DNA from: Caulobacter sp.
Lineage (GTDB): Bacteria; Pseudomonadota; Alphaproteobacteria; Caulobacterales; Caulobacteraceae
Direction: 5' to 3'
Length of the DNA stretch: 64,000 bases
Assembly (NCBI GenBank): GCA_030680355.1
Contig: JAUXVF010000027.1
Span: forward strand, 1-64,000
In this document: positions 1-64,000 of the stretch, in pieces
Position numbering within the stretch: position 1 is the first letter of the stretch
Layout of the letters: the number at the start of each line of letters is the position of its first letter
The notes under the pieces: generated by a model
What the model was told of the DNA's origin: nothing
The model's database searches: none
Seen by the model: the letters and a program-made list of their open reading frames with translations, nothing else
Translations under genes and position numbers: made by a program

Positions 1-3000
1 CCGGAAACGTTGTCGCTGTAGACCGAGACGCCGCCCGTGCCGGTGGTGGCGTCGATGCCGTGGCCGTTCGTGGCGTCGACGTCGCCGCCGCGGGTGTCGA
101 CCGAGGCGCCGGTCACGGCGTCAGCGCGGACGCCGGTGCCGCCGGCGGTGACGCCGCCGGTGGCCGTGACGGAGACGATGGTGTTGCGGCTTTCAGCGTT
201 GACGCCGTCGCCGCTGTCGCCGTTGACCAGGCCGGTGGCGGTGATGAAGACGTCGTTGTCAGCCTCGGCGTCGATGCCGTCGACCGAACCGCTGACGTTG
301 GCGGCGTTGACCGTGACGCCGGCGGTGCTGCCGTTGCCGGCGGTGATGCCGTCACCGGTCAGGCCGCTGACATCGCCGTTGGCGTCGATGTCGACGGAGC
401 CGTCGCCGATGGCGATGATGCCGCTGCCGCCCGCGCCGGTGACGCCGAGGGAGGTCGTAACCGTGACATTGCCCGCGGTGCTGTCGGCGTAGATGCCGTG
501 GCCCGAGCCGCCGACCACCGCGCCGGTGGCGGTGACCTCAACGTCGCCCGAAGTGCTTGCCCGGGCGTCGATGCCCCAGGCGCCGGCCGAAGCGTCGACC
601 CCGGCCACGGAGACGGTCGCGCCGTCCGAGGAATAGGCGATGACGCCGGAACCGCTGCCGGCCGTGCCGGCGGTGATGTCGCCGGCGCTGCTGACCGAGA
701 TCGTGCCGTCCGCCGTGCTGGTGAAGATGCCGTGGTTGCCGCCGCTGATGGCGCCGCCGAGCAAGGCGTCGACGACAACATTGCCCGTGCCGCTGGCCGT
801 GGCGCGGATGCCGTTGGCCGTGGAGCCCGTAACGGTGGCGGCATTGTCGACCGTGACCGTCGCGCCGGTGACGCTGTTGGCAGAGATGCCGCTCTGGCCA
901 GACACATTGCCGGACGCGGTGACATCCACGTCAGCGCCGGTGCTGGTCGCGGAGATGCCGGCGCCGCTGGCGCCGCCGCTCACGACGCCGCTGGTGTCGA
1001 CCGAGACCGTATCGGCGCCCGAGGCGTAGACGCCGTAGGTGCCGCCGGAAGCCCCGTCAGCGGTGACCGTGACCGCGCCCGTGGCGGCGGTGGCGGCGAT
1101 GCCTGCGAAACTGCCGCCCGAGACGTCGCCGCCGGTGGCGGTGACAACAGCGTCGCCCGACGCGGTCGTGGCCTGGATGCCGGCAAAGCCCGCGGTCGCG
1201 GTCACGCCGTCCTGGGCGATCACGGTCACGCCGCCGCCCGCGCCGGTGCTGAAGACGCCGATGCCGTCGTTGGCCCCGATGTTGGTCACCGCACCCAGGC
1301 TGTTGACCCAGACTGTGCCGTCGTTGGCCCCGGCGTAGAGGCCGCCGCCGTCGCCGTTGATGGCGCCGCCCGCGGAAGAGTCGACGATCGTGTTGCCGCT
1401 CGAGGTCGTGGCCCAGATGCCGAGGCCGCCGGTGCCGGTGACGGTGTTGCCGGCGCCGATGGTCACGGTCGTGCCGTCGACGCTCTGCGCGTCGATGCCG
1501 ACTCCGCCGATGACGTCGCCCGAGGTGGTGACGTCGGTCGTGGAGCCGGTGGTGGCCGCATAGACGCCGGTGGCGCCGGCGCCGCCGGTCACCTGACCGA
1601 CGTCGACCAGGGCCGCGCCGCCGGTGGTGCTGGCGTAAACGCCGTCGCCGACGGCCAGGACGACACCGCCGGTGGTGTCGATGGTGACGCCGGTGGCGCC
1701 GACGCCACGAACGCCCGAACTGCCGAGGGCCCTCACGCTGTCGGTGGTGATCGTCACCGAGCCGATGGTGCTACCGGCAATGATGCCTTCGTTGCTCAGG
1801 CCCTCGACGAAGGCTCCCGTGGTGGTGATGTCCACGTCGCCATCGCCGCTGACGCGGATACCGGCGCCGGCGCCCTCGACATCGGCCGTGGCCGTGATCG
1901 AGACGGTGCTGCCGGTGCTGGTGGCGTCGATGCCGTCGCCGTTGTCGCCGGTGACCGTACCGTCGGTGTTGATGATCACCGCGCCAGCCGTCGAGGCATA
2001 GACGCCCTCGCGGCCGAGGATGGAGCTGCCGGCCACCGAGTCGACGGTGATCGCGCCGGTGGTCGCCGAGGCGTTGACGCCGTCGCCCGTGCCGCCGGTG
2101 ACGGCGGAGGTCGCGCCGTCAATGGAGATGGTGGTGGAGCCGCTGGTGTTGGTCGAATAGATGCCGCCGTTGGTGCCCGAGACATTGCCCATGGCGCTGT
2201 AGTCGATGATGCCGCCGGCGCTGTTCAGCACCACGCCGGGATCGCCGAACACATTGCCGTTGGTGACCAGGGTCAGGTTGCCGGCGCCGGTGGTGATGTC
2301 GATGCCGTCGCCGAAGCCGGCGACGTGGCCGGTGACGTCGCCGTCAAAGGTCAGGTTCACCGTGCCGGCGCCGCCGGTGACGATGTTGACGCCGTCAGCG
2401 CCGCCGCCGGTCGCCGTGATGGCGCCGACGATGGAGCCGCCACTGTTGCCAACGTCGCCGCTGGTCGAGGCGACGATCAGGCCGCCGTTGCCGCCGGTGA
2501 CGGCGCCGGCGACGATCAGATCGACATTGCCGGTGGTGGTGAAGACGTTGATGCCGACGCCGTCGCCGTCGACGGTGCTGCCGGTGTCGATGGAGACCAG
2601 TCCGGTCGAACCGTTGACGTTGACGCCGTCGCCCGTGCCGCCATCGACGGCGCCCGTGGCCGTGACGCTGACCGGGCCGGACACGGTCGCCGCGGCCTCG
2701 ATACCGCCACTGCCGCCGGTGACCGCGGCGACGGAGACCGTCGCGCCGGTGGTGCCGGTGGCCACGACGCCGACACCGCTGGCGCCGGTGACCGCGCCAA
2801 GGCTGGTGACCGTGACCGAGCCGTCGGCGGCGTCGGCGTTGATGCCGTCGTTGGCGCCGAGGATGGCGCCGCCCGCCGCGGCGTTGACGACCGTGTCGCC
2901 CGTGCCGCCGGTGGCGGCGTTGATGCCGTCACCGGTAACGCCGGTGACCGTGGATCCGGCCAGGACGGTGACCGTCGAGCCGGTGCCGCTGCCGACGACG

Positions 3001-4646
3001 ATGCCGTCGCCAGCGCCGCTGACGTTGCCCGAGACCGAAACGCCGGTCGTGGACGAGGTGCTGACGGCGTAGATGCCGTCGTCATTGTTGGCGCCGACGG
3101 CGCCCAGGGTGGTGACCGAAACCGCCAGATCGCCCGTGGCGTAGATGCCGTAGCCGCCGGCGTCGATGAGGCCCGTGCCGGTGGAGACGGTGACCGCGCC
3201 CGCGTCGCTGGTGGCGTTGATGCCGTCGCCCAAGGTGGCGGTGATGGTGGCCGTGCCGGTGGTGCTCACCGAAACGGTGGTCTCGCCATTAACGACGATG
3301 CCGTCGACCGGCGCCAGGATGTTGCCCGAGGCCGAGACGGTCACGGCGCCCAGGTCGCTGGTGGCGCTGATGGCGTTGCCGACGCCCTGGCCGTTGACCC
3401 CGCCGGCCGTGGTGATCGAGATGTCGCCGCCAGCGCCCGTGGTGGCGACGTTAATGCCGTCCTCGCCCTGGATGAGCGTGCCGACGGCCGAGGTGATGGT
3501 CACCGCGCCGGTGTCGGAGGTGGCGTTGATGGCGTTGCTGCCGCCGCCACCCTGGATGGTGGCCGCGCCGGTGACGTCGATGGTGGTCGCGCCCGCAGTG
3601 CCGACCGTCGAGATCGCGACGCCGCCGCCGCTGACATCGTCACCCGCGGTCAGGTCGATGACGCCCGTGCCCGAAATAGCAACACCGGTGGTGACGCCGG
3701 AAACCGCGCCGCCCGAGGTGTCGACCGTGACCGTGCCGACGGTGCCGTTAACCAGGATACCCTGGAAGCTGGTGCTGGTGGTCGTGCCGCCGGTGGTGAC
3801 GTCAATGGTCCCCGCGCCGGAAGCGGAAATGCCGATATCGCCCGAGATGTTGCCGGTGTCGATGGACACCGCGCCGGCGCCGGATTCGGCGACGGTAACA
3901 GCGTTGCCGCCCACGGCGGTGACATCGCCGACGTCGACGGTCGCGCCGCCGTTGCTGGTCACGTTGACGCCGTCGCCGCCCGTGGTGGTGATGCTGCCCG
4001 TGCCGGTGACGCTGACCACGGTGCCCGTGGCGTCAACGCCGCTGCCGCCGGTGATGACCACGGCGCCGAAGTCGACGTCAGAGGTGGTCGTGCCGGTCGC
4101 GGAGATGGCCGCGCCCGTGCCACCGGCGACCGTGCCAGCGTCCATGGTGACCGTGGCCGAACCACCGCCCGTGGCGATGATGATGCCGCCGGTGGCGCCA
4201 GAGATTGCGACGGGCGGACCGTTGACGGTGTCGACGCGAACCCCCCCGGTCGTGGTGCTCAGGGTGATCGCTTCGGCCGCGCCGTCGGTGACGGTAACCC
4301 CTCCAACGCCGAACAGGGGCTGAGTGACAACCGCCTGGCCGCCGGTCCCTGTCATCGTGATGCCCGTGCCGCCGACATCGACCCCGTTGTCGATCAGCAG
4401 CACCAGATCGTCAGTGCCGGTTACGTAGGTGATCCCGCCGGCCTGATCGGTCGTGCAGAGCGCGGCGTCCGCGTTACCGTCCGCAGGCAAAGCCACGGCC
4501 CCGCACTCGTCAGCCGCCCAGGCCTCGTTCGGTGTCAGCGTGACCGCGGTGATGGAGACAGCCCCCGCCAGCAGGCTGGCCGCAACGAGCGAGCTGCTGG
4601 TGAAGAGGGAGACGCGACGACGGGTTGAAGCCGTGAAAGGTGACAT
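1..4646 (-). CDS. Giant secreted beta-helix repeat protein, N-terminal part (autotransporter-like)
   Basis: Read on the minus strand, an open frame starts with ATG at 4646 and stays open to the left edge (1548 codons), so the C-terminus is missing. The start follows a GGGGCGGA ribosome-binding site. The protein opens with an arginine-containing n-region (MSPFTASTRRR), a long hydrophobic stretch and a probable AWA-A cleavage site near residue 47, so it should be exported. The rest is Gly/Thr/Ala/Val-rich and nearly free of Cys and Lys. It is built of imperfect repeats, with turns such as GDGI, GDGV or GSGI followed by alternating Val/Thr strands (for example GAVTVTSLGAVTG). This is typical of right-handed parallel beta-helices in autotransporters and filamentous adhesins. 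An outer-membrane beta-barrel may lie beyond the window; this is not seen. Function, probably adhesion or surface coating, is inferred only. Codon use is very repetitive, which leaves the opposite strand open in several frames. Confidence 0.82.
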   Translation of the reverse strand, partial: MSPFTASTRRRVSLFTSSSLVAASLLAGAVSITAVTLTPNEAWAADECGAVALPADGNADAALCTTDQAGGITYVTGTDDLVLLIDNGVDVGGTGITMTGTGGQAVVTQPLFGVGGVTVTDGAAEAITLSTTTGGVRVDTVNGPPVAISGATGGIIIATGGGSATVTMDAGTVAGGTGAAISATGTTTSDVDFGAVVITGGSGVDATGTVVSVTGTGSITTTGGDGVNVTSNGGATVDVGDVTAVGGNAVTVAESGAGAVSIDTGNISGDIGISASGAGTIDVTTGGTTTSTSFQGILVNGTVGTVTVDTSGGAVSGVTTGVAISGTGVIDLTAGDDVSGGGVAISTVGTAGATTIDVTGAATIQGGGGSNAINATSDTGAVTITSAVGTLIQGEDGINVATTGAGGDISITTAGGVNGQGVGNAISATSDLGAVTVSASGNILAPVDGIVVNGETTVSVSTTGTATITATLGDGINATSDAGAVTVSTGTGLIDAGGYGIYATGDLAVSVTTLGAVGANNDDGIYAVSTSSTTGVSVSGNVSGAGDGIVVGSGTGSTVTVLAGSTVTGVTGDGINAATGGTGDTVVNAAAGGAILGANDGINADAADGSVTVTSLGAVTGASGVGVVATGTTGATVSVAAVTGGSGGIEAAATVSGPVSVTATGAVDGGTGDGVNVNGSTGLVSIDTGSTVDGDGVGINVFTTTGNVDLIVAGAVTGGNGGLIVASTSGDVGNSGGSIVGAITATGGGADGVNIVTGGAGTVNLTFDGDVTGHVAGFGDGIDITTGAGNLTLVTNGNVFGDPGVVLNSAGGIIDYSAMGNVSGTNGGIYSTNTSGSTTISIDGATSAVTGGTGDGVNASATTGAITVDSVAGSSILGREGVYASTAGAVIINTDGTVTGDNGDGIDATSTGSTVSITATADVEGAGAGIRVSGDGDVDITTTGAFVEGLSNEGIIAGSTIGSVTITTDSVRALGSSGVRGVGATGVTIDTTGGVVLAVGDGVYASTTGGAALVDVGQVTGGAGATGVYAATTGSTTDVTTSGDVIGGVGIDAQSVDGTTVTIGAGNTVTGTGGLGIWATTSSGNTIVDSSAGGAINGDGGGLYAGANDGTVWVNSLGAVTNIGANDGIGVFSTGAGGGVTVIAQDGVTATAGFAGIQATTASGDAVVTATGGDVSGGSFAGIAATAATGAVTVTADGASGGTYGVYASGADTVSVDTSGVVSGGASGAGISATSTGADVDVTASGNVSGQSGISANSVTGATVTVDNAATVTGSTANGIRATASGTGNVVVDALLGGAISGGNHGIFTSTADGTISVSSAGDITAGTAGSGSGVIAYSSDGATVSVAGVDASAGAWGIDARASTSGDVEVTATGAVVGGSGHGIYADSTAGNVTVTTSLGVTGAGGSGIIAIGDGSVDIDANGDVSGLTGDGITAGNGSTAGVTVNAANVSGSVDGIDAEADNDVFITATGLVNGDSGDGVNAESRNTIVSVTATGGVTAGGTGVRADAVTGASVDTRGGDVDATNGHGIDATTGTGGVSVYSDNVS

Positions 4647-5147
4647 GAATATCCGCCCCGAGAGAAAAACTGACCTCAGCGCAAAAATCACACCGGCCAC
4701 TAAGCCGTGAGGCTAGGTTGGCTGCGACATTATGTCCACTCCGTGCCTTTCCATTTATCAGTTGACACCAGTAAAGATTGACAAAATTCTTGCCTGTCGC
4801 TCGAATATTCTAGTCCTCAACGGGAATAATGCAGGGGCGAACACTCCCTTTTCTATGCCGAACCAGGACCCAGTTGCCGGAGCGGAAGGCGGTGCGGGCC
4901 TGCCGGGCTCCGCCCCGGCTGCCACTCTTGTCCTGGCGCATCCTGTAAGGTGAGGTCGCCGCCAGCCGTCGCTCCCGCCCGCGGATCGGGAGCCGTGAGC
5001 TTCCCGCTCGGCTTTTCCCCGCAACCCCCATGACCGATGCCGCGTTGTCAGACCCGCCCCCCTCGCGGGCTGGCCGATTGACCGGACTTAGCCTGACCGT
5101 TTTCCCCGGGATTTGGTTTAGAGTCGGAATCACTCCGGAGGAATTCG
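4647..5147. other. Divergent intergenic region between the repeat protein and the SLC13 permease
   Basis: About 500 bases separate two divergent genes. The left third (about 4700-4850) is clearly more AT-rich than its surroundings and holds two TTGACA hexamers ten bases apart near 4755-4780, so it is the likely promoter zone. No convincing -10 partner was fixed. Short frames on both strands here have no recognisable protein features, and I see no RNA gene. The right end carries the ribosome-binding site of the permease (CGGAGGA just before 5148). Confidence 0.5.
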
Positions 5148-6965
5148 ATGGACTTTCCGTCTCTGCAGGCCGCCGCGGCGATGGTGATCGCGATGATCAC
5201 CTTCTGGCTTTTCGCCGACGGAAGGATGCGCATCGAGATCGTCTCGCTGGTGCTCATCGCTGTCCTGGCGCTGCTGTTCAATTTCTTCCCCGTTGAGCAC
5301 GAAGGATACAAGGCCGGCATCGAACTGGCGTTTGGCGGCTTCGGCCACGAGGCTCTGATCGCCATCTGCTGTCTGATGATCATGGGCCGAGGGCTTGTGG
5401 TCACAGGCGCCCTGGAGCCGGTGGCCCGGGTGATGACCCAGCTCTGGCGCCACAATCAGCTATTGGGCCTGCTGTTCTCGCTCGTGCTCGGGGGCGCCAT
5501 GAGCATGATCGTGAACGACACGCCGGTGCTCGTCCTGACCATGCCGATCCTCCTGAACCTGGCGCTGCGGACGGGGACCTCGGCCTCCAAGACCTTGATG
5601 CCGATGAACTGCGCCATCCTGATCGGCGGGATGTCGACGACGATCGGCACCTCGACCAACCTGCTGGTCGTCTCCATCGCCGAGGATATGGGCATGCCGG
5701 CGTTCAGCGTCTTCCAGTTCACCGGCACGGCCCTGATCGCCGGGCTGGTCGCCCTGCCCTACCTCTGGCTGGTCATGCCCCGCCTCCTCCCCGCCCATTC
5801 GGCGACCGACGAGCTGCTTTCGCGGCGCTTCCGCGGGGAACTCCATCTGGCCAGCGCCTCGACGGTGATCGGCAAGACGATCCCCGATGTCCGGGCGCTG
5901 CTGTCGGGCGATCTCACGCTTCGCGATGTGGTCGACATCAATGGACGGTTCAAAGGTCCTAGCCGGCCGCTTGAGGTCGGGGACACGCTTCAGCTTGAGG
6001 GCACCAGCGCCGAGCTGCGCGACGCCAGCGAAAGCCTGCGCGCGCCCCTGGCCAACCCGAGCGTGTTGGAGACGGTACGCGCCAAGGCCCGCGCGGAAAA
6101 AGACGACGAGGTTGTGCGAGAGCTTGCCATCGGCGCCGATTCCACGCTGATCGGCAGCTCCGTGAAGAACGCCCAGATTGGCGATCGGTACGGGGTGACG
6201 GTGATCGGCACCTTCAAGCCCGACCGAACCCTTCTGCACGGACGGCCGCGCGACAAGGGCCTCAGACTGGAGATCGGCGACGTCCTGCTGGTTCAGGGCA
6301 CCGAAAAGGCGTTGCGGCTGCTGCAGGTCGGCGAAGGCGCGATGGTGCTCGAGGGCGCCGCGGAGCTGCCACGCAGCGCCAAGGCGACCCTGGCCACGCT
6401 GATCTTCGCCGCCGCGGTGCTCGTCGCGGCCTTCCATCTCGCCCCCATCGCCGTGTCGTCGCTGGCTGGCAGCATCGCGATGCTCGCCACAGGTTGCGTC
6501 AAGTTCGACCGGATTGGCCGCGCCCTGAGCGCCAAGGTGATCGTGCTGGTCGCGGCCAGCATCGCGCTCGGCCGCGCGCTGCTCGAGACGGGCGCCGCGC
6601 AATGGCTGGGCGAGGCCCTGGCCCTTGGCATGCAGGACTTCCCGCCCGCTGGCGTCCTGGCGGCGATGATGGCGTTCGCCGCGCTGCTGACCAACTTCTC
6701 ATCCAATACCGCCGCCGCCGCTGTCGGAACGCCGATCGCCATCAGTCTGGCCCGCCAGATGGGCATACCGGCCGAACCGCTGGTGCTGGCGATCCTGTTC
6801 GGCTGCAACCTCTGCTACGCGACACCCATCGCCTATCAGACCAACATCCTGATCATGAGCGCCGGCGGCTATCAGTTCAAAGACTACGTCCGCGCCGGCA
6901 CGCCCCTGGTGCTGTTGATGATCCTGACTCTCTCGGTGCTGCTCGTCTGGCGATACGGCCTCTGA
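5148..6965 (+). CDS. SLC13-family permease with two RCK_C (TrkA-C) domains
   Basis: A 605-residue membrane protein of the divalent anion:sodium symporter / ArsB-like superfamily. The N-terminal half has hydrophobic spans and the conserved hairpin region around residues 115-190 (NDTPVLVLTMP, then GGMSTTIGTSTNLLV), which in this family lines the substrate and cation site. Two cytosolic TrkA-C (RCK_C) regulatory domains lie at about residues 235-295 and 323-395; each has the 'GD.L.L.G' ending. A second membrane block with a NFSSNTAAAAVGTP motif follows (about residues 420-600), a second pseudo-symmetric hairpin. The start is well supported by CGGAGGA seven bases upstream. Family members carry sulfate, dicarboxylates or other anions, and the substrate cannot be told from the sequence. 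It appears monocistronic. Confidence 0.88.
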   Translation: MDFPSLQAAAAMVIAMITFWLFADGRMRIEIVSLVLIAVLALLFNFFPVEHEGYKAGIELAFGGFGHEALIAICCLMIMGRGLVVTGALEPVARVMTQLWRHNQLLGLLFSLVLGGAMSMIVNDTPVLVLTMPILLNLALRTGTSASKTLMPMNCAILIGGMSTTIGTSTNLLVVSIAEDMGMPAFSVFQFTGTALIAGLVALPYLWLVMPRLLPAHSATDELLSRRFRGELHLASASTVIGKTIPDVRALLSGDLTLRDVVDINGRFKGPSRPLEVGDTLQLEGTSAELRDASESLRAPLANPSVLETVRAKARAEKDDEVVRELAIGADSTLIGSSVKNAQIGDRYGVTVIGTFKPDRTLLHGRPRDKGLRLEIGDVLLVQGTEKALRLLQVGEGAMVLEGAAELPRSAKATLATLIFAAAVLVAAFHLAPIAVSSLAGSIAMLATGCVKFDRIGRALSAKVIVLVAASIALGRALLETGAAQWLGEALALGMQDFPPAGVLAAMMAFAALLTNFSSNTAAAAVGTPIAISLARQMGIPAEPLVLAILFGCNLCYATPIAYQTNILIMSAGGYQFKDYVRAGTPLVLLMILTLSVLLVWRYGL

Positions 6966-7047
6966 TCCACGGGCGGGCGGGCCCACGCCAGGGACCCGCA
7001 ACGGAGAACGGTTCGCGCCACCCTGACAACGCCGCCGATGACGCCTA

Positions 7048-7068
7048 TTGTCTTACGTCGTAAGTCAA
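7048..7068. promoter_or_regulatory. 21-bp near-perfect palindrome, probable operator
   Basis: The arms TTG-x-CTTACG and CGTAAG-x-CAA are perfectly complementary around a central T; only the two x positions and the centre fail to pair. It ends 33 bases before the start of the reductase gene at 7102. Size and symmetry fit a dimeric TetR-type repressor site, but no regulator gene is adjacent. The site is observed; its function is inferred. Confidence 0.5.
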
Positions 7069-7101
7069 TCGAGGTTGCGCGCCTCAAACCGGAGCCCCCT
7101 C

Positions 7102-8259
7102 ATGAATCCCAAAGCCGAATTCGACATCATCGTCTATGGCGCCACCGGCTTCACCGGTCGTCTGGTCGCTGAATACCTGGCCGCCCGCTATGGCGTCGGC
7201 GGTTCGGTGAAATGGGCCATGGCCGGCCGCAACGCCGCCAAGCTGGAAGCGGTGCGCGACGAGATCGGCGCCCCGAAGGACACCCCGCTGATCGTCGCCG
7301 ACGCCAATGATGCGGCCTCGCTCAAGGCGATGGTCGGGCGGGCGAAGGCCATCCTGACTACGGTCGGCCCCTATCAGCTCTACGGCTCGGACCTGGTGGC
7401 CGCCTGCGCGGCGGCGGGCACCGACTATCTCGACCTGTCGGGCGAGCCCAACTGGATGGCCGAGATGATCGAGGCCCATGACGCCGCGGCCAAGGCGTCC
7501 GGCGCGCGGATCGTCTTTTCCTGCGGCTTCGACTCCATTCCCTTCGAGCTCGGCGTGATCTTCACCCAGTCGCTGGCCAGCAAGCGGCTCGGCCACCCCG
7601 TTCCGCGCATCAAGGGCCGGGTGCGGTCGATGCGCGGCGGCCTGTCAGGCGGCACCGCGGCCAGCGGGGCGGCGACCATGGCGGCGATCCAGAAGAACCC
7701 GGCGCTCGGCATGCTGATGTTCAACCCGTTCGCCCTGACCCCGGGCTTCACCGGTCCGGCCCAGCCGACCGGCATGGACACCCACCTCGACCCGGACCTG
7801 GGCCAGGAGGTCGGGCCGTTCATGATGGCGACGATCAACACCAAGAACGTCCACCGCTCCAACTTCCTGCGGGGCCACGCCTGGGGGACGGACTTCACCT
7901 ATGACGAGATGTCGATCATCGTCCCCGGCGCGGACACCGCCTTCACCAGCCTCGGCGGCGCCGATGCGCCCAAGCCCGGCGAGGGGCCGAGCAAGGAAGA
8001 CCGGGAAGCCGGCTTCTACGACCTGCTGTTCATCGGCGTCGACGCCGACGGCAAACAGGTGCGCGGCTCGGTCTATGGCGACAAGGATCCCGGCTACGGC
8101 TCGACGTCCAAGATCATCGCCGAGACGGCCATCTGCCTGGTCCAGGACGCCACCGACGTCGCCGGCGGCGTCTGGGTGCCCGGCGCGGCCATGGGGCAGA
8201 AACTCATCGACCGCCTCCAGGCCAACGCCGGCCTGACCTTCAAGGACGAGACGCCCTAG
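7102..8259 (+). CDS. Saccharopine dehydrogenase-like NAD(P)-binding reductase (trans-acting enoyl reductase type)
   Basis: A protein of 385 residues with an N-terminal Rossmann fold (VYGATGFTGRLVAEYL at about residues 10-25) followed by the saccharopine-dehydrogenase NADP-binding pattern (TTVGPYQLYG, then AAAGTDYLDLSGEP). This architecture is the one annotated in mycobacteria as trans-acting enoyl reductase of lipid synthesis and is common in proteobacteria with unknown substrates. I chose ATG 7102 because GGAG lies seven bases upstream and because a frame extension to a TTG at 7048 would put the palindromic operator inside the gene. It is convergent with the SDR gene, and the two stop codons overlap by four bases. 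The substrate is unknown; a lipid or acyl chain is the best guess from the family. Confidence 0.82.
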   Translation: MNPKAEFDIIVYGATGFTGRLVAEYLAARYGVGGSVKWAMAGRNAAKLEAVRDEIGAPKDTPLIVADANDAASLKAMVGRAKAILTTVGPYQLYGSDLVAACAAAGTDYLDLSGEPNWMAEMIEAHDAAAKASGARIVFSCGFDSIPFELGVIFTQSLASKRLGHPVPRIKGRVRSMRGGLSGGTAASGAATMAAIQKNPALGMLMFNPFALTPGFTGPAQPTGMDTHLDPDLGQEVGPFMMATINTKNVHRSNFLRGHAWGTDFTYDEMSIIVPGADTAFTSLGGADAPKPGEGPSKEDREAGFYDLLFIGVDADGKQVRGSVYGDKDPGYGSTSKIIAETAICLVQDATDVAGGVWVPGAAMGQKLIDRLQANAGLTFKDETP

Positions 8260-9026
8260 AAGTTCACCCGCCGGCTGAGCGCCCCGTCCACCAGCATGTT
8301 GATGCCGCTGGTGAAGCTGGACCGCGGACTGGAGAGGAACACCGTGGCGTCGGCGATGTCCTGCGGCGTGGCCATCCGGCCCATGGGGTTGCGCGCCATG
8401 GCGTCCTTGAACATCGCGGGCATGTTGGTCTCGATGTGGTTCCAGATCCCGCCCTTGAAATAGACGGTGCCGGGCGAGACGACATTGGCGCGGATGTGCT
8501 TGGGCGCGTACTGCCGGGCCAGACCCTTGGCGTAGTGGATCAGGGCCGCCTTGATCGGGCCGTAGGAGCCGGCGCTGTCAGTCTCTGCCGCCGAGACGGA
8601 GGCGATGATCGTGAAGGAGGCGTCGCCGGTCGCCTCGGCCGCCTTCAGCAGGAAGGGCTTGGCCGCGTCGAAGGCGTTGACCATGCCCAGCACGTCCAGT
8701 TTGAAGTTCTGCTCCCAGCTGTCGGGGTCGCCGCCCTGGGCCATGGCGCCGGCGTTGGACACCAGGATATCGATGCCGCCCAGCTCTTCGCCCGCGGCCG
8801 TGATCCAGGCCTTGAGCGCTTCGCCGTCCATGATGTCCACCGAAGCGCCGGTCGTTTTCACGCCGGTGTCGGCCAGGGCCGAAACGGCCTCGGCAACCTG
8901 GTCGGCGTTGCGCGCGCAGATGGCGACATTGACGCCTTCCGCCGCGAGGGTCTCGGCGATGGCCCGGCCGATGCCGCGCGTGCCGCCGAGAATGACCGCG
9001 TTCCGGCCCTTGAGCTGAAGATCCAT
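8256..9026 (-). CDS. Short-chain dehydrogenase/reductase (SDR) family oxidoreductase
   Basis: A 256-residue classical SDR. Near the N-terminus is the cofactor motif GGTRGIGRAIAETLA, a variant of TGxxxGIG, followed by an NAG motif (VSNAGAM at about residue 90). The catalytic Tyr and Lys are in SYGPIKAALIHYAKGLA, with the catalytic Ser in the SVSAAE stretch just before. The C-terminus has the usual 'SPRSSFTSGINMLVDGA' ending. ATG 9026 is preferred over an upstream in-frame TTG because AGGGA lies nine bases before it. Such enzymes are NAD(P)-dependent 3-oxoacyl-ACP reductase-like or alcohol dehydrogenases; the substrate is not predictable. Its 3' end overlaps that of the convergent reductase gene by four bases. 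Confidence 0.87.
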   Translation of the reverse strand: MDLQLKGRNAVILGGTRGIGRAIAETLAAEGVNVAICARNADQVAEAVSALADTGVKTTGASVDIMDGEALKAWITAAGEELGGIDILVSNAGAMAQGGDPDSWEQNFKLDVLGMVNAFDAAKPFLLKAAEATGDASFTIIASVSAAETDSAGSYGPIKAALIHYAKGLARQYAPKHIRANVVSPGTVYFKGGIWNHIETNMPAMFKDAMARNPMGRMATPQDIADATVFLSSPRSSFTSGINMLVDGALSRRVNF

Positions 9027-9129
9027 CTGTATCGTTCCCTGACTATGGTCCGCCAACCATAGAGGGACCGGCGCGCCGGGGGCGAGCCCAGAAATCCTCT
9101 ACCGGGCGCGCCGACCAGAAGCGCCGCCG

Positions 9130-10161
9130 TCACTCGCTGCAGAAACGGGCCAGGTCGGCGGCGGTGTCGCGGCTGATGTCGGGGCAGCAGATCGAGAACA
9201 CCTCGGCGCCGTGGGTGGTGCCCATCACCTGACGACAGCGGGCGCTGACGCCGCTGGTCAGCAGCAGGCGGTAGAAGCCGACGCCCTCGTCGCGCAAGGG
9301 GTCGCACTCATTGACGCTGATCACCGTCGGCGGCAGCCCCTTGACGTCCTCGGCGGTGGCGAACCCGGGCCAGGCCAGAGGATTGCGGCTCTCGAACGCC
9401 TCGATGCCGTAGGCCATGGCCCCGCGGTTGTTGTGCAGTTCCAGCAGCAGGCCGTTGTTCTCCGTCGAGGAGGGATTCTGCGGCAGCGGCCACTCGCCGG
9501 CGATGTAGGGGCACAGGGCGTAGAGGCCCTTGATCAGGCCGATGTCGCCGTCCTGTTTCAGCTTGAGCGCCGTGGCGATGGACAGGTTGCCGCCGCCGCT
9601 CTCGCCGGCCACGACGATGCGGGCCGGATCGATGTTCAGCGCCGCGGCCTGGGCCACGACCCATTTCAGACCCGAGACACAGTCGTTCAGCCCCGCCGGG
9701 AACGGCGCCACGTCCTCGGCCGAGGAGGGGCGCAGCGCGTTGCGGAAATCGACCATGACCACGGCCACGCCGCGGGCGGCGATGATCCGGCCCCAGGCGG
9801 TGTACATGCCGTTGAAACAGGACATGGTCTGCATGCCGCCGCCGTGGATGTAGTAGACGCAGGGCAGACGCTCGTCGGTGTCGGGACGGATGATCTGCAC
9901 CCTGATGGTGTTGCCGTCAGGGGCCGAGACGAAGCTGTCGCTGCGCACGGTCAGCCCGGCCGAGGGCGCGGTAAACTCATTGTCGCAGGCGTTGAACATC
10001 GCCGCCATGGCCGCCTCGCCCGCCAGGGCCGCTTCGCTGTTGGCCTCGGCCAGCAAAGCCTCGCGGCTGGCGATGTCGCCGGCCGGCGGCCGATCGGGCA
10101 TGGCCAGCACGGCCTTGATGCGCGGATCGATACGGGGGTCGGCGGCGATTTTCGAGGTCAT
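9130..10161 (-). CDS. Alpha/beta hydrolase, hormone-sensitive-lipase (acetyl esterase) family
   Basis: A 343-residue esterase. The HSL-family oxyanion-hole motif HGGG is present (YYIHGGGMQTMS, about residue 115), as is the nucleophile elbow GESGGGN (about residue 190). The acidic residue is in NECDPLRDEG and the catalytic His in GTTHGAE near the C-terminus, so the catalytic triad is complete. The frame is open for about 100 further codons upstream, but that part is low-complexity Arg/Pro/Ser and looks like a shadow. ATG 10161 gives the normal family length, although its ribosome-binding site is weak. Expected activity is hydrolysis of short-chain carboxyl esters in the cytoplasm. No operon partner is evident. 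Confidence 0.85.
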   Translation of the reverse strand: MTSKIAADPRIDPRIKAVLAMPDRPPAGDIASREALLAEANSEAALAGEAAMAAMFNACDNEFTAPSAGLTVRSDSFVSAPDGNTIRVQIIRPDTDERLPCVYYIHGGGMQTMSCFNGMYTAWGRIIAARGVAVVMVDFRNALRPSSAEDVAPFPAGLNDCVSGLKWVVAQAAALNIDPARIVVAGESGGGNLSIATALKLKQDGDIGLIKGLYALCPYIAGEWPLPQNPSSTENNGLLLELHNNRGAMAYGIEAFESRNPLAWPGFATAEDVKGLPPTVISVNECDPLRDEGVGFYRLLLTSGVSARCRQVMGTTHGAEVFSICCPDISRDTAADLARFCSE

Positions 10162-10279
10162 GAAGGGGTCCCGGGCGCTGGTGTCTGCGACCAGTGTCCG
10201 GCGGTCCGCCGATCGAGGCAAGGTCCAGCGATCAAAGGGGTGTCGACGACGGCGGGACGGGCGAGACGCCGCCGGACGA

Positions 10280-11017
10280 TCAGACAGCCGGCGACCAGTC
10301 CTCCGGGCAGAAATAATGGTCGAAATCGATGCGATGGAAGCGCCGATAGCCAAGCGAGGCCATGAAATCCACTGTCGCGGCCTCGCTCTGGTCGAAGCAT
10401 TCGATCTGCAGAACACAGGTGTTGGCCTGCAGGGTGCGGGCCATCCCGCGAAGGGCGTGCAGCTCATGGCCTTCAATGTCGATCTTGACCAGGACGAGCT
10501 TGTCCTCCCAGCCGAGCAGACCGTCGAGGGTCAGGCTCGGGACGGCGGCCCCGTCCTGTCCGGCCTCCGCGACGCGGGTTTTGCCGGTCGAGTTGGCCGA
10601 GTGCAGGGCAAGAAGGATCGATCCCGCCAGGTCGGAGACGGCCGCCTGATAGACCTGGACCTCCTGGGTCAGGGCATTCAGGTACAGGTTCCCCGACAAT
10701 TGCGCCGCGTTTCGAGGGTCGGGCTCGAAAGCCAGGACCGTGTCGGCCACACCGTTCTTCGCCGCAGTCAGCGCGTAGAGCCCGAAATTCGCGCCGATGT
10801 CGAGGAAGGCGTCGGCCCTCTGTCCCAGGGTCGAAAACAGGAACCGCATCTGTTCGCGCTCAAAGCCGCCGAAGACGCCAAGCTGGCGGTCAACATAGTT
10901 GCGATGATCAAGCAGCCACCGCAGACCGCCTTCGCGGGCGATGAAATACCCGTCCGGATGAGCGATGCGCGCGAAGCGTTTGAGCAGGCTCTTTCTGAGT
11001 CGCTTCCAGAGTGCCAT
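10280..11017 (-). CDS. FkbM-family SAM-dependent methyltransferase
   Basis: A 245-residue protein with the FkbM methyltransferase fold. SAM-binding motif I is FLDIGANFGLYAL (about residue 72), the post-I acidic motif is AFEPDP, and motif KIDIEGHE lies near residue 180. These three together are diagnostic of the FkbM family, which O-methylates sugars or polyketides. The basic N-terminus (WKRLRKSLLKRFARI) could associate with the membrane or a nucleic acid but is not a cleavable signal. It is separated from its neighbours by unremarkable spacers. A role in decorating surface polysaccharide is plausible given the glycan genes at 16856-19083, but this is inference. Confidence 0.86.
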   Translation of the reverse strand: MALWKRLRKSLLKRFARIAHPDGYFIAREGGLRWLLDHRNYVDRQLGVFGGFEREQMRFLFSTLGQRADAFLDIGANFGLYALTAAKNGVADTVLAFEPDPRNAAQLSGNLYLNALTQEVQVYQAAVSDLAGSILLALHSANSTGKTRVAEAGQDGAAVPSLTLDGLLGWEDKLVLVKIDIEGHELHALRGMARTLQANTCVLQIECFDQSEAATVDFMASLGYRRFHRIDFDHYFCPEDWSPAV

Positions 11018-11454
11018 CTCGGTGTCTCAATGTGTTGAAATCAGCGGTCAGCGTTGTCACCCGCTGGCTGTCTGCGTCGGAAGGTCGACACGGACGCCAG
11101 GGCCGCAACGGTCGATGCGACTATAGGACACGGCCGCCCAAAGCATAGGGAGACGCATTGCCGCGCCCCGGCTTCAGCGGCTCGCCGGATGGACTCAACG
11201 CCGCGTTCGGCCTGGGTACGGCGTAGTTTCCGGACTTTCGATGTGGCCTGCGCCTCCCACATCGTTCACCCGCAACTTGCTTGTTGAGCGACTATCAATC
11301 CGACGTCGGTCCATCCGGCCAAACACGCTCGGCTCATGTGAGGCAGACACGAGCGATCACCCATCGGCCGCCAGAGATCGCCCTGCCAATGGCCGGCTCG
11401 AACTCAAGGCCACGCCTCCACGAGTTGGGGATGGCGGCGGCGCCCTCAGTTCCC
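11018..11454. other. Non-coding stretch without recognised features
   Basis: About 440 bases lie between the FkbM gene start and the end of nspC. Frames of 60-85 codons exist on both strands, but their products are Arg/Pro/Ser-rich, have no initiation signals and match no family I know. I see no tRNA, hairpin with a T-tract or repeat here. It should contain the promoter of the FkbM gene. Confidence 0.45.
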
Positions 11455-12627
11455 TCACGAGAGGCGGTCGCGAAAATCCGGGTAATCGAACTGTCTGATC
11501 AGGGTCAGGGCGTCGGTCTCGCTGTTCCAGATCGCGATCGCCGGCAGAGCCACACCGTTGAAGGTGTTGGTCTTGACCATGGAATAATGGGCCTGGTCCA
11601 GGAAGGCGATACGGTCGCCCGGCTGCGGCGGGGCGGCGAAGACATAGTCGCCGATAATGTCGCCAGCCAGGCAGGACGGTCCACCGATCCGGACCATGAC
11701 GCCGTCTTCGGCTTCGTTCAGCAGCGCCGGCCGGTAGGGCGCTTCGATGACGTCCGGCATGTGGCAGGTCGCCGAAATGTCGGTGATGGCCACCACCATG
11801 CCATTGTCGAAGCTGTCGAGAATCTCGCCGACCAGAATGCCCGCGTCGAGGGCGATCGCCTCGCCCGGTTCGAGGTAGATCTGCAGGCCGTGGCGATCGC
11901 TGACCTCGCGCACGAAGGCGATCAGGTCCTCGCGGCGATAGTCGGCGCGGGTGATGTGATGGCCGCCGCCGAGGTTCAGCCATTTGACCCGGGCCAGCAT
12001 GCACTCCAGTCGGGGCTCGAGCGAGGCCCAGATGCGTTTCAGCGGCTCGAACCCCTGTTCGCACAGGGCGTGGATATGCAGGCCGTCGACGCCCTCGAGG
12101 TGTTCCGGGCGCAACTGCGACACCGGAAAACCCAGCCGCGAGCCGATCTGGCAGGGATCGTATTTGGCGACCTCGGCCTCGCTGTGCTCGGGATTCAGCC
12201 GCAGGCCGATGTCGAACACCTCGCCCGCCGCCCGCGCGGCCGCGATCAAGTTCGCGAACCGCGCCATCTGGTCGGGCGAATTGAAGATCACCGTATCCGA
12301 CAACCGCAGGATTTCCGGCAGGTCCTCGCGTTTGTAGGCCGGCGAATAGGTGGTCAGATGACCGTGGTAGTGCTCGCGGGCCAGCCGCGCCTCCCACAGG
12401 CCGGAGGCGCAGGTTCCGTCCAGGTGCTTGCCGACCAGATCGGCCAGCGACCACATTGAGAAGGCCTTGAGCGCCAGCAGAACCCTGGCCCCCGACCGCT
12501 CCCCGACATCCTTGAGAACGGCGAGGTTGCGTCGCACCGCGACCTCGTCGACCACGAAACAGGGCGACGGGACGCGGGTGAGGTCAAAGCGGGCGAATGC
12601 GCCGGGACCGGCGGCCTTGGTTTCCAT
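11455..12627 (-). CDS. nspC: Carboxynorspermidine/carboxyspermidine decarboxylase
   Basis: A 390-residue PLP enzyme of the alanine-racemase-fold decarboxylases. The N-terminal PSPCFVVDEVAVRRNLAVL leads to the PLP lysine in LLALKAFSMWS (about residue 53), followed by CASGLWEARLA, all typical of NspC. The C-terminal domain has GGPSCLAGDIIGDY, which includes the cysteine active-site region, and FNGVALPAIAIW. NspC decarboxylates carboxynorspermidine or carboxyspermidine, the last step of the route that builds triamines from aspartate semialdehyde and a diamine. The gene starts eleven bases after the carboxy(nor)spermidine dehydrogenase-like gene ends, so the pair is one operon. Whether the product is spermidine, norspermidine or a homospermidine-like amine depends on the diamine available and cannot be read here. 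Confidence 0.92.
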   Translation of the reverse strand: METKAAGPGAFARFDLTRVPSPCFVVDEVAVRRNLAVLKDVGERSGARVLLALKAFSMWSLADLVGKHLDGTCASGLWEARLAREHYHGHLTTYSPAYKREDLPEILRLSDTVIFNSPDQMARFANLIAAARAAGEVFDIGLRLNPEHSEAEVAKYDPCQIGSRLGFPVSQLRPEHLEGVDGLHIHALCEQGFEPLKRIWASLEPRLECMLARVKWLNLGGGHHITRADYRREDLIAFVREVSDRHGLQIYLEPGEAIALDAGILVGEILDSFDNGMVVAITDISATCHMPDVIEAPYRPALLNEAEDGVMVRIGGPSCLAGDIIGDYVFAAPPQPGDRIAFLDQAHYSMVKTNTFNGVALPAIAIWNSETDALTLIRQFDYPDFRDRLS

Positions 12628-12638
12628 GGCCCGCGCGA

Positions 12639-13844
12639 TCAGAAGGCCAGAGGGGCGGCCAGCTCGCGGACCTGCCAGGGCAGGCCGTGCCGGCTGAGCA
12701 TGTCCATGAACGGATCGGGGTCCATCTGCTCCATGTTGAACACCCCCTCACCCGACCACTGACCGGTCAGGATCAGGGCCGCGCCGATCATGGCCGGGAC
12801 GCCGGTGGTGTAGCTGACGGCCTGGTTGCCGGTCTCGGCATAGGCGGCCTCATGGTCGCAGACATTGTTGACGTAGACGGTCTTCGCCTCGCCATCCTTC
12901 ACGCCGGTGGCGATGGTTCCGATATTGGTCTTGCCCTTGGTGATCGGGCCCAGAGAGGCGGGCTCGGGCAGCAGGGCCTTGAGGAACTCGATCGGGATGA
13001 TCTCCCGGCCCTGGAACATGATCGGATCGATCCGGGTCATGCCGACATTCTGCAGCACATCGAGGTGCTTGAGATAGGAGTCTCCGAAGGTCATCCAGAA
13101 TCGGATGCGCTTGATTTCCGGGTAGAATTTCGCCAGCGATTCCAGCTCCTCATGGTACATGAGGTACATGTTTTTCGGCCCGACCTGATCGAAGTCGAAG
13201 ACCTGTTTGTGGGCCAGGGCGGGACCCTCGATCCACTGTCCGTTTTCCCAGTGCCGCGACGGCGCGGTCACTTCGCGGATGTTGATCTCCGGATTGAAAT
13301 TGGTGGCGAAGGGCAGACCGGTGTCGCCGCCGTTGCAGTCCAGGATGTCGAGCGTGTCGATCCGGTCCAGCAGATGTTTCTTCGTCCAGGTGGCGAACAC
13401 CGAGGTCACGCCCGGATCGAAGCCGCTGCCCAGAAGCGCCATCAGCCCTGCGTCTCTGAACCGGTCCTGATAGGCCCACTGCCAGCTGTATTCGAACTTC
13501 GCCTCGTCGCGCGGCTCGTAGTTGGCGGTGTCCATATAGTGGACGCCGGCCGCCAGGCAGGCGTCCATGATGGCCAGATCCTGATAGGGCAGCGCCAGAT
13601 TGACGACCAGATCCGGCTTGACCGCCTTGATCAACGCCGTGGTCGCAGCGACATCGTCGGCGTCGATCCGCGCCGTCTCCACGGTCACGCCGGTCCGCTG
13701 TTTGACGGACTGCGCGATCGCGTCGCATTTGGCCTTGGTGCGGCTCGCCAGGGTGATGTGCGAGAACACATCCTTGTTCATCGCCATCTTGTGGACCGCG
13801 ACAGAGCCGACACCGCCAGCGCCGATAACAAGCACCCTACCCAT
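12639..13844 (-). CDS. Carboxynorspermidine synthase / carboxyspermidine dehydrogenase (saccharopine dehydrogenase family)
   Basis: A 401-residue member of the saccharopine dehydrogenase family. The N-terminal Rossmann motif is VLVIGAGGVGSVAVHKMA, and the Lys1/CASDH-type central part reads GSGFDPGVTSVFATW and DILDCNGGDTGLPFATNFNPE. It reductively condenses a diamine with L-aspartate beta-semialdehyde using NADPH, giving the carboxytriamine that the next gene's product decarboxylates. The start ATG 13844 has AAGGA at the right distance. Its pairing with nspC is what separates this enzyme from lysine-pathway homologues. No polyamine transporter or diamine-producing decarboxylase is adjacent. 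Confidence 0.9.
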   Translation of the reverse strand: MGRVLVIGAGGVGSVAVHKMAMNKDVFSHITLASRTKAKCDAIAQSVKQRTGVTVETARIDADDVAATTALIKAVKPDLVVNLALPYQDLAIMDACLAAGVHYMDTANYEPRDEAKFEYSWQWAYQDRFRDAGLMALLGSGFDPGVTSVFATWTKKHLLDRIDTLDILDCNGGDTGLPFATNFNPEINIREVTAPSRHWENGQWIEGPALAHKQVFDFDQVGPKNMYLMYHEELESLAKFYPEIKRIRFWMTFGDSYLKHLDVLQNVGMTRIDPIMFQGREIIPIEFLKALLPEPASLGPITKGKTNIGTIATGVKDGEAKTVYVNNVCDHEAAYAETGNQAVSYTTGVPAMIGAALILTGQWSGEGVFNMEQMDPDPFMDMLSRHGLPWQVRELAAPLAF

Positions 13845-13930
13845 ATGTATCCTTCCAACTCAGAACTGGTCTTTGCGGCCGGGTCTCCCGCCAGCCGCGA
13901 CGTCGGATTATCATGATGAGGGGTGGTCCG

Positions 13931-15163
13931 CTAACTACCCGGCAGCGCCGGACCCGACGACCGGGCGAGCCAGTCGACCACACCCGCCGCCACCGTCGCG
14001 CCGGAGGCCATCGACGCCTGCAGCAGATAGCCGCCCGTGGGCGCCTCCCAGTCGAGCATTTCTCCGGCGACGAAGACCCCGGGCAGCGCCTTGAGCATCA
14101 GCCCGTCATCGACCTGATCCAGGGCCACGCCGCCGGCCGAGGAGATGGCGCGCGCCAGGCCCTGGACGCCGGTCAGGGTCAGGCGGACCGCCTTGATCCG
14201 CCGGGCCAGCTTGTCGGCGCCCGCGGGCAGGTCGCCGGGGATTTCCCGCAGCAACCCGATGGCCGCCGGCGACAGTCCGGCCGCCTTGCGCAACCAGTTG
14301 GTCACGCTGTCCTTGCCCCGAGGTTTCGCCAACCGCCCGGCCAGGGCCTCGATGGACAGGTCGGGACGAAGATCGACGGTCAGGGTGGCCGCGCCCTCGC
14401 GGGCGATGGCGTCACGCAGGCCCGCCGACAGGGCGTAGACCGCCCCGCCCTCGATGCCATAGGCGGTCAGCATGGCCTCGCCGCGCACGGTCTCGTCGCC
14501 ATGCGAAAGTGCCACCGGCTTCAGCGGCTGACCCGCGAACCGTTCGGCGAAAATTCCCGACCAGGCCACGTCGAAACCGACATTGGACGGCTTGAAGGGC
14601 GACACGACCACGCCCTTGCCCTCCAGCCATTCGCGCCAGGCGCCGTCCGACCCGAGCCTGGGCCAGCTGGCGCCGCCCAGCGCCAGTACAACGGCGTCGG
14701 GTCGCTCGGTCCGAAGCCCGTCCGGCGTCTTGAATGTCAGCCCGTCCTGATTGAACCCGACCCAGCGCGACCGGGTGCGCAGCTCGACACCGGCCTGCGA
14801 CAGGCGCGACAGCCAGGCCCGCAGCAACGGGGAGGCCTTCATCGCCCTTGGAAAGACCCTGCCCGACGATCCCACGAAGGTCGACTGACCCAGCCCCTCG
14901 GCCCAGCCGATCATGTGGGTGGGCGAAAACCGGTCCAGCCACGACGCGACGGTCGCCGCTGCCGGGCCATAGCGGCCCAGGAATCCTTCCAGCGGCTCTG
15001 TATGGGTCAGGTTCAGGCCGCCGCGCCCGGCCATCAGCAGTTTGCGCGATGGCGATGGCATGGCCTCGTGCACCACCACGGCGAGTCCGGCGGCGGCCAG
15101 GCGCTCAGCCGCCATCAGGCCGGCGGGTCCGGCTCCCACGATATGAACGATGTGACGGGTCAT
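13931..15163 (-). CDS. NAD(P)/FAD-dependent flavoprotein of the TIGR03862/BaiN-like family
   Basis: A 410-residue flavoprotein. The N-terminal dinucleotide-binding motif is VHIVGAGPAGLMAAERLA, followed at about residue 40 by the family signature SRKLLMAGRGGLNLTHTEP. A second conserved motif, VALALGGASWPRLGSDG, lies in the middle, and the C-terminal FAD motif reads LPGVFVAGEMLDWEAPTGGYLLQ. These match the HI0933/BaiN-like group annotated as TIGR03862 family flavoprotein. The physiological reaction is unknown for most members; BaiN reduces bile-acid intermediates, but that function should not be transferred here. It is followed by 86 bases and then the polyamine genes on the same strand, so co-transcription is possible but not shown. 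Confidence 0.85.
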   Translation of the reverse strand: MTRHIVHIVGAGPAGLMAAERLAAAGLAVVVHEAMPSPSRKLLMAGRGGLNLTHTEPLEGFLGRYGPAAATVASWLDRFSPTHMIGWAEGLGQSTFVGSSGRVFPRAMKASPLLRAWLSRLSQAGVELRTRSRWVGFNQDGLTFKTPDGLRTERPDAVVLALGGASWPRLGSDGAWREWLEGKGVVVSPFKPSNVGFDVAWSGIFAERFAGQPLKPVALSHGDETVRGEAMLTAYGIEGGAVYALSAGLRDAIAREGAATLTVDLRPDLSIEALAGRLAKPRGKDSVTNWLRKAAGLSPAAIGLLREIPGDLPAGADKLARRIKAVRLTLTGVQGLARAISSAGGVALDQVDDGLMLKALPGVFVAGEMLDWEAPTGGYLLQASMASGATVAAGVVDWLARSSGPALPGS

Positions 15164-15244
15164 GCGCCTCTCCTAGACCGGCGCGGCCTCGACAGGAACA
15201 TCCGATACCAGAGAAGGCGACGCCGCCTTCCCGGCGCCGGGGCG

Positions 15245-16579
15245 TCAGGGCCGGCCGGCCGGGGCCGCCGCCGCCGCCCTGCTCCGGCTTTCCACGACCA
15301 GAAAGACCAGCATCGACGCCGCGCAGAAGGCGGCGCCGGTCAGCAACACGCCGCCGTAGTCGAGCCTGTCCAGGACCCCGCCAAAGTTGTGGGCGCCGGC
15401 CGAGGTGCCGAGATTGAGGATGGCCATGTAGATCGAGAACTGGGTCGCCGCCACCAGCGGCTGGCAGAGCCCCATGGCGCTGGCGTAGAGCGCCACCGAC
15501 AGCAGCACGAACAACACCGAGTGTAGCAGGATGAAGCCCGCGAACACCCCTTGCGCCGACCAGTACCCAGGCACGACGGCCAGCGCCGCCTGCAGCGCCG
15601 CCATGCCGCCCACGGCGATCACAACCGTTCGCGTCGGGCCCAGGCGATCGGCGATAAATCCCGACAGGACCAGACCAAACAACCCGCCGACCAGGTTCGC
15701 CGCGCCCGCCAGGGTGCTGTAGGCCTCCGTTGTCCAAGCCAACCGCTTCACGGCCATGACCGGTCCGAAGGCGGTGTGAAGACCGTAGGAGATCATCGCC
15801 AGAAACAGGCCCAAGGCGAACAACAGGCTCTGCGGCCGGATCAACACGGTGAGCAGCGCCCGGGCGATATCCTTAAACCGGGACGCCGGCCGGGGACCGG
15901 CTTCGACCGAGGCGTCGCCCCGCGACCAAGGAAACAGCCGTTCGCCCGGCCGCTCCCGAAGAAACAACGGAAACAGGAAGACCAGCGACACAAACGCCGC
16001 CGAAGCAAGGGCGGCGGCGGCCAGGCCGAGATGGCTGATCAGCATCCCCGTGACGATGGCGCCGCCCGAGATTCCAAGCGTCTTGCCGCCCCACATGACA
16101 CCGTTGGCGCGGGCCCGCTCATGTTCGGGAACAATGTCGATCGCCATGCCATCTATGGCCACGTCCTGGAAGGCGCCGGCCAGGTTCACGCAGAAGCCGA
16201 TGATGGTCATGGTGACGACCAGATTCGCCGACGGCCCCTGCAGACTGATGGCGACGAGGGTCAGCACCAGAGCGAACTGGGCCGCCAGCAGCCACGGCCG
16301 ACGCCGCCCCATCGCCGGGAACGCGAACCGGTCCATCAGCAGCCCATTGATGAACTTCAGGCTCCACGGCAGCAGTATGATCGCGATATAGCTGCCGATC
16401 TCGGCCGCCGTGGCCCCCTGGGCGACCAGCCAAGCCGGCACCGCGATATAGAGCAGCCCTTCCGGCGCGCCCTGAGCCGCGTACAGCAGGAATAGCGCGG
16501 TCAGCCGCCACCGCCTGTGGGTCGACAACGCCACGGCGCCGCGCGTTTTGCTGTTTTCCAAGGGCTTGTCTGACCTCAA
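15245..16579 (-). CDS. MFS permease, AmpG/PAT-like
   Basis: A protein of up to 444 residues with about twelve membrane spans. The first span region, LFLLYAAQGAPEGLLYIAVPAW, and the loop MDRFAFPAMGRRRPWLL after TM2-3 resemble AmpG and the peptide-acetyl-CoA transporter (PAT) branch of the major facilitator superfamily. FQDVAIDGMAIDIVPEHERARANGVMWGGKTLG in the TM4-5 region is also typical (the conserved QD..D..AID segment). AmpG imports cell-wall muropeptides, but PAT-like members include siderophore and other permeases, and no beta-lactamase or recycling gene is nearby. The start is uncertain: the longest frame begins with TTG and no clear ribosome-binding site, and a GTG 15 codons inside is possible. 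Confidence 0.8.
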   Translation of the reverse strand: MRSDKPLENSKTRGAVALSTHRRWRLTALFLLYAAQGAPEGLLYIAVPAWLVAQGATAAEIGSYIAIILLPWSLKFINGLLMDRFAFPAMGRRRPWLLAAQFALVLTLVAISLQGPSANLVVTMTIIGFCVNLAGAFQDVAIDGMAIDIVPEHERARANGVMWGGKTLGISGGAIVTGMLISHLGLAAAALASAAFVSLVFLFPLFLRERPGERLFPWSRGDASVEAGPRPASRFKDIARALLTVLIRPQSLLFALGLFLAMISYGLHTAFGPVMAVKRLAWTTEAYSTLAGAANLVGGLFGLVLSGFIADRLGPTRTVVIAVGGMAALQAALAVVPGYWSAQGVFAGFILLHSVLFVLLSVALYASAMGLCQPLVAATQFSIYMAILNLGTSAGAHNFGGVLDRLDYGGVLLTGAAFCAASMLVFLVVESRSRAAAAAPAGRP

Positions 16580-16855
16580 GAGCGTTTACCGGCCGCGGGG
16601 GCCGAATGGTTCCGGCAACGCCGGACGCGCCGTTGGCGCCCCGCATTGGCCGTTATGTCAGGCTGACGGCCCGGAGCCACCCCCTGACCGGCCGCAATCC
16701 CGGCCTGAGCCCGCCTGTTCGGCCCACAAGGACCGCATGGGCCGCCCGTGCTTCGTATTGCCACACGGGCCGAAAGGGCCCGGGCCTCTATCTTCGCCAG
16801 GATCAAATGCAACAGCTCGGACCCGGTCGCGGCGCCGGCAAACCCTGGGGAACAC

Positions 16856-17503
16856 ATGGCTTATCTGCGCTGGCGGCGAGTTCTGGAACTGGTGTCGATC
16901 GACCGGCCGGCCCTTTCACCTCTGCTGTTGCGGACAGGCCGCAAGACGCCAGACGCCGGCGCGAACCTCACCGAGACCTGGGACACGGTCTATGAGGAAG
17001 GGGGCTATGAGCATCTTTCGCGCAGCGACCAGCGACATCACCATCGGCTTCTGGCCGCGCTGATCGCCGAAGCCCGGCCGCAGGCCAGGGTGCTGGAGGT
17101 CGGCTGCGGCGAGGGCGTGTTCTACGAGTCCTTGAGGGGGCATCGGCCCGCCGCCTACCTCGGCGTCGACGTTTCTCCCCTGGCGATTGACCGGGCGCGT
17201 CGATCGGTGACCGATCCCGTCGCGACCTTCAGCGTCGGTGACGGGGCCGCCTTCCAGCCGCCCGGCGAATTCGACGCCATCGTCTTCCCTGAATGTCTCG
17301 AGTATCTGGGCGAGCCTTCGGACGTGCTCGCCCACTATCGGCGCTTTCTGGCCCCGGGCGGGGTGTTTGGCGTGTCGATGTGGATGAACGCCGGCTCGAT
17401 CGCGCTTTTGCGGAAACTGCGCGCGCTTGAAACGATCCGCGATCAGGCCGTTGTCCTGTCCCAGTGGGGCGGGGGCTGGACCGTGGTCACGATCGAAGGC
17501 TGA
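16856..17503 (+). CDS. Class I SAM-dependent methyltransferase
   Basis: A 215-residue methyltransferase. SAM motif I is VLEVGCGEGVFYESL (about residue 80), followed by the acidic end of strand 2 in YLGVDVSPLAIDRAR and motif II at FDAIVFPECLEYL. Upstream is the short ETWDTVYEEGGYEHL segment seen in many small glycan or phosphonate-related methyltransferases. The frame continues upstream to 16748, but the start at 16856 is chosen because CTGGGGA sits just before it. It is convergent with the polysaccharide deacetylase gene, only twelve bases apart, and the GT2 gene follows, so a role in modifying an exopolysaccharide or O-antigen is likely but inferred. Confidence 0.82.
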   Translation: MAYLRWRRVLELVSIDRPALSPLLLRTGRKTPDAGANLTETWDTVYEEGGYEHLSRSDQRHHHRLLAALIAEARPQARVLEVGCGEGVFYESLRGHRPAAYLGVDVSPLAIDRARRSVTDPVATFSVGDGAAFQPPGEFDAIVFPECLEYLGEPSDVLAHYRRFLAPGGVFGVSMWMNAGSIALLRKLRALETIRDQAVVLSQWGGGWTVVTIEG

Positions 17504-17515
17504 CGCCGGTCGGGA

Positions 17516-18253
17516 TCACACCGTCAGGGCGGCGAAGTCCCGCCAGGCGAAATGCTTCCTGGCGTAAGGCGTGAAGCGGGCGAGAAACGCCCAGCAGGCA
17601 TCATCGTGAACCAGGTGATGGGTCAAAACACCGATCGGCGCGGCTTCCGCCCCGGCCCGGCGGCGGAGGATCAGCTGCTGACGCAGGGCCTCCAGAAAGG
17701 CCCCGCCGCCCCGAAACCGCGGACCGCCACGCCAGCGCAGAACGTCGAGGTGGGTGTCCAGACGCCTTAACCCGCCAGGTCGCGGGCCCTGATCCGACCA
17801 GGCCGACAGGGAGTCGAAGCCGGCCATGACCAGGGCGGCGGGCAAATGTTCGTCGAGCCGGTTCCAGGGCGGCGTGTAGAACCGTGGCGCGAGACCATGG
17901 TCCGCCAGTCGGTCGCGGCCGGCACCGACGCGGGCGGCGATCTCGACCGCCGGCGTCGCCTCGGGATACTCGCCGGCCGAAGTCCCCACCGGCCGGCGGT
18001 TGATATGATCGGCCCCGTGCTGGCTGATCGTCACGCCGCGGGCTTGAAGGAGACGCTCGGCAAGACGACCCAGGTTGCCGTCCGGAATCACCGCCAGAGC
18101 CACCGGCGCGCCGTCCAGAATCAGCAGTAGCCGGTCCAGGGCGGGCGTGGGCTCCCGCGCGTCGTCATCCCGCCACCAGAGCCGCGGCGTGTGGCCGGCC
18201 GCGCGCCACAGAGCGAGCTCACGCTCAAGACGCCATAGCGCGAAGGGGTTCAA
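17516..18253 (-). CDS. Polysaccharide deacetylase-like (NodB-homology) protein
   Basis: A 245-residue protein with a degenerate NodB-type carbohydrate esterase fold. The metal-binding aspartates are in RLWWRDDDAREPT (about residue 28), and the two histidines are in ISQHGADHINRRP (about residue 95), which together make the Asp-His-His site. RFYTPPWNRLDE matches the catalytic RxPxxW-like motif. No signal peptide is visible, so it may act in the cytoplasm or on a lipid-linked substrate. Its start overlaps the stop of the upstream GT2 gene by four bases (ATGA), so the two are translationally coupled. Together with the convergent methyltransferase this suggests assembly or trimming of a surface glycan. 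Confidence 0.84.
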   Translation of the reverse strand: MNPFALWRLERELALWRAAGHTPRLWWRDDDAREPTPALDRLLLILDGAPVALAVIPDGNLGRLAERLLQARGVTISQHGADHINRRPVGTSAGEYPEATPAVEIAARVGAGRDRLADHGLAPRFYTPPWNRLDEHLPAALVMAGFDSLSAWSDQGPRPGGLRRLDTHLDVLRWRGGPRFRGGGAFLEALRQQLILRRRAGAEAAPIGVLTHHLVHDDACWAFLARFTPYARKHFAWRDFAALTV

Positions 18254-19083
18254 GCCAGTCCGACGCCATGGGATCGGGGCGCCCGCGCGAATTCGACGGA
18301 TCCCGGCCGGGCCTCGGCGGCGTCATTGAGGATCAGGCGTGCACGCAACACCGAAAGGAAGGCGAACAGGGCGGCCATTGTCGCGATCAGCACGCCCCAA
18401 CCGCCTTCGAGGTAACCCTTGCGCGACACGTAGCATTTCCAGAACCGGCGAACGCCCCGGAAAGCGGCGCCGGTCAGACTGCCAACCTCGCCCCGATCAA
18501 TTAGGTCGAGCGCCCGCGCCTGGGTGTAGCGGTCCAGTCGCTGCAGCATATCCGACACATCGACATCCACCAGGTGAACCAGGGCGTTCTGCAGACGTCC
18601 GCCAGCCCGGCCGGCGAGGTTGACGCCCGGATGAACGCGATGCGGCTTCCAGCTCTTTACGCCCGCCCGATACAGGCGGGTCACGGCCGTGGTGCCGAAC
18701 GAACCGCCCCAGCCATGCCGGATCAGCCGCGACCCGACGAAATTGTCCACCGGAAGCAGGAAATGGTCGGCGTCAAAGCAGGTCTCCACCGTCGACCGGA
18801 CCTCGGACGCGAGCGCGTCTGACACGAACTCGTCAGCGTCGATTTCCAGAATCCAGTCGCCGGAGCATTGGCTCAGCCCCGCAAAACGGCGCGGTCCTTC
18901 AAGCGGGAAAGCGCCGACAATGACCTTGTCGGCCATCCTGGCGGCGATCTCGGCCGATCCATCCGTACAGCGGTCAAGCACGACGACAATCTCGTCGGTG
19001 AACCGAAGACGTTGCAGACAGTCCGCAAGACGGTCCTCTTCGTTGTGGACGCAGACAAGGGCCGAAATCCGGATCGTCGACAT
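18250..19083 (-). CDS. Glycosyltransferase family 2
   Basis: A 277-residue GT-A glycosyltransferase. It begins with the nucleotide-sugar site ALVCVHNEEDRLADCLQRL, continues with VVLDRCTDGSAEIAARM, and has the DxD metal motif in ILEIDADEFVS at about residue 90. The C-terminal third has a hydrophobic stretch (GVLIATMAALFAFLSVL) that should anchor it to the inner membrane, as in the KdtX/WaaE-like lipopolysaccharide core group. ATG 19083 is preferred to an upstream frame extension because GGAG lies seven bases before it. It is coupled by a four-base overlap to the deacetylase gene, so the two probably act on the same glycan. Confidence 0.88.
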   Translation of the reverse strand: MSTIRISALVCVHNEEDRLADCLQRLRFTDEIVVVLDRCTDGSAEIAARMADKVIVGAFPLEGPRRFAGLSQCSGDWILEIDADEFVSDALASEVRSTVETCFDADHFLLPVDNFVGSRLIRHGWGGSFGTTAVTRLYRAGVKSWKPHRVHPGVNLAGRAGGRLQNALVHLVDVDVSDMLQRLDRYTQARALDLIDRGEVGSLTGAAFRGVRRFWKCYVSRKGYLEGGWGVLIATMAALFAFLSVLRARLILNDAAEARPGSVEFARAPRSHGVGLA

Positions 19084-19131
19084 GGCATTCTCCGGCAGGT
19101 GATACGTCCATTCACCAAACATGGCTCACTC

Positions 19132-19149
19132 TGTTTCGTCTCTGAAACA
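19132..19149. promoter_or_regulatory. Short inverted repeat TGTTTC-N6-GAAACA
   Basis: Two perfectly complementary six-base arms are separated by GTCTCT, midway between the DUF4118 gene end and the GT2 start. It has too little GC and no T-tract to be a good terminator, so an operator for the glycan genes is more likely. The repeat is observed; its function is a guess. Confidence 0.3.
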
Positions 19150-19180
19150 AATCGTCGCAGCGTGCGCCGCCCGAGAGCCT

Positions 19181-19996
19181 CTAGCCGGGTTTCTCCGTCG
19201 TCACTGGGCTGTCCTTCGAGGGCGCCGCCACCCGCGCCAGGGCCGCCGCCGACAGTTCAGTCAGCATGCCGATATAGTCGTCGATCTCCCGCGCGCCGCC
19301 CCCGCGTTGGTCCTGGAGCCAGACCACCACGCCATAGGCCTGCGTCCCGGCCTGAATTGTCCGGGCCCGGAAGCTTCCCTGCGAGGTCGTGCGATTGCGA
19401 TGCGACCGAAGCGCCTCGTCCGTCAGCGTCCGTATCCGGTCCTCAAGATCAGCGCGCCAGGCCGTAGCGGAGCCCGCCCGGTCGACGATCCCGCCATCGG
19501 GATCAACAATCAAGGCGCCGGTCTGGACTACATCGGCCGCGGCCTTGACCAACTGCGCCCGGATCGCGGCCGATGTCTGACTCAGGGATAGAAAGTCGCT
19601 TGATTGAACCAGCGCCAGAAGCGTCGTGGCGCGCCGCTCGGTACGTAGCCTTTGATCGCGCGCCGCCCCGGCGGACAGTCCCGTGCCCAGGGCGACCATC
19701 ATGAAGACCACCAGGGTGATGGCTTCCTCAGGTGAACTGACCGCGAACGTGAGAGAGGGATACAGGAAGAAGTAGTCGTAGAGGAAAAATGCCAGAATAG
19801 CGGACAAAACGGCCGGAATCGCCCCGCCCAGCAGCGCCGAGAACAGAACGCCGGCCAGGAAGATCATCGAGATCCTGAAGATGCCCATATGGATGAGCAT
19901 GACGGCCGCCAGCGTCGATATGGCCAGAGGCAGAACCACGGCGAGCACCGCGCGCGGGCCAGGCGGGAGACGATCCAGCCAGATCAGGAATGACAC
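19181..19996 (-). CDS. DUF4118 membrane sensor-like protein without a kinase domain
   Basis: A 271-residue protein. The first 130 residues carry the DUF4118 (KdpD-type) four-helix membrane module: AVLAVVLPLAISTLAAVML, MIFLAGVLFSALLGGAIPAV, a span containing FFLYDYFFLYP, and a last span at TLVVFMMVALGTGLSAG. A helical linker follows (RTERRATTLLALVQSSDFL) and then a GAF-like segment to the C-terminus. In most bacteria this module precedes a histidine kinase; here the protein stops after the GAF-like part, with no H-box or ATP-binding motifs. I chose a GTG start at 19996 because GGAGGA precedes it by six bases. A longer frame to 20131 lacks such a signal. It may be an adaptor for a kinase encoded elsewhere. 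Confidence 0.76.
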   Translation of the reverse strand: MSFLIWLDRLPPGPRAVLAVVLPLAISTLAAVMLIHMGIFRISMIFLAGVLFSALLGGAIPAVLSAILAFFLYDYFFLYPSLTFAVSSPEEAITLVVFMMVALGTGLSAGAARDQRLRTERRATTLLALVQSSDFLSLSQTSAAIRAQLVKAAADVVQTGALIVDPDGGIVDRAGSATAWRADLEDRIRTLTDEALRSHRNRTTSQGSFRARTIQAGTQAYGVVVWLQDQRGGGAREIDDYIGMLTELSAAALARVAAPSKDSPVTTEKPG

Positions 19997-20370
19997 AGTG
20001 ATCCTCCGGCCCGGGGGCGTCCCGGTTGCTGACCAAAGCCTATCAGGATTGAAGGCGGCGAGCAGCCAGCATCTGGTGAGCGGCGGGTGCGAGAGGTCGA
20101 GTTGGTCGACCCAAATGGTTTCCTCCACCAAGCTGGGCTTGACCGAACAGACTCGCGCCGGGGATGAAACCCCTGGCGATCGTCCCGCGCAATCATGAAG
20201 GTGTGAGTAATCCCGGCTCGGTTAACACTATAAATCGAACAAGGATCGCCTTAGTATCAATGCGAGTGCCATTAACCACAATTCAAAGACGTGATATCGC
20301 CTGACCCTTCAAGTCTGAACATGCCTCAAACCCTGATCATTCCACGCCACAGCCGCTCGTTCCGGATTCA
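19997..20370. other. Divergent intergenic region upstream of the mla operon
   Basis: About 370 bases between divergent genes. The part next to mlaA (20205-20345) is AT-rich, with CTATAA at 20228-20233 as a possible -10 element but no good -35 in front. A CtrA-like half pattern (TTAA, seven bases, TCAA) occurs near 20273. The part next to the DUF4118 gene is open in frame with it but looks non-coding. No RNA gene or repeat was seen. Confidence 0.4.
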
Positions 20371-21261
20371 ATGTCCAGACTGAATGACCCGAATGCGCAG
20401 GCCAGACCGGCCTCAAGATCGGCGGTTTTGCCTGTCGCTCTGACCGTCGGTGTGATCGTCGCGGTGCTGGCGGTGCTGCCGGCCTGGAGCCACGCGCCAG
20501 CGGCCGGCGACATGACCGCCGTCTCGGCGCCGGCAGACCCCTGGGCGGGCTTCAATCGCCGGGCCTTCAAGTTCAACGCATTCCTGGACAGGGCCGTGAT
20601 CGGGCCGGTCGCCCGCGTCTACAAACGCGTCACGCCCGCCCCCGTCCGCAAGGGCGTCGGCAACATCGTCAGCAATCTGAGAGAGCCCTCGACGGCGATC
20701 AATGGCCTCGTGCAAGGCCGCCCCAAGCTCACCATCCGCGCCGTCGCCCGCTTTGTCGCCAATTCCACGGTAGGCGTCCTGGGAATATTCGATGTCGCCG
20801 GGCGCGCGGGACTTGAGCGCGAGCATGCTGATTTCGGTCAGACCCTGGGCCGGTACGGAGTGTCGAATGGCCCCTACCTGTATCTCCCGGTTGTCGGCCC
20901 GACGACGCTTCGGGATGGCCTTGGCGGCGTGGTCAACACCCTGATCGACCCCATATCGCTGGCCACCGGCGGGCCGGCCACCGATTTCGCGGCCGGCCGG
21001 GTGGTCGTCCGTGGGGTGGACGCGCGGGCTGACGCCGATGAGGCGCTGCGGACCATCAACGAGGACTCGACCGACCCCTATGCGACGACCCGCTCGGCCT
21101 ATCTCCAGCATCGGGCTGCGGTTGTGAGGGAATCGACCGGCGAGATCGAAGCCCTGCCGGACTTCGACGAGCCTGTTAATGTGCCGCCTTCGCCCGACGA
21201 ATTCTCGCCGATTCCGCCTGCGGACGCCCCGACGCCTCTCGTTCAAGGCCCTGGTTCATGA
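20371..21261 (+). CDS. mlaA: MlaA/VacJ-family outer-membrane lipid-asymmetry protein
   Basis: A 296-residue MlaA homologue. After an N-terminal hydrophobic segment (VALTVGVIVAVLAVLPAW) comes the family signature DPWAGFNRRAFKFNAFLDR (about residue 55), then NIVSNLREPSTAINGLVQG and YGVSNGPYLYLPVVGPTTLRDG. MlaA removes surface phospholipid from the outer membrane outer leaflet and passes it to the Mla pathway. Oddly, no cysteine occurs in the N-terminal region, so there is no lipobox and the protein cannot be a classic lipoprotein; it would be anchored by the uncleaved segment or its own helices. It is the first gene of mlaA-C-D-E-F, and the next gene overlaps its stop by four bases. Confidence 0.9.
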   Translation: MSRLNDPNAQARPASRSAVLPVALTVGVIVAVLAVLPAWSHAPAAGDMTAVSAPADPWAGFNRRAFKFNAFLDRAVIGPVARVYKRVTPAPVRKGVGNIVSNLREPSTAINGLVQGRPKLTIRAVARFVANSTVGVLGIFDVAGRAGLEREHADFGQTLGRYGVSNGPYLYLPVVGPTTLRDGLGGVVNTLIDPISLATGGPATDFAAGRVVVRGVDARADADEALRTINEDSTDPYATTRSAYLQHRAAVVRESTGEIEALPDFDEPVNVPPSPDEFSPIPPADAPTPLVQGPGS

Positions 21262-21902
21262 TCCTCCCGCCGCCGCCCGACCGCCGCTCTTTCGTCACAT
21301 CGCTCGCCACCGCCTCGGCGCTGGCCTGGTCGGGCCTATGGTCATCGGCGGCGGTGGCGCAGTCGGGACGGTCGGGCCGCAACCTGCCAGCCGAACAGTT
21401 CGTTCAGGTCGAGGGCCAGAACATGTTCTCGGTTCTTTCCGATCGCAGCCTGGGCGACGCGGCGAAACAGGCGGCGTTCCGGCGGCTGATCGACAGGGTC
21501 GCCGATCTGCAAAGGATCAGCGGCTTCGTTCTCGGGAAGTACGCCAGGGCCATCTCGCCGGCGCAACGACAGCAGTTCAACACTGTTTTCCGCACCTATG
21601 TGCAGGGGCTCTACCAAACCTACCTGGCCAATTTTCGGGGAGATCAGCTGCGGGTCACCGGATCGACCGCGCGATCGCCGACCGACACCATCGTCAATAC
21701 GGTGATCGACGGCGCGGCGGACGGTCGCGCCCTGCCGGTGGCCTGGCGGGTCCTGGGTTCACCCGGATCGTTCAAGGTTGTCGATGTGCAGGCCAGCGGC
21801 GTGTGGCTGGCCATCACCCTGCAGCAGGATTTCGTGTCGACCATCGACAATGCGCGCGGCGACATCGGCGTGCTGATCGCGCGTCTGCAGAGCGGCGACT
21901 AG
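21258..21902 (+). CDS. mlaC: MlaC-family periplasmic phospholipid-binding protein
   Basis: A 214-residue exported protein. A twin-arginine-like or Sec signal (PPPDRRSFVTSLATASALAWS, cleaved near AVAQS) comes first. The mature protein follows the MlaC/Ttg2D pattern: QVEGQNMFSVLSDRSLGD, FGxY-like FVLGKYARAISPAQRQQFNTVFRTYVQGLYQTYL, and a C-terminal segment in which VAWRVLGSPGSFKVVDVQASGVWLA describes the lipid pocket strand. MlaC shuttles phospholipid between the outer-membrane MlaA complex and the inner-membrane MlaFED ABC transporter. The start overlaps the mlaA stop as ATGA. Confidence 0.9.
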   Translation: MILPPPPDRRSFVTSLATASALAWSGLWSSAAVAQSGRSGRNLPAEQFVQVEGQNMFSVLSDRSLGDAAKQAAFRRLIDRVADLQRISGFVLGKYARAISPAQRQQFNTVFRTYVQGLYQTYLANFRGDQLRVTGSTARSPTDTIVNTVIDGAADGRALPVAWRVLGSPGSFKVVDVQASGVWLAITLQQDFVSTIDNARGDIGVLIARLQSGD

Positions 21903-21947
21903 AGCAAGAACGCCGCGGGGGCGTCGACGGAAAGGGGACAATTGGTC

Positions 21948-22415
21948 GTGCGAGGACAGTGGGCGGAAACATTGATGGGCGTGGTTGTCCTGGGCCTGGC
22001 GACCGCCTTCCTGGTCTATCTCTTCACGGCGGGGGACTTCGGCGGCGCGAAGCGCAGCTACCCCCTGTTCGCGCGATTTGGCCAGGTCGGCGCCCTGGCC
22101 CAGGGCGCCGACGTCCGTGTGGCCGGGGTCAAGGTCGGCACGGTGTCGAAAGTCACCCTTGATCCGGCCACCTTTTTCGCCCGGACGCAGCTGGCGATGG
22201 ACCCGGCCGTAAAGCTGCCGACCGATTCCACCGCCAAGATCACCAGCGACGGCCTTCTGGGCGGCGCCCATGTGGTGATCGAACCGGGCGGCTCGCCCGA
22301 CAACCTGGCGCCGGGCGCTGAAATCCTGAACACCCAGGGCGCGGTCGACCTGCTCGGCCTGATCGGCGAGGTCGTGCGACCCAAGCCGGCGCCGGCCGAC
22401 ACCGGGGCGAAGTGA
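21948..22415 (+). CDS. mlaD: MlaD-family MCE-domain protein
   Basis: About 155 residues. One N-terminal transmembrane helix (LMGVVVLGLATAFLVYLFT) is followed by a single MCE domain: RFGQVGALAQGADVRVAGVKVGTVSKVTLDP, then TDSTAKITSDGLLGGAHVVIEPGG. MlaD forms the hexameric ring on the periplasmic face of the MlaE permease through which phospholipid passes. The length is normal for MlaD. GTG 21948 is given as the start because AAGGGGA lies nine bases upstream; a TTG six bases earlier is also possible but would be too close to that site. It ends one base before the GTG start of mlaE. Confidence 0.9.
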   Translation: MRGQWAETLMGVVVLGLATAFLVYLFTAGDFGGAKRSYPLFARFGQVGALAQGADVRVAGVKVGTVSKVTLDPATFFARTQLAMDPAVKLPTDSTAKITSDGLLGGAHVVIEPGGSPDNLAPGAEILNTQGAVDLLGLIGEVVRPKPAPADTGAK

Positions 22416-22416
22416 C

Positions 22417-23214
22417 GTGACGCTTGCGGGCGCTCACTGGCTGACTCCGGTCCGGGCGACTGGACGGCTCGCCCTGGCCGCGCTGGCGACGGTGGGGGCC
22501 ATCGCCCTGTTCGCGATCCGCGGCCTGACGGCGATGTTCATCGGGCCCTGGTTTCCCGGCCAGGCCCTGCGCCAGTTTATCGCGATCGGGTTCTATTCCC
22601 TGCCGGTCGTGGGCCTGACCGCCGTGTTTACCGGGGCGGCCCTGGCGCTCAACATCTATACGGGCGGCGGCCGGTTCAACGCCGAACAGATCATGCCGCA
22701 GATCGTGGCCCTGGGGATCACGCGCGAGCTTGGTCCTGTTTTGGCCGCCCTGATGCTGGCCGGCCGCGTCTCGGCGACCATCGCCGCCGAGATCGGCGCC
22801 ATGCGCGCGACCGAACAAATCGACGCCATGCGCACCCTCTCGACCGACCCCTTTCGCTACCTCGTCGCGCCGCGCATGGCGGCGGCGATGATCGCCCTGC
22901 CACTGCTGACCCTGGTGGCCGACATCGTCGGCATCGGCGGCGGATGGCTGGTCGCCACCCTGACCCTGGACTTCAATCCGGTGGTCTACGCGCGCAGCAC
23001 GGTCGATTTCGTCGAAGCCTGGGATGTCGGCTCGGGTCTGATCAAGGCCGTGGTGTTCGGCTTCATCATCGCGCTGATGGGCTGCTACCAGGGCTACACG
23101 GCGTCGGGCGGCGCGCGGGGCGTTGGACGGGCGGCGACCCAGGCCATGGTCTCGGCGGGAATCCTCATCTTCGCCATGGATTATGTCCTGACCACGTTGT
23201 TCACCGAGCGATGA
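22417..23214 (+). CDS. mlaE: MlaE-family ABC transporter permease
   Basis: A 265-residue inner-membrane permease. The MlaE signature is clear: ALNIYTGGGRFNAEQIMPQIVALGITRELGPVLAALMLAGRVSATIAAEIGAMRATEQIDAMRTL, with later spans MAAAMIALPLLTLVADIVGI and the C-terminal GCYQGYTASGGARGVGRAATQAMV. It is the permease of the MlaFEDB complex, which moves phospholipid between the inner membrane and MlaC. The GTG start lies one base after the mlaD stop, and the stop overlaps the mlaF start by four bases. Together they leave no room for an mlaB gene. Confidence 0.93.
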   Translation: MTLAGAHWLTPVRATGRLALAALATVGAIALFAIRGLTAMFIGPWFPGQALRQFIAIGFYSLPVVGLTAVFTGAALALNIYTGGGRFNAEQIMPQIVALGITRELGPVLAALMLAGRVSATIAAEIGAMRATEQIDAMRTLSTDPFRYLVAPRMAAAMIALPLLTLVADIVGIGGGWLVATLTLDFNPVVYARSTVDFVEAWDVGSGLIKAVVFGFIIALMGCYQGYTASGGARGVGRAATQAMVSAGILIFAMDYVLTTLFTER

Positions 23215-23957
23215 GCGCGCCCATCCCCAGACTGGAATGGAAGGCCGTGACCAAGCGTTTCGGCGGCGAGCCGGTGCTGGACGGGCTGAACCTCAGCGTC
23301 GAGGCGGGCCGGTCGCTGGTTATCATCGGCGGATCCGGTCAGGGCAAGTCGGTCATGCTCAAACTGGCGCTGGGCCTGCTGCGCCCGGACGCCGGAACCG
23401 TCCTGCTGGACGGCAAGCCGCTGCCGGGTCTCGCCGGACGGGCGCAACGCCGCCTGTACGACCGCGCCGGGGTCCTGTTTCAGGGCGCGGCGCTGTTCGA
23501 CAGCCTGACCGTCTGGGAGAATGTCGCCTTTCGCCTGACCAACGCCGACGGGGTTTCGCCGGCGAAGGCGCGAATTCGGGCCCTCGCGGCCCTGGAGCAG
23601 GTCCGGCTGACCGACGCGGTCGCCAACCTCTATCCGGCCGAGCTTTCAGGCGGCATGCAGAAGCGCGTCGCCCTGGCCCGCGCCATCGTGGCGGACCCGG
23701 ACGTGCTGTTCTTCGATGAACCGACCACCGGCCTCGACCCCGTCACGGCCAGCGCCATCAACGCCTTGATCGTCGATCAGGTAAAACGGCTCGGCTGCAC
23801 GGCGGTGTCGATCACTCATGACCTCGCCTCGGCCCGGGTCATTGCCGACGATATCGCCATGCTCCACGCCGGGGCCATCGTCTGGCGGGGCCGGTCGGAA
23901 GAGCTGGCCACCACCGACAACCGACAGGTCCGCCGCTTCGTCGACGGCGGCGCCTGA
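23211..23957 (+). CDS. mlaF: MlaF-family ABC transporter ATPase
   Basis: A 248-residue ATPase. The Walker A is IIGGSGQGKSVMLKLALGLL (about residues 38-57), the signature is ELSGGMQKRVALARAI, the Walker B is PDVLFFDEPTTGLDP and the H-loop is SITHDLA. This is the normal order and length for MlaF, which powers phospholipid transport. ATG 23211 overlaps the mlaE stop (ATGA). The operon mlaA-C-D-E-F ends here, with no STAS-domain MlaB, which in E. coli is required for MlaF assembly; a distant mlaB or an MlaB-independent complex is implied. Confidence 0.93.
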   Translation: MSAPIPRLEWKAVTKRFGGEPVLDGLNLSVEAGRSLVIIGGSGQGKSVMLKLALGLLRPDAGTVLLDGKPLPGLAGRAQRRLYDRAGVLFQGAALFDSLTVWENVAFRLTNADGVSPAKARIRALAALEQVRLTDAVANLYPAELSGGMQKRVALARAIVADPDVLFFDEPTTGLDPVTASAINALIVDQVKRLGCTAVSITHDLASARVIADDIAMLHAGAIVWRGRSEELATTDNRQVRRFVDGGA

Positions 23958-24071
23958 CACCCAGCCGGGCCCGCTGTCGGATCCTGCTTTCGCCTACCAG
24001 CGCCAGCGGAAGCCGAGCGAAGCATCGGTGGATGGTGGTCGTCCGTGACTGTGACGCCGACCACAATTCTC

Positions 24072-25226
24072 TTAGAAGCTCTTGGGCATACCCAACACGT
24101 GGGTTCCCACGTGGCTGAGGATCAGATTGGTCGAGATCGGAGCCACCTGATAGAGGCGCGTCTCGCGGAATTTCCGCTCGATATCGTACTCCTCGGCGAA
24201 GCCGAAGCCGCCATGGGTCTGGATACAGGTGTCGGCCGCCGCCCAGCTGGCCTCGCTGGCCAGCATCTTGGCCATGTTGGCCTCGGTGCCGCAGGGCTGG
24301 CCAGCCTCGAACAGGGCCGCGGCGTGGTCGACCATCAGGGCCGCGGCAGACAGCTGCACATGGTTGCGGGCGATGGGGAACTGCACCCCCTGGTTTTCGC
24401 CGATGGCTCGGCCGAACACCGAGCGGTCCTTCGCGTAGGCCGATGAGCGGTCGATGAAGAAGCGGCCGTCGCCGATGCATTCGCTGGCGATCAGGATGCG
24501 TTCGGCGTTCATGCCGTCGAGGATGTAGCGGAAGCCCTTGCCCTCCTCCCCGATCAGGTTGGCGACCGGGACCTCGAGATTGTCGAAGAACAGCTCGGTG
24601 GTGGCGTGGTTGAGCATGGTTCGGATCGGCCGGATGGTCAGGCCGTTACCGACCGCCTCGCGCATGTCGACCAGCAGCACGCTCATGCCGTCGGCCGGCC
24701 GGGCGGCCTGCTCGCGCGGCGTGGTGCGGACCAGCAGGACCATCAGGTCGCTGTGTTCGGCGCGGCTGATCCAGATCTTCTGGCCGTTGACGACGTAGTT
24801 GTCGCCGACCCGTTTGGCGAAGGTCGAGATACGGGTGGTGTCGGTGCCGGCGGTCGGCTCGGTAACGCCGAAGGCCTGCAGCCGCAGCTCGCCGCTGGCG
24901 ACCTTGGGCAGCCAGGCTTCCTTCTGGGCGGCGCTGCCGTGTTTGAGCAAAGTGCCCATGACGTACATCTGGGCATGACAGGCGCCGCCGTTGCCGCCAG
25001 ACCGGTGGATCTCCTCGAGCACCGCCGTCGCCGCCCCCAGGCCCAGGCCCGAGCCGCCGTATTCCTCGGGAATCAGCACCGACAGGAAGCCGGCCTCGGT
25101 CAGCGTCTTCACAAACTCGGTCGGATAGGTCCGGTCACGGTCCAGCGCCCGCCAGTACTCACCGGGAAAGCCCGCGCACAGCTTGCGGACGGCTTCGCGA
25201 ATCTCGGGGTGACTCAACTCGGACAT
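24072..25226 (-). CDS. Acyl-CoA dehydrogenase
   Basis: A 384-residue flavoenzyme. The N-terminal helical domain, LIPEEYGGSGLGLGAATAVLEEI, matches the family; the middle beta-domain has QAFGVTEPTAGTD and KRVGDNYVVNGQKIWISRAEHSDLM; and the C-terminal helices contain FGRAIGENQGVQFPIA and QTHGGFGFAEEYDIERKFRETRL. The FAD-binding signatures are intact. It oxidises an acyl-CoA to the 2-enoyl-CoA, but the substrate (straight-chain, branched or other) cannot be told, and no partner beta-oxidation genes are adjacent. ATG 25226 is chosen because GGAG lies six bases before it. It is divergent from the LysR-type regulator, which is the likely controller. Confidence 0.9.
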   Translation of the reverse strand: MSELSHPEIREAVRKLCAGFPGEYWRALDRDRTYPTEFVKTLTEAGFLSVLIPEEYGGSGLGLGAATAVLEEIHRSGGNGGACHAQMYVMGTLLKHGSAAQKEAWLPKVASGELRLQAFGVTEPTAGTDTTRISTFAKRVGDNYVVNGQKIWISRAEHSDLMVLLVRTTPREQAARPADGMSVLLVDMREAVGNGLTIRPIRTMLNHATTELFFDNLEVPVANLIGEEGKGFRYILDGMNAERILIASECIGDGRFFIDRSSAYAKDRSVFGRAIGENQGVQFPIARNHVQLSAAALMVDHAAALFEAGQPCGTEANMAKMLASEASWAAADTCIQTHGGFGFAEEYDIERKFRETRLYQVAPISTNLILSHVGTHVLGMPKSF

Positions 25227-25292
25227 GGGCGTCTCCAATCCGGCGCAGTGGTATCGGACGACCGGTCATGCGTCCAAGACATGTTTGGGCCA

Positions 25293-25307
25293 ATAGGCAT
25301 GCTGTAT
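25293..25307. promoter_or_regulatory. LysR-type operator motif ATA-N9-TAT
   Basis: An interrupted inverted repeat (ATA, nine bases with GCATGC in the centre, TAT) lies in the 85-base gap between the divergent acyl-CoA dehydrogenase and LysR genes, five bases before the LysR start. LysR-type regulators typically bind T-N11-A-type sites in such gaps. The site would serve both autoregulation and target control. Confidence 0.4.
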
Positions 25308-25311
25308 AGGC

Positions 25312-26229
25312 ATGGTCATGACCCTCGCCCAACTGGCTTCATTCGTGCGGATCGTCGAGCTCGGCAGCTTTTCCCGGGCGGCCGCCTCCCTGCGGATCGC
25401 CCAACCCGCCCTGTCGCGTCAGGTGCGGGCTCTGGAGGAAGAACTGGACGCCCGGCTGCTTGAACGGCACGCCCGCGGAGTCACCCCCACCGAAGCCGGC
25501 GAAACCCTGTTCGAGCACGCTCGACTGATCCTGCGCGGCGCAACGGACGCCCGCAGCGCCGTAACGGCCCTCTCCGCGGAGCCCGCCGGCGTGGTCGCCC
25601 TTGGCGCGCCGAGCTCGCTGGCCACCGCGCTGTTGCCGGTTCTCGCTCAACGAATCCAGGCTCGATACCCGCGCCTGCGCCTGCATCTGATCGACGGCTT
25701 CAGCGCCACCCTGCACCAGTGGGCGCTCAGTGGCCGTCTCGACCTGGCCATTCTCTACCAGGACGCCGCCATGGGTCCTCTGCCCAATCGCCCCCTGTTG
25801 GTGGAAGACCTCGTCGCCGTCGGCCCGGCCGGCCATTTCGCGCCAAACCAGGCCGTGACGCCGACCGACCTCGCCGGGTCGCCATTGGTGATGCCCGCAA
25901 GGCCTCATCGGCTCAGACTGTTGATCGAAGGCTGGTCGCCCCGCTGCTATGCGCGGATGGAGGTCGATTCACTGCCAGCCCTGCTGGATCTCGTTCGGAC
26001 AGGCTTCGGCTGCACGGTCCTGGCCTACTCGACTATCCACGCCGCAGTGACGGAAGGGCGTCTAAGCTATGCGCCCCTCGCGCCCAAGCTGACCCGCACC
26101 CTGGTGCTGGCCCGTCCGCCGCAAAGGCGGCCGTCAGCCGCCCAGACCGCTGTCGAGACCGAAATCATCGCCCTTGTCGCCGAAGAAGCAGACCGCCTGC
26201 GGTGGTCAGTCCTTGGGCCGCCACCGTAA
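25312..26229 (+). CDS. LysR-family transcriptional regulator
   Basis: A 305-residue regulator. The N-terminal winged helix-turn-helix reads TLAQLASFVRIVELGSFSRAAASLRIAQPALSRQVRALEEELDARLLERHARGVTPTEAGETLF, canonical for LysR proteins. The C-terminal two-lobed effector domain starts near residue 90. It is divergently transcribed from the acyl-CoA dehydrogenase gene, the usual layout for a LysR regulator and its target. The effector is unknown, possibly an acyl-CoA or related carboxylic acid. Two in-frame ATG codons, at 25312 and 25318, are possible starts. Confidence 0.9.
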   Translation: MVMTLAQLASFVRIVELGSFSRAAASLRIAQPALSRQVRALEEELDARLLERHARGVTPTEAGETLFEHARLILRGATDARSAVTALSAEPAGVVALGAPSSLATALLPVLAQRIQARYPRLRLHLIDGFSATLHQWALSGRLDLAILYQDAAMGPLPNRPLLVEDLVAVGPAGHFAPNQAVTPTDLAGSPLVMPARPHRLRLLIEGWSPRCYARMEVDSLPALLDLVRTGFGCTVLAYSTIHAAVTEGRLSYAPLAPKLTRTLVLARPPQRRPSAAQTAVETEIIALVAEEADRLRWSVLGPPP

Positions 26230-26256
26230 CGCGTCGCACGTCATCGGACGGCGCCG

Positions 26257-28047
26257 TCAGGACGCCGCGCGTTCCGCCTCGATCGCGCCCCGCAAGGCCA
26301 CCGTCGCCAGGGTGGAGACCAGCTCACGCGGATCAATCGGCTTGCTGATGAAGCCCTCGGCTCCAACTTCGGCCCAGGCCGAACGATGATGGTCCATGGC
26401 GTTGGCGGTCAGAGCGACCACAGGCGTCGCGGCATTGACGCCGCCGCCGGTCCGGATGGCGCGGGTCGCCTGCAGCCCGTCGACCCGGGGCATCTGCATG
26501 TCCATCAGAATGACATCAAAGACCTCGGTCGCGGCCAGGGCGATCGCCTCCTCGCCATCCTCGGCCATGGTCAACCGCCAACCGGTCGGTTGCAGGAACA
26601 GGGATACGATCCGCCGATTGGCCTCATGGTCATCGGCCATAAGGATCGACAGCTGGGTTTCCTCGAGATTCACGGAACTCAGGGGCTTCACCGTAGCCAT
26701 CGGTTTGGCGACGGGTTCCACCAGCGGCATGTCCAGACGGAAGATCGATCCTTCGTCAGCCGTGCTGGTGGCGGTGAGAGATCCGCCCATCATTTCCGCC
26801 AGCCGCCGGCTGATGGTCAGCCCCAGGCCCGTGCCGCCCTTGCTGCGGGTGGTGTAGGCATGCGCCTGCTCGAAGCTCGCGAACACACGCTCCAGCGCCT
26901 CGGGGCTCATGCCGCACCCGGTATCGGCGACCTCGATGATCAGGCGATCGGCCTCTTCGACACGGACACGAACCACGATCTCGCCGGAGTCGGTGAATTT
27001 CACCGCGTTCGAGATCAGGTTGAACAGGATCTGCTGCAGCCGGAGCGGATCGCCACGGACCACCGCGGGCACGTCAGCGGCGATGTCCAGGCGAAGGTCC
27101 ACGCCCTTGTCGGTCGCCCGCGAGTCCCAAAGCCGGCCAAGGGTGGCGAGTTTCTCGCGCAGGGAGACCTCCGCATCCTCGATCACCAGCTTTCCGGCCT
27201 CGATCTTGGAGATGTCCAGGACGTCGTTGATGACGCCGATCAGGACATCGGAGCCGCTGAGCAGCATGTCGACATGCGCGGCCTGTTCTGCCGAAAGATC
27301 GGTGCGGCGCAGCAGATGGCCGGCGGCGATCACCGCGTTCATCGGCGTGCGGATCTCATGACTCACCGTCGCCAGAAAGTCGGATTTGCTGGCGCTGGCC
27401 GCCTCGGCCCTGTCCCGTTCGACGTCGGCCATAACCCTGGCCGCGCTCAGGGCCCGGGTGATGGCCGACGTCTGTTTGATCGCCACCACGAGATGGGCGA
27501 GGTAGAGCAGGCTGGCGATGATCGCCATGCTCATGGCCAGGTCAGGCTCGCCGCCCAGACCCAGCAAGGCCGAGATGGGCAGGCCCAGCAGATAGGCGGC
27601 ATGAGGCACGGCGGCCGCCAGCAGCAGGCCCCTGTGGCCATTCATCTGGAGAGAGACATGGACGAGCGCACCGGCCACCTGGACGATGGCCATCAGCTGG
27701 CCCGCTGAGCCGCCCTCAAACCAGTTGTAGGCGGAGAGGGACGAATAGAGGGTCGTGTTGACGATCGTCGAAGCGAAGCAAGCGACCCGGACCGCCGAAC
27801 TCGGCGGCGTTGATCGTTCCTGCCGCAGCGGGGCGAAGGCTAGCCAGTCGAGGCCCTGCCCCGAGATCACGAAGGCAAACCAGAGCACCGGCCAAATCGA
27901 AGGCGCCAGGATCCAGGCGCAACAGGCCAGGAAGGCCGCCAGCCCCAGCCGCGTGATCATGCCTTTGGCGCGCGCCGCAGCCACAGCCGCGTACTCTGCG
28001 CCAATGGCGGTCTGGGCCAGTCTGGCGTCTGGGATAACGTCGGTCAT
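26257..28047 (-). CDS. Hybrid sensor histidine kinase with C-terminal receiver domain
   Basis: A 596-residue hybrid kinase. The N-terminal third has several membrane spans (FLACCAWILAPSIWPVLWF and others to about residue 195), with no obvious ligand domain. It is followed by the dimerisation/phosphoacceptor H-box SHEIRTPMNAVI (about residue 228), the HATPase N-box FNLISNAVKF, the G1 box DTGCGM and the G2 box GGTGLGL. The C-terminal receiver domain (about residues 470-585) has the acceptor Asp in VILMDMQMP, the Thr of ALTANAM and the Lys of ISKPID. All catalytic residues are present, so it should autophosphorylate and pass phosphate to its own receiver. No cognate response regulator is adjacent, so the downstream partner is unknown. 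Confidence 0.92.
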   Translation of the reverse strand: MTDVIPDARLAQTAIGAEYAAVAAARAKGMITRLGLAAFLACCAWILAPSIWPVLWFAFVISGQGLDWLAFAPLRQERSTPPSSAVRVACFASTIVNTTLYSSLSAYNWFEGGSAGQLMAIVQVAGALVHVSLQMNGHRGLLLAAAVPHAAYLLGLPISALLGLGGEPDLAMSMAIIASLLYLAHLVVAIKQTSAITRALSAARVMADVERDRAEAASASKSDFLATVSHEIRTPMNAVIAAGHLLRRTDLSAEQAAHVDMLLSGSDVLIGVINDVLDISKIEAGKLVIEDAEVSLREKLATLGRLWDSRATDKGVDLRLDIAADVPAVVRGDPLRLQQILFNLISNAVKFTDSGEIVVRVRVEEADRLIIEVADTGCGMSPEALERVFASFEQAHAYTTRSKGGTGLGLTISRRLAEMMGGSLTATSTADEGSIFRLDMPLVEPVAKPMATVKPLSSVNLEETQLSILMADDHEANRRIVSLFLQPTGWRLTMAEDGEEAIALAATEVFDVILMDMQMPRVDGLQATRAIRTGGGVNAATPVVALTANAMDHHRSAWAEVGAEGFISKPIDPRELVSTLATVALRGAIEAERAAS

Positions 28048-28145
28048 GTCGGCACAATGACCGGGTAACCGATAACCGCGGGTTTATGCGCGCCCGTGAA
28101 TGAGACGAGTTTTTCGTCCTCGCCGCCGGACGCCGCTGACGGGCT

Positions 28146-28394
28146 TCAGGATTTGAGGTCGGGGCGAGAGGCCAGAAAGGCCGCCTTCTCGGCGGCCGTC
28201 AGCACCTTGCCTGGTTTCCGCCGCGCGACCTTGGGCGACGGGGGAGCGAACGTCTCGGCCGGGGCGGGCGGCCCCTTGAGGTCAGAAAGCCTCTTGATCG
28301 GCGGTTTCATTGGCGTCCCATGGCAGACCGACCCGTCCTTCATACTGCGGGCCCATGACTTCATCGCAGATTCCGGCAGTTCCCGAAGCATCAA
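28146..28394 (-). CDS. Small hypothetical protein at the end of the fds operon
   Basis: An 82-residue frame whose ATG overlaps the stop of the FdsD-FdhD gene by four bases (ATGA), the same coupling used between the fds genes, which argues that it is real. The sequence has a basic Pro/Lys-rich middle (MKPPIKRLSDLKGPPAP, then KVARRKPGKVLTAAEKAAFLASRPDLKS), one Cys and no membrane segment. I do not recognise the family. It could be a small formate dehydrogenase accessory or simply an unrelated basic protein. Confidence 0.55.
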   Translation of the reverse strand: MMLRELPESAMKSWARSMKDGSVCHGTPMKPPIKRLSDLKGPPAPAETFAPPSPKVARRKPGKVLTAAEKAAFLASRPDLKS

Positions 28395-29464
28395 TCTGAG
28401 TCATCGGCATCGGGCGCGCCTTCGACCTCCGCGAACAGAACGGCGTCAGAACGCGCCAGCGACAACAGGGCGACGCCCGCCTCCGCCGCGCGGGTCAGGG
28501 CTAGACTGGTCGGGGCCGAGACGGTCACCAGCGCCGGACAGCCGGCCAGAGCGGCCTTTTCCACCAGATCGTATGAGCACCGCGAGGACAGCAGGGCAAA
28601 GCCGCCCGTCCACGGCCGGCCTTCCCGCAGCATCGCCCCGATCAGCTTGTCAAAGGCCGTGTGGCGCCCGACATCCTCGCGCGCGAGTAAGACCGCGCCA
28701 TCCGCGTCGCAGGCCAGCGCCGCGTGGACCGCGCCGGTTTCCGCATTCAGCGGCTGGAACGACCGCATGGCGGCCAGGGCGCGAAACACAGCGGGGCCCG
28801 TCGGCCGGGCGGGCGTCGAGGCCACTGGCAGGGGCCGCAACGCCTGCTCGAGGTTCTCGATCCCGCACAGGCCGCACGACGACTCCGTCACCCGATGACG
28901 CACACGATCAACGATGCGCTCGCGTCGCTCCTGGGTCAGTGTGATGCGCAGAATGGTGCCCAGCGGGCTCGTATGGGCGCCGACCTCAAGGATGTCTTCC
29001 GGCCGGTCGATCAGCCGTTCACTGAGCGCAAAGCCGTAGGCGAAGTCGACCAGATCGACCGGCGACATCATCATCACCGCGTAGCCCAGGCCGTTGAACT
29101 CAACCGCCACCGGCTGCTCAACCGCGATCTGACGCCTCAGACCCTCAGCGGATCCGTCCGGGCGAACCACCCGAAACGGCACGGCCACCAAAGCGGCTGC
29201 TTCGTCGCTGGACCGCCCCCCCGATCCCTCCTGAACAGCAGGGGCCGGGGCCGGAAACAGATCGGCAATCGCGGCGTGTGCCGTGGGGCTCAACCCCTCC
29301 CCGCCCGCAGCCAGAAAGGCGGCGATATCGGCACGCATCTTCGGATCCCAGAACTGCCGCAGATGCTCGCGCGTCGCCTCGACAGCCTCGCCGGGCCGCT
29401 GCGACGACAGTTCGGCGGCGATCTGGTTGGCCATCCGGATCAGTTTTCGCGGGTCGCCGCTCAT
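28391..29464 (-). CDS. fdhD: Fusion of formate dehydrogenase delta subunit (FdsD) with sulfurtransferase FdhD
   Basis: A 357-residue protein made of two parts in one uninterrupted frame. Residues 1-70 match FdsD: KLIRMANQIAAELSS, then QFWDPKMRADIAAFLAAGG. A short linker (about 70-95) leads to FdhD: GLGYAVMMMSPVDLVDFAYG, the ESSCGLCG motif near residue 195 (the CxxC that receives sulfur from IscS), REDVGRHTAFDKLIG and FALLSSRCSYDLVEKAA. FdhD transfers sulfur to the molybdenum cofactor before it enters the alpha subunit; FdsD is a small assembly or structural subunit. In other fds operons these are separate genes in the order fdsC-fdsD. Here the delta part precedes and is joined to FdhD. The start overlaps the fdsA stop by four bases (ATGA). 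Confidence 0.88.
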   Translation of the reverse strand: MSGDPRKLIRMANQIAAELSSQRPGEAVEATREHLRQFWDPKMRADIAAFLAAGGEGLSPTAHAAIADLFPAPAPAVQEGSGGRSSDEAAALVAVPFRVVRPDGSAEGLRRQIAVEQPVAVEFNGLGYAVMMMSPVDLVDFAYGFALSERLIDRPEDILEVGAHTSPLGTILRITLTQERRERIVDRVRHRVTESSCGLCGIENLEQALRPLPVASTPARPTGPAVFRALAAMRSFQPLNAETGAVHAALACDADGAVLLAREDVGRHTAFDKLIGAMLREGRPWTGGFALLSSRCSYDLVEKAALAGCPALVTVSAPTSLALTRAAEAGVALLSLARSDAVLFAEVEGAPDADDSD

Positions 29465-32304
29465 TCCGCCGCCGCCGGGCTGATCCGTCGCGACCTACGC
29501 GTCAGGTCTTCGTACTGATCCTGCCAGTCGCTGCCGTGGTTGGACGGCGCGACCTGCACGGCCGTGACCTTGTATTCGGGGCAGTTGGTGGCCCAGTCGG
29601 AGTTGTCGGTGGTGACCACATTGGCCTGGGTCGTGGGGTGGTGGAAGGTCGTGTAGACCACCCCCAACGACATCCGGTCGGTGACCAGGGCGCGGAGCGT
29701 CGTTTCGCCCGATCGGCTGGCCACCTTGACCCAGTCACCATCGACGATGCCGCGGTTCTCGGCGTCGTGCGGGTGGATCTCGAGCCGGTCCTCGGCGTGC
29801 CAGCGGCTGTTTTCGGTTCGCCGGGTCTGGGCCCCGACATTGTACTGGCTAAGGATCCGACCGGTGGTCAGCAGCAGCGGGAACCGCGCGCCTGTCCGCT
29901 CCTCGGTGGCGATATATTCGGTGCGCACGAACTTGCCGCGGCCGCGGGCGAAGGTGTCGATGTGCATGATCGGCGTCCCGGCCGGCGCCAGATCGTTGCA
30001 GGGCCACTGGATCGACCCAAGCTCGTCCAGCCGGGCATACGACACCCCGGCGAACGTCGGCGTCAGCCGGGCGATCTCGTCCATGATCTCCGACGGATGG
30101 GCATAGGGCATCGGCAGGCCGAGCGCGGCGGACAAAGCCTGGGTGATTTCCCAGTCTTCCAGGCCGTTCCTGGGGGCCATGACCTTGCGCACCCGCTGAA
30201 TGCGGCGTTCGGCGTTGGTGAAGGTGCCGTTCTTTTCCAGGAAGGTGGAGCCCGGCAGGAAGACATGGGCGTAGTTGGCGGTTTCATTCAGGAACAGGTC
30301 CTGGACGACGACGCATTCCATGGCCGCCAGACCCGCCGCGACATGGCGCGTATCAGGGTCGGACTGCAGGATGTCCTCGCCCTGGATATAGAGGCCCTTG
30401 AACGCCCCATCGACCGCAGCATCGAGCATGTTGTTGATCCGCAGCCCCGGCTCGCGGTCGATCTCAACGCCCCAGAGCTCGCCGAACATCTCGCGCGTCG
30501 CGTCATCGGAGACGTGGCGATAGCCGGAGAGCTCGTGCGGGAATGAGCCCATGTCGCAGGCGCCCTGGACATTGTTCTGCCCTCGGAGAGGATTCACCCC
30601 CACCCCATCCCGGCCGATATTGCCGGTGGCCATGGCCAGATTGGCGATGGCGATCACCGTCGTCGAACCCTGACTGTGTTCGGTGACGCCAAGGCCGTAG
30701 TAGATGGCGCCGTTGCCGCCGGTGGCGAACAGCCGGGCGGCGGCGCGGATGTCCGCCGCCGGCACGCCGGTCAGGGGCTCGACCGCCTCGGGCGACATGC
30801 GCGGGTCGGCGACAAATCCTGCCCAGTCCTCGTATTCCGACCAGTCGCACCGCTCCCGAATAAAGGCCTCGTCGGCCAGCCCTTCGGTGACGATGACATG
30901 CGCCATGGCCGTCAGGATCGCCACATTGGTTCCCGGTCGCAGCGCCAGATGGTGATCGGCTTCCACATGCGGCGAGCGCACAATATCGGTGCGGCGCGGA
31001 TCGACGACGATCAGCCGCGCGCCCTGACGTAACCGCTGCTTCAGACGAGAGGCGAACACCGGGTGGCCGTCGGTGGGATTGGCCCCGATGATCATCACCA
31101 CGTCCGACGCCGCGACGCTGTCGAAGTCCTGGGTTCCCGCCGAGGTGCCGAAGGTCGTCTTCAGGCCATAGCCGGTCGGGCTGTGACAGACCCGGGCGCA
31201 GGTATCGACGTTGTTGTTGCCGAAGCCGGCCCGGACCAGCTTCTGGACCAGAAACGTCTCCTCGTTGGTGCAGCGACTGGAGGTGATGCCGCCCACGGAC
31301 TGTCGACCATGCGTCGCCTGGATCCGACGGAACTCGGCGGCCGTATAGGCGATGGCCTCATCCCAGCTGACCTCCCGCCAGGGCTCGTCGATCGAGGCGC
31401 GGATCATCGGCGACAGGATGCGTTCCTTGTGGCTGGCGTAACCCCAAGCGAAGCGGCCTTTGACACAGCTGTGTCCACGGTTGGCCTTGCCCGCCTTGTG
31501 GGGGACCATCCGGACCAGCTCCTCGCCGCGCATCTCGGCCCGGAACGCGCAGCCGACGCCGCAGTAGGCGCAGGTGGTCACCACCGACCGGTCCGGCGTG
31601 CCGATCTCGATGACCGCCTTTTCCTGCAGGGTCGCGGTCGGGCAGGCCTGAACGCAGGCGCCGCAGGACACGCATTCAGAGCCAAAGAAGTCCTCGCCCT
31701 GGGAGGGCGACACACGGCTGCCGAAACCCCGGCCGGCCATGGTCAGGGCGAAGGTGCCCTGCACCTCGTCGCAGGCCCGGATACAGCGCGAGCAGGAAAT
31801 GCACTTGGACAGATCGAAGGTGAAATAGGGGTTGGTCTCATCCTTGGCCGCGGCCAGATGGTTTTCGCCCTCGTAGCCGTAGCGCACCTCGCGCAGGCCC
31901 ACCGCCCCCGCCATGTCCTGCAGCTCACAGTCGCCATTGGCCGGGCAGGTCAGGCAGTCGAGCGGGTGGTCGGAGATGTAGAGCTCCATCACCCCTTTGC
32001 GCAGGGCCTTGAGCCGGCTGGTCTGGGTTTGAACGACCATCCCGTCAGTGGCGGGCGTGGTGCAGGAGGCGGGCGTGCCGGCGCGTCCTTCGATCTCGAT
32101 CAGGCAAAGCCGGCAGGAGCCGAACGCCTCCAGCATGTCGGTGGCGCAGAGCTTTGGGATGGCCGTGCCCATGACGGCCGCCGCCCGCATGACCGACGTC
32201 CCTTCTGGTACGGTGACCGACTGTCCGTCGATGGTCAGCGACACGGTCCGTCCGGTCTCGCGCGGGGCGGGCGTTCCAAGATCGCTTTCGCCGATAAAGG
32301 CCAT
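29461..32304 (-). CDS. fdsA: NAD-dependent formate dehydrogenase alpha subunit (Mo/W-bisPGD)
   Basis: A 947-residue catalytic subunit. Order of parts: an N-terminal [2Fe-2S] ferredoxin domain (CATDMLEAFGSCRLCLIEI), a NuoG-type His/Cys cluster (HPLDCLTCPANGDC), two 4Fe-4S motifs (CISCSRCIRACDE and CVSCGACVQACP), the proximal cluster of the molybdopterin part (CAYCGVGC), then the Mo ligand in CARVCHSPTGYG. The ligand is Cys, not selenocysteine. The C-terminal molydopterin-dinucleotide domain ends the protein. The enzyme oxidises formate to CO2 and passes electrons via FdsG/FdsB to NAD+. It starts six bases after the fdsB stop, with GGCGGAG upstream. Full length and complete. Confidence 0.95.
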   Translation of the reverse strand: MAFIGESDLGTPAPRETGRTVSLTIDGQSVTVPEGTSVMRAAAVMGTAIPKLCATDMLEAFGSCRLCLIEIEGRAGTPASCTTPATDGMVVQTQTSRLKALRKGVMELYISDHPLDCLTCPANGDCELQDMAGAVGLREVRYGYEGENHLAAAKDETNPYFTFDLSKCISCSRCIRACDEVQGTFALTMAGRGFGSRVSPSQGEDFFGSECVSCGACVQACPTATLQEKAVIEIGTPDRSVVTTCAYCGVGCAFRAEMRGEELVRMVPHKAGKANRGHSCVKGRFAWGYASHKERILSPMIRASIDEPWREVSWDEAIAYTAAEFRRIQATHGRQSVGGITSSRCTNEETFLVQKLVRAGFGNNNVDTCARVCHSPTGYGLKTTFGTSAGTQDFDSVAASDVVMIIGANPTDGHPVFASRLKQRLRQGARLIVVDPRRTDIVRSPHVEADHHLALRPGTNVAILTAMAHVIVTEGLADEAFIRERCDWSEYEDWAGFVADPRMSPEAVEPLTGVPAADIRAAARLFATGGNGAIYYGLGVTEHSQGSTTVIAIANLAMATGNIGRDGVGVNPLRGQNNVQGACDMGSFPHELSGYRHVSDDATREMFGELWGVEIDREPGLRINNMLDAAVDGAFKGLYIQGEDILQSDPDTRHVAAGLAAMECVVVQDLFLNETANYAHVFLPGSTFLEKNGTFTNAERRIQRVRKVMAPRNGLEDWEITQALSAALGLPMPYAHPSEIMDEIARLTPTFAGVSYARLDELGSIQWPCNDLAPAGTPIMHIDTFARGRGKFVRTEYIATEERTGARFPLLLTTGRILSQYNVGAQTRRTENSRWHAEDRLEIHPHDAENRGIVDGDWVKVASRSGETTLRALVTDRMSLGVVYTTFHHPTTQANVVTTDNSDWATNCPEYKVTAVQVAPSNHGSDWQDQYEDLTRRSRRISPAAAE

Positions 32305-32310
32305 GGCTCG

Positions 32311-33864
32311 CTACTCCGCCGCGGCCGCGGGATGATCCGCGCCGAAGTCTTCCGGGAAATGGGTGATGGCGCTCATCACCGGAAAGGGCGTGAAACCGCC
32401 GAGCGCGCACAGCGAGCCGAACTTCATGGTCTCCGAAAGATCGGCAATGAGCGCGCGCTGTTCAGCCGGCCGGTCTCCAGCGATCAGCCGGTCCATGGTC
32501 TCCACGCCCCGCACCGCGCCGATCCGGCAGGGCGTGCATTTGCCGCAGCTTTCGATGGCGCAGAACTCGAAGGCGAACCGCGCCATCCTCGCCATATCGA
32601 CGCTGTCGTCGAAGACGGTGATCCCGCCGTGCCCGATCAGGCCGCCGGCGGCCATGAAGGCTTCATAGTCGAACGGCGTGTCGAACAAGCGCGGCGGGAA
32701 ATAAGCCCCCAGCGGGCCGCCTACCTGGACCGCCCGGACCGGCCGGCCGCTCGCCGTTCCCCCGGCGATCAGGATCAGTTCGCCGAGGGTCAGGCCGAAC
32801 GGCGTTTCATACAGTCCGCCATGTTTCACATTGCCCGCCAGCTGGATGGGCATGGTGCCGCGGGACCGGCCGACGCCGAAATCACGAAAGGACTTCGGCC
32901 CCTCGGCGAAGATGAAGGGGACAGCGGCCAGCGACAGCACATTGTTGATCACCGTCGGCATGCCGAAGAGACCCTTGTGGGCTGGCAGCGGGGGCTTGGC
33001 GCGCACCTGGCCCCGCCGACCCTCGATGGATTCCAGCAGCGCCGTCTCTTCGCCGCAGACATAGGCTCCGGCGCCCACCCGCAGCTCGATGTCGAAGGCC
33101 AGCCCCGAGCTCAACAGATCCGCCCCGAGCCAGCGGCCGGCGCGGGCCGCCTCGATGGCCCGCGCCATCGCCGCGATGGCGTGCGGGTATTCGGACCGCA
33201 CATAGATGTAGCCTTGCGTCGCCCCGACCGTCAGGCCGCAGATCGCCATGCCCTCGATCAGGCAGAAAGGATCGCCTTCCATCAGCATCCGGTCTGCGAA
33301 CGTGCCGCTGTCACCTTCGTCGGCGTTGCAGACGACGTACTTCCGCGGCCCTTCGGTCCGGGCGACCGTCTCCCATTTGACCCCGACAGGGAACCCGGCC
33401 CCGCCCAGGCCGCGCAGACCCGAGTTCTTGACCGTCTCGATCCGGTCGGCGGCGGTCATCGTCAGGGCTTTCTCCAGACCGCGACCGCCGCCATGGGCGC
33501 GGTAGGCGTCCAGGCTCGCCGGATCGATGACGCCACACCGGGCGAAAGTCAGCCGGGTCTGGCCGGCCAGGAAGGGGTGATCCTCCGGCCGCCCGACGCG
33601 CAGCCGGTGGTCGGCGCCGGCGAGGAAGCCACAGGCGAACAGGTCCGCCACGTCTTCGACGGCGACCGGGCCATAGGCGATCCGACCCGTATCGGTCACG
33701 ACCTCGACCAGGGGCTCGAGCCAGTGCAGGCCGCGCGAGCCGTTGCGGATGATCACGAAGTCCTCGCCGCGGGCGGCCAATGCCGCTTCGATCGCGCGAG
33801 CGACGGCGTCAGCGTCACAGGCGACCGCGGCGGCGTCGCCCGGCACATAGACGGTGACGGTCAC
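32311..33864 (-). CDS. fdsB: Formate dehydrogenase beta subunit, NADH/FMN-binding
   Basis: A 517-residue NuoF-like subunit. A thioredoxin-like N-terminal part (about residues 1-100) is followed by the NuoF flavin/NAD module: GLRGLGGAGFPVGVKW, CNADEGDSGTFADRMLM and GAGAYVCGEETALLESIEG. The C-terminal 4Fe-4S motif is ESCGKCTPCRIG. It binds FMN and NAD+ and delivers electrons from the alpha subunit to NAD+. GTG 33864 overlaps the fdsG stop by four bases. All cofactor motifs are intact. Confidence 0.94.
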   Translation of the reverse strand: MTVTVYVPGDAAAVACDADAVARAIEAALAARGEDFVIIRNGSRGLHWLEPLVEVVTDTGRIAYGPVAVEDVADLFACGFLAGADHRLRVGRPEDHPFLAGQTRLTFARCGVIDPASLDAYRAHGGGRGLEKALTMTAADRIETVKNSGLRGLGGAGFPVGVKWETVARTEGPRKYVVCNADEGDSGTFADRMLMEGDPFCLIEGMAICGLTVGATQGYIYVRSEYPHAIAAMARAIEAARAGRWLGADLLSSGLAFDIELRVGAGAYVCGEETALLESIEGRRGQVRAKPPLPAHKGLFGMPTVINNVLSLAAVPFIFAEGPKSFRDFGVGRSRGTMPIQLAGNVKHGGLYETPFGLTLGELILIAGGTASGRPVRAVQVGGPLGAYFPPRLFDTPFDYEAFMAAGGLIGHGGITVFDDSVDMARMARFAFEFCAIESCGKCTPCRIGAVRGVETMDRLIAGDRPAEQRALIADLSETMKFGSLCALGGFTPFPVMSAITHFPEDFGADHPAAAAE

Positions 33865-34340
33865 GCCAGCACCTCGTCGATCAGCGCGTCGAGGCGGCCC
33901 GCGTCCAGCCGCCCGACCAGCCGCCCGTCGAGCATCGCGGCCGGGGCCACGGAGCAGAGACCCAGACAGTAGACCGGCTCCAGGGTCACCGCGCCGTCTG
34001 CGCGGGTTCCCGGCATCGCCGTGGCCAGCCGATGTTCCGCCTGTGCGAGTAGATCGACGGCCCCCATCGCCTGGCAGGCCTCGGCCCGGCAGAGTTTCAG
34101 AACACGGCGGCCGGCCGGCTGACGGCGAAAATCATGATAGAAGGTCAGGACGCCGTGGACCTCGGCCCGGCTGAGGTTGAGCCGCTCGGCGATCACCGGC
34201 ACGAAGGTGTCGGCGACATGACCAAAGCCCGCCTGGACAGCCTGCAGGATTGGCAACAACGCGCCGGGCCGATCGGCATGCGCCTCGATCAGCTGCGACA
34301 GCTTCTCCCGGTCCAACTCTGTCATGCCTTCAGCCGGCAT
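33861..34340 (-). CDS. fdsG: Formate dehydrogenase gamma subunit, NuoE-like
   Basis: A 159-residue NuoE-like [2Fe-2S] protein. The N-terminal helical part (PGALLPILQAVQAGFGHVADTFVPVIAERLNLSRAEVHGVLTFYHDF) matches complex I 24-kDa subunits, and the C-terminal thioredoxin-like part holds the four cluster cysteines in CRAEACQAMG and VYCLGLCSVAP. It relays electrons in the soluble FdsABG complex. The ATG 34340 start has GAGAGGA upstream. It is the first fds gene, 86 bases downstream of fghA on the same strand, so formaldehyde-derived formate and its oxidation may be co-transcribed. Confidence 0.93.
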   Translation of the reverse strand: MPAEGMTELDREKLSQLIEAHADRPGALLPILQAVQAGFGHVADTFVPVIAERLNLSRAEVHGVLTFYHDFRRQPAGRRVLKLCRAEACQAMGAVDLLAQAEHRLATAMPGTRADGAVTLEPVYCLGLCSVAPAAMLDGRLVGRLDAGRLDALIDEVLA

Positions 34341-34426
34341 CTCATTCCTCTCCGGTCCGCGCCCTGACGGGGCAGACAGTGTCGCAGCTTTTGCCGCTTA
34401 TGGGCGCCGCCCGTCGGTCATCGCGA

Positions 34427-35269
34427 TCAGCCCAGGCGTTCAGCATGCCAGCGCAGATGATCAGCCATGAAGCTGGAGATGAAATAGTAGCTGTGATCGT
34501 AGCCCGGCCGCAGCCTCAGTTGGAGCGGAATGCCGGCGCGTTCACAGGCCTCCGCCAGAAGTTCGGGCCGCAGTTGCTCGGTCAGGAAGGCGTCGGCCTC
34601 GCCCTGGTCGACGAGGAGGTCGGGCAGCCGCGCGCCCTGCTCGATCAGAGCGACCGCGTCATGGGCCGCCCAGACCGCGGGGTCCGACCCAAGGTAGCCG
34701 CCCAGCGCCTTTTGTCCCCAGGGGACCTGACTCGGCGAAACGATGGGCGCGAAGGCCGAGACCGCGCGATAGCGGCCAGGATGACGCAGGGCCAGGGTCA
34801 GGGCGCCGTGCCCGCCCATCGAATGGCCCATGATCGACTGCCGCTCCATATCCGCGGGGAATTGATCGGCGATCACCGACGGCAACTCCTCAATGACATA
34901 GCGCTCCATGCGATAGCGGGCGGCGAACGGTGGTTGCGTGGCGTCAACGTAGAAGCCGGCGCCGAGACCAAAGTCGTAGGCGCCCTCCGGGTCGTCGGGC
35001 GCATCCTCCCCGCGGGGCGAGGTGTCCGGCGCCACGAAGATCAGGCCGAGCTCGGCGCAGGCGCGGCGGAACTCGCCCTTTTCCGTGACATTGGCGTGGT
35101 TGCAGGTCAGCCCCGACAGGTACCAGACCACCGGCAGGCGGGCGCCGGGCTCATGCGGCGGGACAAAGACGCTGAACGTCATCTCGCCCCCCGTCGCCTC
35201 GCTGGCGTGACGATAGACGCCCTGAACACCTTCAAAAGCCCGATGGGTGGAGACGGTTTCCAGGGTCAT
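34427..35269 (-). CDS. fghA: S-formylglutathione hydrolase
   Basis: A 280-residue esterase of the FrmB/FghA/esterase D family, exactly the usual length. The nucleophile is in IMGHSMGGHGALTLAL (about residue 147), the acid is in LLVDQGEADAF and the His is in PGYDHSYYFISSFMADHL. It hydrolyses S-formylglutathione to formate and glutathione, the second step of glutathione-dependent formaldehyde oxidation. The upstream frame could start at 35335, but ATG 35269 gives the conserved N-terminus (MTLETVSTHRAFEGVQGVY). It sits directly before fdsGBA, so formate produced is passed to formate dehydrogenase. The expected partner, S-hydroxymethylglutathione dehydrogenase, is not within this window. Confidence 0.93.
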   Translation of the reverse strand: MTLETVSTHRAFEGVQGVYRHASEATGGEMTFSVFVPPHEPGARLPVVWYLSGLTCNHANVTEKGEFRRACAELGLIFVAPDTSPRGEDAPDDPEGAYDFGLGAGFYVDATQPPFAARYRMERYVIEELPSVIADQFPADMERQSIMGHSMGGHGALTLALRHPGRYRAVSAFAPIVSPSQVPWGQKALGGYLGSDPAVWAAHDAVALIEQGARLPDLLVDQGEADAFLTEQLRPELLAEACERAGIPLQLRLRPGYDHSYYFISSFMADHLRWHAERLG

Positions 35270-35428
35270 CGGCGACGCCTTTGTTCTGATTGCGAATGGG
35301 TGTTCAGGGGGCGCGATCCGCGCCGCCGGACTCATACCCTATTCTCCCGTCGCTTTCCCGAACGCGGACCGATGTTGAAAAGTCTGTCGGTGGGAGAAGG
35401 TCGACGGCGGAGGCCCGAGGCCGGCCGG

Positions 35429-36922
35429 TCAGCCCCTCAAGGCGTCGATGTGGCGGGGCATGGTCTTGGCCGCCGCCGCGATCTCGTCCCGGACCCGGTC
35501 GAACTCCGCCGCGATCCGGTCGACATCATGCAGGTCCACCAACGGATCATAGGCCGCGGGCGATACCCCCTGGCCATGCATGACGGCCTGCCAGCTGGTC
35601 ACCGTGAACATCTCCTCGGCGGCCAGGGACAGCTTTCCGCGCGCCGCGAACAGCGCCATGCGCTGGGCCAGGCTGTCGGGAATGGCCATCTCCCGGGTTT
35701 GCCGCCACAGCGGCTCGTCCCGCTGGTTGGCGTGGTAGTGAAGGATGATGAAGTCGCGGATGCGCTCGAAATCAAGGGCGATCCGGGCGTTGTAGTCGTC
35801 GGCCAGCACCGGGTCCCACTGACGCCCCGGGAATGAAGCCAGGAACTTGAGCAGGCCGGCCTGGATCATGTGAATGCTGGTCGATTCCAGCGGCTCGAGA
35901 AAGCCGCTCGACAGACCCAGACCAAGCACATTTTTGTTCCAGGCCTTTCGGCGCCGACCGGTGACGAACCGCAGTTTGTTGGGCTCGGCCGTCGGGGCGG
36001 CGCCCAGACCCTCCCTCAGGGTGCGCTCGGCCTCGTCATCGGACAGGAAGGCGCTGGAATAGACGTAGCCGTTGCCGTCGCGATGCTGCAGCGGAATGCG
36101 CCAGACCCAGCCGCCGGCCTGGGCGGTGGAGCGGGTGAAGGGGTCGGGGTCGCCCTGCCGCTCACACGGCATGGCCATGGCCCGGTCGCAGGGCAGCCAG
36201 TGCGACCAGTCCTCGTAGCCGGTCTCCAGGGCCTGTTCGAGCAGCACGGCGCGAAAGCCCGAGCAGTCGATGAAGAAGTCCCCCTCCACGCGGCGATCAT
36301 CGTCCAGGACCAGCGCCTCGACGAACCCGTCCTCGCTGCGCAGATCGACCTTCTCGACCTTGCCTTCCAGTCGCTTGACGCCCAGCCGCTCGGCATAGCC
36401 GCGCAGGTAGCGCGCATAGAGCGAAGCATCGAAGTGAAAGGCCGACCCGAAGGTGGACAGCGGCGAGTTGGGATCCTGGCTCTGGCGGCCGAACCGGCCC
36501 GTGCGGGCGGCCACGGCGCAGAGGGAGTAGTCCTCCAGCGGGCCCGCCCGGCCCAGCGCCGCCAGCTTGAGCCAGTACTGATGGAAATAGCCTGGGTCGG
36601 GCGTGACGCCATAGACGCCGAACGGGTGAAAGTACCGCTCGCCGGGCCGGGTCCATCCGTTGAACTCGATCCCCAGTTTGTAGGTGGCGCGGGTTTCCCG
36701 AACGAAGGCCGATTCATCCAGGCCCAGCGTGTTGTTGAAAATGCGGATAGGCGGGATGGTCGCCTCGCCCACTCCGACCGTGCCGATCTCCGCCGACTCG
36801 ACCAGGGTGATGTCGCAACGCCCCGCCAGGGCGCGCGAGAACAGGGCCGCGGCCATCCAGCCGGCCGTGCCGCCGCCCAGGATGACGATTGACCGTGGAA
36901 GATTGTCGCCGACGATTTCCAT
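35429..36922 (-). CDS. Flavin-dependent tryptophan-halogenase-like protein
   Basis: A 497-residue flavoprotein of the tryptophan halogenase family. FAD motif SIVILGGGTAGWMAAALFSRAL lies at the N-terminus, followed by GVGEATIPP. The family's catalytic Lys is conserved in TYKLGIEF (about residue 80), and the WxWxIP motif is present as GGWVWRIPLQH (about residue 270). FLEPLESTSIHMIQAG is the second signature. All this makes flavin-dependent chemistry likely. In Caulobacterales and Xanthomonadales such genes commonly stand beside carbohydrate TonB-dependent receptors and are not part of indole biosynthesis, so halogenation of tryptophan is not assured. The next gene upstream is such a receptor, 138 bases away with a terminator-like hairpin between. 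ATG 36922 is preferred to a GTG 15 bases upstream. Confidence 0.86.
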   Translation of the reverse strand: MEIVGDNLPRSIVILGGGTAGWMAAALFSRALAGRCDITLVESAEIGTVGVGEATIPPIRIFNNTLGLDESAFVRETRATYKLGIEFNGWTRPGERYFHPFGVYGVTPDPGYFHQYWLKLAALGRAGPLEDYSLCAVAARTGRFGRQSQDPNSPLSTFGSAFHFDASLYARYLRGYAERLGVKRLEGKVEKVDLRSEDGFVEALVLDDDRRVEGDFFIDCSGFRAVLLEQALETGYEDWSHWLPCDRAMAMPCERQGDPDPFTRSTAQAGGWVWRIPLQHRDGNGYVYSSAFLSDDEAERTLREGLGAAPTAEPNKLRFVTGRRRKAWNKNVLGLGLSSGFLEPLESTSIHMIQAGLLKFLASFPGRQWDPVLADDYNARIALDFERIRDFIILHYHANQRDEPLWRQTREMAIPDSLAQRMALFAARGKLSLAAEEMFTVTSWQAVMHGQGVSPAAYDPLVDLHDVDRIAAEFDRVRDEIAAAAKTMPRHIDALRG

Positions 36923-36980
36923 GACCGACTGGTCCACCCTTTTTGTCCCGCCCGCGCGACGCGCCGGCCAAAACGCAAGT

Positions 36981-37012
36981 CCGGGGCCGCCTCGGGAAAG
37001 AGGCGGCCCCGG
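36981..37012 (-). terminator. Probable Rho-independent terminator after the TonB-dependent receptor
   Basis: A perfect 13-base-pair GC-rich stem (36981-36993 with 37000-37012) around a six-base loop GGGAAA. On the minus strand it is followed by ACTTGCGTTTTGG, a weak T-rich tail. It lies 49 bases downstream of the receptor stop codon and 59 bases before the halogenase-like gene, so it should limit read-through between them. Confidence 0.75.
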
Positions 37013-37060
37013 TCAAGCGTGGACGATAGGCGACAGGGGAGTGTCTGTCGCCCGCGCCAA

Positions 37061-40006
37061 CTACATACCGAAGCGGTAGCGCAGCCCCAGCAGGAACCGG
37101 CGGTCGCCCGACAGGTAGCGGAAGGGCAGGTTCTCGAACTGCAGGTAGGCGCTCGAGGCCTCTTCGGTCAGGTTGATCCCTTCGAAGGTCACCTTCAGCG
37201 CCGGGGTCACGCTGTAGGCGACCTGGCCGTCGAGTTGACCATAAGCCGCCTGCCAGATGCCCAGCGTGTGGGTGTCGGCGCCCGAGCCGAAGCCGAAGTT
37301 GCCGAGATAGGCCTTGTCGCGCCAGGCATAGGACAGCCGGGCTTCGAAGCCGTTGTTCTCGTAGTAGCCCTGCAGATTGTAGGCCGTCTTGGAGACGCCC
37401 GGGATCGGCAGGCTGGAGTCGAAGTCGTTCGAGAACGGCGATTCAGAGTCGGAGTAGGTGTAGTTGACGTTGAAGCCGAGGCCGTTCTCGAAGGCGTATT
37501 GAGCCGCCAGTTCGATGCCCTTGACCGAGCCGCCCTCACCATTGACCGGCGAGGTGTAGGTGCCGACCGTGGAGCCCGCCACCGAACCATCGGCCACGCT
37601 GCGCGAAACCGTGTCGGTCTGGATGAAGGAGTCGACGCTCTTGTAGAAGAACGAGGCCGAGATCAGGCCCTGGCGGCCGAAGTAGCGCTCGTACGCCAGG
37701 TCGAACTGATTGGCCCGGTAGGGGTCGAGCTCGGCGTTGCCGCCATTGCCGTTGGTGAAGATGAAGCGGTTGAAGTTCGGATCGCCCACGGTGGTGTTGC
37801 GGGTGAAATCGAAGCTGGAGCCCTTCCCGAGGTCGAACAGATTCTGACGCGCCACGACCCGGGCCGCGGAGGCGCGAACCTTGTCGGTGTCGTTGACCTC
37901 GAAGACCGCGTTCACGCTGGGCAGGACGTCGGTGTATTCACGGACGGTCGATTGCTGCACCGGATTGGCGAGCACGCCGTTCCAGCTGTCGGTGCCATAG
38001 TACCAGGCGTCCGAAATCGGCGTCGAGCTGGCGTTGATCGTCAGTTCGGTCTTCACCACGCGGGCGCCGCCATTCAGATGGAAGCGGTCATCCCTGCGCC
38101 CGACATCGACCATGAAATAGGCGCTGCTCGTCTTTTCCTCGACCGAGAAGCTTTCCAGAGGGTCCTCGTAGTAGGCGAACGGCGTGGTGGGATAGAGACC
38201 CTGGATCCAGGAAACCGGGTTCTTCATCTGGCCACGATTCTGGACCAGGGCCGTGATCCCGCCGATGGTCACAGTCTCGAACCGGCCCGGGTTGGACGCC
38301 GCCGTTTCATAGGGCGTGATCACCGCCGGCGAGTCTCCGAACCTGCCTGTGCAGGGGGGGTGACCCGGCGTCAGAAGCGGCAGCTCGCAGGACTTGAGGC
38401 CGATGGCGCCGTCCTGGAAATAGCCCAGCGGCGTCCAGTCCCCGACGCCGAGCGCATGGGCGTCAAGTTCACCCTTGCCGGAATAGTCGGCCAGGTAGCG
38501 GCCATAGGACGTATCGACCGTGCGTTTGGCGAGACGACCGCCGAAGCTGAGCGTCAGGCCGGCCTCCTCGCCGAACCCGGGCTCATACTTGAAATCGGCG
38601 CGGATGGACTGGTTCTCGGTCTCGGTGCTTTCGCCGAACACCCAATGCGACTTGGCGAAGACGTTTGAGGGCGTTGTGAACTGGGCGGGATTGACCGGCG
38701 TGAACGTCGGGTTGTCGCCATTCACGTAGTCAAACGAGAAGGTCGTCGGTGCGGACGGGTTGGGGGTCAGCCCCAGGGCCGTGCCGTTGCGAACCCCGTA
38801 CTGCGTGTAGCGGACGTCATTGTTGCCGCTGGTGCTGTCGTAGCTCGCCTTGGAGTAGGCGGCCCGGAAACTGGCGGTCAGGGGACCGCCATTGTCCCAG
38901 TTGGCGGCCAGTTGGTAGTTGTCGGTGACGGCCTCGGCGTTCTGAACAAACGAGATCGCCTCCGCCGACAACGCTGTCACCCGGCCCGTTTGCAGAATGC
39001 CGTTGCTGTCGGTGGTGAAGGAGCCGGTCTGGAGAGTCGCGCTCTCGAGGTTGAACGGGAACTTGATCGAGGCTTCCGACGTCAGAATCTTGAGATCGGA
39101 ATGGAACCAGTCCGCCGTGAACTGGAGGGAGTCGGTCACCTGCAGGTCGGCGTTCAGCGACATGCCCAGCCGTTCACGCTCCTGATCGCGGTTGGTGGCG
39201 TACCGGTATTCCGGCGACCAGATATTGGCCGTGGAGGTCTGCGTCACGCCCGTGCCGACCGGGCGGTTCAGATAGGCCCAGGTGCCGCGGTTTTCACCGC
39301 CGAGCGCGTCAGTATGGATGAAGGTCTTGTCGTAGGAGACCGTTCCCAGCAACGCGAAGCGGTCGGAGAACTTGTATCCCAGGATCACCGACGCGGTCGG
39401 GTTCCAGTCTCCGTCGCCGCCGCGGTTGCCCCGCAGGACGCCCGAGAAGGTCAGGGTATCGGGCAGGGTGAGCGCGTTTCGGGTCTTCAGATTGACGATG
39501 CCGCCAAGGCCGCCTTCGAGAAGCGAAGCGTCCGGCGATTTGTAGACATCGACGGCGGCGATGAGTTCTGAGGGGACGCCTTCAAGCGAGCTGTCCTGCC
39601 GCGCGTTGCCCTCGCCCAGTCGGAAGATCTCCAGACCGCTGACGAAGATGTCGCCGTTCAGCACGGTGACATTCTGGTCGAGGCCGCGGATGCGGACCTT
39701 GGTGCCCTGCCCATTCTGGCGGTCGATCTGCACGCCTGGAAGGCGCTGCAGGGACTCGGTGATGTTCTGGTCCGGGAACTTGCCCATGTCTTCGGCAGTG
39801 ATCGACTCGATGATCAGGTTTGAGTCCTTCTTCACCGCCAGGGCGCTCGCAAGCGAGGCGCGGAAGCCGGTGATGATGACCTCCTCGACCTGGGTCGGCG
39901 CCGCGGCGGGCGCATCGGCCGCCCGAGCATGACCTGCCGTGATCATGGCCAGGGTCGATGTCGCTGTGAGCAGCGCGGCGCGGGATCGATTGAATTTCGT
40001 TTTCAT
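37061..40006 (-). CDS. TonB-dependent receptor, Xanthomonas/Caulobacter carbohydrate type
   Basis: A 981-residue outer-membrane receptor. A signal peptide (KFNRSRAALLTATSTLAMITAG, cut near HARAAD) is followed by a TonB-box-like VEEVIITGFRASLASAL, then the plug domain with SITAEDMGKFPDQNITESLQRLPGVQID and VRIRGLDQN. These phrases are diagnostic of the TonB_Xanth_Caul group that imports oligosaccharides. The remainder is the 22-strand barrel, ending LLGLRYRFGM, so a Met replaces the usual terminal Phe. The start follows AGGGGAATAG. A LacI-type operator overlaps its promoter (see 40189-40238). Substrate not identifiable; the GH2, GH3 and glucose genes nearby suggest a glucose- or glucosamine-containing glycan. 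Confidence 0.92.
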   Translation of the reverse strand: MKTKFNRSRAALLTATSTLAMITAGHARAADAPAAAPTQVEEVIITGFRASLASALAVKKDSNLIIESITAEDMGKFPDQNITESLQRLPGVQIDRQNGQGTKVRIRGLDQNVTVLNGDIFVSGLEIFRLGEGNARQDSSLEGVPSELIAAVDVYKSPDASLLEGGLGGIVNLKTRNALTLPDTLTFSGVLRGNRGGDGDWNPTASVILGYKFSDRFALLGTVSYDKTFIHTDALGGENRGTWAYLNRPVGTGVTQTSTANIWSPEYRYATNRDQERERLGMSLNADLQVTDSLQFTADWFHSDLKILTSEASIKFPFNLESATLQTGSFTTDSNGILQTGRVTALSAEAISFVQNAEAVTDNYQLAANWDNGGPLTASFRAAYSKASYDSTSGNNDVRYTQYGVRNGTALGLTPNPSAPTTFSFDYVNGDNPTFTPVNPAQFTTPSNVFAKSHWVFGESTETENQSIRADFKYEPGFGEEAGLTLSFGGRLAKRTVDTSYGRYLADYSGKGELDAHALGVGDWTPLGYFQDGAIGLKSCELPLLTPGHPPCTGRFGDSPAVITPYETAASNPGRFETVTIGGITALVQNRGQMKNPVSWIQGLYPTTPFAYYEDPLESFSVEEKTSSAYFMVDVGRRDDRFHLNGGARVVKTELTINASSTPISDAWYYGTDSWNGVLANPVQQSTVREYTDVLPSVNAVFEVNDTDKVRASAARVVARQNLFDLGKGSSFDFTRNTTVGDPNFNRFIFTNGNGGNAELDPYRANQFDLAYERYFGRQGLISASFFYKSVDSFIQTDTVSRSVADGSVAGSTVGTYTSPVNGEGGSVKGIELAAQYAFENGLGFNVNYTYSDSESPFSNDFDSSLPIPGVSKTAYNLQGYYENNGFEARLSYAWRDKAYLGNFGFGSGADTHTLGIWQAAYGQLDGQVAYSVTPALKVTFEGINLTEEASSAYLQFENLPFRYLSGDRRFLLGLRYRFGM

Positions 40007-40026
40007 GGCCCTATTCCCCTCTACTT

Positions 40027-40036
40027 GCGTTAACGC
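40027..40036. promoter_or_regulatory. Palindrome GCGTTAACGC in the receptor leader
   Basis: A perfect ten-base palindrome lies 21 bases upstream of the receptor start codon, beyond its promoter and operator. It resembles the core of other LacI/PurR-type sites and could be a second operator or a roadblock site. Only the symmetry is observed. Confidence 0.3.
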
Positions 40037-40188
40037 GCAGTGCCTCATGCTCGGAGAGCTCTCTCCAAGTCGGGACCACGCTGTTCTCGGGATGCCTGCG
40101 GCATCCTCCCCAAAAATTCAGTCCGGCGTCTTGGCGGCCGGTGACTCGGATCGTCGTAACCCGGTGACTTTTGCTGTCGTTGGAAATT

Positions 40189-40202
40189 AGACAGCGCTGT
40201 CA
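40189..40202. promoter_or_regulatory. LacI-type operator A: AGACAGCGCTGTCA
   Basis: One of four copies in this window of the palindrome TGACAGCGCTGTCA (here with one mismatch in the first base). It is placed directly after the -10 box of the receptor promoter on the minus strand, that is, over the expected transcription start, where bound repressor would block initiation. It is also 85 bases upstream of the divergent ROK regulator. Confidence 0.75.
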
Positions 40203-40209
40203 TTCGCAT

Positions 40210-40238
40210 TAATAGCACTAACGGATTTCTTATTGCAA
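40210..40238 (-). promoter_or_regulatory. Probable promoter of the TonB-dependent receptor
   Basis: On the minus strand TTGCAA (-35, 40238-40233) and CTATTA (-10, 40215-40210) are separated by 17 bases. They lie in the only clearly AT-rich part of this intergenic region. The predicted start falls in operator A. The leader would be about 195 bases. Confidence 0.55.
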
Positions 40239-40286
40239 GTTGTATAATTCCGGGATCACGCCGGTCGCCCAATCCACGGGCAACCG

Positions 40287-41537
40287 GTGACGTGGGTTTG
40301 GAGACGTTTGGATTTGGCTGGCGGTACAGCACCAGGACACAAGGCGCGGCGACGCGCATCCGGCACTGACCTGTCGGGCACCAACCTGGAACGCGCGGGT
40401 GATCACAATCAGCGAGTAACCCTGCAAGCGATCCGGGCCCGGACTTCGATAACGAGGGCTGAGCTCGTCGAGATCACGGGCCTGACAGGGCCGGCCATCG
40501 CCAACATCACGCGGCGGTTGCTTGAGGACGGCCTGATCCTTGAGGCTGGCCGCCTGAGAGGCGGCCGCGGTCAACCGGCTATGACCCTGACCGCCAATCC
40601 CGAGGGCTGCTTCTCGGTCGGGATCAATGTCGACCGCGATCACATCACCGTCGTCCTGGTGGATTTCGCCGGCCAGGTGCGAGGGCGCGCCACGCGGGAA
40701 ATCCGCTTTCCTCTTCCAGAGGACGTGTCCCGATTCTGGCATGACGCGGGCGCGAGGCTTCTGGCCGAGAACAATCTGACGGAAGCTCAGTTGCTCGGCA
40801 TCGGCATCGCGCTTCCCGATGACTTCGGAAAGGTCGACATCCCCGGCCGCCCGGCCAGTTTCGACGCCTGGAACACGACAGATCCGGCCAGCCTCTTCGC
40901 GCGGGCCGGCGGACCGCCCGTGTTCCTGGAAAATGACGCCGCCGCCGCCGCCCTGGGCGAGTTGCAGTACGGCCACGGCATGAGCAAGCCGAGCTTCTTC
41001 TATATTCTGATCGCCGCTGGGCTGGGCGGCGGCCTGATCATCGACGGCGAGCACTTTCGCGGCGCGGATGGACGCAGCGGCGAGATCGGCTTTCTCCCTA
41101 TCCAGTCTGACAGAACCAGCGCCACATCATTGCAGGCGGTGGTGTCCCTTTCCGCCCTCTACGCCCATATCGGTGCCGGCGGGTTCTCGGTGAGCGAGCC
41201 GGACGGCCTTCTCGGCCTGCCGCCCGAGGCCCAGGCGCGGATCGACGAATGGATTGACCTAGCCGCCGACGTGCTGACCGCCCCCGTCGTCAACATCAGC
41301 TGCGTGGTCAATCCCGAGGCCGTCTACATCGGCGGACGATTGCCGGCGGCGATCGTCGAACGCCTGACCCAGTCCCTCAATACCCGGCTGGCCGCCATCA
41401 CCGGCGTGCCCGCGATCGCAAAGGTGTCGCGGGCGGCGACATCGGCGGACGCCCCGGCGGTCGGCGCCGCCATCCTGCCGGTTATCGACCGGCTGCTGCC
41501 CTCCCGCGCCACCCTGCGCAAGACCTCCCGCCCCTGA
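40287..41537 (+). CDS. ROK-family transcriptional regulator
   Basis: A protein of about 416 residues. An N-terminal winged helix-turn-helix (TLQAIRARTSITRAELVEITGLTGPAIANITRRLLEDGLI, residues about 43-82) is followed by a ROK sugar-kinase-like domain with VGINVDRDHITVVLVDFAGQ, LENDAAAAALGEL and GLGGGLIIDG. The cysteine-rich zinc motif (CxCGxxGCxE) usual in ROK proteins is absent: after GEIGFLP the sequence goes straight into polar residues. Divergent from the TonB-dependent receptor and convergent with the GH2 gene (eleven bases apart), it probably senses a sugar and controls the receptor or hydrolases. The start is uncertain: GTG 40287 gives the longest form, and TTG 40314 has GGAGA at a better distance. 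Confidence 0.86.
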   Translation: MTWVWRRLDLAGGTAPGHKARRRASGTDLSGTNLERAGDHNQRVTLQAIRARTSITRAELVEITGLTGPAIANITRRLLEDGLILEAGRLRGGRGQPAMTLTANPEGCFSVGINVDRDHITVVLVDFAGQVRGRATREIRFPLPEDVSRFWHDAGARLLAENNLTEAQLLGIGIALPDDFGKVDIPGRPASFDAWNTTDPASLFARAGGPPVFLENDAAAAALGELQYGHGMSKPSFFYILIAAGLGGGLIIDGEHFRGADGRSGEIGFLPIQSDRTSATSLQAVVSLSALYAHIGAGGFSVSEPDGLLGLPPEAQARIDEWIDLAADVLTAPVVNISCVVNPEAVYIGGRLPAAIVERLTQSLNTRLAAITGVPAIAKVSRAATSADAPAVGAAILPVIDRLLPSRATLRKTSRP

Positions 41538-41548
41538 CGGAGAAGCCG

Positions 41549-44500
41549 CTAGCGGGCCCGGACCTTCGCCGGCTTGACGTTCCAGCCCCTCAAGGCGACT
41601 TCCGGCGGCCTGGCCGAGGCGGCAGTCGGATACCGAACCGCGATGGTCCGCGCCTCTCCGGGCAGCAGGGAGACGTAGTTGTCGCTGTAATAGGCCGGCA
41701 GGATGCGCCGTCCAACCGAGTCGACCAGGGTCATCTTGATGTTGAGGGCCGGCGCCGATCCGCGGTTCTCCAACACGACCGAGACCACCGTTTCGGCCCC
41801 GTCGCGTTCGCGGCTCGCGGAAATCTCGACAGGTTGGGGCGCCAGATCGGCCAACTTGCGGCCCTTCGCGGCGTCGGCGGTCAGCCAGTAGAGATTGTTC
41901 GACAACGCCTCGCCCTCCGCCGACGTCAGGTCGAGGCGCACGATCACCGTCCCCTCCGCGGCCAACGGCCCGTCCAGCGCCAGGGTCTCGCCCGGCGACA
42001 TGCTGTCGGCCGCAGCGGACAGGGTCTGGGCGGAGTCTGACAGGAGGCGACCATCGAGCGCGAGGACGCGAACCTGGACCTTGGCCCCTTCGATCGCGAC
42101 CGGCCCGTTGTTGATCAGGGCCAGGCGGTGGTCGGCCAGGTCCATCTGGATATGCACGGTCTCCGACGCCTTCTGGACGCCGTAGAAGGCGGCGTGGGTG
42201 TCATAGTCGTGGCTGAGGATCTGCCACATGGTGCTGGGCCAGGCCGGCTGGGTCATCCACAAAAGACGGCCCGAGGACTTCGTCCAGAGCTCGGCGTTCA
42301 TGCCCTCGAAGATCGCCCGGTAGGTGTCGTAGTTCATCAACTGCGCCTTGCGCTCGAAGTCCTCGAGGCTGGTTGGCGCGCCCAGGCGGGCGGTCATGGC
42401 GTCCATGAAGGACTGGGTCGCGCCGTTCCCGGTCGGGTGCCAGTCGTGGTAGGCCCAGACGTCGCTGATCGGCCAGCGGTCGGCGGCCGGCACCGCGGCC
42501 TCAAAGGCCTCCAGGGTCGGGAAGGACGGCGTCCCGACCTCGACCGAGAAGCCCTTGGCGTGGTCGGTGAAATAGCTCTCCGGTTCCCGGTAGTTGTACG
42601 GCCCGCTGTTCTGCAGGTTCACGCGGTTGGAGCTGCCAGTGTACCAGCGGGTGCCATCCAGATCATGGACAAGGGCCTCGAGCCCCTCGTTGAGGATCGG
42701 CTGGGGCACGCCCTCGTTGCGGCCGAACCACAGAACGATCGAGGGGTGGTTCCGGAAGCGTTTGATGACGTCGGCGGCGTTGGCCAGGAACAGCGGCACG
42801 TCCTGCGGTTCGAGCTGATAGTCCTGGGTCGAGGCCCAGAAGTCGTTCATCACCAGCAGTCCGTACTCATCGGCCAGGTCGAAGAACACCTCCTCTGTGT
42901 TCTGCCCGACCCAGTTGCGGATGGTGTTGAGGTTGGCGTCGCGGTGCAGGCGGAAGTAGGGCTCCAGCCGTTCGCGCTCGACCCGCTTGCGCCAGTCGTC
43001 GGTGCCCCAGTTGCCGCCCCGGGCGGCGATCCGCCGACCGTTCACCTTGATCACCAGGAAGGGCGACAGGCCCGTCTCAGGCACGTCCCGCACCGCCGGC
43101 GAAGTGTCGCCGACCGCCGTCAGCGAGGTCGCCCAGCCATCGGGAACCTTACGGAGGCCGTCGTGGCTGCCGTCGGTCACGTCCTGTCCCAGTTGCCGGG
43201 CCCTGGCGAAGTCGACCTCGACCCGGCGCAGATGACCCGACGGGTTCATCAGCGACAGTTCATAGGTGATCTGGCGCATGCCGAACCGAAGCTGGCGGCG
43301 GTCGGACGCCTGGCCGTCCACCGATGTGGTCAGGGTCAGGCCGTGCAGCGCCGGCTCGCCATAGCCATTGGGCCACCAGAGTCGCGGATCGCGCACGGAT
43401 AGGGCGGGAAACTCGGCGGGCGTGAACCGGACCTCGCCGACGCCTGGGGCGACAAGCACGGTCTTCTCGACCCGCACGTCGTCGAAGGCCGCGTCGACCG
43501 TGACCCGGGCGGGGCGGTCGCCAAGGTTTTCGATGGGAACAGTGATCTCCACGTCCGCCTGGCTGTTGTCGGCCCTGGGCAGGGTGGTGACCACCTGGGC
43601 GTCGCCGATACGGGCGTCGCCCGTCGCCAGCAGGGTCACGTCCTGCCAGAGACCGGTATTGCGGTCCCGCACACTGGGAATCCAGTCCCAGCCCTCGCTG
43701 GCGATGAAGGTCGGGCCGTCGAGGGCCATCATGCCGCCGTTCTCGCCGACTCCGGCGGTCAGCGATTCCTCGTGGGCGATGCCCGGATGCGGAGGCGGCG
43801 TGATCTTGACGGCAAGGACATTGGCGACCCCCGACTTGACCCGGCCGGTGACATCGAACTGGCCGCGGATGAAGGCGCCCTTGATGTCGCCCAGCCGCTC
43901 GCCGTTGAGCCAGACCTCGGCGGCGTAGTTGACGCCCTTGAAGGTCAGAAGCAGCCGCTTGCCGGCGGATTCGGCCGGCGCGTCGAAGGCGGCGCGATAC
44001 CAGTAGTCCTGTTTGTTCAGGCTCTCGGGAATGGCGGTGTTGTTGAGCCCGTAGTCCGGATCCGGATAGACGCCACGATCGACCAGGGTGGTCAGGACCG
44101 TTCCGGGAACGGTGGCCGCATACCAAGCGCCGGCGTCATAGTCCGGCCGCGATATCGCCGCGCCGGCGGCGTCGACCTTGGGCGCTTCCGCCAGAGCCCA
44201 GCGTTTGAGCGTCCAGAGGCCGGGCTGGTCCGCCACCAGGGCAGGACCGTCATACGGCGGCTTTGCGGTCGGCTTCGATGTCGGGACCTTGCTCCGCGGC
44301 AGGGTCCAGGGATCCTGGGGCGCGGTCTGACCGTACATCTGCCGCACCTGGACCGGCCAGGTCGGGCTGCCGGTGTCGAAGACGGTCAGGGCGTCATCGG
44401 GCCGCTTTCCGGCCAGCCGAGCCATCGCGTCCGCCGGTTCCGCGGCCCGCGAGACCCGGAAATCGGCCAGATAGCCGGCGAAAGGCGTGAAACCGGCGAC

Positions 44501-44995
44501 CTTGCGCGGGGCCAGTCTCAGCCGCGCCACGACCGCCACACTGGGCGACGCCGCCGCCGCCACGCGGACGCCATCGACGAACAGCTGCACGGTCCGGCCA
44601 TCGGAGACCGCCGCCAGCCGCCGCCAGACTCCCGGTCGCCAGTCAACGTCGGCGCGCAGCACCTCGCCGCCGTTCAGAACACCCATGCCGGTCGCGTCGA
44701 TGGCCAGGAAACGCCCGCCCTGCGACGGGTCGCCGAGGCCGGCGACCAGCGCCGTCCCGGCCGGTGTTTCAGTCGCACGGATCCAGGCCTGCAGCGTCCA
44801 GGCCTCACCGGCGGGCAGGACCGTTCCCGCCGGCAGTCCGGGCAGATCACGGGACAGTTCGTCGCCCCCCGCCGGGAAGACGACATTGAATGGCCCCACG
44901 GACTCTCTGGCCAGACCAGGCGACGCCGCGATCAGAGCCAGAGCGCAGGCCGCGAGCGACACGGCGCGGACGATGGAACGGACGAAGGTGATCAT
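41549..44995 (-). CDS. Exported GH2 glycoside hydrolase, exo-beta-glucosaminidase/beta-mannosidase type, with N-terminal LamG-like domain
   Basis: A 1148-residue exported enzyme. A signal peptide (AVSLAACALALIAASPGLA) precedes a concanavalin-like LamG part (about residues 35-205: AWTLQAWIRATETP, then GVWRRLAAVSDGRTVQLFVDGVRV). The GH2 sugar-binding domain follows (about 265-450, with VPGTVLTTLVDRGVYPDPDYGLNN and VNYAAEVWLNGERLG), then the Ig-like domain and the TIM barrel: GGNWGTDDWRKR, DANLNTIRNWVGQ, and the acid/base Glu in LWFGRNEGVPQP. A candidate nucleophile is the Glu in SVEVGTPSFPTLE. The PGTVLTTLVDRG and GRNEG pattern is close to CsxA-type exo-beta-D-glucosaminidases. At 1148 residues it is longer than typical family members, owing to the LamG part. 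The substrate is inferred, not shown. Confidence 0.87.
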   Translation of the reverse strand: MITFVRSIVRAVSLAACALALIAASPGLARESVGPFNVVFPAGGDELSRDLPGLPAGTVLPAGEAWTLQAWIRATETPAGTALVAGLGDPSQGGRFLAIDATGMGVLNGGEVLRADVDWRPGVWRRLAAVSDGRTVQLFVDGVRVAAAASPSVAVVARLRLAPRKVAGFTPFAGYLADFRVSRAAEPADAMARLAGKRPDDALTVFDTGSPTWPVQVRQMYGQTAPQDPWTLPRSKVPTSKPTAKPPYDGPALVADQPGLWTLKRWALAEAPKVDAAGAAISRPDYDAGAWYAATVPGTVLTTLVDRGVYPDPDYGLNNTAIPESLNKQDYWYRAAFDAPAESAGKRLLLTFKGVNYAAEVWLNGERLGDIKGAFIRGQFDVTGRVKSGVANVLAVKITPPPHPGIAHEESLTAGVGENGGMMALDGPTFIASEGWDWIPSVRDRNTGLWQDVTLLATGDARIGDAQVVTTLPRADNSQADVEITVPIENLGDRPARVTVDAAFDDVRVEKTVLVAPGVGEVRFTPAEFPALSVRDPRLWWPNGYGEPALHGLTLTTSVDGQASDRRQLRFGMRQITYELSLMNPSGHLRRVEVDFARARQLGQDVTDGSHDGLRKVPDGWATSLTAVGDTSPAVRDVPETGLSPFLVIKVNGRRIAARGGNWGTDDWRKRVERERLEPYFRLHRDANLNTIRNWVGQNTEEVFFDLADEYGLLVMNDFWASTQDYQLEPQDVPLFLANAADVIKRFRNHPSIVLWFGRNEGVPQPILNEGLEALVHDLDGTRWYTGSSNRVNLQNSGPYNYREPESYFTDHAKGFSVEVGTPSFPTLEAFEAAVPAADRWPISDVWAYHDWHPTGNGATQSFMDAMTARLGAPTSLEDFERKAQLMNYDTYRAIFEGMNAELWTKSSGRLLWMTQPAWPSTMWQILSHDYDTHAAFYGVQKASETVHIQMDLADHRLALINNGPVAIEGAKVQVRVLALDGRLLSDSAQTLSAAADSMSPGETLALDGPLAAEGTVIVRLDLTSAEGEALSNNLYWLTADAAKGRKLADLAPQPVEISASRERDGAETVVSVVLENRGSAPALNIKMTLVDSVGRRILPAYYSDNYVSLLPGEARTIAVRYPTAASARPPEVALRGWNVKPAKVRAR

Positions 44996-45065
44996 GGTCT
45001 GTTTCCTCTGGTCGCCGGCGGCTTCGCGGCCGCCCGGTCTCGTTGACGATCATCCGATCCTGGGA

Positions 45066-45989
45066 TCAGGCGGGTTCATGGGCGCTCCAGGCTGACTGGC
45101 CCCACAGGCGCGCGGCGCCGCGCACGCCCGAGGCGTCGCCCCAGCGCGCGGGAGCCAGCCGGGCCTTCCACCGGTCGGAGAAGACGTGCGGCGCGATCAG
45201 GCTCGGCAGGCGATCATAGAGTTCGGCGACATTCGACAGGCCCCCGCCAAACACGAAGACGTCCGGGTCAATGATGTCGCAGACCATGGCCAGACCTCTG
45301 GCGAGGCGGTCGAGATAGCGGTCAAGCGCCGCCGCCGCCGCCGGCTCTCCGACTCGCGCCGCGGCGATGATCTCTTCCCCCGTCAGCGTGAGTCCGGTCT
45401 GTTCGTGGAAGTCGCGGCGAAGACCGGATCCCGAAACCCAGGTTTCCAGACAGCCCTGCCGCCCGCACCAGCACGCCGGACCGGGATATTCGGCCGCGGT
45501 CGCCCAGGGCAATGGCAGATGACCCCATTCGCCGCCGACGCCATTGGCGCCTTCGACCAGACGGCCATCGACGACGACCCCGCCGCCGCAGCCCGTACCC
45601 AGGATCACGGCGAACGCCACCCGCGCGCCCACGGCGGCGCCATCGACCGCTTCTGACAGGGCCAGACAGTTGGCGTCATTGGCGACTCGCACCGGCCGTT
45701 GCAGAGCCTGGCCGAGGTCTTCCCGGAAAGAGCGCCCGTTCAGCCACACGGTGTTGGCGTTGCGGATGACCCCGGTGCTCGGTGAAACCGACCCCGGCAT
45801 GCCGACGCCGACGCTGCCCTTGCGGCCGGTCTGCGCCTCGATATCGGTGACCAATCCGCAGATCACGTCGATCATCGCCTCATAGGCGTCGGGCGTGCCT
45901 GTGCGTTGGCGAGCCACATAGCCGCCGCCAGCGTCGAGAGCGGCGGCCTCGATCTTCGTCCCGCCCAGATCAACTCCGATCTGGATCAT
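45066..45989 (-). CDS. ROK-family sugar kinase (fructokinase/N-acetylhexosamine kinase type)
   Basis: A 307-residue cytoplasmic kinase. The ATP-binding motif is IGVDLGGTKIEAAALD at the N-terminus; the substrate-binding block is ANDANCLALSEA; the glycine-rich GTGCGGGVVVDGRLVEGANGVGGEWGH contains the catalytic loop; and the zinc motif is complete in CWCGRQGCLETW. It phosphorylates a hexose or aminosugar. The frame continues upstream to 46178, but ATG 45989 gives the family N-terminus and follows GGCGGAG. It lies 70 bases beyond the GH2 gene start on the same strand and divergent from the MFS permease gene, and so likely acts on the sugar released by GH2. Confidence 0.9.
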   Translation of the reverse strand: MIQIGVDLGGTKIEAAALDAGGGYVARQRTGTPDAYEAMIDVICGLVTDIEAQTGRKGSVGVGMPGSVSPSTGVIRNANTVWLNGRSFREDLGQALQRPVRVANDANCLALSEAVDGAAVGARVAFAVILGTGCGGGVVVDGRLVEGANGVGGEWGHLPLPWATAAEYPGPACWCGRQGCLETWVSGSGLRRDFHEQTGLTLTGEEIIAAARVGEPAAAAALDRYLDRLARGLAMVCDIIDPDVFVFGGGLSNVAELYDRLPSLIAPHVFSDRWKARLAPARWGDASGVRGAARLWGQSAWSAHEPA

Positions 45990-46165
45990 CAGACGGCTCC
46001 GCCGCTCATACGCCCCGATCGGCTTTTCACTGGGTAATTCCCTCCGAAGGCGCCGGGCTCCATTGGCCCCGCGATTTATAAATTCAATTTGGGTTATTAT
46101 TGTTTGATGACGCGGTGTTGGCAACCGGGCAGAGTTTGAGGCCACGGCGCGCCCCTCGGGATTCC

Positions 46166-47704
46166 ATGTTCGCAGCACGAAGAAATGTCTGGCTCTTCTG
46201 GCTGGGAAGTCTGGTGGTGACCGTGGGCGTCGCCCTGCATTTGCCGATGTACTGGATGGGCCGGCACATGGGCTTCCATCTCGCCGGCATGGCCATGGAC
46301 TCCGGGATGATGTGGGGCATGGTCCTGATCCTCGTGGGTCTGGCCATGACCGCGATTGGCCTTCTGCCCACCGTCGCGACCGCCGACCGCCCGTTCATCA
46401 TCGTGGTTCCACCCGAGGACGCGCCGCTGAACGGGGCGCACTGGCTGACCTTGTTCGTGATGGCGATCGCCCTGGTGATCGACATCATGAAGCCCGCGAG
46501 CCTTGGCTTCGTCTCGCCGGGCATGCAGGCCGAGTATGGGCTGTCGGCGTCGGTGACGGCGATCCTGCCCTTCGCCGCCCTGGCGGGAACCGTCGCGGGC
46601 TCGTTCGCGTGGGGCTGGCTGGCGGACCGCTACGGCCGGCGAGCGTCCATCCTGTTGTCGTCGATCATGTTCGTCGGCACCTCCATCTGTGGTGCGATGC
46701 CCGATTTCTGGTGGAACGTCGGCATGTGCTTCCTGATGGGCGCGGCGGCGGGCGGCATGTTGCCGGTCGCCTATGCGCTGCTGGCCGAGATCATGCCGAC
46801 GCGGCACAGGGGCTGGTGTCTGGTTCTGGTCGGCGGCGTCGGTGCGGTGGGCGGTTATTTCGCGGCCAGCGCCCTGTCCGCCTGGCTGCAGCCCGACTGG
46901 AGCTGGCGAGTCCTCTGGTTTCTCAACCTTCCAACCGGTCTGATCCTGATCGGCCTCAGCCCGTTGATTCCGGAATCAGCCAGGTTTCTCGAACACATCG
47001 GGCGCGGCGACGAAGCCCGGGCCATGCTGGCTCGCTTTGGCGTGACCACGCATTGCTTGGCCGACCCGTTGACGGCCGGCGACGGCCCCGGCCCAGGCAT
47101 CCTCTCCCCGCTTGACCGCCGCCTTGGTCTGACCACGGCCCTGACCCTGGCCGCCGTGGCATGGGGACTGGTGAACTTCGGCCTGCTTCTCTGGCTACCC
47201 GGCGCTTTGGTCGCGGACGGCCGTAGCGTCGGCGCCGCCAGCGGTCTGATCGCCCGTTCCACTCTGATCGCGGCGCCGACCATTCTGCTCGTGGCCTGGC
47301 TCTACAGCGTCTGGAGCACACGCGGCGCGCTGGCATTGATGCTCGGGTTCACCCTTCTGGGCCTTGTCGGGCTTCTGTATGGTCACCCGGGCGAGGCTGG
47401 ATTGGGCGACCCGATCCTTCCGCTGGCGCTGCTGATCGTGGGCTCAAGTGGGGTGATTTCCATTCTTCTGCCTTACACCGCCGAGACCTATCCCCTGACC
47501 GTGCGGGGCCGGGCGACCGGCTGGATCGCGGGCTGCACCAAGGTCGGGGGCCTGCTCGCCCAGGGATTGGTGGTTCTGGGAGCAGCGCCGCCACTGGGGG
47601 TCGTCGCCGCAGGCATCGCCGCACCGATGGCGGTGGCGCTCATCCTGATCGTGAAATTCGGCAAGGAAACCCGGGGCCTCGATCTGAGGGACATCGGATC
47701 CTAG
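46166..47704 (+). CDS. MFS permease with extra Met/His-rich N-terminal hairpin
   Basis: About 512 residues. A standard twelve-helix major-facilitator fold occupies residues 115-512, with the typical DRYGRR loop after helix 2 (WGWLADRYGRRASILL) and the sugar-porter-like loop PESARFLEHIGRGDEARAML between halves. Ahead of it are two additional hydrophobic spans, separated by a loop rich in Met and His (MYWMGRHMGFHL followed by AGMAMDSGMMWGM). The ATG 46166 start has CGGG upstream; the longer frame from TTG 46100 has no ribosome-binding site. It is divergent from the ROK kinase gene across an AT-rich 176-base region. It is probably a sugar or organic-acid permease of this locus. The role of the Met-rich part is unknown; metal binding is possible. 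Confidence 0.84.
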   Translation: MFAARRNVWLFWLGSLVVTVGVALHLPMYWMGRHMGFHLAGMAMDSGMMWGMVLILVGLAMTAIGLLPTVATADRPFIIVVPPEDAPLNGAHWLTLFVMAIALVIDIMKPASLGFVSPGMQAEYGLSASVTAILPFAALAGTVAGSFAWGWLADRYGRRASILLSSIMFVGTSICGAMPDFWWNVGMCFLMGAAAGGMLPVAYALLAEIMPTRHRGWCLVLVGGVGAVGGYFAASALSAWLQPDWSWRVLWFLNLPTGLILIGLSPLIPESARFLEHIGRGDEARAMLARFGVTTHCLADPLTAGDGPGPGILSPLDRRLGLTTALTLAAVAWGLVNFGLLLWLPGALVADGRSVGAASGLIARSTLIAAPTILLVAWLYSVWSTRGALALMLGFTLLGLVGLLYGHPGEAGLGDPILPLALLIVGSSGVISILLPYTAETYPLTVRGRATGWIAGCTKVGGLLAQGLVVLGAAPPLGVVAAGIAAPMAVALILIVKFGKETRGLDLRDIGS

Positions 47705-47727
47705 ACGCGGACGCCTGGAAGCCGGCC

Positions 47728-48987
47728 TCAGTCCGCCCGGCGTATGCCGGCCACCATGACGGCGCCCGTGAGCGCGAAGATCGTGGACGCAGCGAAAATC
47801 CAGGACAGACGGCCGCCCGCGGTGGACATAATCGCCATGCCCAGAAGGGGCGCCGCGACCTGCGGCAGGGTGATGGCGAGATTCATCACCCCAAGGTCCC
47901 GGCCGGCGTTCTCCTGCCTCGGCAGGATCTGGGCGACCAGGGCGATATCCACCGTCGAATAGAGACCCAGTCCAGCGCCGAACAGGACCTGGGCGACCAG
48001 CGTCCCTGGCCATTGCGGCACGGAAACCAGCAACGCTGTACCCATCGCCATCAGCAGGCCGCCGACGATCACGAACGGTTTGCGGCGCTTCAAGCGGTCG
48101 GACAGCAGCCCGCCAGCGAAACCAACCGTCAGCGACGCGAGGGTGGACGCCACCAGCAGCCACCCCAGGATCACCTCGGTCCGCACGCCCGGAAAGCGGA
48201 CTCCGACGTCCGTGCCGTCCTCCAGAAAGAACAGCAGGTAGAGCATGTTGAGGGTGATGGTGACCTGCACGAACAGGCGCGACAGGAAGGCCATCCGGAA
48301 ATCCCGATCCGCCAGCGGGCCCAGCGACAGCGACCAGGCGGCGGCCGTGCGGGTCCGCGGCGGCGGCTCGCGCAGCCCGATCGCGAAGGGCAGGACGAGC
48401 GCCAGGATGGTCACCGACACGGCCAGAAACCGTGAGCCGGGCGCGATCAGCAAGACGCCGATGACAAGCGCCGTGAACAGGCTGGCGGCCGGATGTCCCA
48501 AGCCCATGAGGGCGGACACCAGACCCTTCTGGTGGTTCGGCACCCGGTCGGGCAGCAAGGCGTTCAGCGGGCTGAACATAATGTTCAGCGCGACCTGGAA
48601 GAACACCACGGCGGCCAGCAGCATGGCCGGCGTCGGCGCCCAGAAGATCAGGCCGTTGGCCAGGGCGGTGGCCAGCGCCCCGCCGATGATCCATGGCCGA
48701 CGGCGGCCCAGGCGGCCGCTGGTGGCATCGCTGAGATAACCCGCGGTGATGTTGCCCACCCCGGCCGCGACGGCGCCCCACAGGGCGATCTGACTGAGCA
48801 GCACCGCACGTCCCGCGGGGTCGAGGCTCTGGGCTTTCAGCGGCAAGAGAATGCTGAGCAGCGGCAGGAAGGCGATGAACGCGCCGACCTGGGCCACGGT
48901 ATAGCCGCTCATGAACCGGCGGCTGACCGGCGTTCCGGCGTCGACTGCCTCCACAGGTCGCTCCAGCCGACTCTCCAACCTGATCAT
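47728..48987 (-). CDS. MFS permease, SLC45/glycoside-cation symporter-like
   Basis: A 419-residue permease. Twelve spans, starting FMSGYTVAQVGAFIAFLPLLSILLP. The loop GNITAGYLSDATSGRLGRRRPWIIGG is the signature of the SLC45 and sucrose/maltose:proton symporter branch (and of GPH symporters); the repeat in the second half is GGLLSDRLKRRKPFVIVGG. Uptake of a disaccharide or glucoside is therefore likely. ATG 48987 is preferred to TTG 49029. It is the first gene downstream of the GH3 gene on the same strand (96 bases), which suggests import of the GH3 product or substrate, and is convergent with the MFS gene to its left. Confidence 0.85.
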   Translation of the reverse strand: MIRLESRLERPVEAVDAGTPVSRRFMSGYTVAQVGAFIAFLPLLSILLPLKAQSLDPAGRAVLLSQIALWGAVAAGVGNITAGYLSDATSGRLGRRRPWIIGGALATALANGLIFWAPTPAMLLAAVVFFQVALNIMFSPLNALLPDRVPNHQKGLVSALMGLGHPAASLFTALVIGVLLIAPGSRFLAVSVTILALVLPFAIGLREPPPRTRTAAAWSLSLGPLADRDFRMAFLSRLFVQVTITLNMLYLLFFLEDGTDVGVRFPGVRTEVILGWLLVASTLASLTVGFAGGLLSDRLKRRKPFVIVGGLLMAMGTALLVSVPQWPGTLVAQVLFGAGLGLYSTVDIALVAQILPRQENAGRDLGVMNLAITLPQVAAPLLGMAIMSTAGGRLSWIFAASTIFALTGAVMVAGIRRAD

Positions 48988-49082
48988 GAGCCGACTGTGC
49001 GGGCGACCGGCCTCGCTGTCAGCAGACAATTGCCGCGGTCCTCAAGCGGGCCGACCGCGCCGGTGTCGCGCGCCTGGCATGG

Positions 49083-51599
49083 TCAGGGCGCGGGGCAGAT
49101 CGCATCCCCCTCGTTGGAGGCCAGCCGGATCTCCGAGACCGACAGCGTCAGCGGCGCCGACGTGATCAGTCCGAAAGGCTCGGCCACCGCGCCGATATCG
49201 GCCCCGGCGTCCCGCATGCAGGACAGCCGTACTTTCAGAACCCGCCACTGGCCCAGAGGCGCGGCGTTCAGGATGTCGGTGATCGCCACCCGTCCCTGGC
49301 CGACCTGCAGCAACACCGGGCCCTGTGGACGGGCGTCAACCCGATAGCGGAAGCCAAGCGCCATTTCTCCGTTGGCCTGACGTCGAAGATCGACCGGCGC
49401 GGCGGCGATCTGGGGGTTGGCCTCCCCACCCCCGATGAAGATGAACTGCAGCCCGCTTTCCTGGGCGAGATCGTCGGTCGGGCGCACCGAGACGGCGCCA
49501 CGCGGGCTGGAGGCGACGCGCTCTGTTCCGGGGCGGTTCTGGCCGGCGGCGTCGTTCAGCATCAACGACCAGGGCGGCACCATGCGGCCATCGACGAAGT
49601 AGCGGTCGACGTTCGAAGTTTCGCCCAGAACGCCGCTGTCTTCCGACAGACCAGGCAGGTCGCCAGTCGATGCGTAGGTCAGGCCGTAGCCGTAGGCGAA
49701 CTGGGGATCATAGCCGCTCTGACCGATGTTCAACGGGCCCTGGACGGCGGTTTTCGGCCAGCTGAACGACAGTTTGCCCGAGAAATCGTGGCGCGGCCGG
49801 CCCTGATCGTCACCGATCAGGATGTCGGCGATCCCGCCGCCCTCGGTGCCTGGCAACCAGGCCGCCACGAAGGCGTCCGACGCGTTGATCTCCGGATTGG
49901 TCCACATCGGTCGCCCTGAGAGGAAAACCGACACCGTGGGCACGCCGGCGGCCCTAAGGCGCTTGAGGATCTGCAGCGCTGTCTGGTCAACGTAGTCGAG
50001 GGTCGGCACGTCGCCCTGGAACTCCGCGTAGGGTGTCTCGCCAAAGACCACGATAGCGACGTCGGGTTTGACCGTGAAGGTTCCGTCCGGGCTGAGGCTG
50101 ACGGTTCCGCCGCCGGCCTTGATCGCCGTGGCGAGTCCGCTCCAGATCGACTGACCGTTCGGGAAATCGGCGTTGCTGTTGCCGGTGCCCTGCCACGTCA
50201 GGGTCCAACCTCCGGCGGCTTGGCCGATGTCGTCGGCAGCCCCGGCGACCAGGACATTGGCGCTGGCTCGGATCGGCAGCACCGATCGGTTGTTCTTCAG
50301 AAGCACCAGCGACTTGCGCACCGCTTCCCTGGCCAGGGCGCGGTGTTCCGGAGAGCCCAGGGCTTCAAAACGGCCCTCGACCGGGCGGTCATCGAGGAAC
50401 AGGCCGGTCTTGACCTTGACCCGAAGAATGCGGCGAACCGCTTCATCCACACGGGTCATCGGAATTTCGCCTGATCGCACTTCCGCCAGGGTGTTGACGT
50501 AGAGCAGCTTCCAGCTGTCGGGCGCCATCAGCATGTCGATGCCGGCCTTGATGGCCAGCGGACAGTTCTCGTTGGTGCAGCCGGGCAGCTGACCGTGGGC
50601 GTTCCAGTCGGACACCACGAAGCCCTTGAAGCCGAGAGGGCCGCGAAGAACGTCGGTCAACAGGCTGGCGTTGCCGGAAATCTTCGCGCCGTTCCAGCTC
50701 GAGAAGCTGGCCATTACCGACAGAACGCCGGCGTCGATCGCGGCCGGATAGCCGCCGAGATGGATATCGATCAGCTCCTGTTCAGTGACCTTTGCATCGC
50801 CCTGATCCTCCCCCGCGGCCGTGCCGCCGTCGGCCAGGAAGTGTTTGGCGGAACCGGCGATATGGCCCGGCTTCAGGGTTGCGCCGGCCGTCAGGACGCC
50901 CTGCAGGCCGAGGGTCATCGGCGCCGCATAGGCGCGGGCGACCTCCGGATTTTCCGAGTAGCCCTCATAGGCCCTGCCCCAGCGATCGTCGCGCGGCAGC
51001 GCCAGCGTTGGGCCAAAGGTCCAGTCCGCGCCGGTCACGGCAACCTCGAGGGCCGTGGCCTCGCCGATGCGGCGGATCAGGTCGGGGTCCCTGGCGGCGC
51101 CAAGCCCGATGTTGTGTGGGAAGATGGTGGCGCCAACCACGTTGTTGTGCCCGTGCACGGCATCGATGCCGTAGATCAGCGGCACCCGGGCGCCCGGTCG
51201 CGCGGCGGCGGCGGCCCGGAACGCTCTGGCGAGGTCCAGCCACTGCTGGGGCGAGGCCCGTTCGTTGCCGCCCGGCGAGGAGTTGCCGCCGGCCAGAATC
51301 GATCCCAACGGATAGGCGGCCAGATCCTCGGGCTTGATCGAGGCGATATCGGCCTGAATGAGTTGGCCGACTTTTTCCTCGACGGTCATTCGGGCCATCA
51401 GCCCGGTCACGAACACCTCGGTTGCCGCGTCCGACATGGCGGCCGGACTCGCCGCCCGTGGCCAAAGATCCGGATGGGCGATCGCCGCCCCGGGTGCGGT
51501 CGATTGGGTGGGCGTGGCTGAAATCTGGGCGCAGGAGGCGCTTGCGAGACCCGCGGTGAGCGCCAGGGCGATCAGGGCAAGAGTCTTGGTCGGGCGCAT
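49083..51599 (-). CDS. Exported GH3 beta-glucosidase, ExoP-type
   Basis: An 838-residue exported hydrolase. A hydrophobic signal (LALIALALTAGLASASCAQ) comes first; a Cys at the cleavage site could mark a lipoprotein, but the lipobox is imperfect. The GH3 N-domain has MTVEEKVGQLIQADI, RVPLIYGIDAVHGHNNVVGATIFPHNIGLG, KHFLADGG and the nucleophile Asp in GFVVSDWNAHGQLPGC (near residue 335). The C-domain follows (RSVLPIRASANVLVAGAADDIG; GRPMWTNPEINASDAFVAAWLPGTEGGGIADILIG). The last 170 residues are the extra beta-domain seen in ExoP-like marine glucan glucohydrolases. It should release glucose from beta-1,3/1,4-glucans or cellodextrins in the periplasm or at the surface. Its promoter holds LacI operator B. 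Confidence 0.92.
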   Translation of the reverse strand: MRPTKTLALIALALTAGLASASCAQISATPTQSTAPGAAIAHPDLWPRAASPAAMSDAATEVFVTGLMARMTVEEKVGQLIQADIASIKPEDLAAYPLGSILAGGNSSPGGNERASPQQWLDLARAFRAAAAARPGARVPLIYGIDAVHGHNNVVGATIFPHNIGLGAARDPDLIRRIGEATALEVAVTGADWTFGPTLALPRDDRWGRAYEGYSENPEVARAYAAPMTLGLQGVLTAGATLKPGHIAGSAKHFLADGGTAAGEDQGDAKVTEQELIDIHLGGYPAAIDAGVLSVMASFSSWNGAKISGNASLLTDVLRGPLGFKGFVVSDWNAHGQLPGCTNENCPLAIKAGIDMLMAPDSWKLLYVNTLAEVRSGEIPMTRVDEAVRRILRVKVKTGLFLDDRPVEGRFEALGSPEHRALAREAVRKSLVLLKNNRSVLPIRASANVLVAGAADDIGQAAGGWTLTWQGTGNSNADFPNGQSIWSGLATAIKAGGGTVSLSPDGTFTVKPDVAIVVFGETPYAEFQGDVPTLDYVDQTALQILKRLRAAGVPTVSVFLSGRPMWTNPEINASDAFVAAWLPGTEGGGIADILIGDDQGRPRHDFSGKLSFSWPKTAVQGPLNIGQSGYDPQFAYGYGLTYASTGDLPGLSEDSGVLGETSNVDRYFVDGRMVPPWSLMLNDAAGQNRPGTERVASSPRGAVSVRPTDDLAQESGLQFIFIGGGEANPQIAAAPVDLRRQANGEMALGFRYRVDARPQGPVLLQVGQGRVAITDILNAAPLGQWRVLKVRLSCMRDAGADIGAVAEPFGLITSAPLTLSVSEIRLASNEGDAICPAP

Positions 51600-51832
51600 G
51601 GTCGAAGCTCTCGATCTGGCGGCCCGGCCGGCGCCGCCGCTTTGGAAAGAAGCGCCGCGACGAGCGGGTCGCCGCGGCGCAAGGTCGCGCTTGAAGTCAC
51701 GTCAGGAGAGAGGAAGGCCTTGGGCCCGACCGATCCACGCCGGAGACCGCGCCTGGCGACCGGACCCGGCCAATCGCGCCGGCTCCGAAACTGAGCGTTT
51801 TCCCCGGGGCGCTTCTCGGACGCCTCAAAGTC

Positions 51833-51862
51833 ATGTAACCTCATTTGTGACAGCGCTGTCAA
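51833..51862 (-). promoter_or_regulatory. Probable promoter of the GH3 gene
   Basis: On the minus strand a perfect TTGACA (-35, 51862-51857) is followed after 18 bases by TTACAT (-10, 51838-51833). The -35 hexamer is half of operator B, so repressor and RNA polymerase would compete for the same bases. The leader to the GH3 start codon is about 225 bases. Confidence 0.5.
51848..51861. promoter_or_regulatory. LacI-type operator B: TGACAGCGCTGTCA
   Basis: A perfect 14-base palindrome, extended by GT on the left and AC on the right (GTTGACAGCGCTGTCACAAA when read on the minus strand). It lies between the divergent GH3 and MFS genes and can control both. It is identical to operator D in front of zwf. 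The remainder of the 377-base gap (51600-51976) holds only leader sequence and no further gene. Confidence 0.8.
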
Positions 51863-51976
51863 CTCCTGGCTGGACATTCGACCCGCCGGCGGCCGCCTGT
51901 TGGCGTCCAGTGCAAAAGCGTCGAAAGATCAACCGCGACCCCGCGAAAAAGCGGTGCGCGACCTCAAGGGGGAAAC

Positions 51977-53269
51977 ATGACCACCGAACAGATCGAGGCC
52001 GCTCCGGCGCCGCAGAAAACGGGCCTGGCCTTCGCCTACGTCACCACCCTCTTCTTCGCCTGGGGGTTTGTCACATCGCTGATCGGCCCGCTGATCGCGG
52101 CGCTGCGCAAGGTCTTCGACCTCAGCTACACTGAGGCGACCCTGACGACCTTCGCCTGGTTCATCGCCTATGGCGTCGTCTCCCTGCCCGCCGCCGCCAT
52201 CCTCGCCCGGCTGGGATACAGCCGCTCGATCATCTTCGCGCTGGCGACGATGGTGCTGGGTTGCCTGATCGTGCCGGTGGCCACGCTCGCGGACTGGTAT
52301 CCGGGGGTTCTGATCGCGCTGTTTGTCATCGCCTCGGGCGTCACCATCCTGCAGGTTGCAGCCAATCCTCTGGTCGCCGCCCTTGGAACACCGAAAGGGT
52401 CCCATTTCCGGCTCAACCTCTCCCAGGCCTTCAACTCTCTCGGCACGGTCCTTGGCCCCTGGCTGGGTTCCCATCTGCTGTTGACCGGCGGGATCTTCGC
52501 GGCCGGCGCCGTGGTGACCGTAGCGACCCGTGGCCAGTCCCTGCGCAGCATCGACCTGGCCTTCCTGGGGGTCGGGGCCTTCTTCGCCGTGCTCGCCGCC
52601 TTCATTTTTACGGCCCGCAAAAGGATCAACACGGCCGCGGCCGCTGGGGCCGGCGAGTCCGTCTCTCCGCTCCGCGCCCTGGCCTCGCCCTGGGCCGTGT
52701 TCGGCGCCGTCGCGATCTTCTTCTACGTCGGGTCAGAGGTGGCGATCGGCGACCTGATGACCAACTTCCTGCACTCGGAGAACATCCTCAACATTCCCCT
52801 CGATCGCGCCGGCGCGATGGTCAGCTACTACTGGGGGGCGGCGATGATCGGTCGCTTCATCGGCGCCGCACTGCTGACGCGGGTGCGCGCGGGACTCCTG
52901 CTGGGCGTCTGCACCGTCATCGCAGCCGGCCTCTGCGCCGTGGTCACCCAGACCGGCGGGACCACCGCCGCCTGGTCGGCGATCGCCGTGGGTCTGTTCA
53001 ACTCGATCATGTTCCCGACCATCTTCACCCTGACGCTCGAGCGCTCATCCGCGCCACCCTCGGCGACCTCGGGACTGCTGGTGTTCGGCATCATCGGGGG
53101 CGCGATTTTGCCCGTCTTGGCCGGCCGCATCGCAGACGCGTCGGCGGTGCTCAATCCGGTCTTCTACGTGCCCTTGGCTGGCTACACGCTGCTGACGATC
53201 TTCGCGATCGCCACAGCCCTGACCCAGGCGCGATCGGATACAATCGCCTCGGCGCCAGCCGGACACTAG
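51977..53269 (+). CDS. FucP/GluP-family MFS sugar permease
   Basis: A 430-residue permease. The opening GLAFAYVTTLFFAWGFVTSLIGPLIAALRKVFDLSYTEATL is the typical FucP/GluP (fucose, glucose/galactose:H+ symporter) first helix region. FRLNLSQAFNSLGTVLGPWLG in the middle is the second signature (QAFNSLGT), and GSEVAIGDLMTNFL and YYWGAAMIGRFIGA follow in the C-terminal half. The start follows GGGGGAAAC. It is divergent from GH3 across operator B and convergent with the LacI gene (16 bases). It probably brings in the monosaccharide freed by GH3, with glucose most likely. Confidence 0.91.
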   Translation: MTTEQIEAAPAPQKTGLAFAYVTTLFFAWGFVTSLIGPLIAALRKVFDLSYTEATLTTFAWFIAYGVVSLPAAAILARLGYSRSIIFALATMVLGCLIVPVATLADWYPGVLIALFVIASGVTILQVAANPLVAALGTPKGSHFRLNLSQAFNSLGTVLGPWLGSHLLLTGGIFAAGAVVTVATRGQSLRSIDLAFLGVGAFFAVLAAFIFTARKRINTAAAAGAGESVSPLRALASPWAVFGAVAIFFYVGSEVAIGDLMTNFLHSENILNIPLDRAGAMVSYYWGAAMIGRFIGAALLTRVRAGLLLGVCTVIAAGLCAVVTQTGGTTAAWSAIAVGLFNSIMFPTIFTLTLERSSAPPSATSGLLVFGIIGGAILPVLAGRIADASAVLNPVFYVPLAGYTLLTIFAIATALTQARSDTIASAPAGH

Positions 53270-53285
53270 CCGGAAAGGCCGCGCC

Positions 53286-54329
53286 CTAAGCCGCCAGAGG
53301 CGCGGTCGAGGCCCGTAGGATGAGCTCATACGGAACGATCGACGCCTCGGACGCATCCTCGGGTTTGAGGGCCGGGATCAACAGCCGGGTCGCTCGAGCG
53401 GCCATCTCGGCCACGGGCTGACGCACGGTGGTCAGAGGTGGCGTGGAGAACAGCGCGCTTGGCGTATCGTCATAGCCGGCGACCGAGACATCGTCGGGGG
53501 CCTTCAGTCCCAGGGCCGCGGCCGCCTGCAGCACGCCCAGCGCCATGTCGTCGTTGGATGCGAAGATGGCCGTCGGCCGGTCGTCGAGCCCCAGCAGCCT
53601 GCCGCCGCCCGCGACGCCCGACTCGAAGGTGAAGTCGCCTTCGACCATCAGCTCGTCCGCCACGGGCAGATCATGCGCGGCCATGGCGGCTTCGAACCCG
53701 CCGCGGCGCTTTCGGCTGGCCGAGTAGTTGGCGGGGCCCGAGATGAATCCGATCCGCCGGTGGCCGAGGCCGATCAGATGTTCGGTCATCTCCTGCGCCG
53801 CCTGGCGCTCATCCATGGAAATGCTGAAACCTCGGGCCGAGGTCGCTTCCGGCCCGATGCGCGCGAAAGGGGTCCCGGTCCGCTCAAGGACGGCCAGCAC
53901 CTGGGGATGGTCGGAGTTGGGCGGCGTCAGCAGCACGCCCGCCGGCTTCAGCGCGGCCAGGAGGGCGGTGACGTCCCGCTCCAGCGTGTCCGACCCGTGG
54001 TCGATCAGTTCGACCATCAGGTGATAATCGGCCCGGCGGCATTCCATCAGCGCGCCCAGCTCCAGCCGACTGAGGTAGTCGTTCCCCCGCCCACTCTTCC
54101 AGTGCTCGATGGTCAGTTCGGCGTCGACAAAGGCGGCTATGAGATAGGACGAGGCGCCGGCCAGGCTGCGGGCCGACAGGCTGCGCCGATAGCCCAATTG
54201 ATGGACGGCTTTCTGGACCTTGTCCTTAAGGGTCTGGCTGACGTTTGGCTCATCATTGAGAACGCGCGACACGGACTTGATGGAGACGCCAGCCAGAGCG
54301 GCTACATCATAAATCGTCACTGCGGTCAT
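53286..54329 (-). CDS. LacI-family transcriptional regulator (candidate repressor of the sugar regulon)
   Basis: A 347-residue regulator. The N-terminal helix-turn-helix VTIYDVAALAGVSIKSVSRVLNDEPNVSQTLKDKV with the hinge helix GYRRSLSARSLAG is canonical LacI. The periplasmic-binding-protein-like effector domain follows (IGFISGPANYSASRKRRGGFEAA, then AIFASNDDMALGVLQAA and VSVAGYDDTPSALFSTPPLTTVRQP), so it binds a small sugar-like ligand. It lies between the two FucP/GluP permeases, in the middle of a locus with four LacI-type palindromes (40189, 51848, 55823, 60776), and is the only LacI gene in the window. It is therefore the probable repressor of them all. No copy of the palindrome is in front of its own gene. 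Confidence 0.92.
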   Translation of the reverse strand: MTAVTIYDVAALAGVSIKSVSRVLNDEPNVSQTLKDKVQKAVHQLGYRRSLSARSLAGASSYLIAAFVDAELTIEHWKSGRGNDYLSRLELGALMECRRADYHLMVELIDHGSDTLERDVTALLAALKPAGVLLTPPNSDHPQVLAVLERTGTPFARIGPEATSARGFSISMDERQAAQEMTEHLIGLGHRRIGFISGPANYSASRKRRGGFEAAMAAHDLPVADELMVEGDFTFESGVAGGGRLLGLDDRPTAIFASNDDMALGVLQAAAALGLKAPDDVSVAGYDDTPSALFSTPPLTTVRQPVAEMAARATRLLIPALKPEDASEASIVPYELILRASTAPLAA

Positions 54330-54442
54330 TGTTCGCCCCGGGCCCTGGCGCCCTCCCGCCGGCGGCCGCCATCATCGCTTACCCATGTCGCATTTCGAGC
54401 CGAGTCCGGCAACGCGCCTGCGCCATAGGACGGCGCCGGACG

Positions 54443-55711
54443 TCACCGGCGGCAGAAGCGACCATAGAGAGCGATCACCACATAGCAGATCGCCGGGACC
54501 ACCAGAGCCACCCGCAGGGTCGCCGCGTCCGCCACCATGCCGGTCAGCGGCGGCACGATGGCGCCGCCCACGATGGCCATGCAGATGATGCCCGACCCTT
54601 CCGCCGCCCGGCGGCCCAGACCTTCTGACGCGAGCGAGAAAATGGTCGGGAACATGATGGCGTTGAAACAGCCCACCGCCAGCAGCGCCACGCCCGAAAC
54701 GACGCCGGTCGATCCGGCGGATATGCCGACCAGGACCAGGGCCGCCAGGGCGACCGTTGTCAGCACCTTCCAGGGGGCGACCCTTTGCAAGACGGCGGCC
54801 CCGATGAACCGGCCGACCATGGCGCCGCCCCAGTAGAAGGCCAGCAGTTCGCCGGCCCCGCGGGCGGGCAGTCCAAGCGTATCGGCCTGCATCAGATAGT
54901 TGGTCAGAAGGCTGGCGATGGCCACCTCGGCCCCGACATAGGCGAAGATGCCCAGCGCCCCAAAGGCAAAGCGCGGCTTGGCCAGCAGATCGAAGGCCTT
55001 GAAGATGTTGGTCGGCTCGGCCGGCGCTTCGACGAGTTGGCGCCGGTTGAACCAGACCACCAGGGCGACGACCGCCAGCGCGGCGGCGATCCCCAGATAG
55101 GCGTTGGTGATAACCAGCGATTCCTGGGCGCGGTAGGCGATCAGCGCGGCCCCTTCCAGGGTCTTCTCGTCCAGGCTGGCGAGCGAGCCCAGGATCAGGA
55201 TCGCGCCGACATAGGGAAAGACCGTGGTGCCCAGGGAGTTGAAGGCCTGGGCGAAGGTCAGACGACTGTGGGCCGTGCGGGGCTCGCCCAGCATCGAGAT
55301 CAGCGGGTTGGCCACGACCTGGACCAGGGTGACCCCGGCCGCGAGGATGAACAGGGCGGCCAGGAAGGTGCCGAACAGGCCCGACTTGGCCGCCGGGATG
55401 AACAGCAGGCAGCCGATCATCATGATCAGCAGCCCAACCACCGCGCCGCGCATGTAGCCGATCCGCTTGATCAGCGCCGCCGCTGGCAAAGAGACGATGA
55501 AATAGGCGGCGAAGAAAGCCGTCTGGATCAGCATGGCCTCGAAATAGTTGAGCTCGAACAGGTGCTTGAGTTTCGGCACCAGCACATCGTTGAGGCTCGT
55601 CATGCCGCCGAAGATGAAGAACAGGCCGAAGACAAACCATTTCAGATAGCCCGACCCCACATGGCTGTCGGTGGCCTGCCCGGCCGGGGTGGTGGTGGTG
55701 CCGATCATCAT
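54443..55711 (-). CDS. GluP/FucP-family glucose/galactose MFS permease
   Basis: A 422-residue permease close in type to the gene at 51977. KWFVFGLFFIFGGMTSLNDVLVPKLKHLFELNYFEAML is the canonical first span of GluP/FucP proteins. VQVVANPLISMLG, RLTFAQAFNSLGTTVFPYVGAILILGS and GAEVAIASLLTNYLM follow in order. GluP carries glucose or galactose with protons. ATG 55711 is taken as the start, though its ribosome-binding site is weak and a longer frame extends to 55837 through operator C. It follows eda on the same strand with 162 bases between and has its own operator. Confidence 0.9.
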   Translation of the reverse strand: MMIGTTTTPAGQATDSHVGSGYLKWFVFGLFFIFGGMTSLNDVLVPKLKHLFELNYFEAMLIQTAFFAAYFIVSLPAAALIKRIGYMRGAVVGLLIMMIGCLLFIPAAKSGLFGTFLAALFILAAGVTLVQVVANPLISMLGEPRTAHSRLTFAQAFNSLGTTVFPYVGAILILGSLASLDEKTLEGAALIAYRAQESLVITNAYLGIAAALAVVALVVWFNRRQLVEAPAEPTNIFKAFDLLAKPRFAFGALGIFAYVGAEVAIASLLTNYLMQADTLGLPARGAGELLAFYWGGAMVGRFIGAAVLQRVAPWKVLTTVALAALVLVGISAGSTGVVSGVALLAVGCFNAIMFPTIFSLASEGLGRRAAEGSGIICMAIVGGAIVPPLTGMVADAATLRVALVVPAICYVVIALYGRFCRR

Positions 55712-55822
55712 GACTATCCGGGACAAGGTTGAGACGTCGCGGGTCGCCGCCTTGGGCGAGTCTGTTTTTGAGGACCGTTGTCCCTGTTGCGTTTCCCCCG
55801 CACAGGCAGTGAGACGGCAAAT

Positions 55823-55836
55823 TGATAGCGCTGTCA
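55823..55836. promoter_or_regulatory. LacI-type operator C: TGATAGCGCTGTCA
   Basis: The same palindrome as operators B and D with one base changed, extended to ATTGATAGCGCTGTCAAT. On the minus strand its right half forms TTGACA (55837-55832), a perfect -35 for the GluP-like gene, though no good -10 follows (TCTCAC at 17 bases). It lies between eda and that gene. Confidence 0.75.
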
Positions 55837-55873
55837 ATTTCCGTTTTCAGGCTCTGACGGGGGGCGCGGCGGC

Positions 55874-56494
55874 CTAGGGCTGGGCCGAATCGGCCAACGC
55901 CGCGGCGGCCGTGGCCAGCCGCGTGATCTCGTCCCAGGCGCAGGCGTCGATCAGCCCCTTGGGCGCCACCCAGGCGCCGCCGACGCACAAAACGTTGGGC
56001 AGGGCGAGCAGCGAGGCGGCGTTGCCGGCGTGAACGCCGCCGGTGGGGCAGAACCGGGCCTGGGGGAACGGACTCGACCAGGCCTGCAGAACCGCAGCGC
56101 CGCCCGCCGGGATAGCCGGGAAGAACTTGAAGGCCGTCAGACCCGCCTCCAGGCCAGTCATGATCTCGGACGCCGTCGCCACACCGGGCGTCAACGGCAA
56201 CGGGTGAGGCTCGACAAGGTCCCGCGTCAGGCCCGGACTGACCGCGAACGCCGCGCCCGCCTTCGCCGCGCGATCGAGATCGCGGCGTGACAGCACCGTT
56301 CCGGCCGCGACGACGACGCCCTCGACCTCGCCCACGATGCGGGTCATCGCCTCCAGCGCCGCATCGGTGCGCAATGTGACCTCGAGCACCGTCAGCCCGC
56401 CAAGCGCCAGGGCCCGCGCCAGGGGGACGGCCTGCTCGGCGCTGTCGATGGTGAGCACGGGCACAACGACGGCGCGTCTGAGCAGATCAATCAC
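55874..56494 (-). CDS. eda: 2-dehydro-3-deoxy-phosphogluconate (KDPG) aldolase
   Basis: A 206-residue aldolase. RRAVVVPVLTIDSAEQAVPLARALALGG and the catalytic Glu in VLEVTLRTDAALEA come first, then AGTVLSRRDLDRAAKAGAAFAVSPG, the Schiff-base Lys in FKFFPA and FCPTGGVHAGNAASLLALPNV. It splits KDPG into pyruvate and glyceraldehyde-3-phosphate, the last Entner-Doudoroff step. It starts four bases after the glk stop, so it closes the zwf-edd-glk-eda operon. All catalytic residues are present. Confidence 0.95.
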   Translation of the reverse strand: MIDLLRRAVVVPVLTIDSAEQAVPLARALALGGLTVLEVTLRTDAALEAMTRIVGEVEGVVVAAGTVLSRRDLDRAAKAGAAFAVSPGLTRDLVEPHPLPLTPGVATASEIMTGLEAGLTAFKFFPAIPAGGAAVLQAWSSPFPQARFCPTGGVHAGNAASLLALPNVLCVGGAWVAPKGLIDACAWDEITRLATAAAALADSAQP

Positions 56495-56498
56495 GGGA

Positions 56499-57491
56499 TC
56501 ACTGGTCCTTCAGAAGGGTTCGGATGCTTTGCGCCGCGCCAAGGAGCGCCACATGCGGCCGCATGATCACCGGGGTCGGTATGCCGCGCAGATAGTCGCC
56601 AAACCGCCCCTTGGCCTCGAACCGCTGCCTGAAGGCGCTGCGCTCCAGCACGCTGATGATCAGCGGCGGAATGCCGCCCGCGATATAGACGCCGCCAAGC
56701 GCGCCGAAGCTGAGTGCGAAGTCGCCGGCCACTGACCCGAGGATCGCGCAGAACCGTTCCACCGTCCTCAGGCATTCGGGATCGTCGGCGAGCGCCCGGC
56801 GCGTGATCTCGGCGGGGTCATCATCCGTTGTCGGCCGTCCTTCGATAGCCTGAAGGCATTGATGAAGGTCGTGCAGACCGGCGCCCGACAGAATCCGTTC
56901 GACGGACACGCGGCCGTATCTGCGCGCCAACAGACGGAGAATCTCGATCTCGACGTCGTCAGTGGGCGCGAAGCTGACGTGGCCGCCTTCGGTGGTGACC
57001 GTCGCGGCGCCGTGGTCGTCGCGGGCCAGGGCCGAAACGCCGAAGCCGGTGCCGGGACCGATGATGGCGATGGTTCGGTTGGCCAGCCCCTGCCCGCCCT
57101 CGCCGATCATGCGCAGGTCATCGCCTTCAAGAATCGGCGCTGCGATGGCCAGAGCCGCGTAGTCATTGAGCAGACGCGCCGATCCGAATCCAAGGGACCG
57201 AAGCTCTGCTTCCGACAGGGTCCAGTTGGAGTTGGTGAAATCGATGGCCCCGTTGGTGACCGGGCCGGCAACGGCCACGGCGGCCCCGGCCAGGGCGCAG
57301 GTCAGGCCTTGTTCACGCAGATAGAGCTGCACGGCCGCGGCGGCGTTGGCGTGATCCTTGACCCGGTACCGCGCCGCCGCTGTAACCACGAGACGCTCGG
57401 CGTCGAGATCAACAAGCCCGAACCGCGCGTTGGTGCCGCCGATATCGCCGACCAACGCCAGACGTGACCCCTCTTTAGCGGCCCGGCTCAT
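56499..57491 (-). CDS. glk: Glucokinase
   Basis: A 330-residue bacterial glucokinase of the Glk (PF02685) family. The phosphate motif is [19 protein letters not shown]; the glucose-contact region is [13 protein letters not shown], then [11 protein letters not shown]; the adenosine part is [13 protein letters not shown] and [24 protein letters not shown] is near residue 260. It makes glucose-6-phosphate for Zwf. The frame extends upstream, but ATG 57491 gives the family start. It overlaps the edd stop by four bases, showing translational coupling. Confidence 0.95.
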
Positions 57492-59302
57492 GGGTAGATC
57501 ACCGACGCGCCATCCTCGGCGGCGCTGACGAGGCGGCGGAAGGGCTCGAACAGCTCTCGACCACAACCAACAGCCGAGGCGGGGCTGGGCGCCGGTTCAC
57601 GAGCCTCAAGCGTCTTTCTGTCGACAAGCACGTCCAGAACTCCACGATCACAATCGAGGCGAAGAAGGTCTTCGTCTCTCAGGGTTGCCAGAACGCCGCC
57701 GTCCAGCGCTTCGGGCGTCAGATGAATCGCCGCGGCCACCTTGCCTGACGCCCCAGACATACGGCCATCGGTCACCAGCGCCACCCGCCAGCCGCGATCC
57801 TGAAGGACACTGAGCGCGGGACTTAGGTTGTGCAACTCGGGCATGCCGTTGGCCCTGGGGCCCTGGAAGCGAAGCACGGCCACGACGTCGCGGTCCAGTT
57901 CGCCGGCCCGGAAAGCGGCGAGAAAGGCCTCCTGATCATCGAACACCCGCGCCGGCGCCTCGATGATCCGATGCTCGACCGCCACCGCCGCGACCTTGAC
58001 GACCGCGCGGCCGAGCCCACCCTGGACAAGGCGCAGGCCGCCATCGGCGCTGAAGGGGTCGGACGCGGGACGAAGGATGGTCATATCCAGCGACCGGGCG
58101 GGCGGGTCTCGCCAGACCAGGCGCGGCCCATCCAGCACGGGCTCCTGGGCGTAGCGCCTCAGGCCCTGTCCGGCGACGGTCGTCACGTCCTCATGCAACA
58201 GTCCGGTGTCCAGCAGTTCCCGAACGAGAAAGGCCATGCCGCCCGCGGCGTGGAAGTGGTTCACGTCGCCCGCGCCGTTTGGATAGATCCGCGTCAGGAG
58301 GGGCGTGGCAAGCGACAGTTCGTCGAAATCAGTCCAGTCGACCCGGATACCGGCCGCCCTGGCAATCGCCACCAGGTGGATCGCATGATTGGTCGAGCCC
58401 CCTGTCGCCAGCAGTCCGACAACGCCGTTCACCACGGCCTTTTCGTCGATCACATGCCCCACCGGCGCTTCCCTGGACTGCGCCAGAGCGACCGCGCGGG
58501 TCGTTGCGGCCCGGGTCAGCGCCTCGCGAAGCGGCGTGCCGGGCGACACGAAGGCGGCTCCCGGCAGATGCAGGCCCATGACCTCCATCAGCAACTGGTT
58601 AGAGTTAGCCGTGCCGTAAAAGGTGCAGGTCCCCGGCCCGTGATAGGCTTGGCTCTCCGCCTCAAGCAGGTCCGCCCGCGTGGCCTTGCCTTCGGCATGG
58701 AGGGCGCGGATGCGGGCCTTGTCCCCATTGGGCAGCCCGGAGGTCATCGGCCCCGCGGGAACAAACAGCGTCGGAAGGTGGCCAAAAGCCAGCGCGCCCA
58801 TCAGAAGACCCGGCACGATCTTGTCGCACACGCCCAGGCACAGCACGGCGTCGAACGCGTCGTGGCTGAGGGCCACGGCGGTGCTCATCGCGATCAGGTC
58901 GCGGCTGAACAGCGACAGCTCCATGCCCGGTCGCCCTTGGGTGACGCCGTCACACATGGCCGGGACGCCGCCCGCGACCTGGGCTGTGCCCCCCGCTTCG
59001 CGCGCGGCGTCGCGGATGATGTCGGGAAACCGTTCAAACGGCTGATGCGCCGAGAGCATGTCGTTGTAGGCGGTGACGATGCCCAGATTGACCGACGATG
59101 GTAGCCGCACGCGCAGTTTGTCCGCCGCCGGGGCCGCCGCGAAGGCATGCGCCCAGTTGGCGCAGGAGAGCTTTCCCCGCCCCGGGCCCTGACGGCCGGC
59201 GATGTCGATGCGGGCCAGATAGTCGGCGCGGCCGTCGCGGCTGCGCTCAACAACACGGCGGGTGACAGCCGCGATCACCGGATGCAGGGGAACGCCGGTC
59301 AT
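57488..59302 (-). CDS. edd: 6-phosphogluconate dehydratase
   Basis: A 604-residue member of the IlvD/Edd family, of normal Edd length. The N-terminal [20 protein letters not shown] is typical of Edd; [60 protein letters not shown] and [23 protein letters not shown] hold the cysteines of the iron-sulfur cluster. It converts 6-phosphogluconate to KDPG. ATG 59302 overlaps the zwf stop by four bases (ATGA), and the edd stop overlaps glk in the same way, so the three genes are tightly coupled. No gene for 6-phosphogluconolactonase is inserted, though in Caulobacter-type operons pgl sits between zwf and edd. Confidence 0.95.
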
Positions 59303-60762
59303 GAGCGCCACACACCTTCGCCGGCCGGGCCCCAGGCGCCCGCCGGGTAGGGCTGCACCGGAAGTCCGCTTTCGCGCCACCCCTCAGCGATGCCGTCCAC
59401 CCAGGCCCAGGCCGCCTCGACCTCGGACCGGCCGACAAACAGGGTGGAGTTGCCGTCAAACGCATCGAGCAGCAGGCGTTCATAGGCGATCCGGCGGTCC
59501 GGCTCGGCGCCGTGAGCGCTGTTGGAGAGGCTGAGCGAAACCGGACTAAACCGCATGCCGTCCCGGCTCAGTCCCGGCCGTTTGTTCATCAGCGACAGGG
59601 CGATGTCCTCCTCGGGCTGCAGGCGGATGACCAACCGGTTGGCGTCAAGGTCGCCGCTGCCCGCGCCCGGAAAGATCGAATGCGGCACGGCCTTGAACTG
59701 GATGACGATCTCGGTTCGCCGCTCAGCCAGACGTTTTCCCGTCCGCAGGTAGAAGGGCACGCCCGCCCAGCGCCAGTTGTCGATTTCAGCGCGGATAGCG
59801 ACGTAGGTCTCGGTGTCGCTAGGAGTTCCCCGCTCCTCCGCATAGCCAGCCCCGCCCTGACCGGCCGTGTATTGGCCGCGCACGGTGTTGGCGGCGACCT
59901 CGGCTCGCCCGATGGGCCTTAGGCTGCGCAGCACCTTGAGCTTTTCATGGCGCACGGCTTCCGGATCGAGCTCCGACGGCGGCTCCATGGCCACCAGGCA
60001 GAGCAGTTGCAGCAGGTGGTTCTGCAGCATGTCCCGCAACGCCCCGTATTCGTCATAGTAGGGCCAGCGGTCGCCCACCCCGTGGGTCTCGGCGATGGTG
60101 ATCTGGACATGATCGATATTGAGGTTGCTCCACAGCGGCTCGAACAGGGCGTTGGCGAACCGCAGGCCGATCAGGTTCTGGACGGTCTCCTTGCCCAGAT
60201 AGTGGTCGATGCGCAGAATCCGGTCCTCGGAGAACACTTCGGCGACCGCGTCGTTGACGGCCCGCGCGCTGATCAGGTCTCGGCCGATCGGCTTTTCGAG
60301 CACGACGCGCGACCGCGGCCCGGCGAGACCGGCCGCCTGGACGGCTCTGGATATCGGGCCATACAGCGATGGCGACGTCGCCATATAGAAGAACAGGTCC
60401 GCATCCGGCGAGACGGCGTCCTTGAGGCGTTTCATCGCCTCGGGGTCTGTCGCGTCGACCGCCAGATAGTCCATGCGCGCGGAAAACCGCGACCAGGCCA
60501 GGGCAGCGCCACCGGCGGCGAGTGTCCTCGGATGCGTCCGCAGGGACTCCCACAGCCGCGCCGCGAAATCGTCGCTGGTTTCGTCCGTACGGGACACGCC
60601 CGTCAGCTTCAGCCCCTCGGGCAACAACCCGTCGAGTTCGAGAAAGAACAGCGATGGCAGCAGCATCCGCGAGGCGAGATCGCCTCCCGCGCCCAGCAAC
60701 ACCAGATGCTGCGCGCCCGTCCCGGTGGGGTCGGCCTGGCCTTGGTCGTTCCGGATAAACAT
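59299..60762 (-). CDS. zwf: Glucose-6-phosphate dehydrogenase
   Basis: A 487-residue enzyme. The N-terminal coenzyme fold starts [21 protein letters not shown], with GAGGDLA in place of the common GxxGDLA. Conserved motifs are [19 protein letters not shown], the substrate and catalytic motif [14 protein letters not shown], and [14 protein letters not shown] in the C-terminal part. It oxidises glucose-6-phosphate to 6-phosphoglucono-lactone with NADP+ or NAD+. ATG 60762 follows GAGGGG. Operator D ends 14 bases upstream, within the leader, and a promoter is just behind it. It is the first gene of zwf-edd-glk-eda. Confidence 0.95.
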
Positions 60763-60775
60763 CGGCCCCCTCAAA

Positions 60776-60789
60776 TGACAGCGCTGTCA
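60776..60789. promoter_or_regulatory. LacI-type operator D: TGACAGCGCTGTCA
   Basis: A perfect 14-base palindrome identical to operator B. It ends 14 bases before the zwf start codon and touches the predicted -10 box, so it would cover the transcription start of the Entner-Doudoroff operon. Confidence 0.8.
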
Positions 60790-60816
60790 CTTACGGGAGC
60801 CGCAGCGGTTTGACAA
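60788..60816 (-). promoter_or_regulatory. Probable promoter of zwf-edd-glk-eda
   Basis: On the minus strand TTGTCA (-35, 60816-60811) and TAAGTG (-10, 60793-60788) are 17 bases apart. The -10 matches poorly, but the arrangement places the start site in operator D, as at the receptor promoter. Confidence 0.4.
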
Positions 60817-60856
60817 GTTCGACTGACCTCGAGATCCGCCTCCGGCCTGCTGCCGG

Positions 60857-62890
60857 TCAGTCGCCCGGCGTCGGCGGATCCTCGTCATCCCGGACTTCCA
60901 CAGCCGGCGCCTGGGACCAGACATAGTCCTCACCCAGAACCCGGCGAACGAACCAGTCCATCTGCACGTTCACCTGAAACAGGCGGTGGCGCAGCTCCCG
61001 GAAATTGTGCGGTTCCCGGGGGGCCAGATAGAGTTCGGTCTCAACGCCCAACGCCTTCAGGGCGCGGTAGAGCATGATCGACTGGCTCGACGGCACCCGC
61101 TCGTCTTCCTCGCCCGCCAGGATCAGCACCGGCGTGCTGACCTTGTCCAGGGCGGCGAGCGGCGAATGCTCGACGTAGAGATCGCGCCGGGCTTCCGAGC
61201 CATAGGGCGGGGTCACAAACCATTCGTCGCGCTGCCAGCGGGTGTCGGACATCAGGTACATCGACGGCCAGTCGACGACCCCGGCCCCCGAGGCCGCGGC
61301 CTTGAAACGGCCGGTGACCGTGACCAGCCGGTTGGTGATATGGCCGCCGGCGCTCCAGCCCATCACGCCCAGCCGGTCCGGATCCGCCAGCCCCAGCGCG
61401 ACCAGATGGTCGACCCCCGACAGGACATCCTTGTCGGCGTGGCGGAAATAGCCGCCGTTCATGCCCCGCAGGAAGGCGTCGCCGTAGCCGGTGCCGCCCC
61501 GATAGTTGACGCTCAGGGTCATGACGCCTCTGGCCGCCAGCAGGGGATTGAAGCGGCTGTAGGCGAAGATATTGAACAGGTCAGAAGACCTGGGCCCGCC
61601 GTGGCTCTGGACGATCAGCGGGTAGCGGCCGCCCTGCACATAGTCGAGCGGATAGGTGACAAGGCCTTCCAGCGCCTGACCGTCCGGCGTCGTCCAACGG
61701 ATCGCTTCCTGGCGGGGCAGGCGAAACCGCTCGGCCAGATCGTCGTGGTCCCTTGTGACCTGCACGGGGCGGGGCTGGGCCGGGTCGAGGCGATAGACCT
61801 CACCCGGCGCGCGCGCCGAACTCATCAGATAGACAAGCGTGCGTCCGTTCCGCGACAGGCTGACCGCGCTGGCCGAAAAATCGCCCCGAGCAAGAGGCCG
61901 CACAGCTTCATTCCGGACATCGACGGCGAACAGCTCGCGCCGGACTCCTGTGGTGGCCGAGATGTAGATGGCCCGGCTGTCCGCCGCCCAGGTCGCCGAC
62001 TCAATCTCCCAGGGGAGACCATGCGCCAGTTCCCGGATCGCCCCGTCGGCAAGCCGCAGCACAAAGAGGTTGGGGTTGACCGTGGCGTACCGGCCGTTCT
62101 CCGCCGAGGCCAGGAACAGCACGCTGGTTCCGTCCGGCGAGAGCCTGGCGTCTGTCTCCATGAAATTGTTGTTGGTCAGGCGGCGCGCCGGCTGACCCGC
62201 CGTCTGAATCCACAGCTCGGCCCCGGGATTGTCGTCAATGAGCTTGGACGCGGCGCCGCGGTAGAGAATGGTCTTTCCGTCGGCGGACAGGTCAAACGCC
62301 TCGACGTCGAAGGCGCCCCGGGTGACCTGTACCGTTTCGCCGTCGGCGACCGTCATGCGCCAGAGATGGCGGCGGGCCTGGGGCGTCTCGAACGGCAGCA
62401 TGTCGTCAAGAACCCGGCGACGCTTGGCCAGCGCCCGGGACTCAAGCTCATCGGCGAGGAAATAGAGGCTGGCGCCGTCGGGCGACCAGCGCAGGCTGGT
62501 GGGCGAGGTTCGCCGCTTGCCCACCCGGCGGGGCTTGCCGCCGTCGACGGACGAAACATAGATCTGTCGCCGCGTGTCGCCGGGCCGCTTGGCGATAAAG
62601 GCGAAGCTGCGACTGTCGGGCGACCATTGGAACCCCGAGGCCGGCCCCTCGATCAGGCGCAGGGGATCGCGCCCATCAACCCCGATGCGCCAGATGTCGT
62701 CCTCGACCGCGTTGGCCTGCCAGTTGACCCGGTCCCTGGAGAACAGGATCAGACGGCCGTCCGGCGACACTGTCGGATCCGACAGCTTTTCCAGAGTCAC
62801 GAGGTCGAGGGCCGTCATCGCCCGGGGCTCGGCCCGGGCGCTGAAGGCGAACAGGCTCACGGCGAGAACCGTGAGACAAACGCGGATCAT
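60857..62890 (-). CDS. Exported S9-family prolyl oligopeptidase-like peptidase
   Basis: A 677-residue exported enzyme. A signal peptide (RVCLTVLAVSLFAFSARAE) is followed by a beta-propeller (about residues 30-400: TVSPDGRLILFSRDRVNW, QWSPDSRSFAFIAKRPGD and similar WSPDG repeats). The C-terminal alpha/beta hydrolase domain (about 420-655) has GDAFLRGMNGGYFRHADKDVLSGVDHLV, the nucleophile in GWSAGGHITNRLV, the Asp in ILAGEEDERVP and the His in EPHNFREL. This is the S9C acylaminoacyl-/dipeptidyl-peptidase type, with all catalytic residues present. ATG 62890 has GGAG eight bases upstream. It follows the partial TonB-dependent receptor with 52 bases and a hairpin between; peptidase-receptor pairs of this kind usually serve peptide or siderophore-like uptake. 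Confidence 0.9.
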   Translation of the reverse strand: MIRVCLTVLAVSLFAFSARAEPRAMTALDLVTLEKLSDPTVSPDGRLILFSRDRVNWQANAVEDDIWRIGVDGRDPLRLIEGPASGFQWSPDSRSFAFIAKRPGDTRRQIYVSSVDGGKPRRVGKRRTSPTSLRWSPDGASLYFLADELESRALAKRRRVLDDMLPFETPQARRHLWRMTVADGETVQVTRGAFDVEAFDLSADGKTILYRGAASKLIDDNPGAELWIQTAGQPARRLTNNNFMETDARLSPDGTSVLFLASAENGRYATVNPNLFVLRLADGAIRELAHGLPWEIESATWAADSRAIYISATTGVRRELFAVDVRNEAVRPLARGDFSASAVSLSRNGRTLVYLMSSARAPGEVYRLDPAQPRPVQVTRDHDDLAERFRLPRQEAIRWTTPDGQALEGLVTYPLDYVQGGRYPLIVQSHGGPRSSDLFNIFAYSRFNPLLAARGVMTLSVNYRGGTGYGDAFLRGMNGGYFRHADKDVLSGVDHLVALGLADPDRLGVMGWSAGGHITNRLVTVTGRFKAAASGAGVVDWPSMYLMSDTRWQRDEWFVTPPYGSEARRDLYVEHSPLAALDKVSTPVLILAGEEDERVPSSQSIMLYRALKALGVETELYLAPREPHNFRELRHRLFQVNVQMDWFVRRVLGEDYVWSQAPAVEVRDDEDPPTPGD

Positions 62891-62908
62891 ATTGGCTACT
62901 CCGGAAAC

Positions 62909-62937
62909 GTGCGCCGACGGCTGAACCGCCGGCGCAC
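62909..62937 (-). terminator. GC-rich hairpin between receptor and peptidase genes
   Basis: Arms 62909-62920 and 62926-62937 pair over 12 bases with a single mismatch, around a five-base loop. No T-run follows on the minus strand (GTTTCC only), so it may be a weak terminator or an mRNA-stabilising hairpin that lets the peptidase be made at a different level. Confidence 0.5.
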
Positions 62938-62942
62938 GATCA

Positions 62943-64000
62943 TCAGAAGGCGAGTTGCAGGCCCAGGGTATAGGCCCGACCGGTGACGCCATAGGTCGAG
63001 TTGTAGTTGTAGCTCTTGCCGCTATCGGTCCCGGTCGGCAGGAACGGTCCCTGGTTGTCGAACACGTTCTTCACCGTGCCGAAAATCCGCAGATCCTTGT
63101 GGCGGGGATCAGGGAAGAACTTGACGCTCAGGTCGTGCCGCCAGAAGGCGTCGACGTTCAGGAACAGGGGGTCGGTGATCCCGGCCAGTTTGAACGCCTC
63201 GGCCATCTCGTTGGAGTCGAGGGCCTTGCCGATGAAGTTCGACGTCCATTGCAAGGACCAGTGCCGTTCGCGCCAGGCCAGGCTCATCCGGGCTTCGTTC
63301 TTGGATGTGCCGACTTCGCCCAGCGAGTCGCTGGTCTGAAGCCCCTGAACGCCGGTGTAGTCCTGCTCAAGCTCCATCCGGTGGCCGTAGTTGACCTTGA
63401 CCGTGAAGTCGCCGGGCACGCTGAAGCGCTCGAGGTCGAACCGGTATCGCATGGCGGCGTCGATGCCGCTGGCCCTCAGGTCGTTGAGGTTGTCGGTCTG
63501 GTTGAGAATGCGGGTGATGTTGCCATCAACGTCACGCGTGATGGCGTTGCAGAACGCGTTGCCGGCGGTCGGCGACGAGTAGCACTCCAGCAGCAGCTGA
63601 TTGCTTTCCAGCGACGAGATCGCGTCCGAAACCCTGATGTCATAGTAGTCGAGGCTGAGCTCGAGGCCGGGCACGAAGCGCGGCCGATAGACCAGGCCCA
63701 CGGTGACCGTGTCGGCGGTCTCTTCCTTCAGGTTGGCGTTGCCGCCGTTGGGGGTGTTGAAGTTGAAGTCGGTCTGCACGAACACGCCGCCCAGAGCGAT
63801 CGCCGAGGCGATGCCCGGATCCAGGCGGCAGTTCTGGGCCGTCTGACCGGCGGTGGTCGCCGTCACGCCGCTGCAGATATCATTGACCGTCTCGAAGTCG
63901 TCGCGGGGCGGCGAATACAGCTCGGACGTATCCGGCGCGCGCTGGGCGCGGCTCCAGGCGGCGCGGAACCGGAGATCCTCGACGGGCGCCCATTGCAGTC
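62943..64000 (-). CDS. TonB-dependent receptor, C-terminal part (5' end outside window)
   Basis: An open frame on the minus strand enters at the right edge and ends at 62943, covering the last 352 codons or so of an outer-membrane receptor. The entering sequence (LQWAPVEDLRFRAAWSRAQRAPDTSELYSPP) is the typical TBDR barrel phrase before the conserved FTPNGGNANLKEETADTVTVGLVYRP segment. RYRFDLERFSVPGDFTVKVNYGH and other beta-strands follow, and the protein ends AYTLGLQLAF with the C-terminal Phe needed for barrel assembly. Plug domain and signal peptide are not in the window. Substrate unknown. It stands upstream of an S9 peptidase. Confidence 0.88.
   Translation of the reverse strand, partial: LQWAPVEDLRFRAAWSRAQRAPDTSELYSPPRDDFETVNDICSGVTATTAGQTAQNCRLDPGIASAIALGGVFVQTDFNFNTPNGGNANLKEETADTVTVGLVYRPRFVPGLELSLDYYDIRVSDAISSLESNQLLLECYSSPTAGNAFCNAITRDVDGNITRILNQTDNLNDLRASGIDAAMRYRFDLERFSVPGDFTVKVNYGHRMELEQDYTGVQGLQTSDSLGEVGTSKNEARMSLAWRERHWSLQWTSNFIGKALDSNEMAEAFKLAGITDPLFLNVDAFWRHDLSVKFFPDPRHKDLRIFGTVKNVFDNQGPFLPTGTDSGKSYNYNSTYGVTGRAYTLGLQLAF

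Follow-up and report, generated by a model that had tools for sequence, protein, structure and literature searches.

Why does the gene of a flavin-dependent halogenase stand directly behind that of a carbohydrate TonB-dependent receptor, and on what does its product act? The question is raised by the 64,000 nt stretch of Caulobacter sp. DNA analyzed here (the window), the features of which are collected in Table 1. As of 2020, what the BrvH/Xcc4156 halogenases act on in nature was described as unknown (PMC7336383), and for the window enzyme we agree with the original prediction on this point. Our preferred reading, put forward tentatively, is that a cytosolic halogenase made from a sugar-induced receptor unit acts on a bulky, receptor-linked substrate, with the receptor polypeptide as the leading candidate.

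Results

An intact halogenase of the BrvH/Xcc4156 type

The halogenase ORF starts with GTG and has an ATG at codon 6. A signal peptide was not apparent in its product, which carries the Rossmann motif GGGTAGW at residues 21-27 and an H104-PFG motif. The halogenase Lys and the WxWxIP motif on which the original prediction relied are both kept (K87; WVWRIP, residues 277-282) and are joined by E351, and all sequence features of PF04820 halogenases (GxGxxG, catalytic Lys, catalytic Glu and WxWxIP) were thus found. The AlphaFold model (pLDDT 90.1, pTM 0.89) matched 9luq, BrvH (6frl) and Xcc4156 (6y1w) with Z-scores of 56.1, 54.5 and 53.7, respectively, and the free-tryptophan halogenases with Z-scores of 41-53. 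As far as motifs and model can tell, the window enzyme is an intact, catalytically competent flavin-dependent halogenase of a known family. It was the sole PF04820 match in a profile search of its genome.

Table 1. Features of the receptor-halogenase locus and its surroundings (positions in the window)
Feature	Position	Strand	Evidence or remark
Flavin-dependent halogenase, 502 aa, BrvH/Xcc4156 type	35429..36937	-	PF04820 632 bits, E 6e-190; motifs; model
Codon of catalytic Glu E351 (PLEST)	35885..35887	-	E in 184/193 aligned relatives
Codon of catalytic Lys K87 (YKLGIEF)	36677..36679	-	K in 183/193 aligned relatives
13-pair G+C hairpin with weak T tail, receptor-halogenase gap	36981..37012	-	gap fold z -4.4
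TonB-dependent receptor, TonB-Xanth-Caul family	37061..40048	-	TIGR01782 571 bits (cut-off 310), PF00593, PF07715
LacI-type operator AGACAGCGCTGTCA, palindrome upstream of receptor-halogenase	40189..40202	.	pattern scan
Divergent ROK/NagC-like regulator	40287..41537	+	PF00480; NagC model 65 bits, below cut-off
GH2 glycosidase, LamG-like domain and exo-glucosaminidase Ig fold	41549..44995	-	Pfam-type scan
ROK sugar kinase, fructokinase/mannokinase-like	45066..46178	-	below equivalog cut-off
MFS transporter	46100..47704	+	
MFS transporter	47728..49029	-	
GH3 beta-glucosidase with ExoP domain	49083..51599	-	
Operator copy 2, perfect TGACAGCGCTGTCA, between GH3 and divergent transporter-like ORF	51848..51861	.	
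MFS-type sugar transporter	51977..53269	+	read from sequence
LacI-family repressor	53286..54329	-	PF00356, PF13377
MFS-type sugar transporter	54443..55837	-	ORF list; listed start overlaps operator, true start probably later
Operator copy 3, TGATAGCGCTGTCA, one mismatch, before MFS-type transporter	55823..55836	.	
Entner-Doudoroff cluster eda-glk-edd-zwf	55874..60774	-	read from sequence
Operator copy 4, perfect TGACAGCGCTGTCA, upstream of zwf	60776..60789	.	

The window protein is 46-48% identical over 482-485 residues to BrvH, Xcc4156 and 9luq (from Pseudoalteromonas sp. L11), and its alignment with BrvH is free of gaps across both lid regions, which places it with the short-lidded group C. 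The Trp4 motif (Y/F-YHG...YS, PyrH type), which holds the Trp backbone in groups A and B of the free-tryptophan halogenases (PMC8269204), is absent; YYHGFETYS of PyrH aligns to AEEMFTVTS. Free Trp is not among the substrates of BrvH and Xcc4156, which do brominate free indole and its derivatives (PMC5945002, PMC7336383), a pattern that may extend to the window enzyme. Since the Trp4 motif is missing and both relatives leave free Trp untouched, free Trp is an unlikely substrate, and the suspected active-site contrast with true Trp halogenases was borne out. BrvH and Xcc4156 have been called open, possible peptide halogenases, for which a peptide or a larger substrate was proposed (PMC5945002, PMC7336383).

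Conservation of the catalytic residues was followed in 193 of 252 halogenase ORFs, after repeat copies and short matches had been dropped. Both K and E are kept in 181 of the 193 homologues, and one or both are lost in the remaining 12. The latter form one branch in a FastTree tree with long branches, and 11 of them stand in tandem arrays beside active copies. Because this branch has been retained, some PF04820-family members need not be enzymes and a non-catalytic role is likely to exist in the family. By analogy with what the dead array paralogues may do, the window protein could serve in vivo as a flavin monooxygenase, a source of HOX or a receptor-biogenesis factor rather than as a halogenase; that freshwater can be bromide-poor fits such a role. 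We hold this to be improbable, as the window protein and 181 of the 193 homologues keep both residues and the K83A variant of BrvH is inactive in vitro (PMC5945002). PF04820 matches were obtained in 179 of 299 family genomes, which is not a count of halogenases: five candidates were scored per genome, weak E-values (~1e-4) are included and the family also matches in E. coli and archaea, so that the figure overstates their prevalence.

A sugar operator upstream of the receptor-halogenase unit

The receptor gene lies upstream of the halogenase gene on the same strand, 123 nt apart, and its signal-bearing start at 40006 (MKTKF) is more likely than the listed one. Its assignment as a carbohydrate receptor was corroborated by TIGR01782 (Table 1); four receptors of this family score above cut-off in the genome. 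No natural-product genes were found among the window ORFs scanned, as had been anticipated.

The sugar operator of the original prediction was recovered as well, as the palindrome whose last position closes the region then delimited. With up to two mismatches, TGACAGCGCTGTC occurs 15 times in the window, compared with 1.97 expected matches, and none of 100 shuffles had as many. Genome-wide, 14 strand matches with at most one mismatch were obtained versus three for the reversed control; of the palindromic sites, one falls beyond the window. The same type of operator is thus common to the receptor-halogenase unit, the GH3 gene, two MFS genes and the Entner-Doudoroff cluster. In three of the four nearest relatives (L037, L221 and L043, not L225), a one-mismatch site is located 141-192 nt upstream of the receptor gene. 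We infer that the LacI-family repressor of the window binds this operator and governs expression, and induction of the locus by sugar is predicted from it. The divergent ROK/NagC-like regulator is a possible second controller. A sigma-70 scan found no promoter, and there was no Rfam match within 34300-41700.

The gap between the two genes harbors a hairpin (Table 1), which suggests a partial terminator or a processing stem. When 51 gaps between co-directional pairs in relatives were folded, 34 held a stem of at least nine pairs (mean 8.3, versus 1.7 in mononucleotide-shuffled controls). Through partial termination or processing, less halogenase than receptor would be made. A dedicated peptide substrate encoded in the gap, as in a RiPP-like system, was considered and dropped: none of the 51 gaps holds a complete ORF of at least 40 aa, and complete ORFs of 25-39 aa are found in five.

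On its other side, the halogenase gene is followed after 93 nt by fghA of a formaldehyde/formate operon. A tie to this operon was dropped, as the next ORF at that place in the nearest relative, L037, matched adenosine deaminase and lies on the opposite strand.

Recurrence of the pairing

Recurrence was assessed in 80 named loci out of 591, found by halogenase similarity. A receptor directly adjoins the halogenase in 58 of these 80 loci and lies within 6 kb in 65; the strict receptor set underlies these counts, and lax matches (E up to 0.01, some weak) gave 61 adjacent loci. Outside the adjacent loci, the receptor is within 6 kb in seven and farther away in one, the halogenase lies at a contig edge in three, and 11 show no receptor in the DNA available. 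Judged from one Pfam-scanned representative each, 44 of the 58 adjacent receptors are of the type found in the window, eight of a second Plug-bearing type and six Oar-like. By order, again among the 80 named loci, adjacency was observed in 13/13 loci of Burkholderiales, 10/12 of Sphingomonadales, 4/4 of Maricaulales and 2/2 of Alteromonadales. For Caulobacterales and Xanthomonadales, where the pairing had been said to recur, the picture was divided: it holds in Caulobacterales (10 of 25), while in Lysobacterales (= Xanthomonadales) four of eight loci are adjacent with an Oar-like barrel only, and the receptor type of the window occurs in none of the eight.

In two whole genomes, a TIGR01782 receptor is no more than 3.5 kb away from eight of nine halogenases (G035) and from six of eight (G318), where chance per gene is ~0.06 and ~0.03, respectively; for G318, two weak fragments among ten matches were left out, and tandem copies are not independent. 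BrvH itself (100% over 309 aa) is encoded 35 nt after a receptor similar to that of the window (locus L259; receptor 9421-12624, BrvH 7820-9385) and is followed by a second halogenase. A receptor followed by two halogenases was found in all five BrvH-type loci that were inspected, out of 76 genomes with a match.

The orientation of the pairs is not arbitrary: 79 of 85 are either receptor-first and co-directional (56, halogenase downstream) or divergent (23), five are convergent and one has the halogenase upstream. On a receptor tree of 115 rows (of 116, after a length filter), the paired label needs five changes compared with 26.0 when shuffled, and none of 500 shuffles was as low, although this contrast is biased since the paired receptors were gathered through halogenases. 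Two large, nearly pure paired groups were obtained, one joining Alpha- with Betaproteobacteria, the other Alpha- with Gammaproteobacteria. Similarities of halogenases and receptors are correlated (Mantel 0.42, compared with 0.15 at most in 1000 shuffles), as co-inheritance of the operon alone would bring about. Across genomes, the best matches of the two proteins were congruent in 235 of 372 cases versus 171 expected, which is modest. What the pairing tracks is the subfamily of the receptor and the gene orientation rather than any one pathway.

Sugar enzymes and partner genes at the related loci

CAZymes at the named loci (80 of 591) are of the starch/sucrose type (GH13, GH97, GH68, glucoamylase) in 35, of the xylan type in 10 and of both types in none, labels being taken from one Pfam-scanned representative per BLAST cluster. 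Glucoside aglycones had been proposed originally as substrates, and the window, with its GH3 and GH2 glycosidases and its glucose-type regulon, would suit an enzyme whose targets are aromatic decorations of plant glycosides taken up by the cell, or their phenolic or indolic aglycones; so would the xylan loci of some relatives, as feruloyl groups occur in xylan. As a general answer this is nevertheless quite improbable, because the CAZymes vary between loci and the sugars of the starch/sucrose type need carry no aromatic groups, an argument that is circumstantial and no disproof. Since the pairing recurs beside receptors for quite different sugars, the enzyme may rather serve the receptor than any single sugar.

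Among the short partner ORFs (91 of 101 listed were scanned with Pfam), DUF6445 proteins and 2OG-Fe(II) oxygenases were the commonest, with six each, and no biosynthetic partner recurred in the neighborhoods. A Cupin_8, PF13759 or DUF6445 gene is also present in 19 of the 80 loci. Six DUF6445 sequences share an invariant HxD...H...R signature, and the DUF6445 model (pLDDT 78.6) resembles 2OG-Fe(II) oxygenases to a middling degree (OGFOD1, Z 8.5, 3.4 A, 152 residues; PiuC, Z 6.9); a PDB sequence search with the DUF6445 alignment returned one chance match (E 0.35).

These data bear on another possibility, namely that the halogenase tailors a free indole- or phenol-type metabolite (a signal, a defence compound or a siderophore-like factor) met or made during growth on carbohydrates, and that the receptor is linked to it by shared regulation only. 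Such a role would agree with the indole bromination by the two characterized relatives, with a halogenase run that spans loci for very different sugars and with the 11 of 80 loci that have no receptor nearby. We regard it as possible but doubtful, as no biosynthetic partner recurs and halogenases go with particular receptor subfamilies and gene orientations.

Candidate acceptor residues in the receptor

To compare receptors, 87 paired sequences were set against 29 unpaired ones, with five of uncertain class left out. No Trp separated the two sets overall. W614 is the sole Trp conserved to more than 60% in the paired set (78% vs 52% of unpaired), and the Trp content is similar (1.32% vs 1.24%, p 0.17). 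Discriminating columns reflect subfamilies: in the receptor group of the window, W538 is present in 37 of 39 rows (95%) compared with 7% of unpaired receptors, and W909 in 35 of 39 compared with 17%. These subfamily Trps may stack on sugar, as sugar-binding Trps would show an equal pattern.

Discussion

A tentative model for receptor-linked halogenation

In the reading that we prefer, halogenase and receptor would be made from one sugar-induced transcription unit, the former at a lower level owing to the gap hairpin. The enzyme, cytosolic and FADH2-dependent, would receive FADH2 from a general flavin reductase and, with O2 and halide, generate HOX; its relatives prefer bromide. K87, aided by E351, would then pass HOX to an aromatic ring in an active site that is open and has no lid. 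As substrate we envisage a bulky molecule bearing an indole or phenol and tied to the receptor, not to the sugar. The receptor polypeptide is the leading target because it is the constant partner, no peptide gene in the gap fits and the CciT-CciO pair (see below) offers a precedent; halogenated in the cytosol before export, its binding loops might be tuned, which needs a modified receptor that is still fit for export. Against the receptor as substrate stand the want of a Trp that marks paired receptors as a whole, the loci without a receptor and the limited adjacency in Caulobacterales.

A wider proposal, which we rate as rather unlikely, is that aromatic residues of TonB-dependent receptors for sugars are halogenated in the cytosol before export and, at some loci, the receptors are also hydroxylated by co-encoded PF13759, Cupin_8 or DUF6445 enzymes, the halogenases being co-inherited per receptor subfamily. 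In the window receptor, W538, W614 and W909 would be the first candidate acceptors.

The enzyme family is already known, and the point of interest lies in the partnership with the receptor. This partnership was not found described in the open-licence literature searched and may be described elsewhere; halogenase annotations presumably stand beside the Caulobacter maltose receptor as well. Neither the papers on BrvH and Xcc4156 nor the mSystems survey use the term "TonB" in their main texts (PMC5945002, PMC7336383, PMC8269204). The substrate question becomes testable now that BrvH and many relatives, from three classes of proteobacteria, are linked to TonB-dependent receptors for many different carbohydrates. 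If our reading is true, an outer-membrane protein would be halogenated by an enzyme of its own cell, and substrates for assays in halogenase biocatalysis could be chosen accordingly.

Comparison with known systems

CUT loci were defined by the joint presence of receptor, CAZymes, inner-membrane transporter and regulator (PMC1790865), and a TonB-dependent receptor, CAZymes, an inner-membrane transporter and a sugar regulator are all encoded in the window. The halogenase is an additional part; the main text of that paper uses neither the word "halogen" nor "tryptophan".

With BrvH and Xcc4156 the window enzyme shares K, E, WxWxIP, GxGxxG and the short lid regions, and differs from BrvH, which is one of a tandem pair, in being a single copy. 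PyrH, PrnA and RebH, which act on free tryptophan, have the same fold and catalytic residues, whereas the window enzyme lacks their substrate motif and long lid and, going by the ORFs scanned, lies outside any biosynthetic cluster. The lanthipeptide Trp halogenase MibH (5uao) is of the same fold too (Z 40.1, 31% identity) and has an open site, as was noted for BrvH (PMC5945002); unlike the window enzyme, it belongs to a RiPP cluster that also encodes a precursor peptide for it.

The closest parallel in arrangement is offered by CciT-CciO, related to PiuA-PiuC: in Caulobacter, CciT takes up iron only if the dioxygenase CciO is present in the cytoplasm, a strict requirement (PMC11870441). As in the window, a receptor gene adjoins, and is co-regulated and co-conserved with, the gene of a cytoplasmic oxidative enzyme. 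The two systems differ in that the window encodes a flavin halogenase and not a 2OG/Fe(II) dioxygenase, and concerns sugar and not iron. The models of the CciT-CciO authors invoke a transported ligand or an inhibitor, not receptor modification (PMC11870441). Dependence of the receptor on its enzyme is a feature of CciT-CciO that might, by likeness, extend to the window pair; should the enzyme act on the receptor, halogenases of this type would rank with CciO among the cytoplasmic enzymes on which receptors depend.

Genes flanking the window halogenase and its relatives

On the same strand, 93 nt downstream of the window halogenase, lies a set comprising an S-formylglutathione hydrolase, identified by a match to TIGR02821, and formate dehydrogenase-like ORFs, assigned by reading the sequence (window 28391-35335). 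No link of these genes to the halogenase was seen in the nearest relative, L037. A genome-wide pattern search found a sole copy of the palindromic operator outside the window (G000:C9:165194-165207). The C-terminal part of another TonB-dependent receptor, with a weak TIGR01782 match, was observed at the right edge of the window (62943-63866).

Alignment and tree of the halogenase homologues revealed one long-branched group of single origin, in which catalytic Lys and/or Glu are missing (12 members, five listed in the table and seven further). Eleven sit in tandem arrays alongside intact copies, and these homologues possibly represent a dead partner subunit.

Features at loci with halogenase relatives
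Feature	Locus:coordinates
Lys/Glu-less homologue	L042:8505-9983
Lys/Glu-less homologue	L053:8517-10016
Lys/Glu-less homologue	L103:6982-8496
Lys/Glu-less homologue	L214:6641-8191
Lys/Glu-less homologue	L218:8366-9796
Lipoprotein-like ORF	L059:11517-12047
Lipoprotein-like ORF	L078:11519-11977
Lipoprotein-like ORF	L087:11422-11979
Lipoprotein-like ORF	L089:11451-11984
Lipoprotein-like ORF	L097:11513-11992
DUF6445 ORF	L061:11476-12147
DUF6445 ORF	L050:11476-12150
DUF6445 ORF	L080:2567-3310
DUF6445 ORF	L078:12011-12868
DUF6445 ORF	L059:12082-12825
DUF6445 ORF	L097:12020-12826

At Burkholderiales-type loci, a small lipoprotein-like ORF immediately follows the halogenase; the one representative scanned had no Pfam match. 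Some loci of relatives also carry DUF6445 (PF20043), to which Pfam assigns no function. Given the HxD...H...R residues invariant in its alignment and the match of its predicted model to the fold of OGFOD1, Tpa1 and PiuC, DUF6445 looks like a 2OG-Fe(II) oxygenase.
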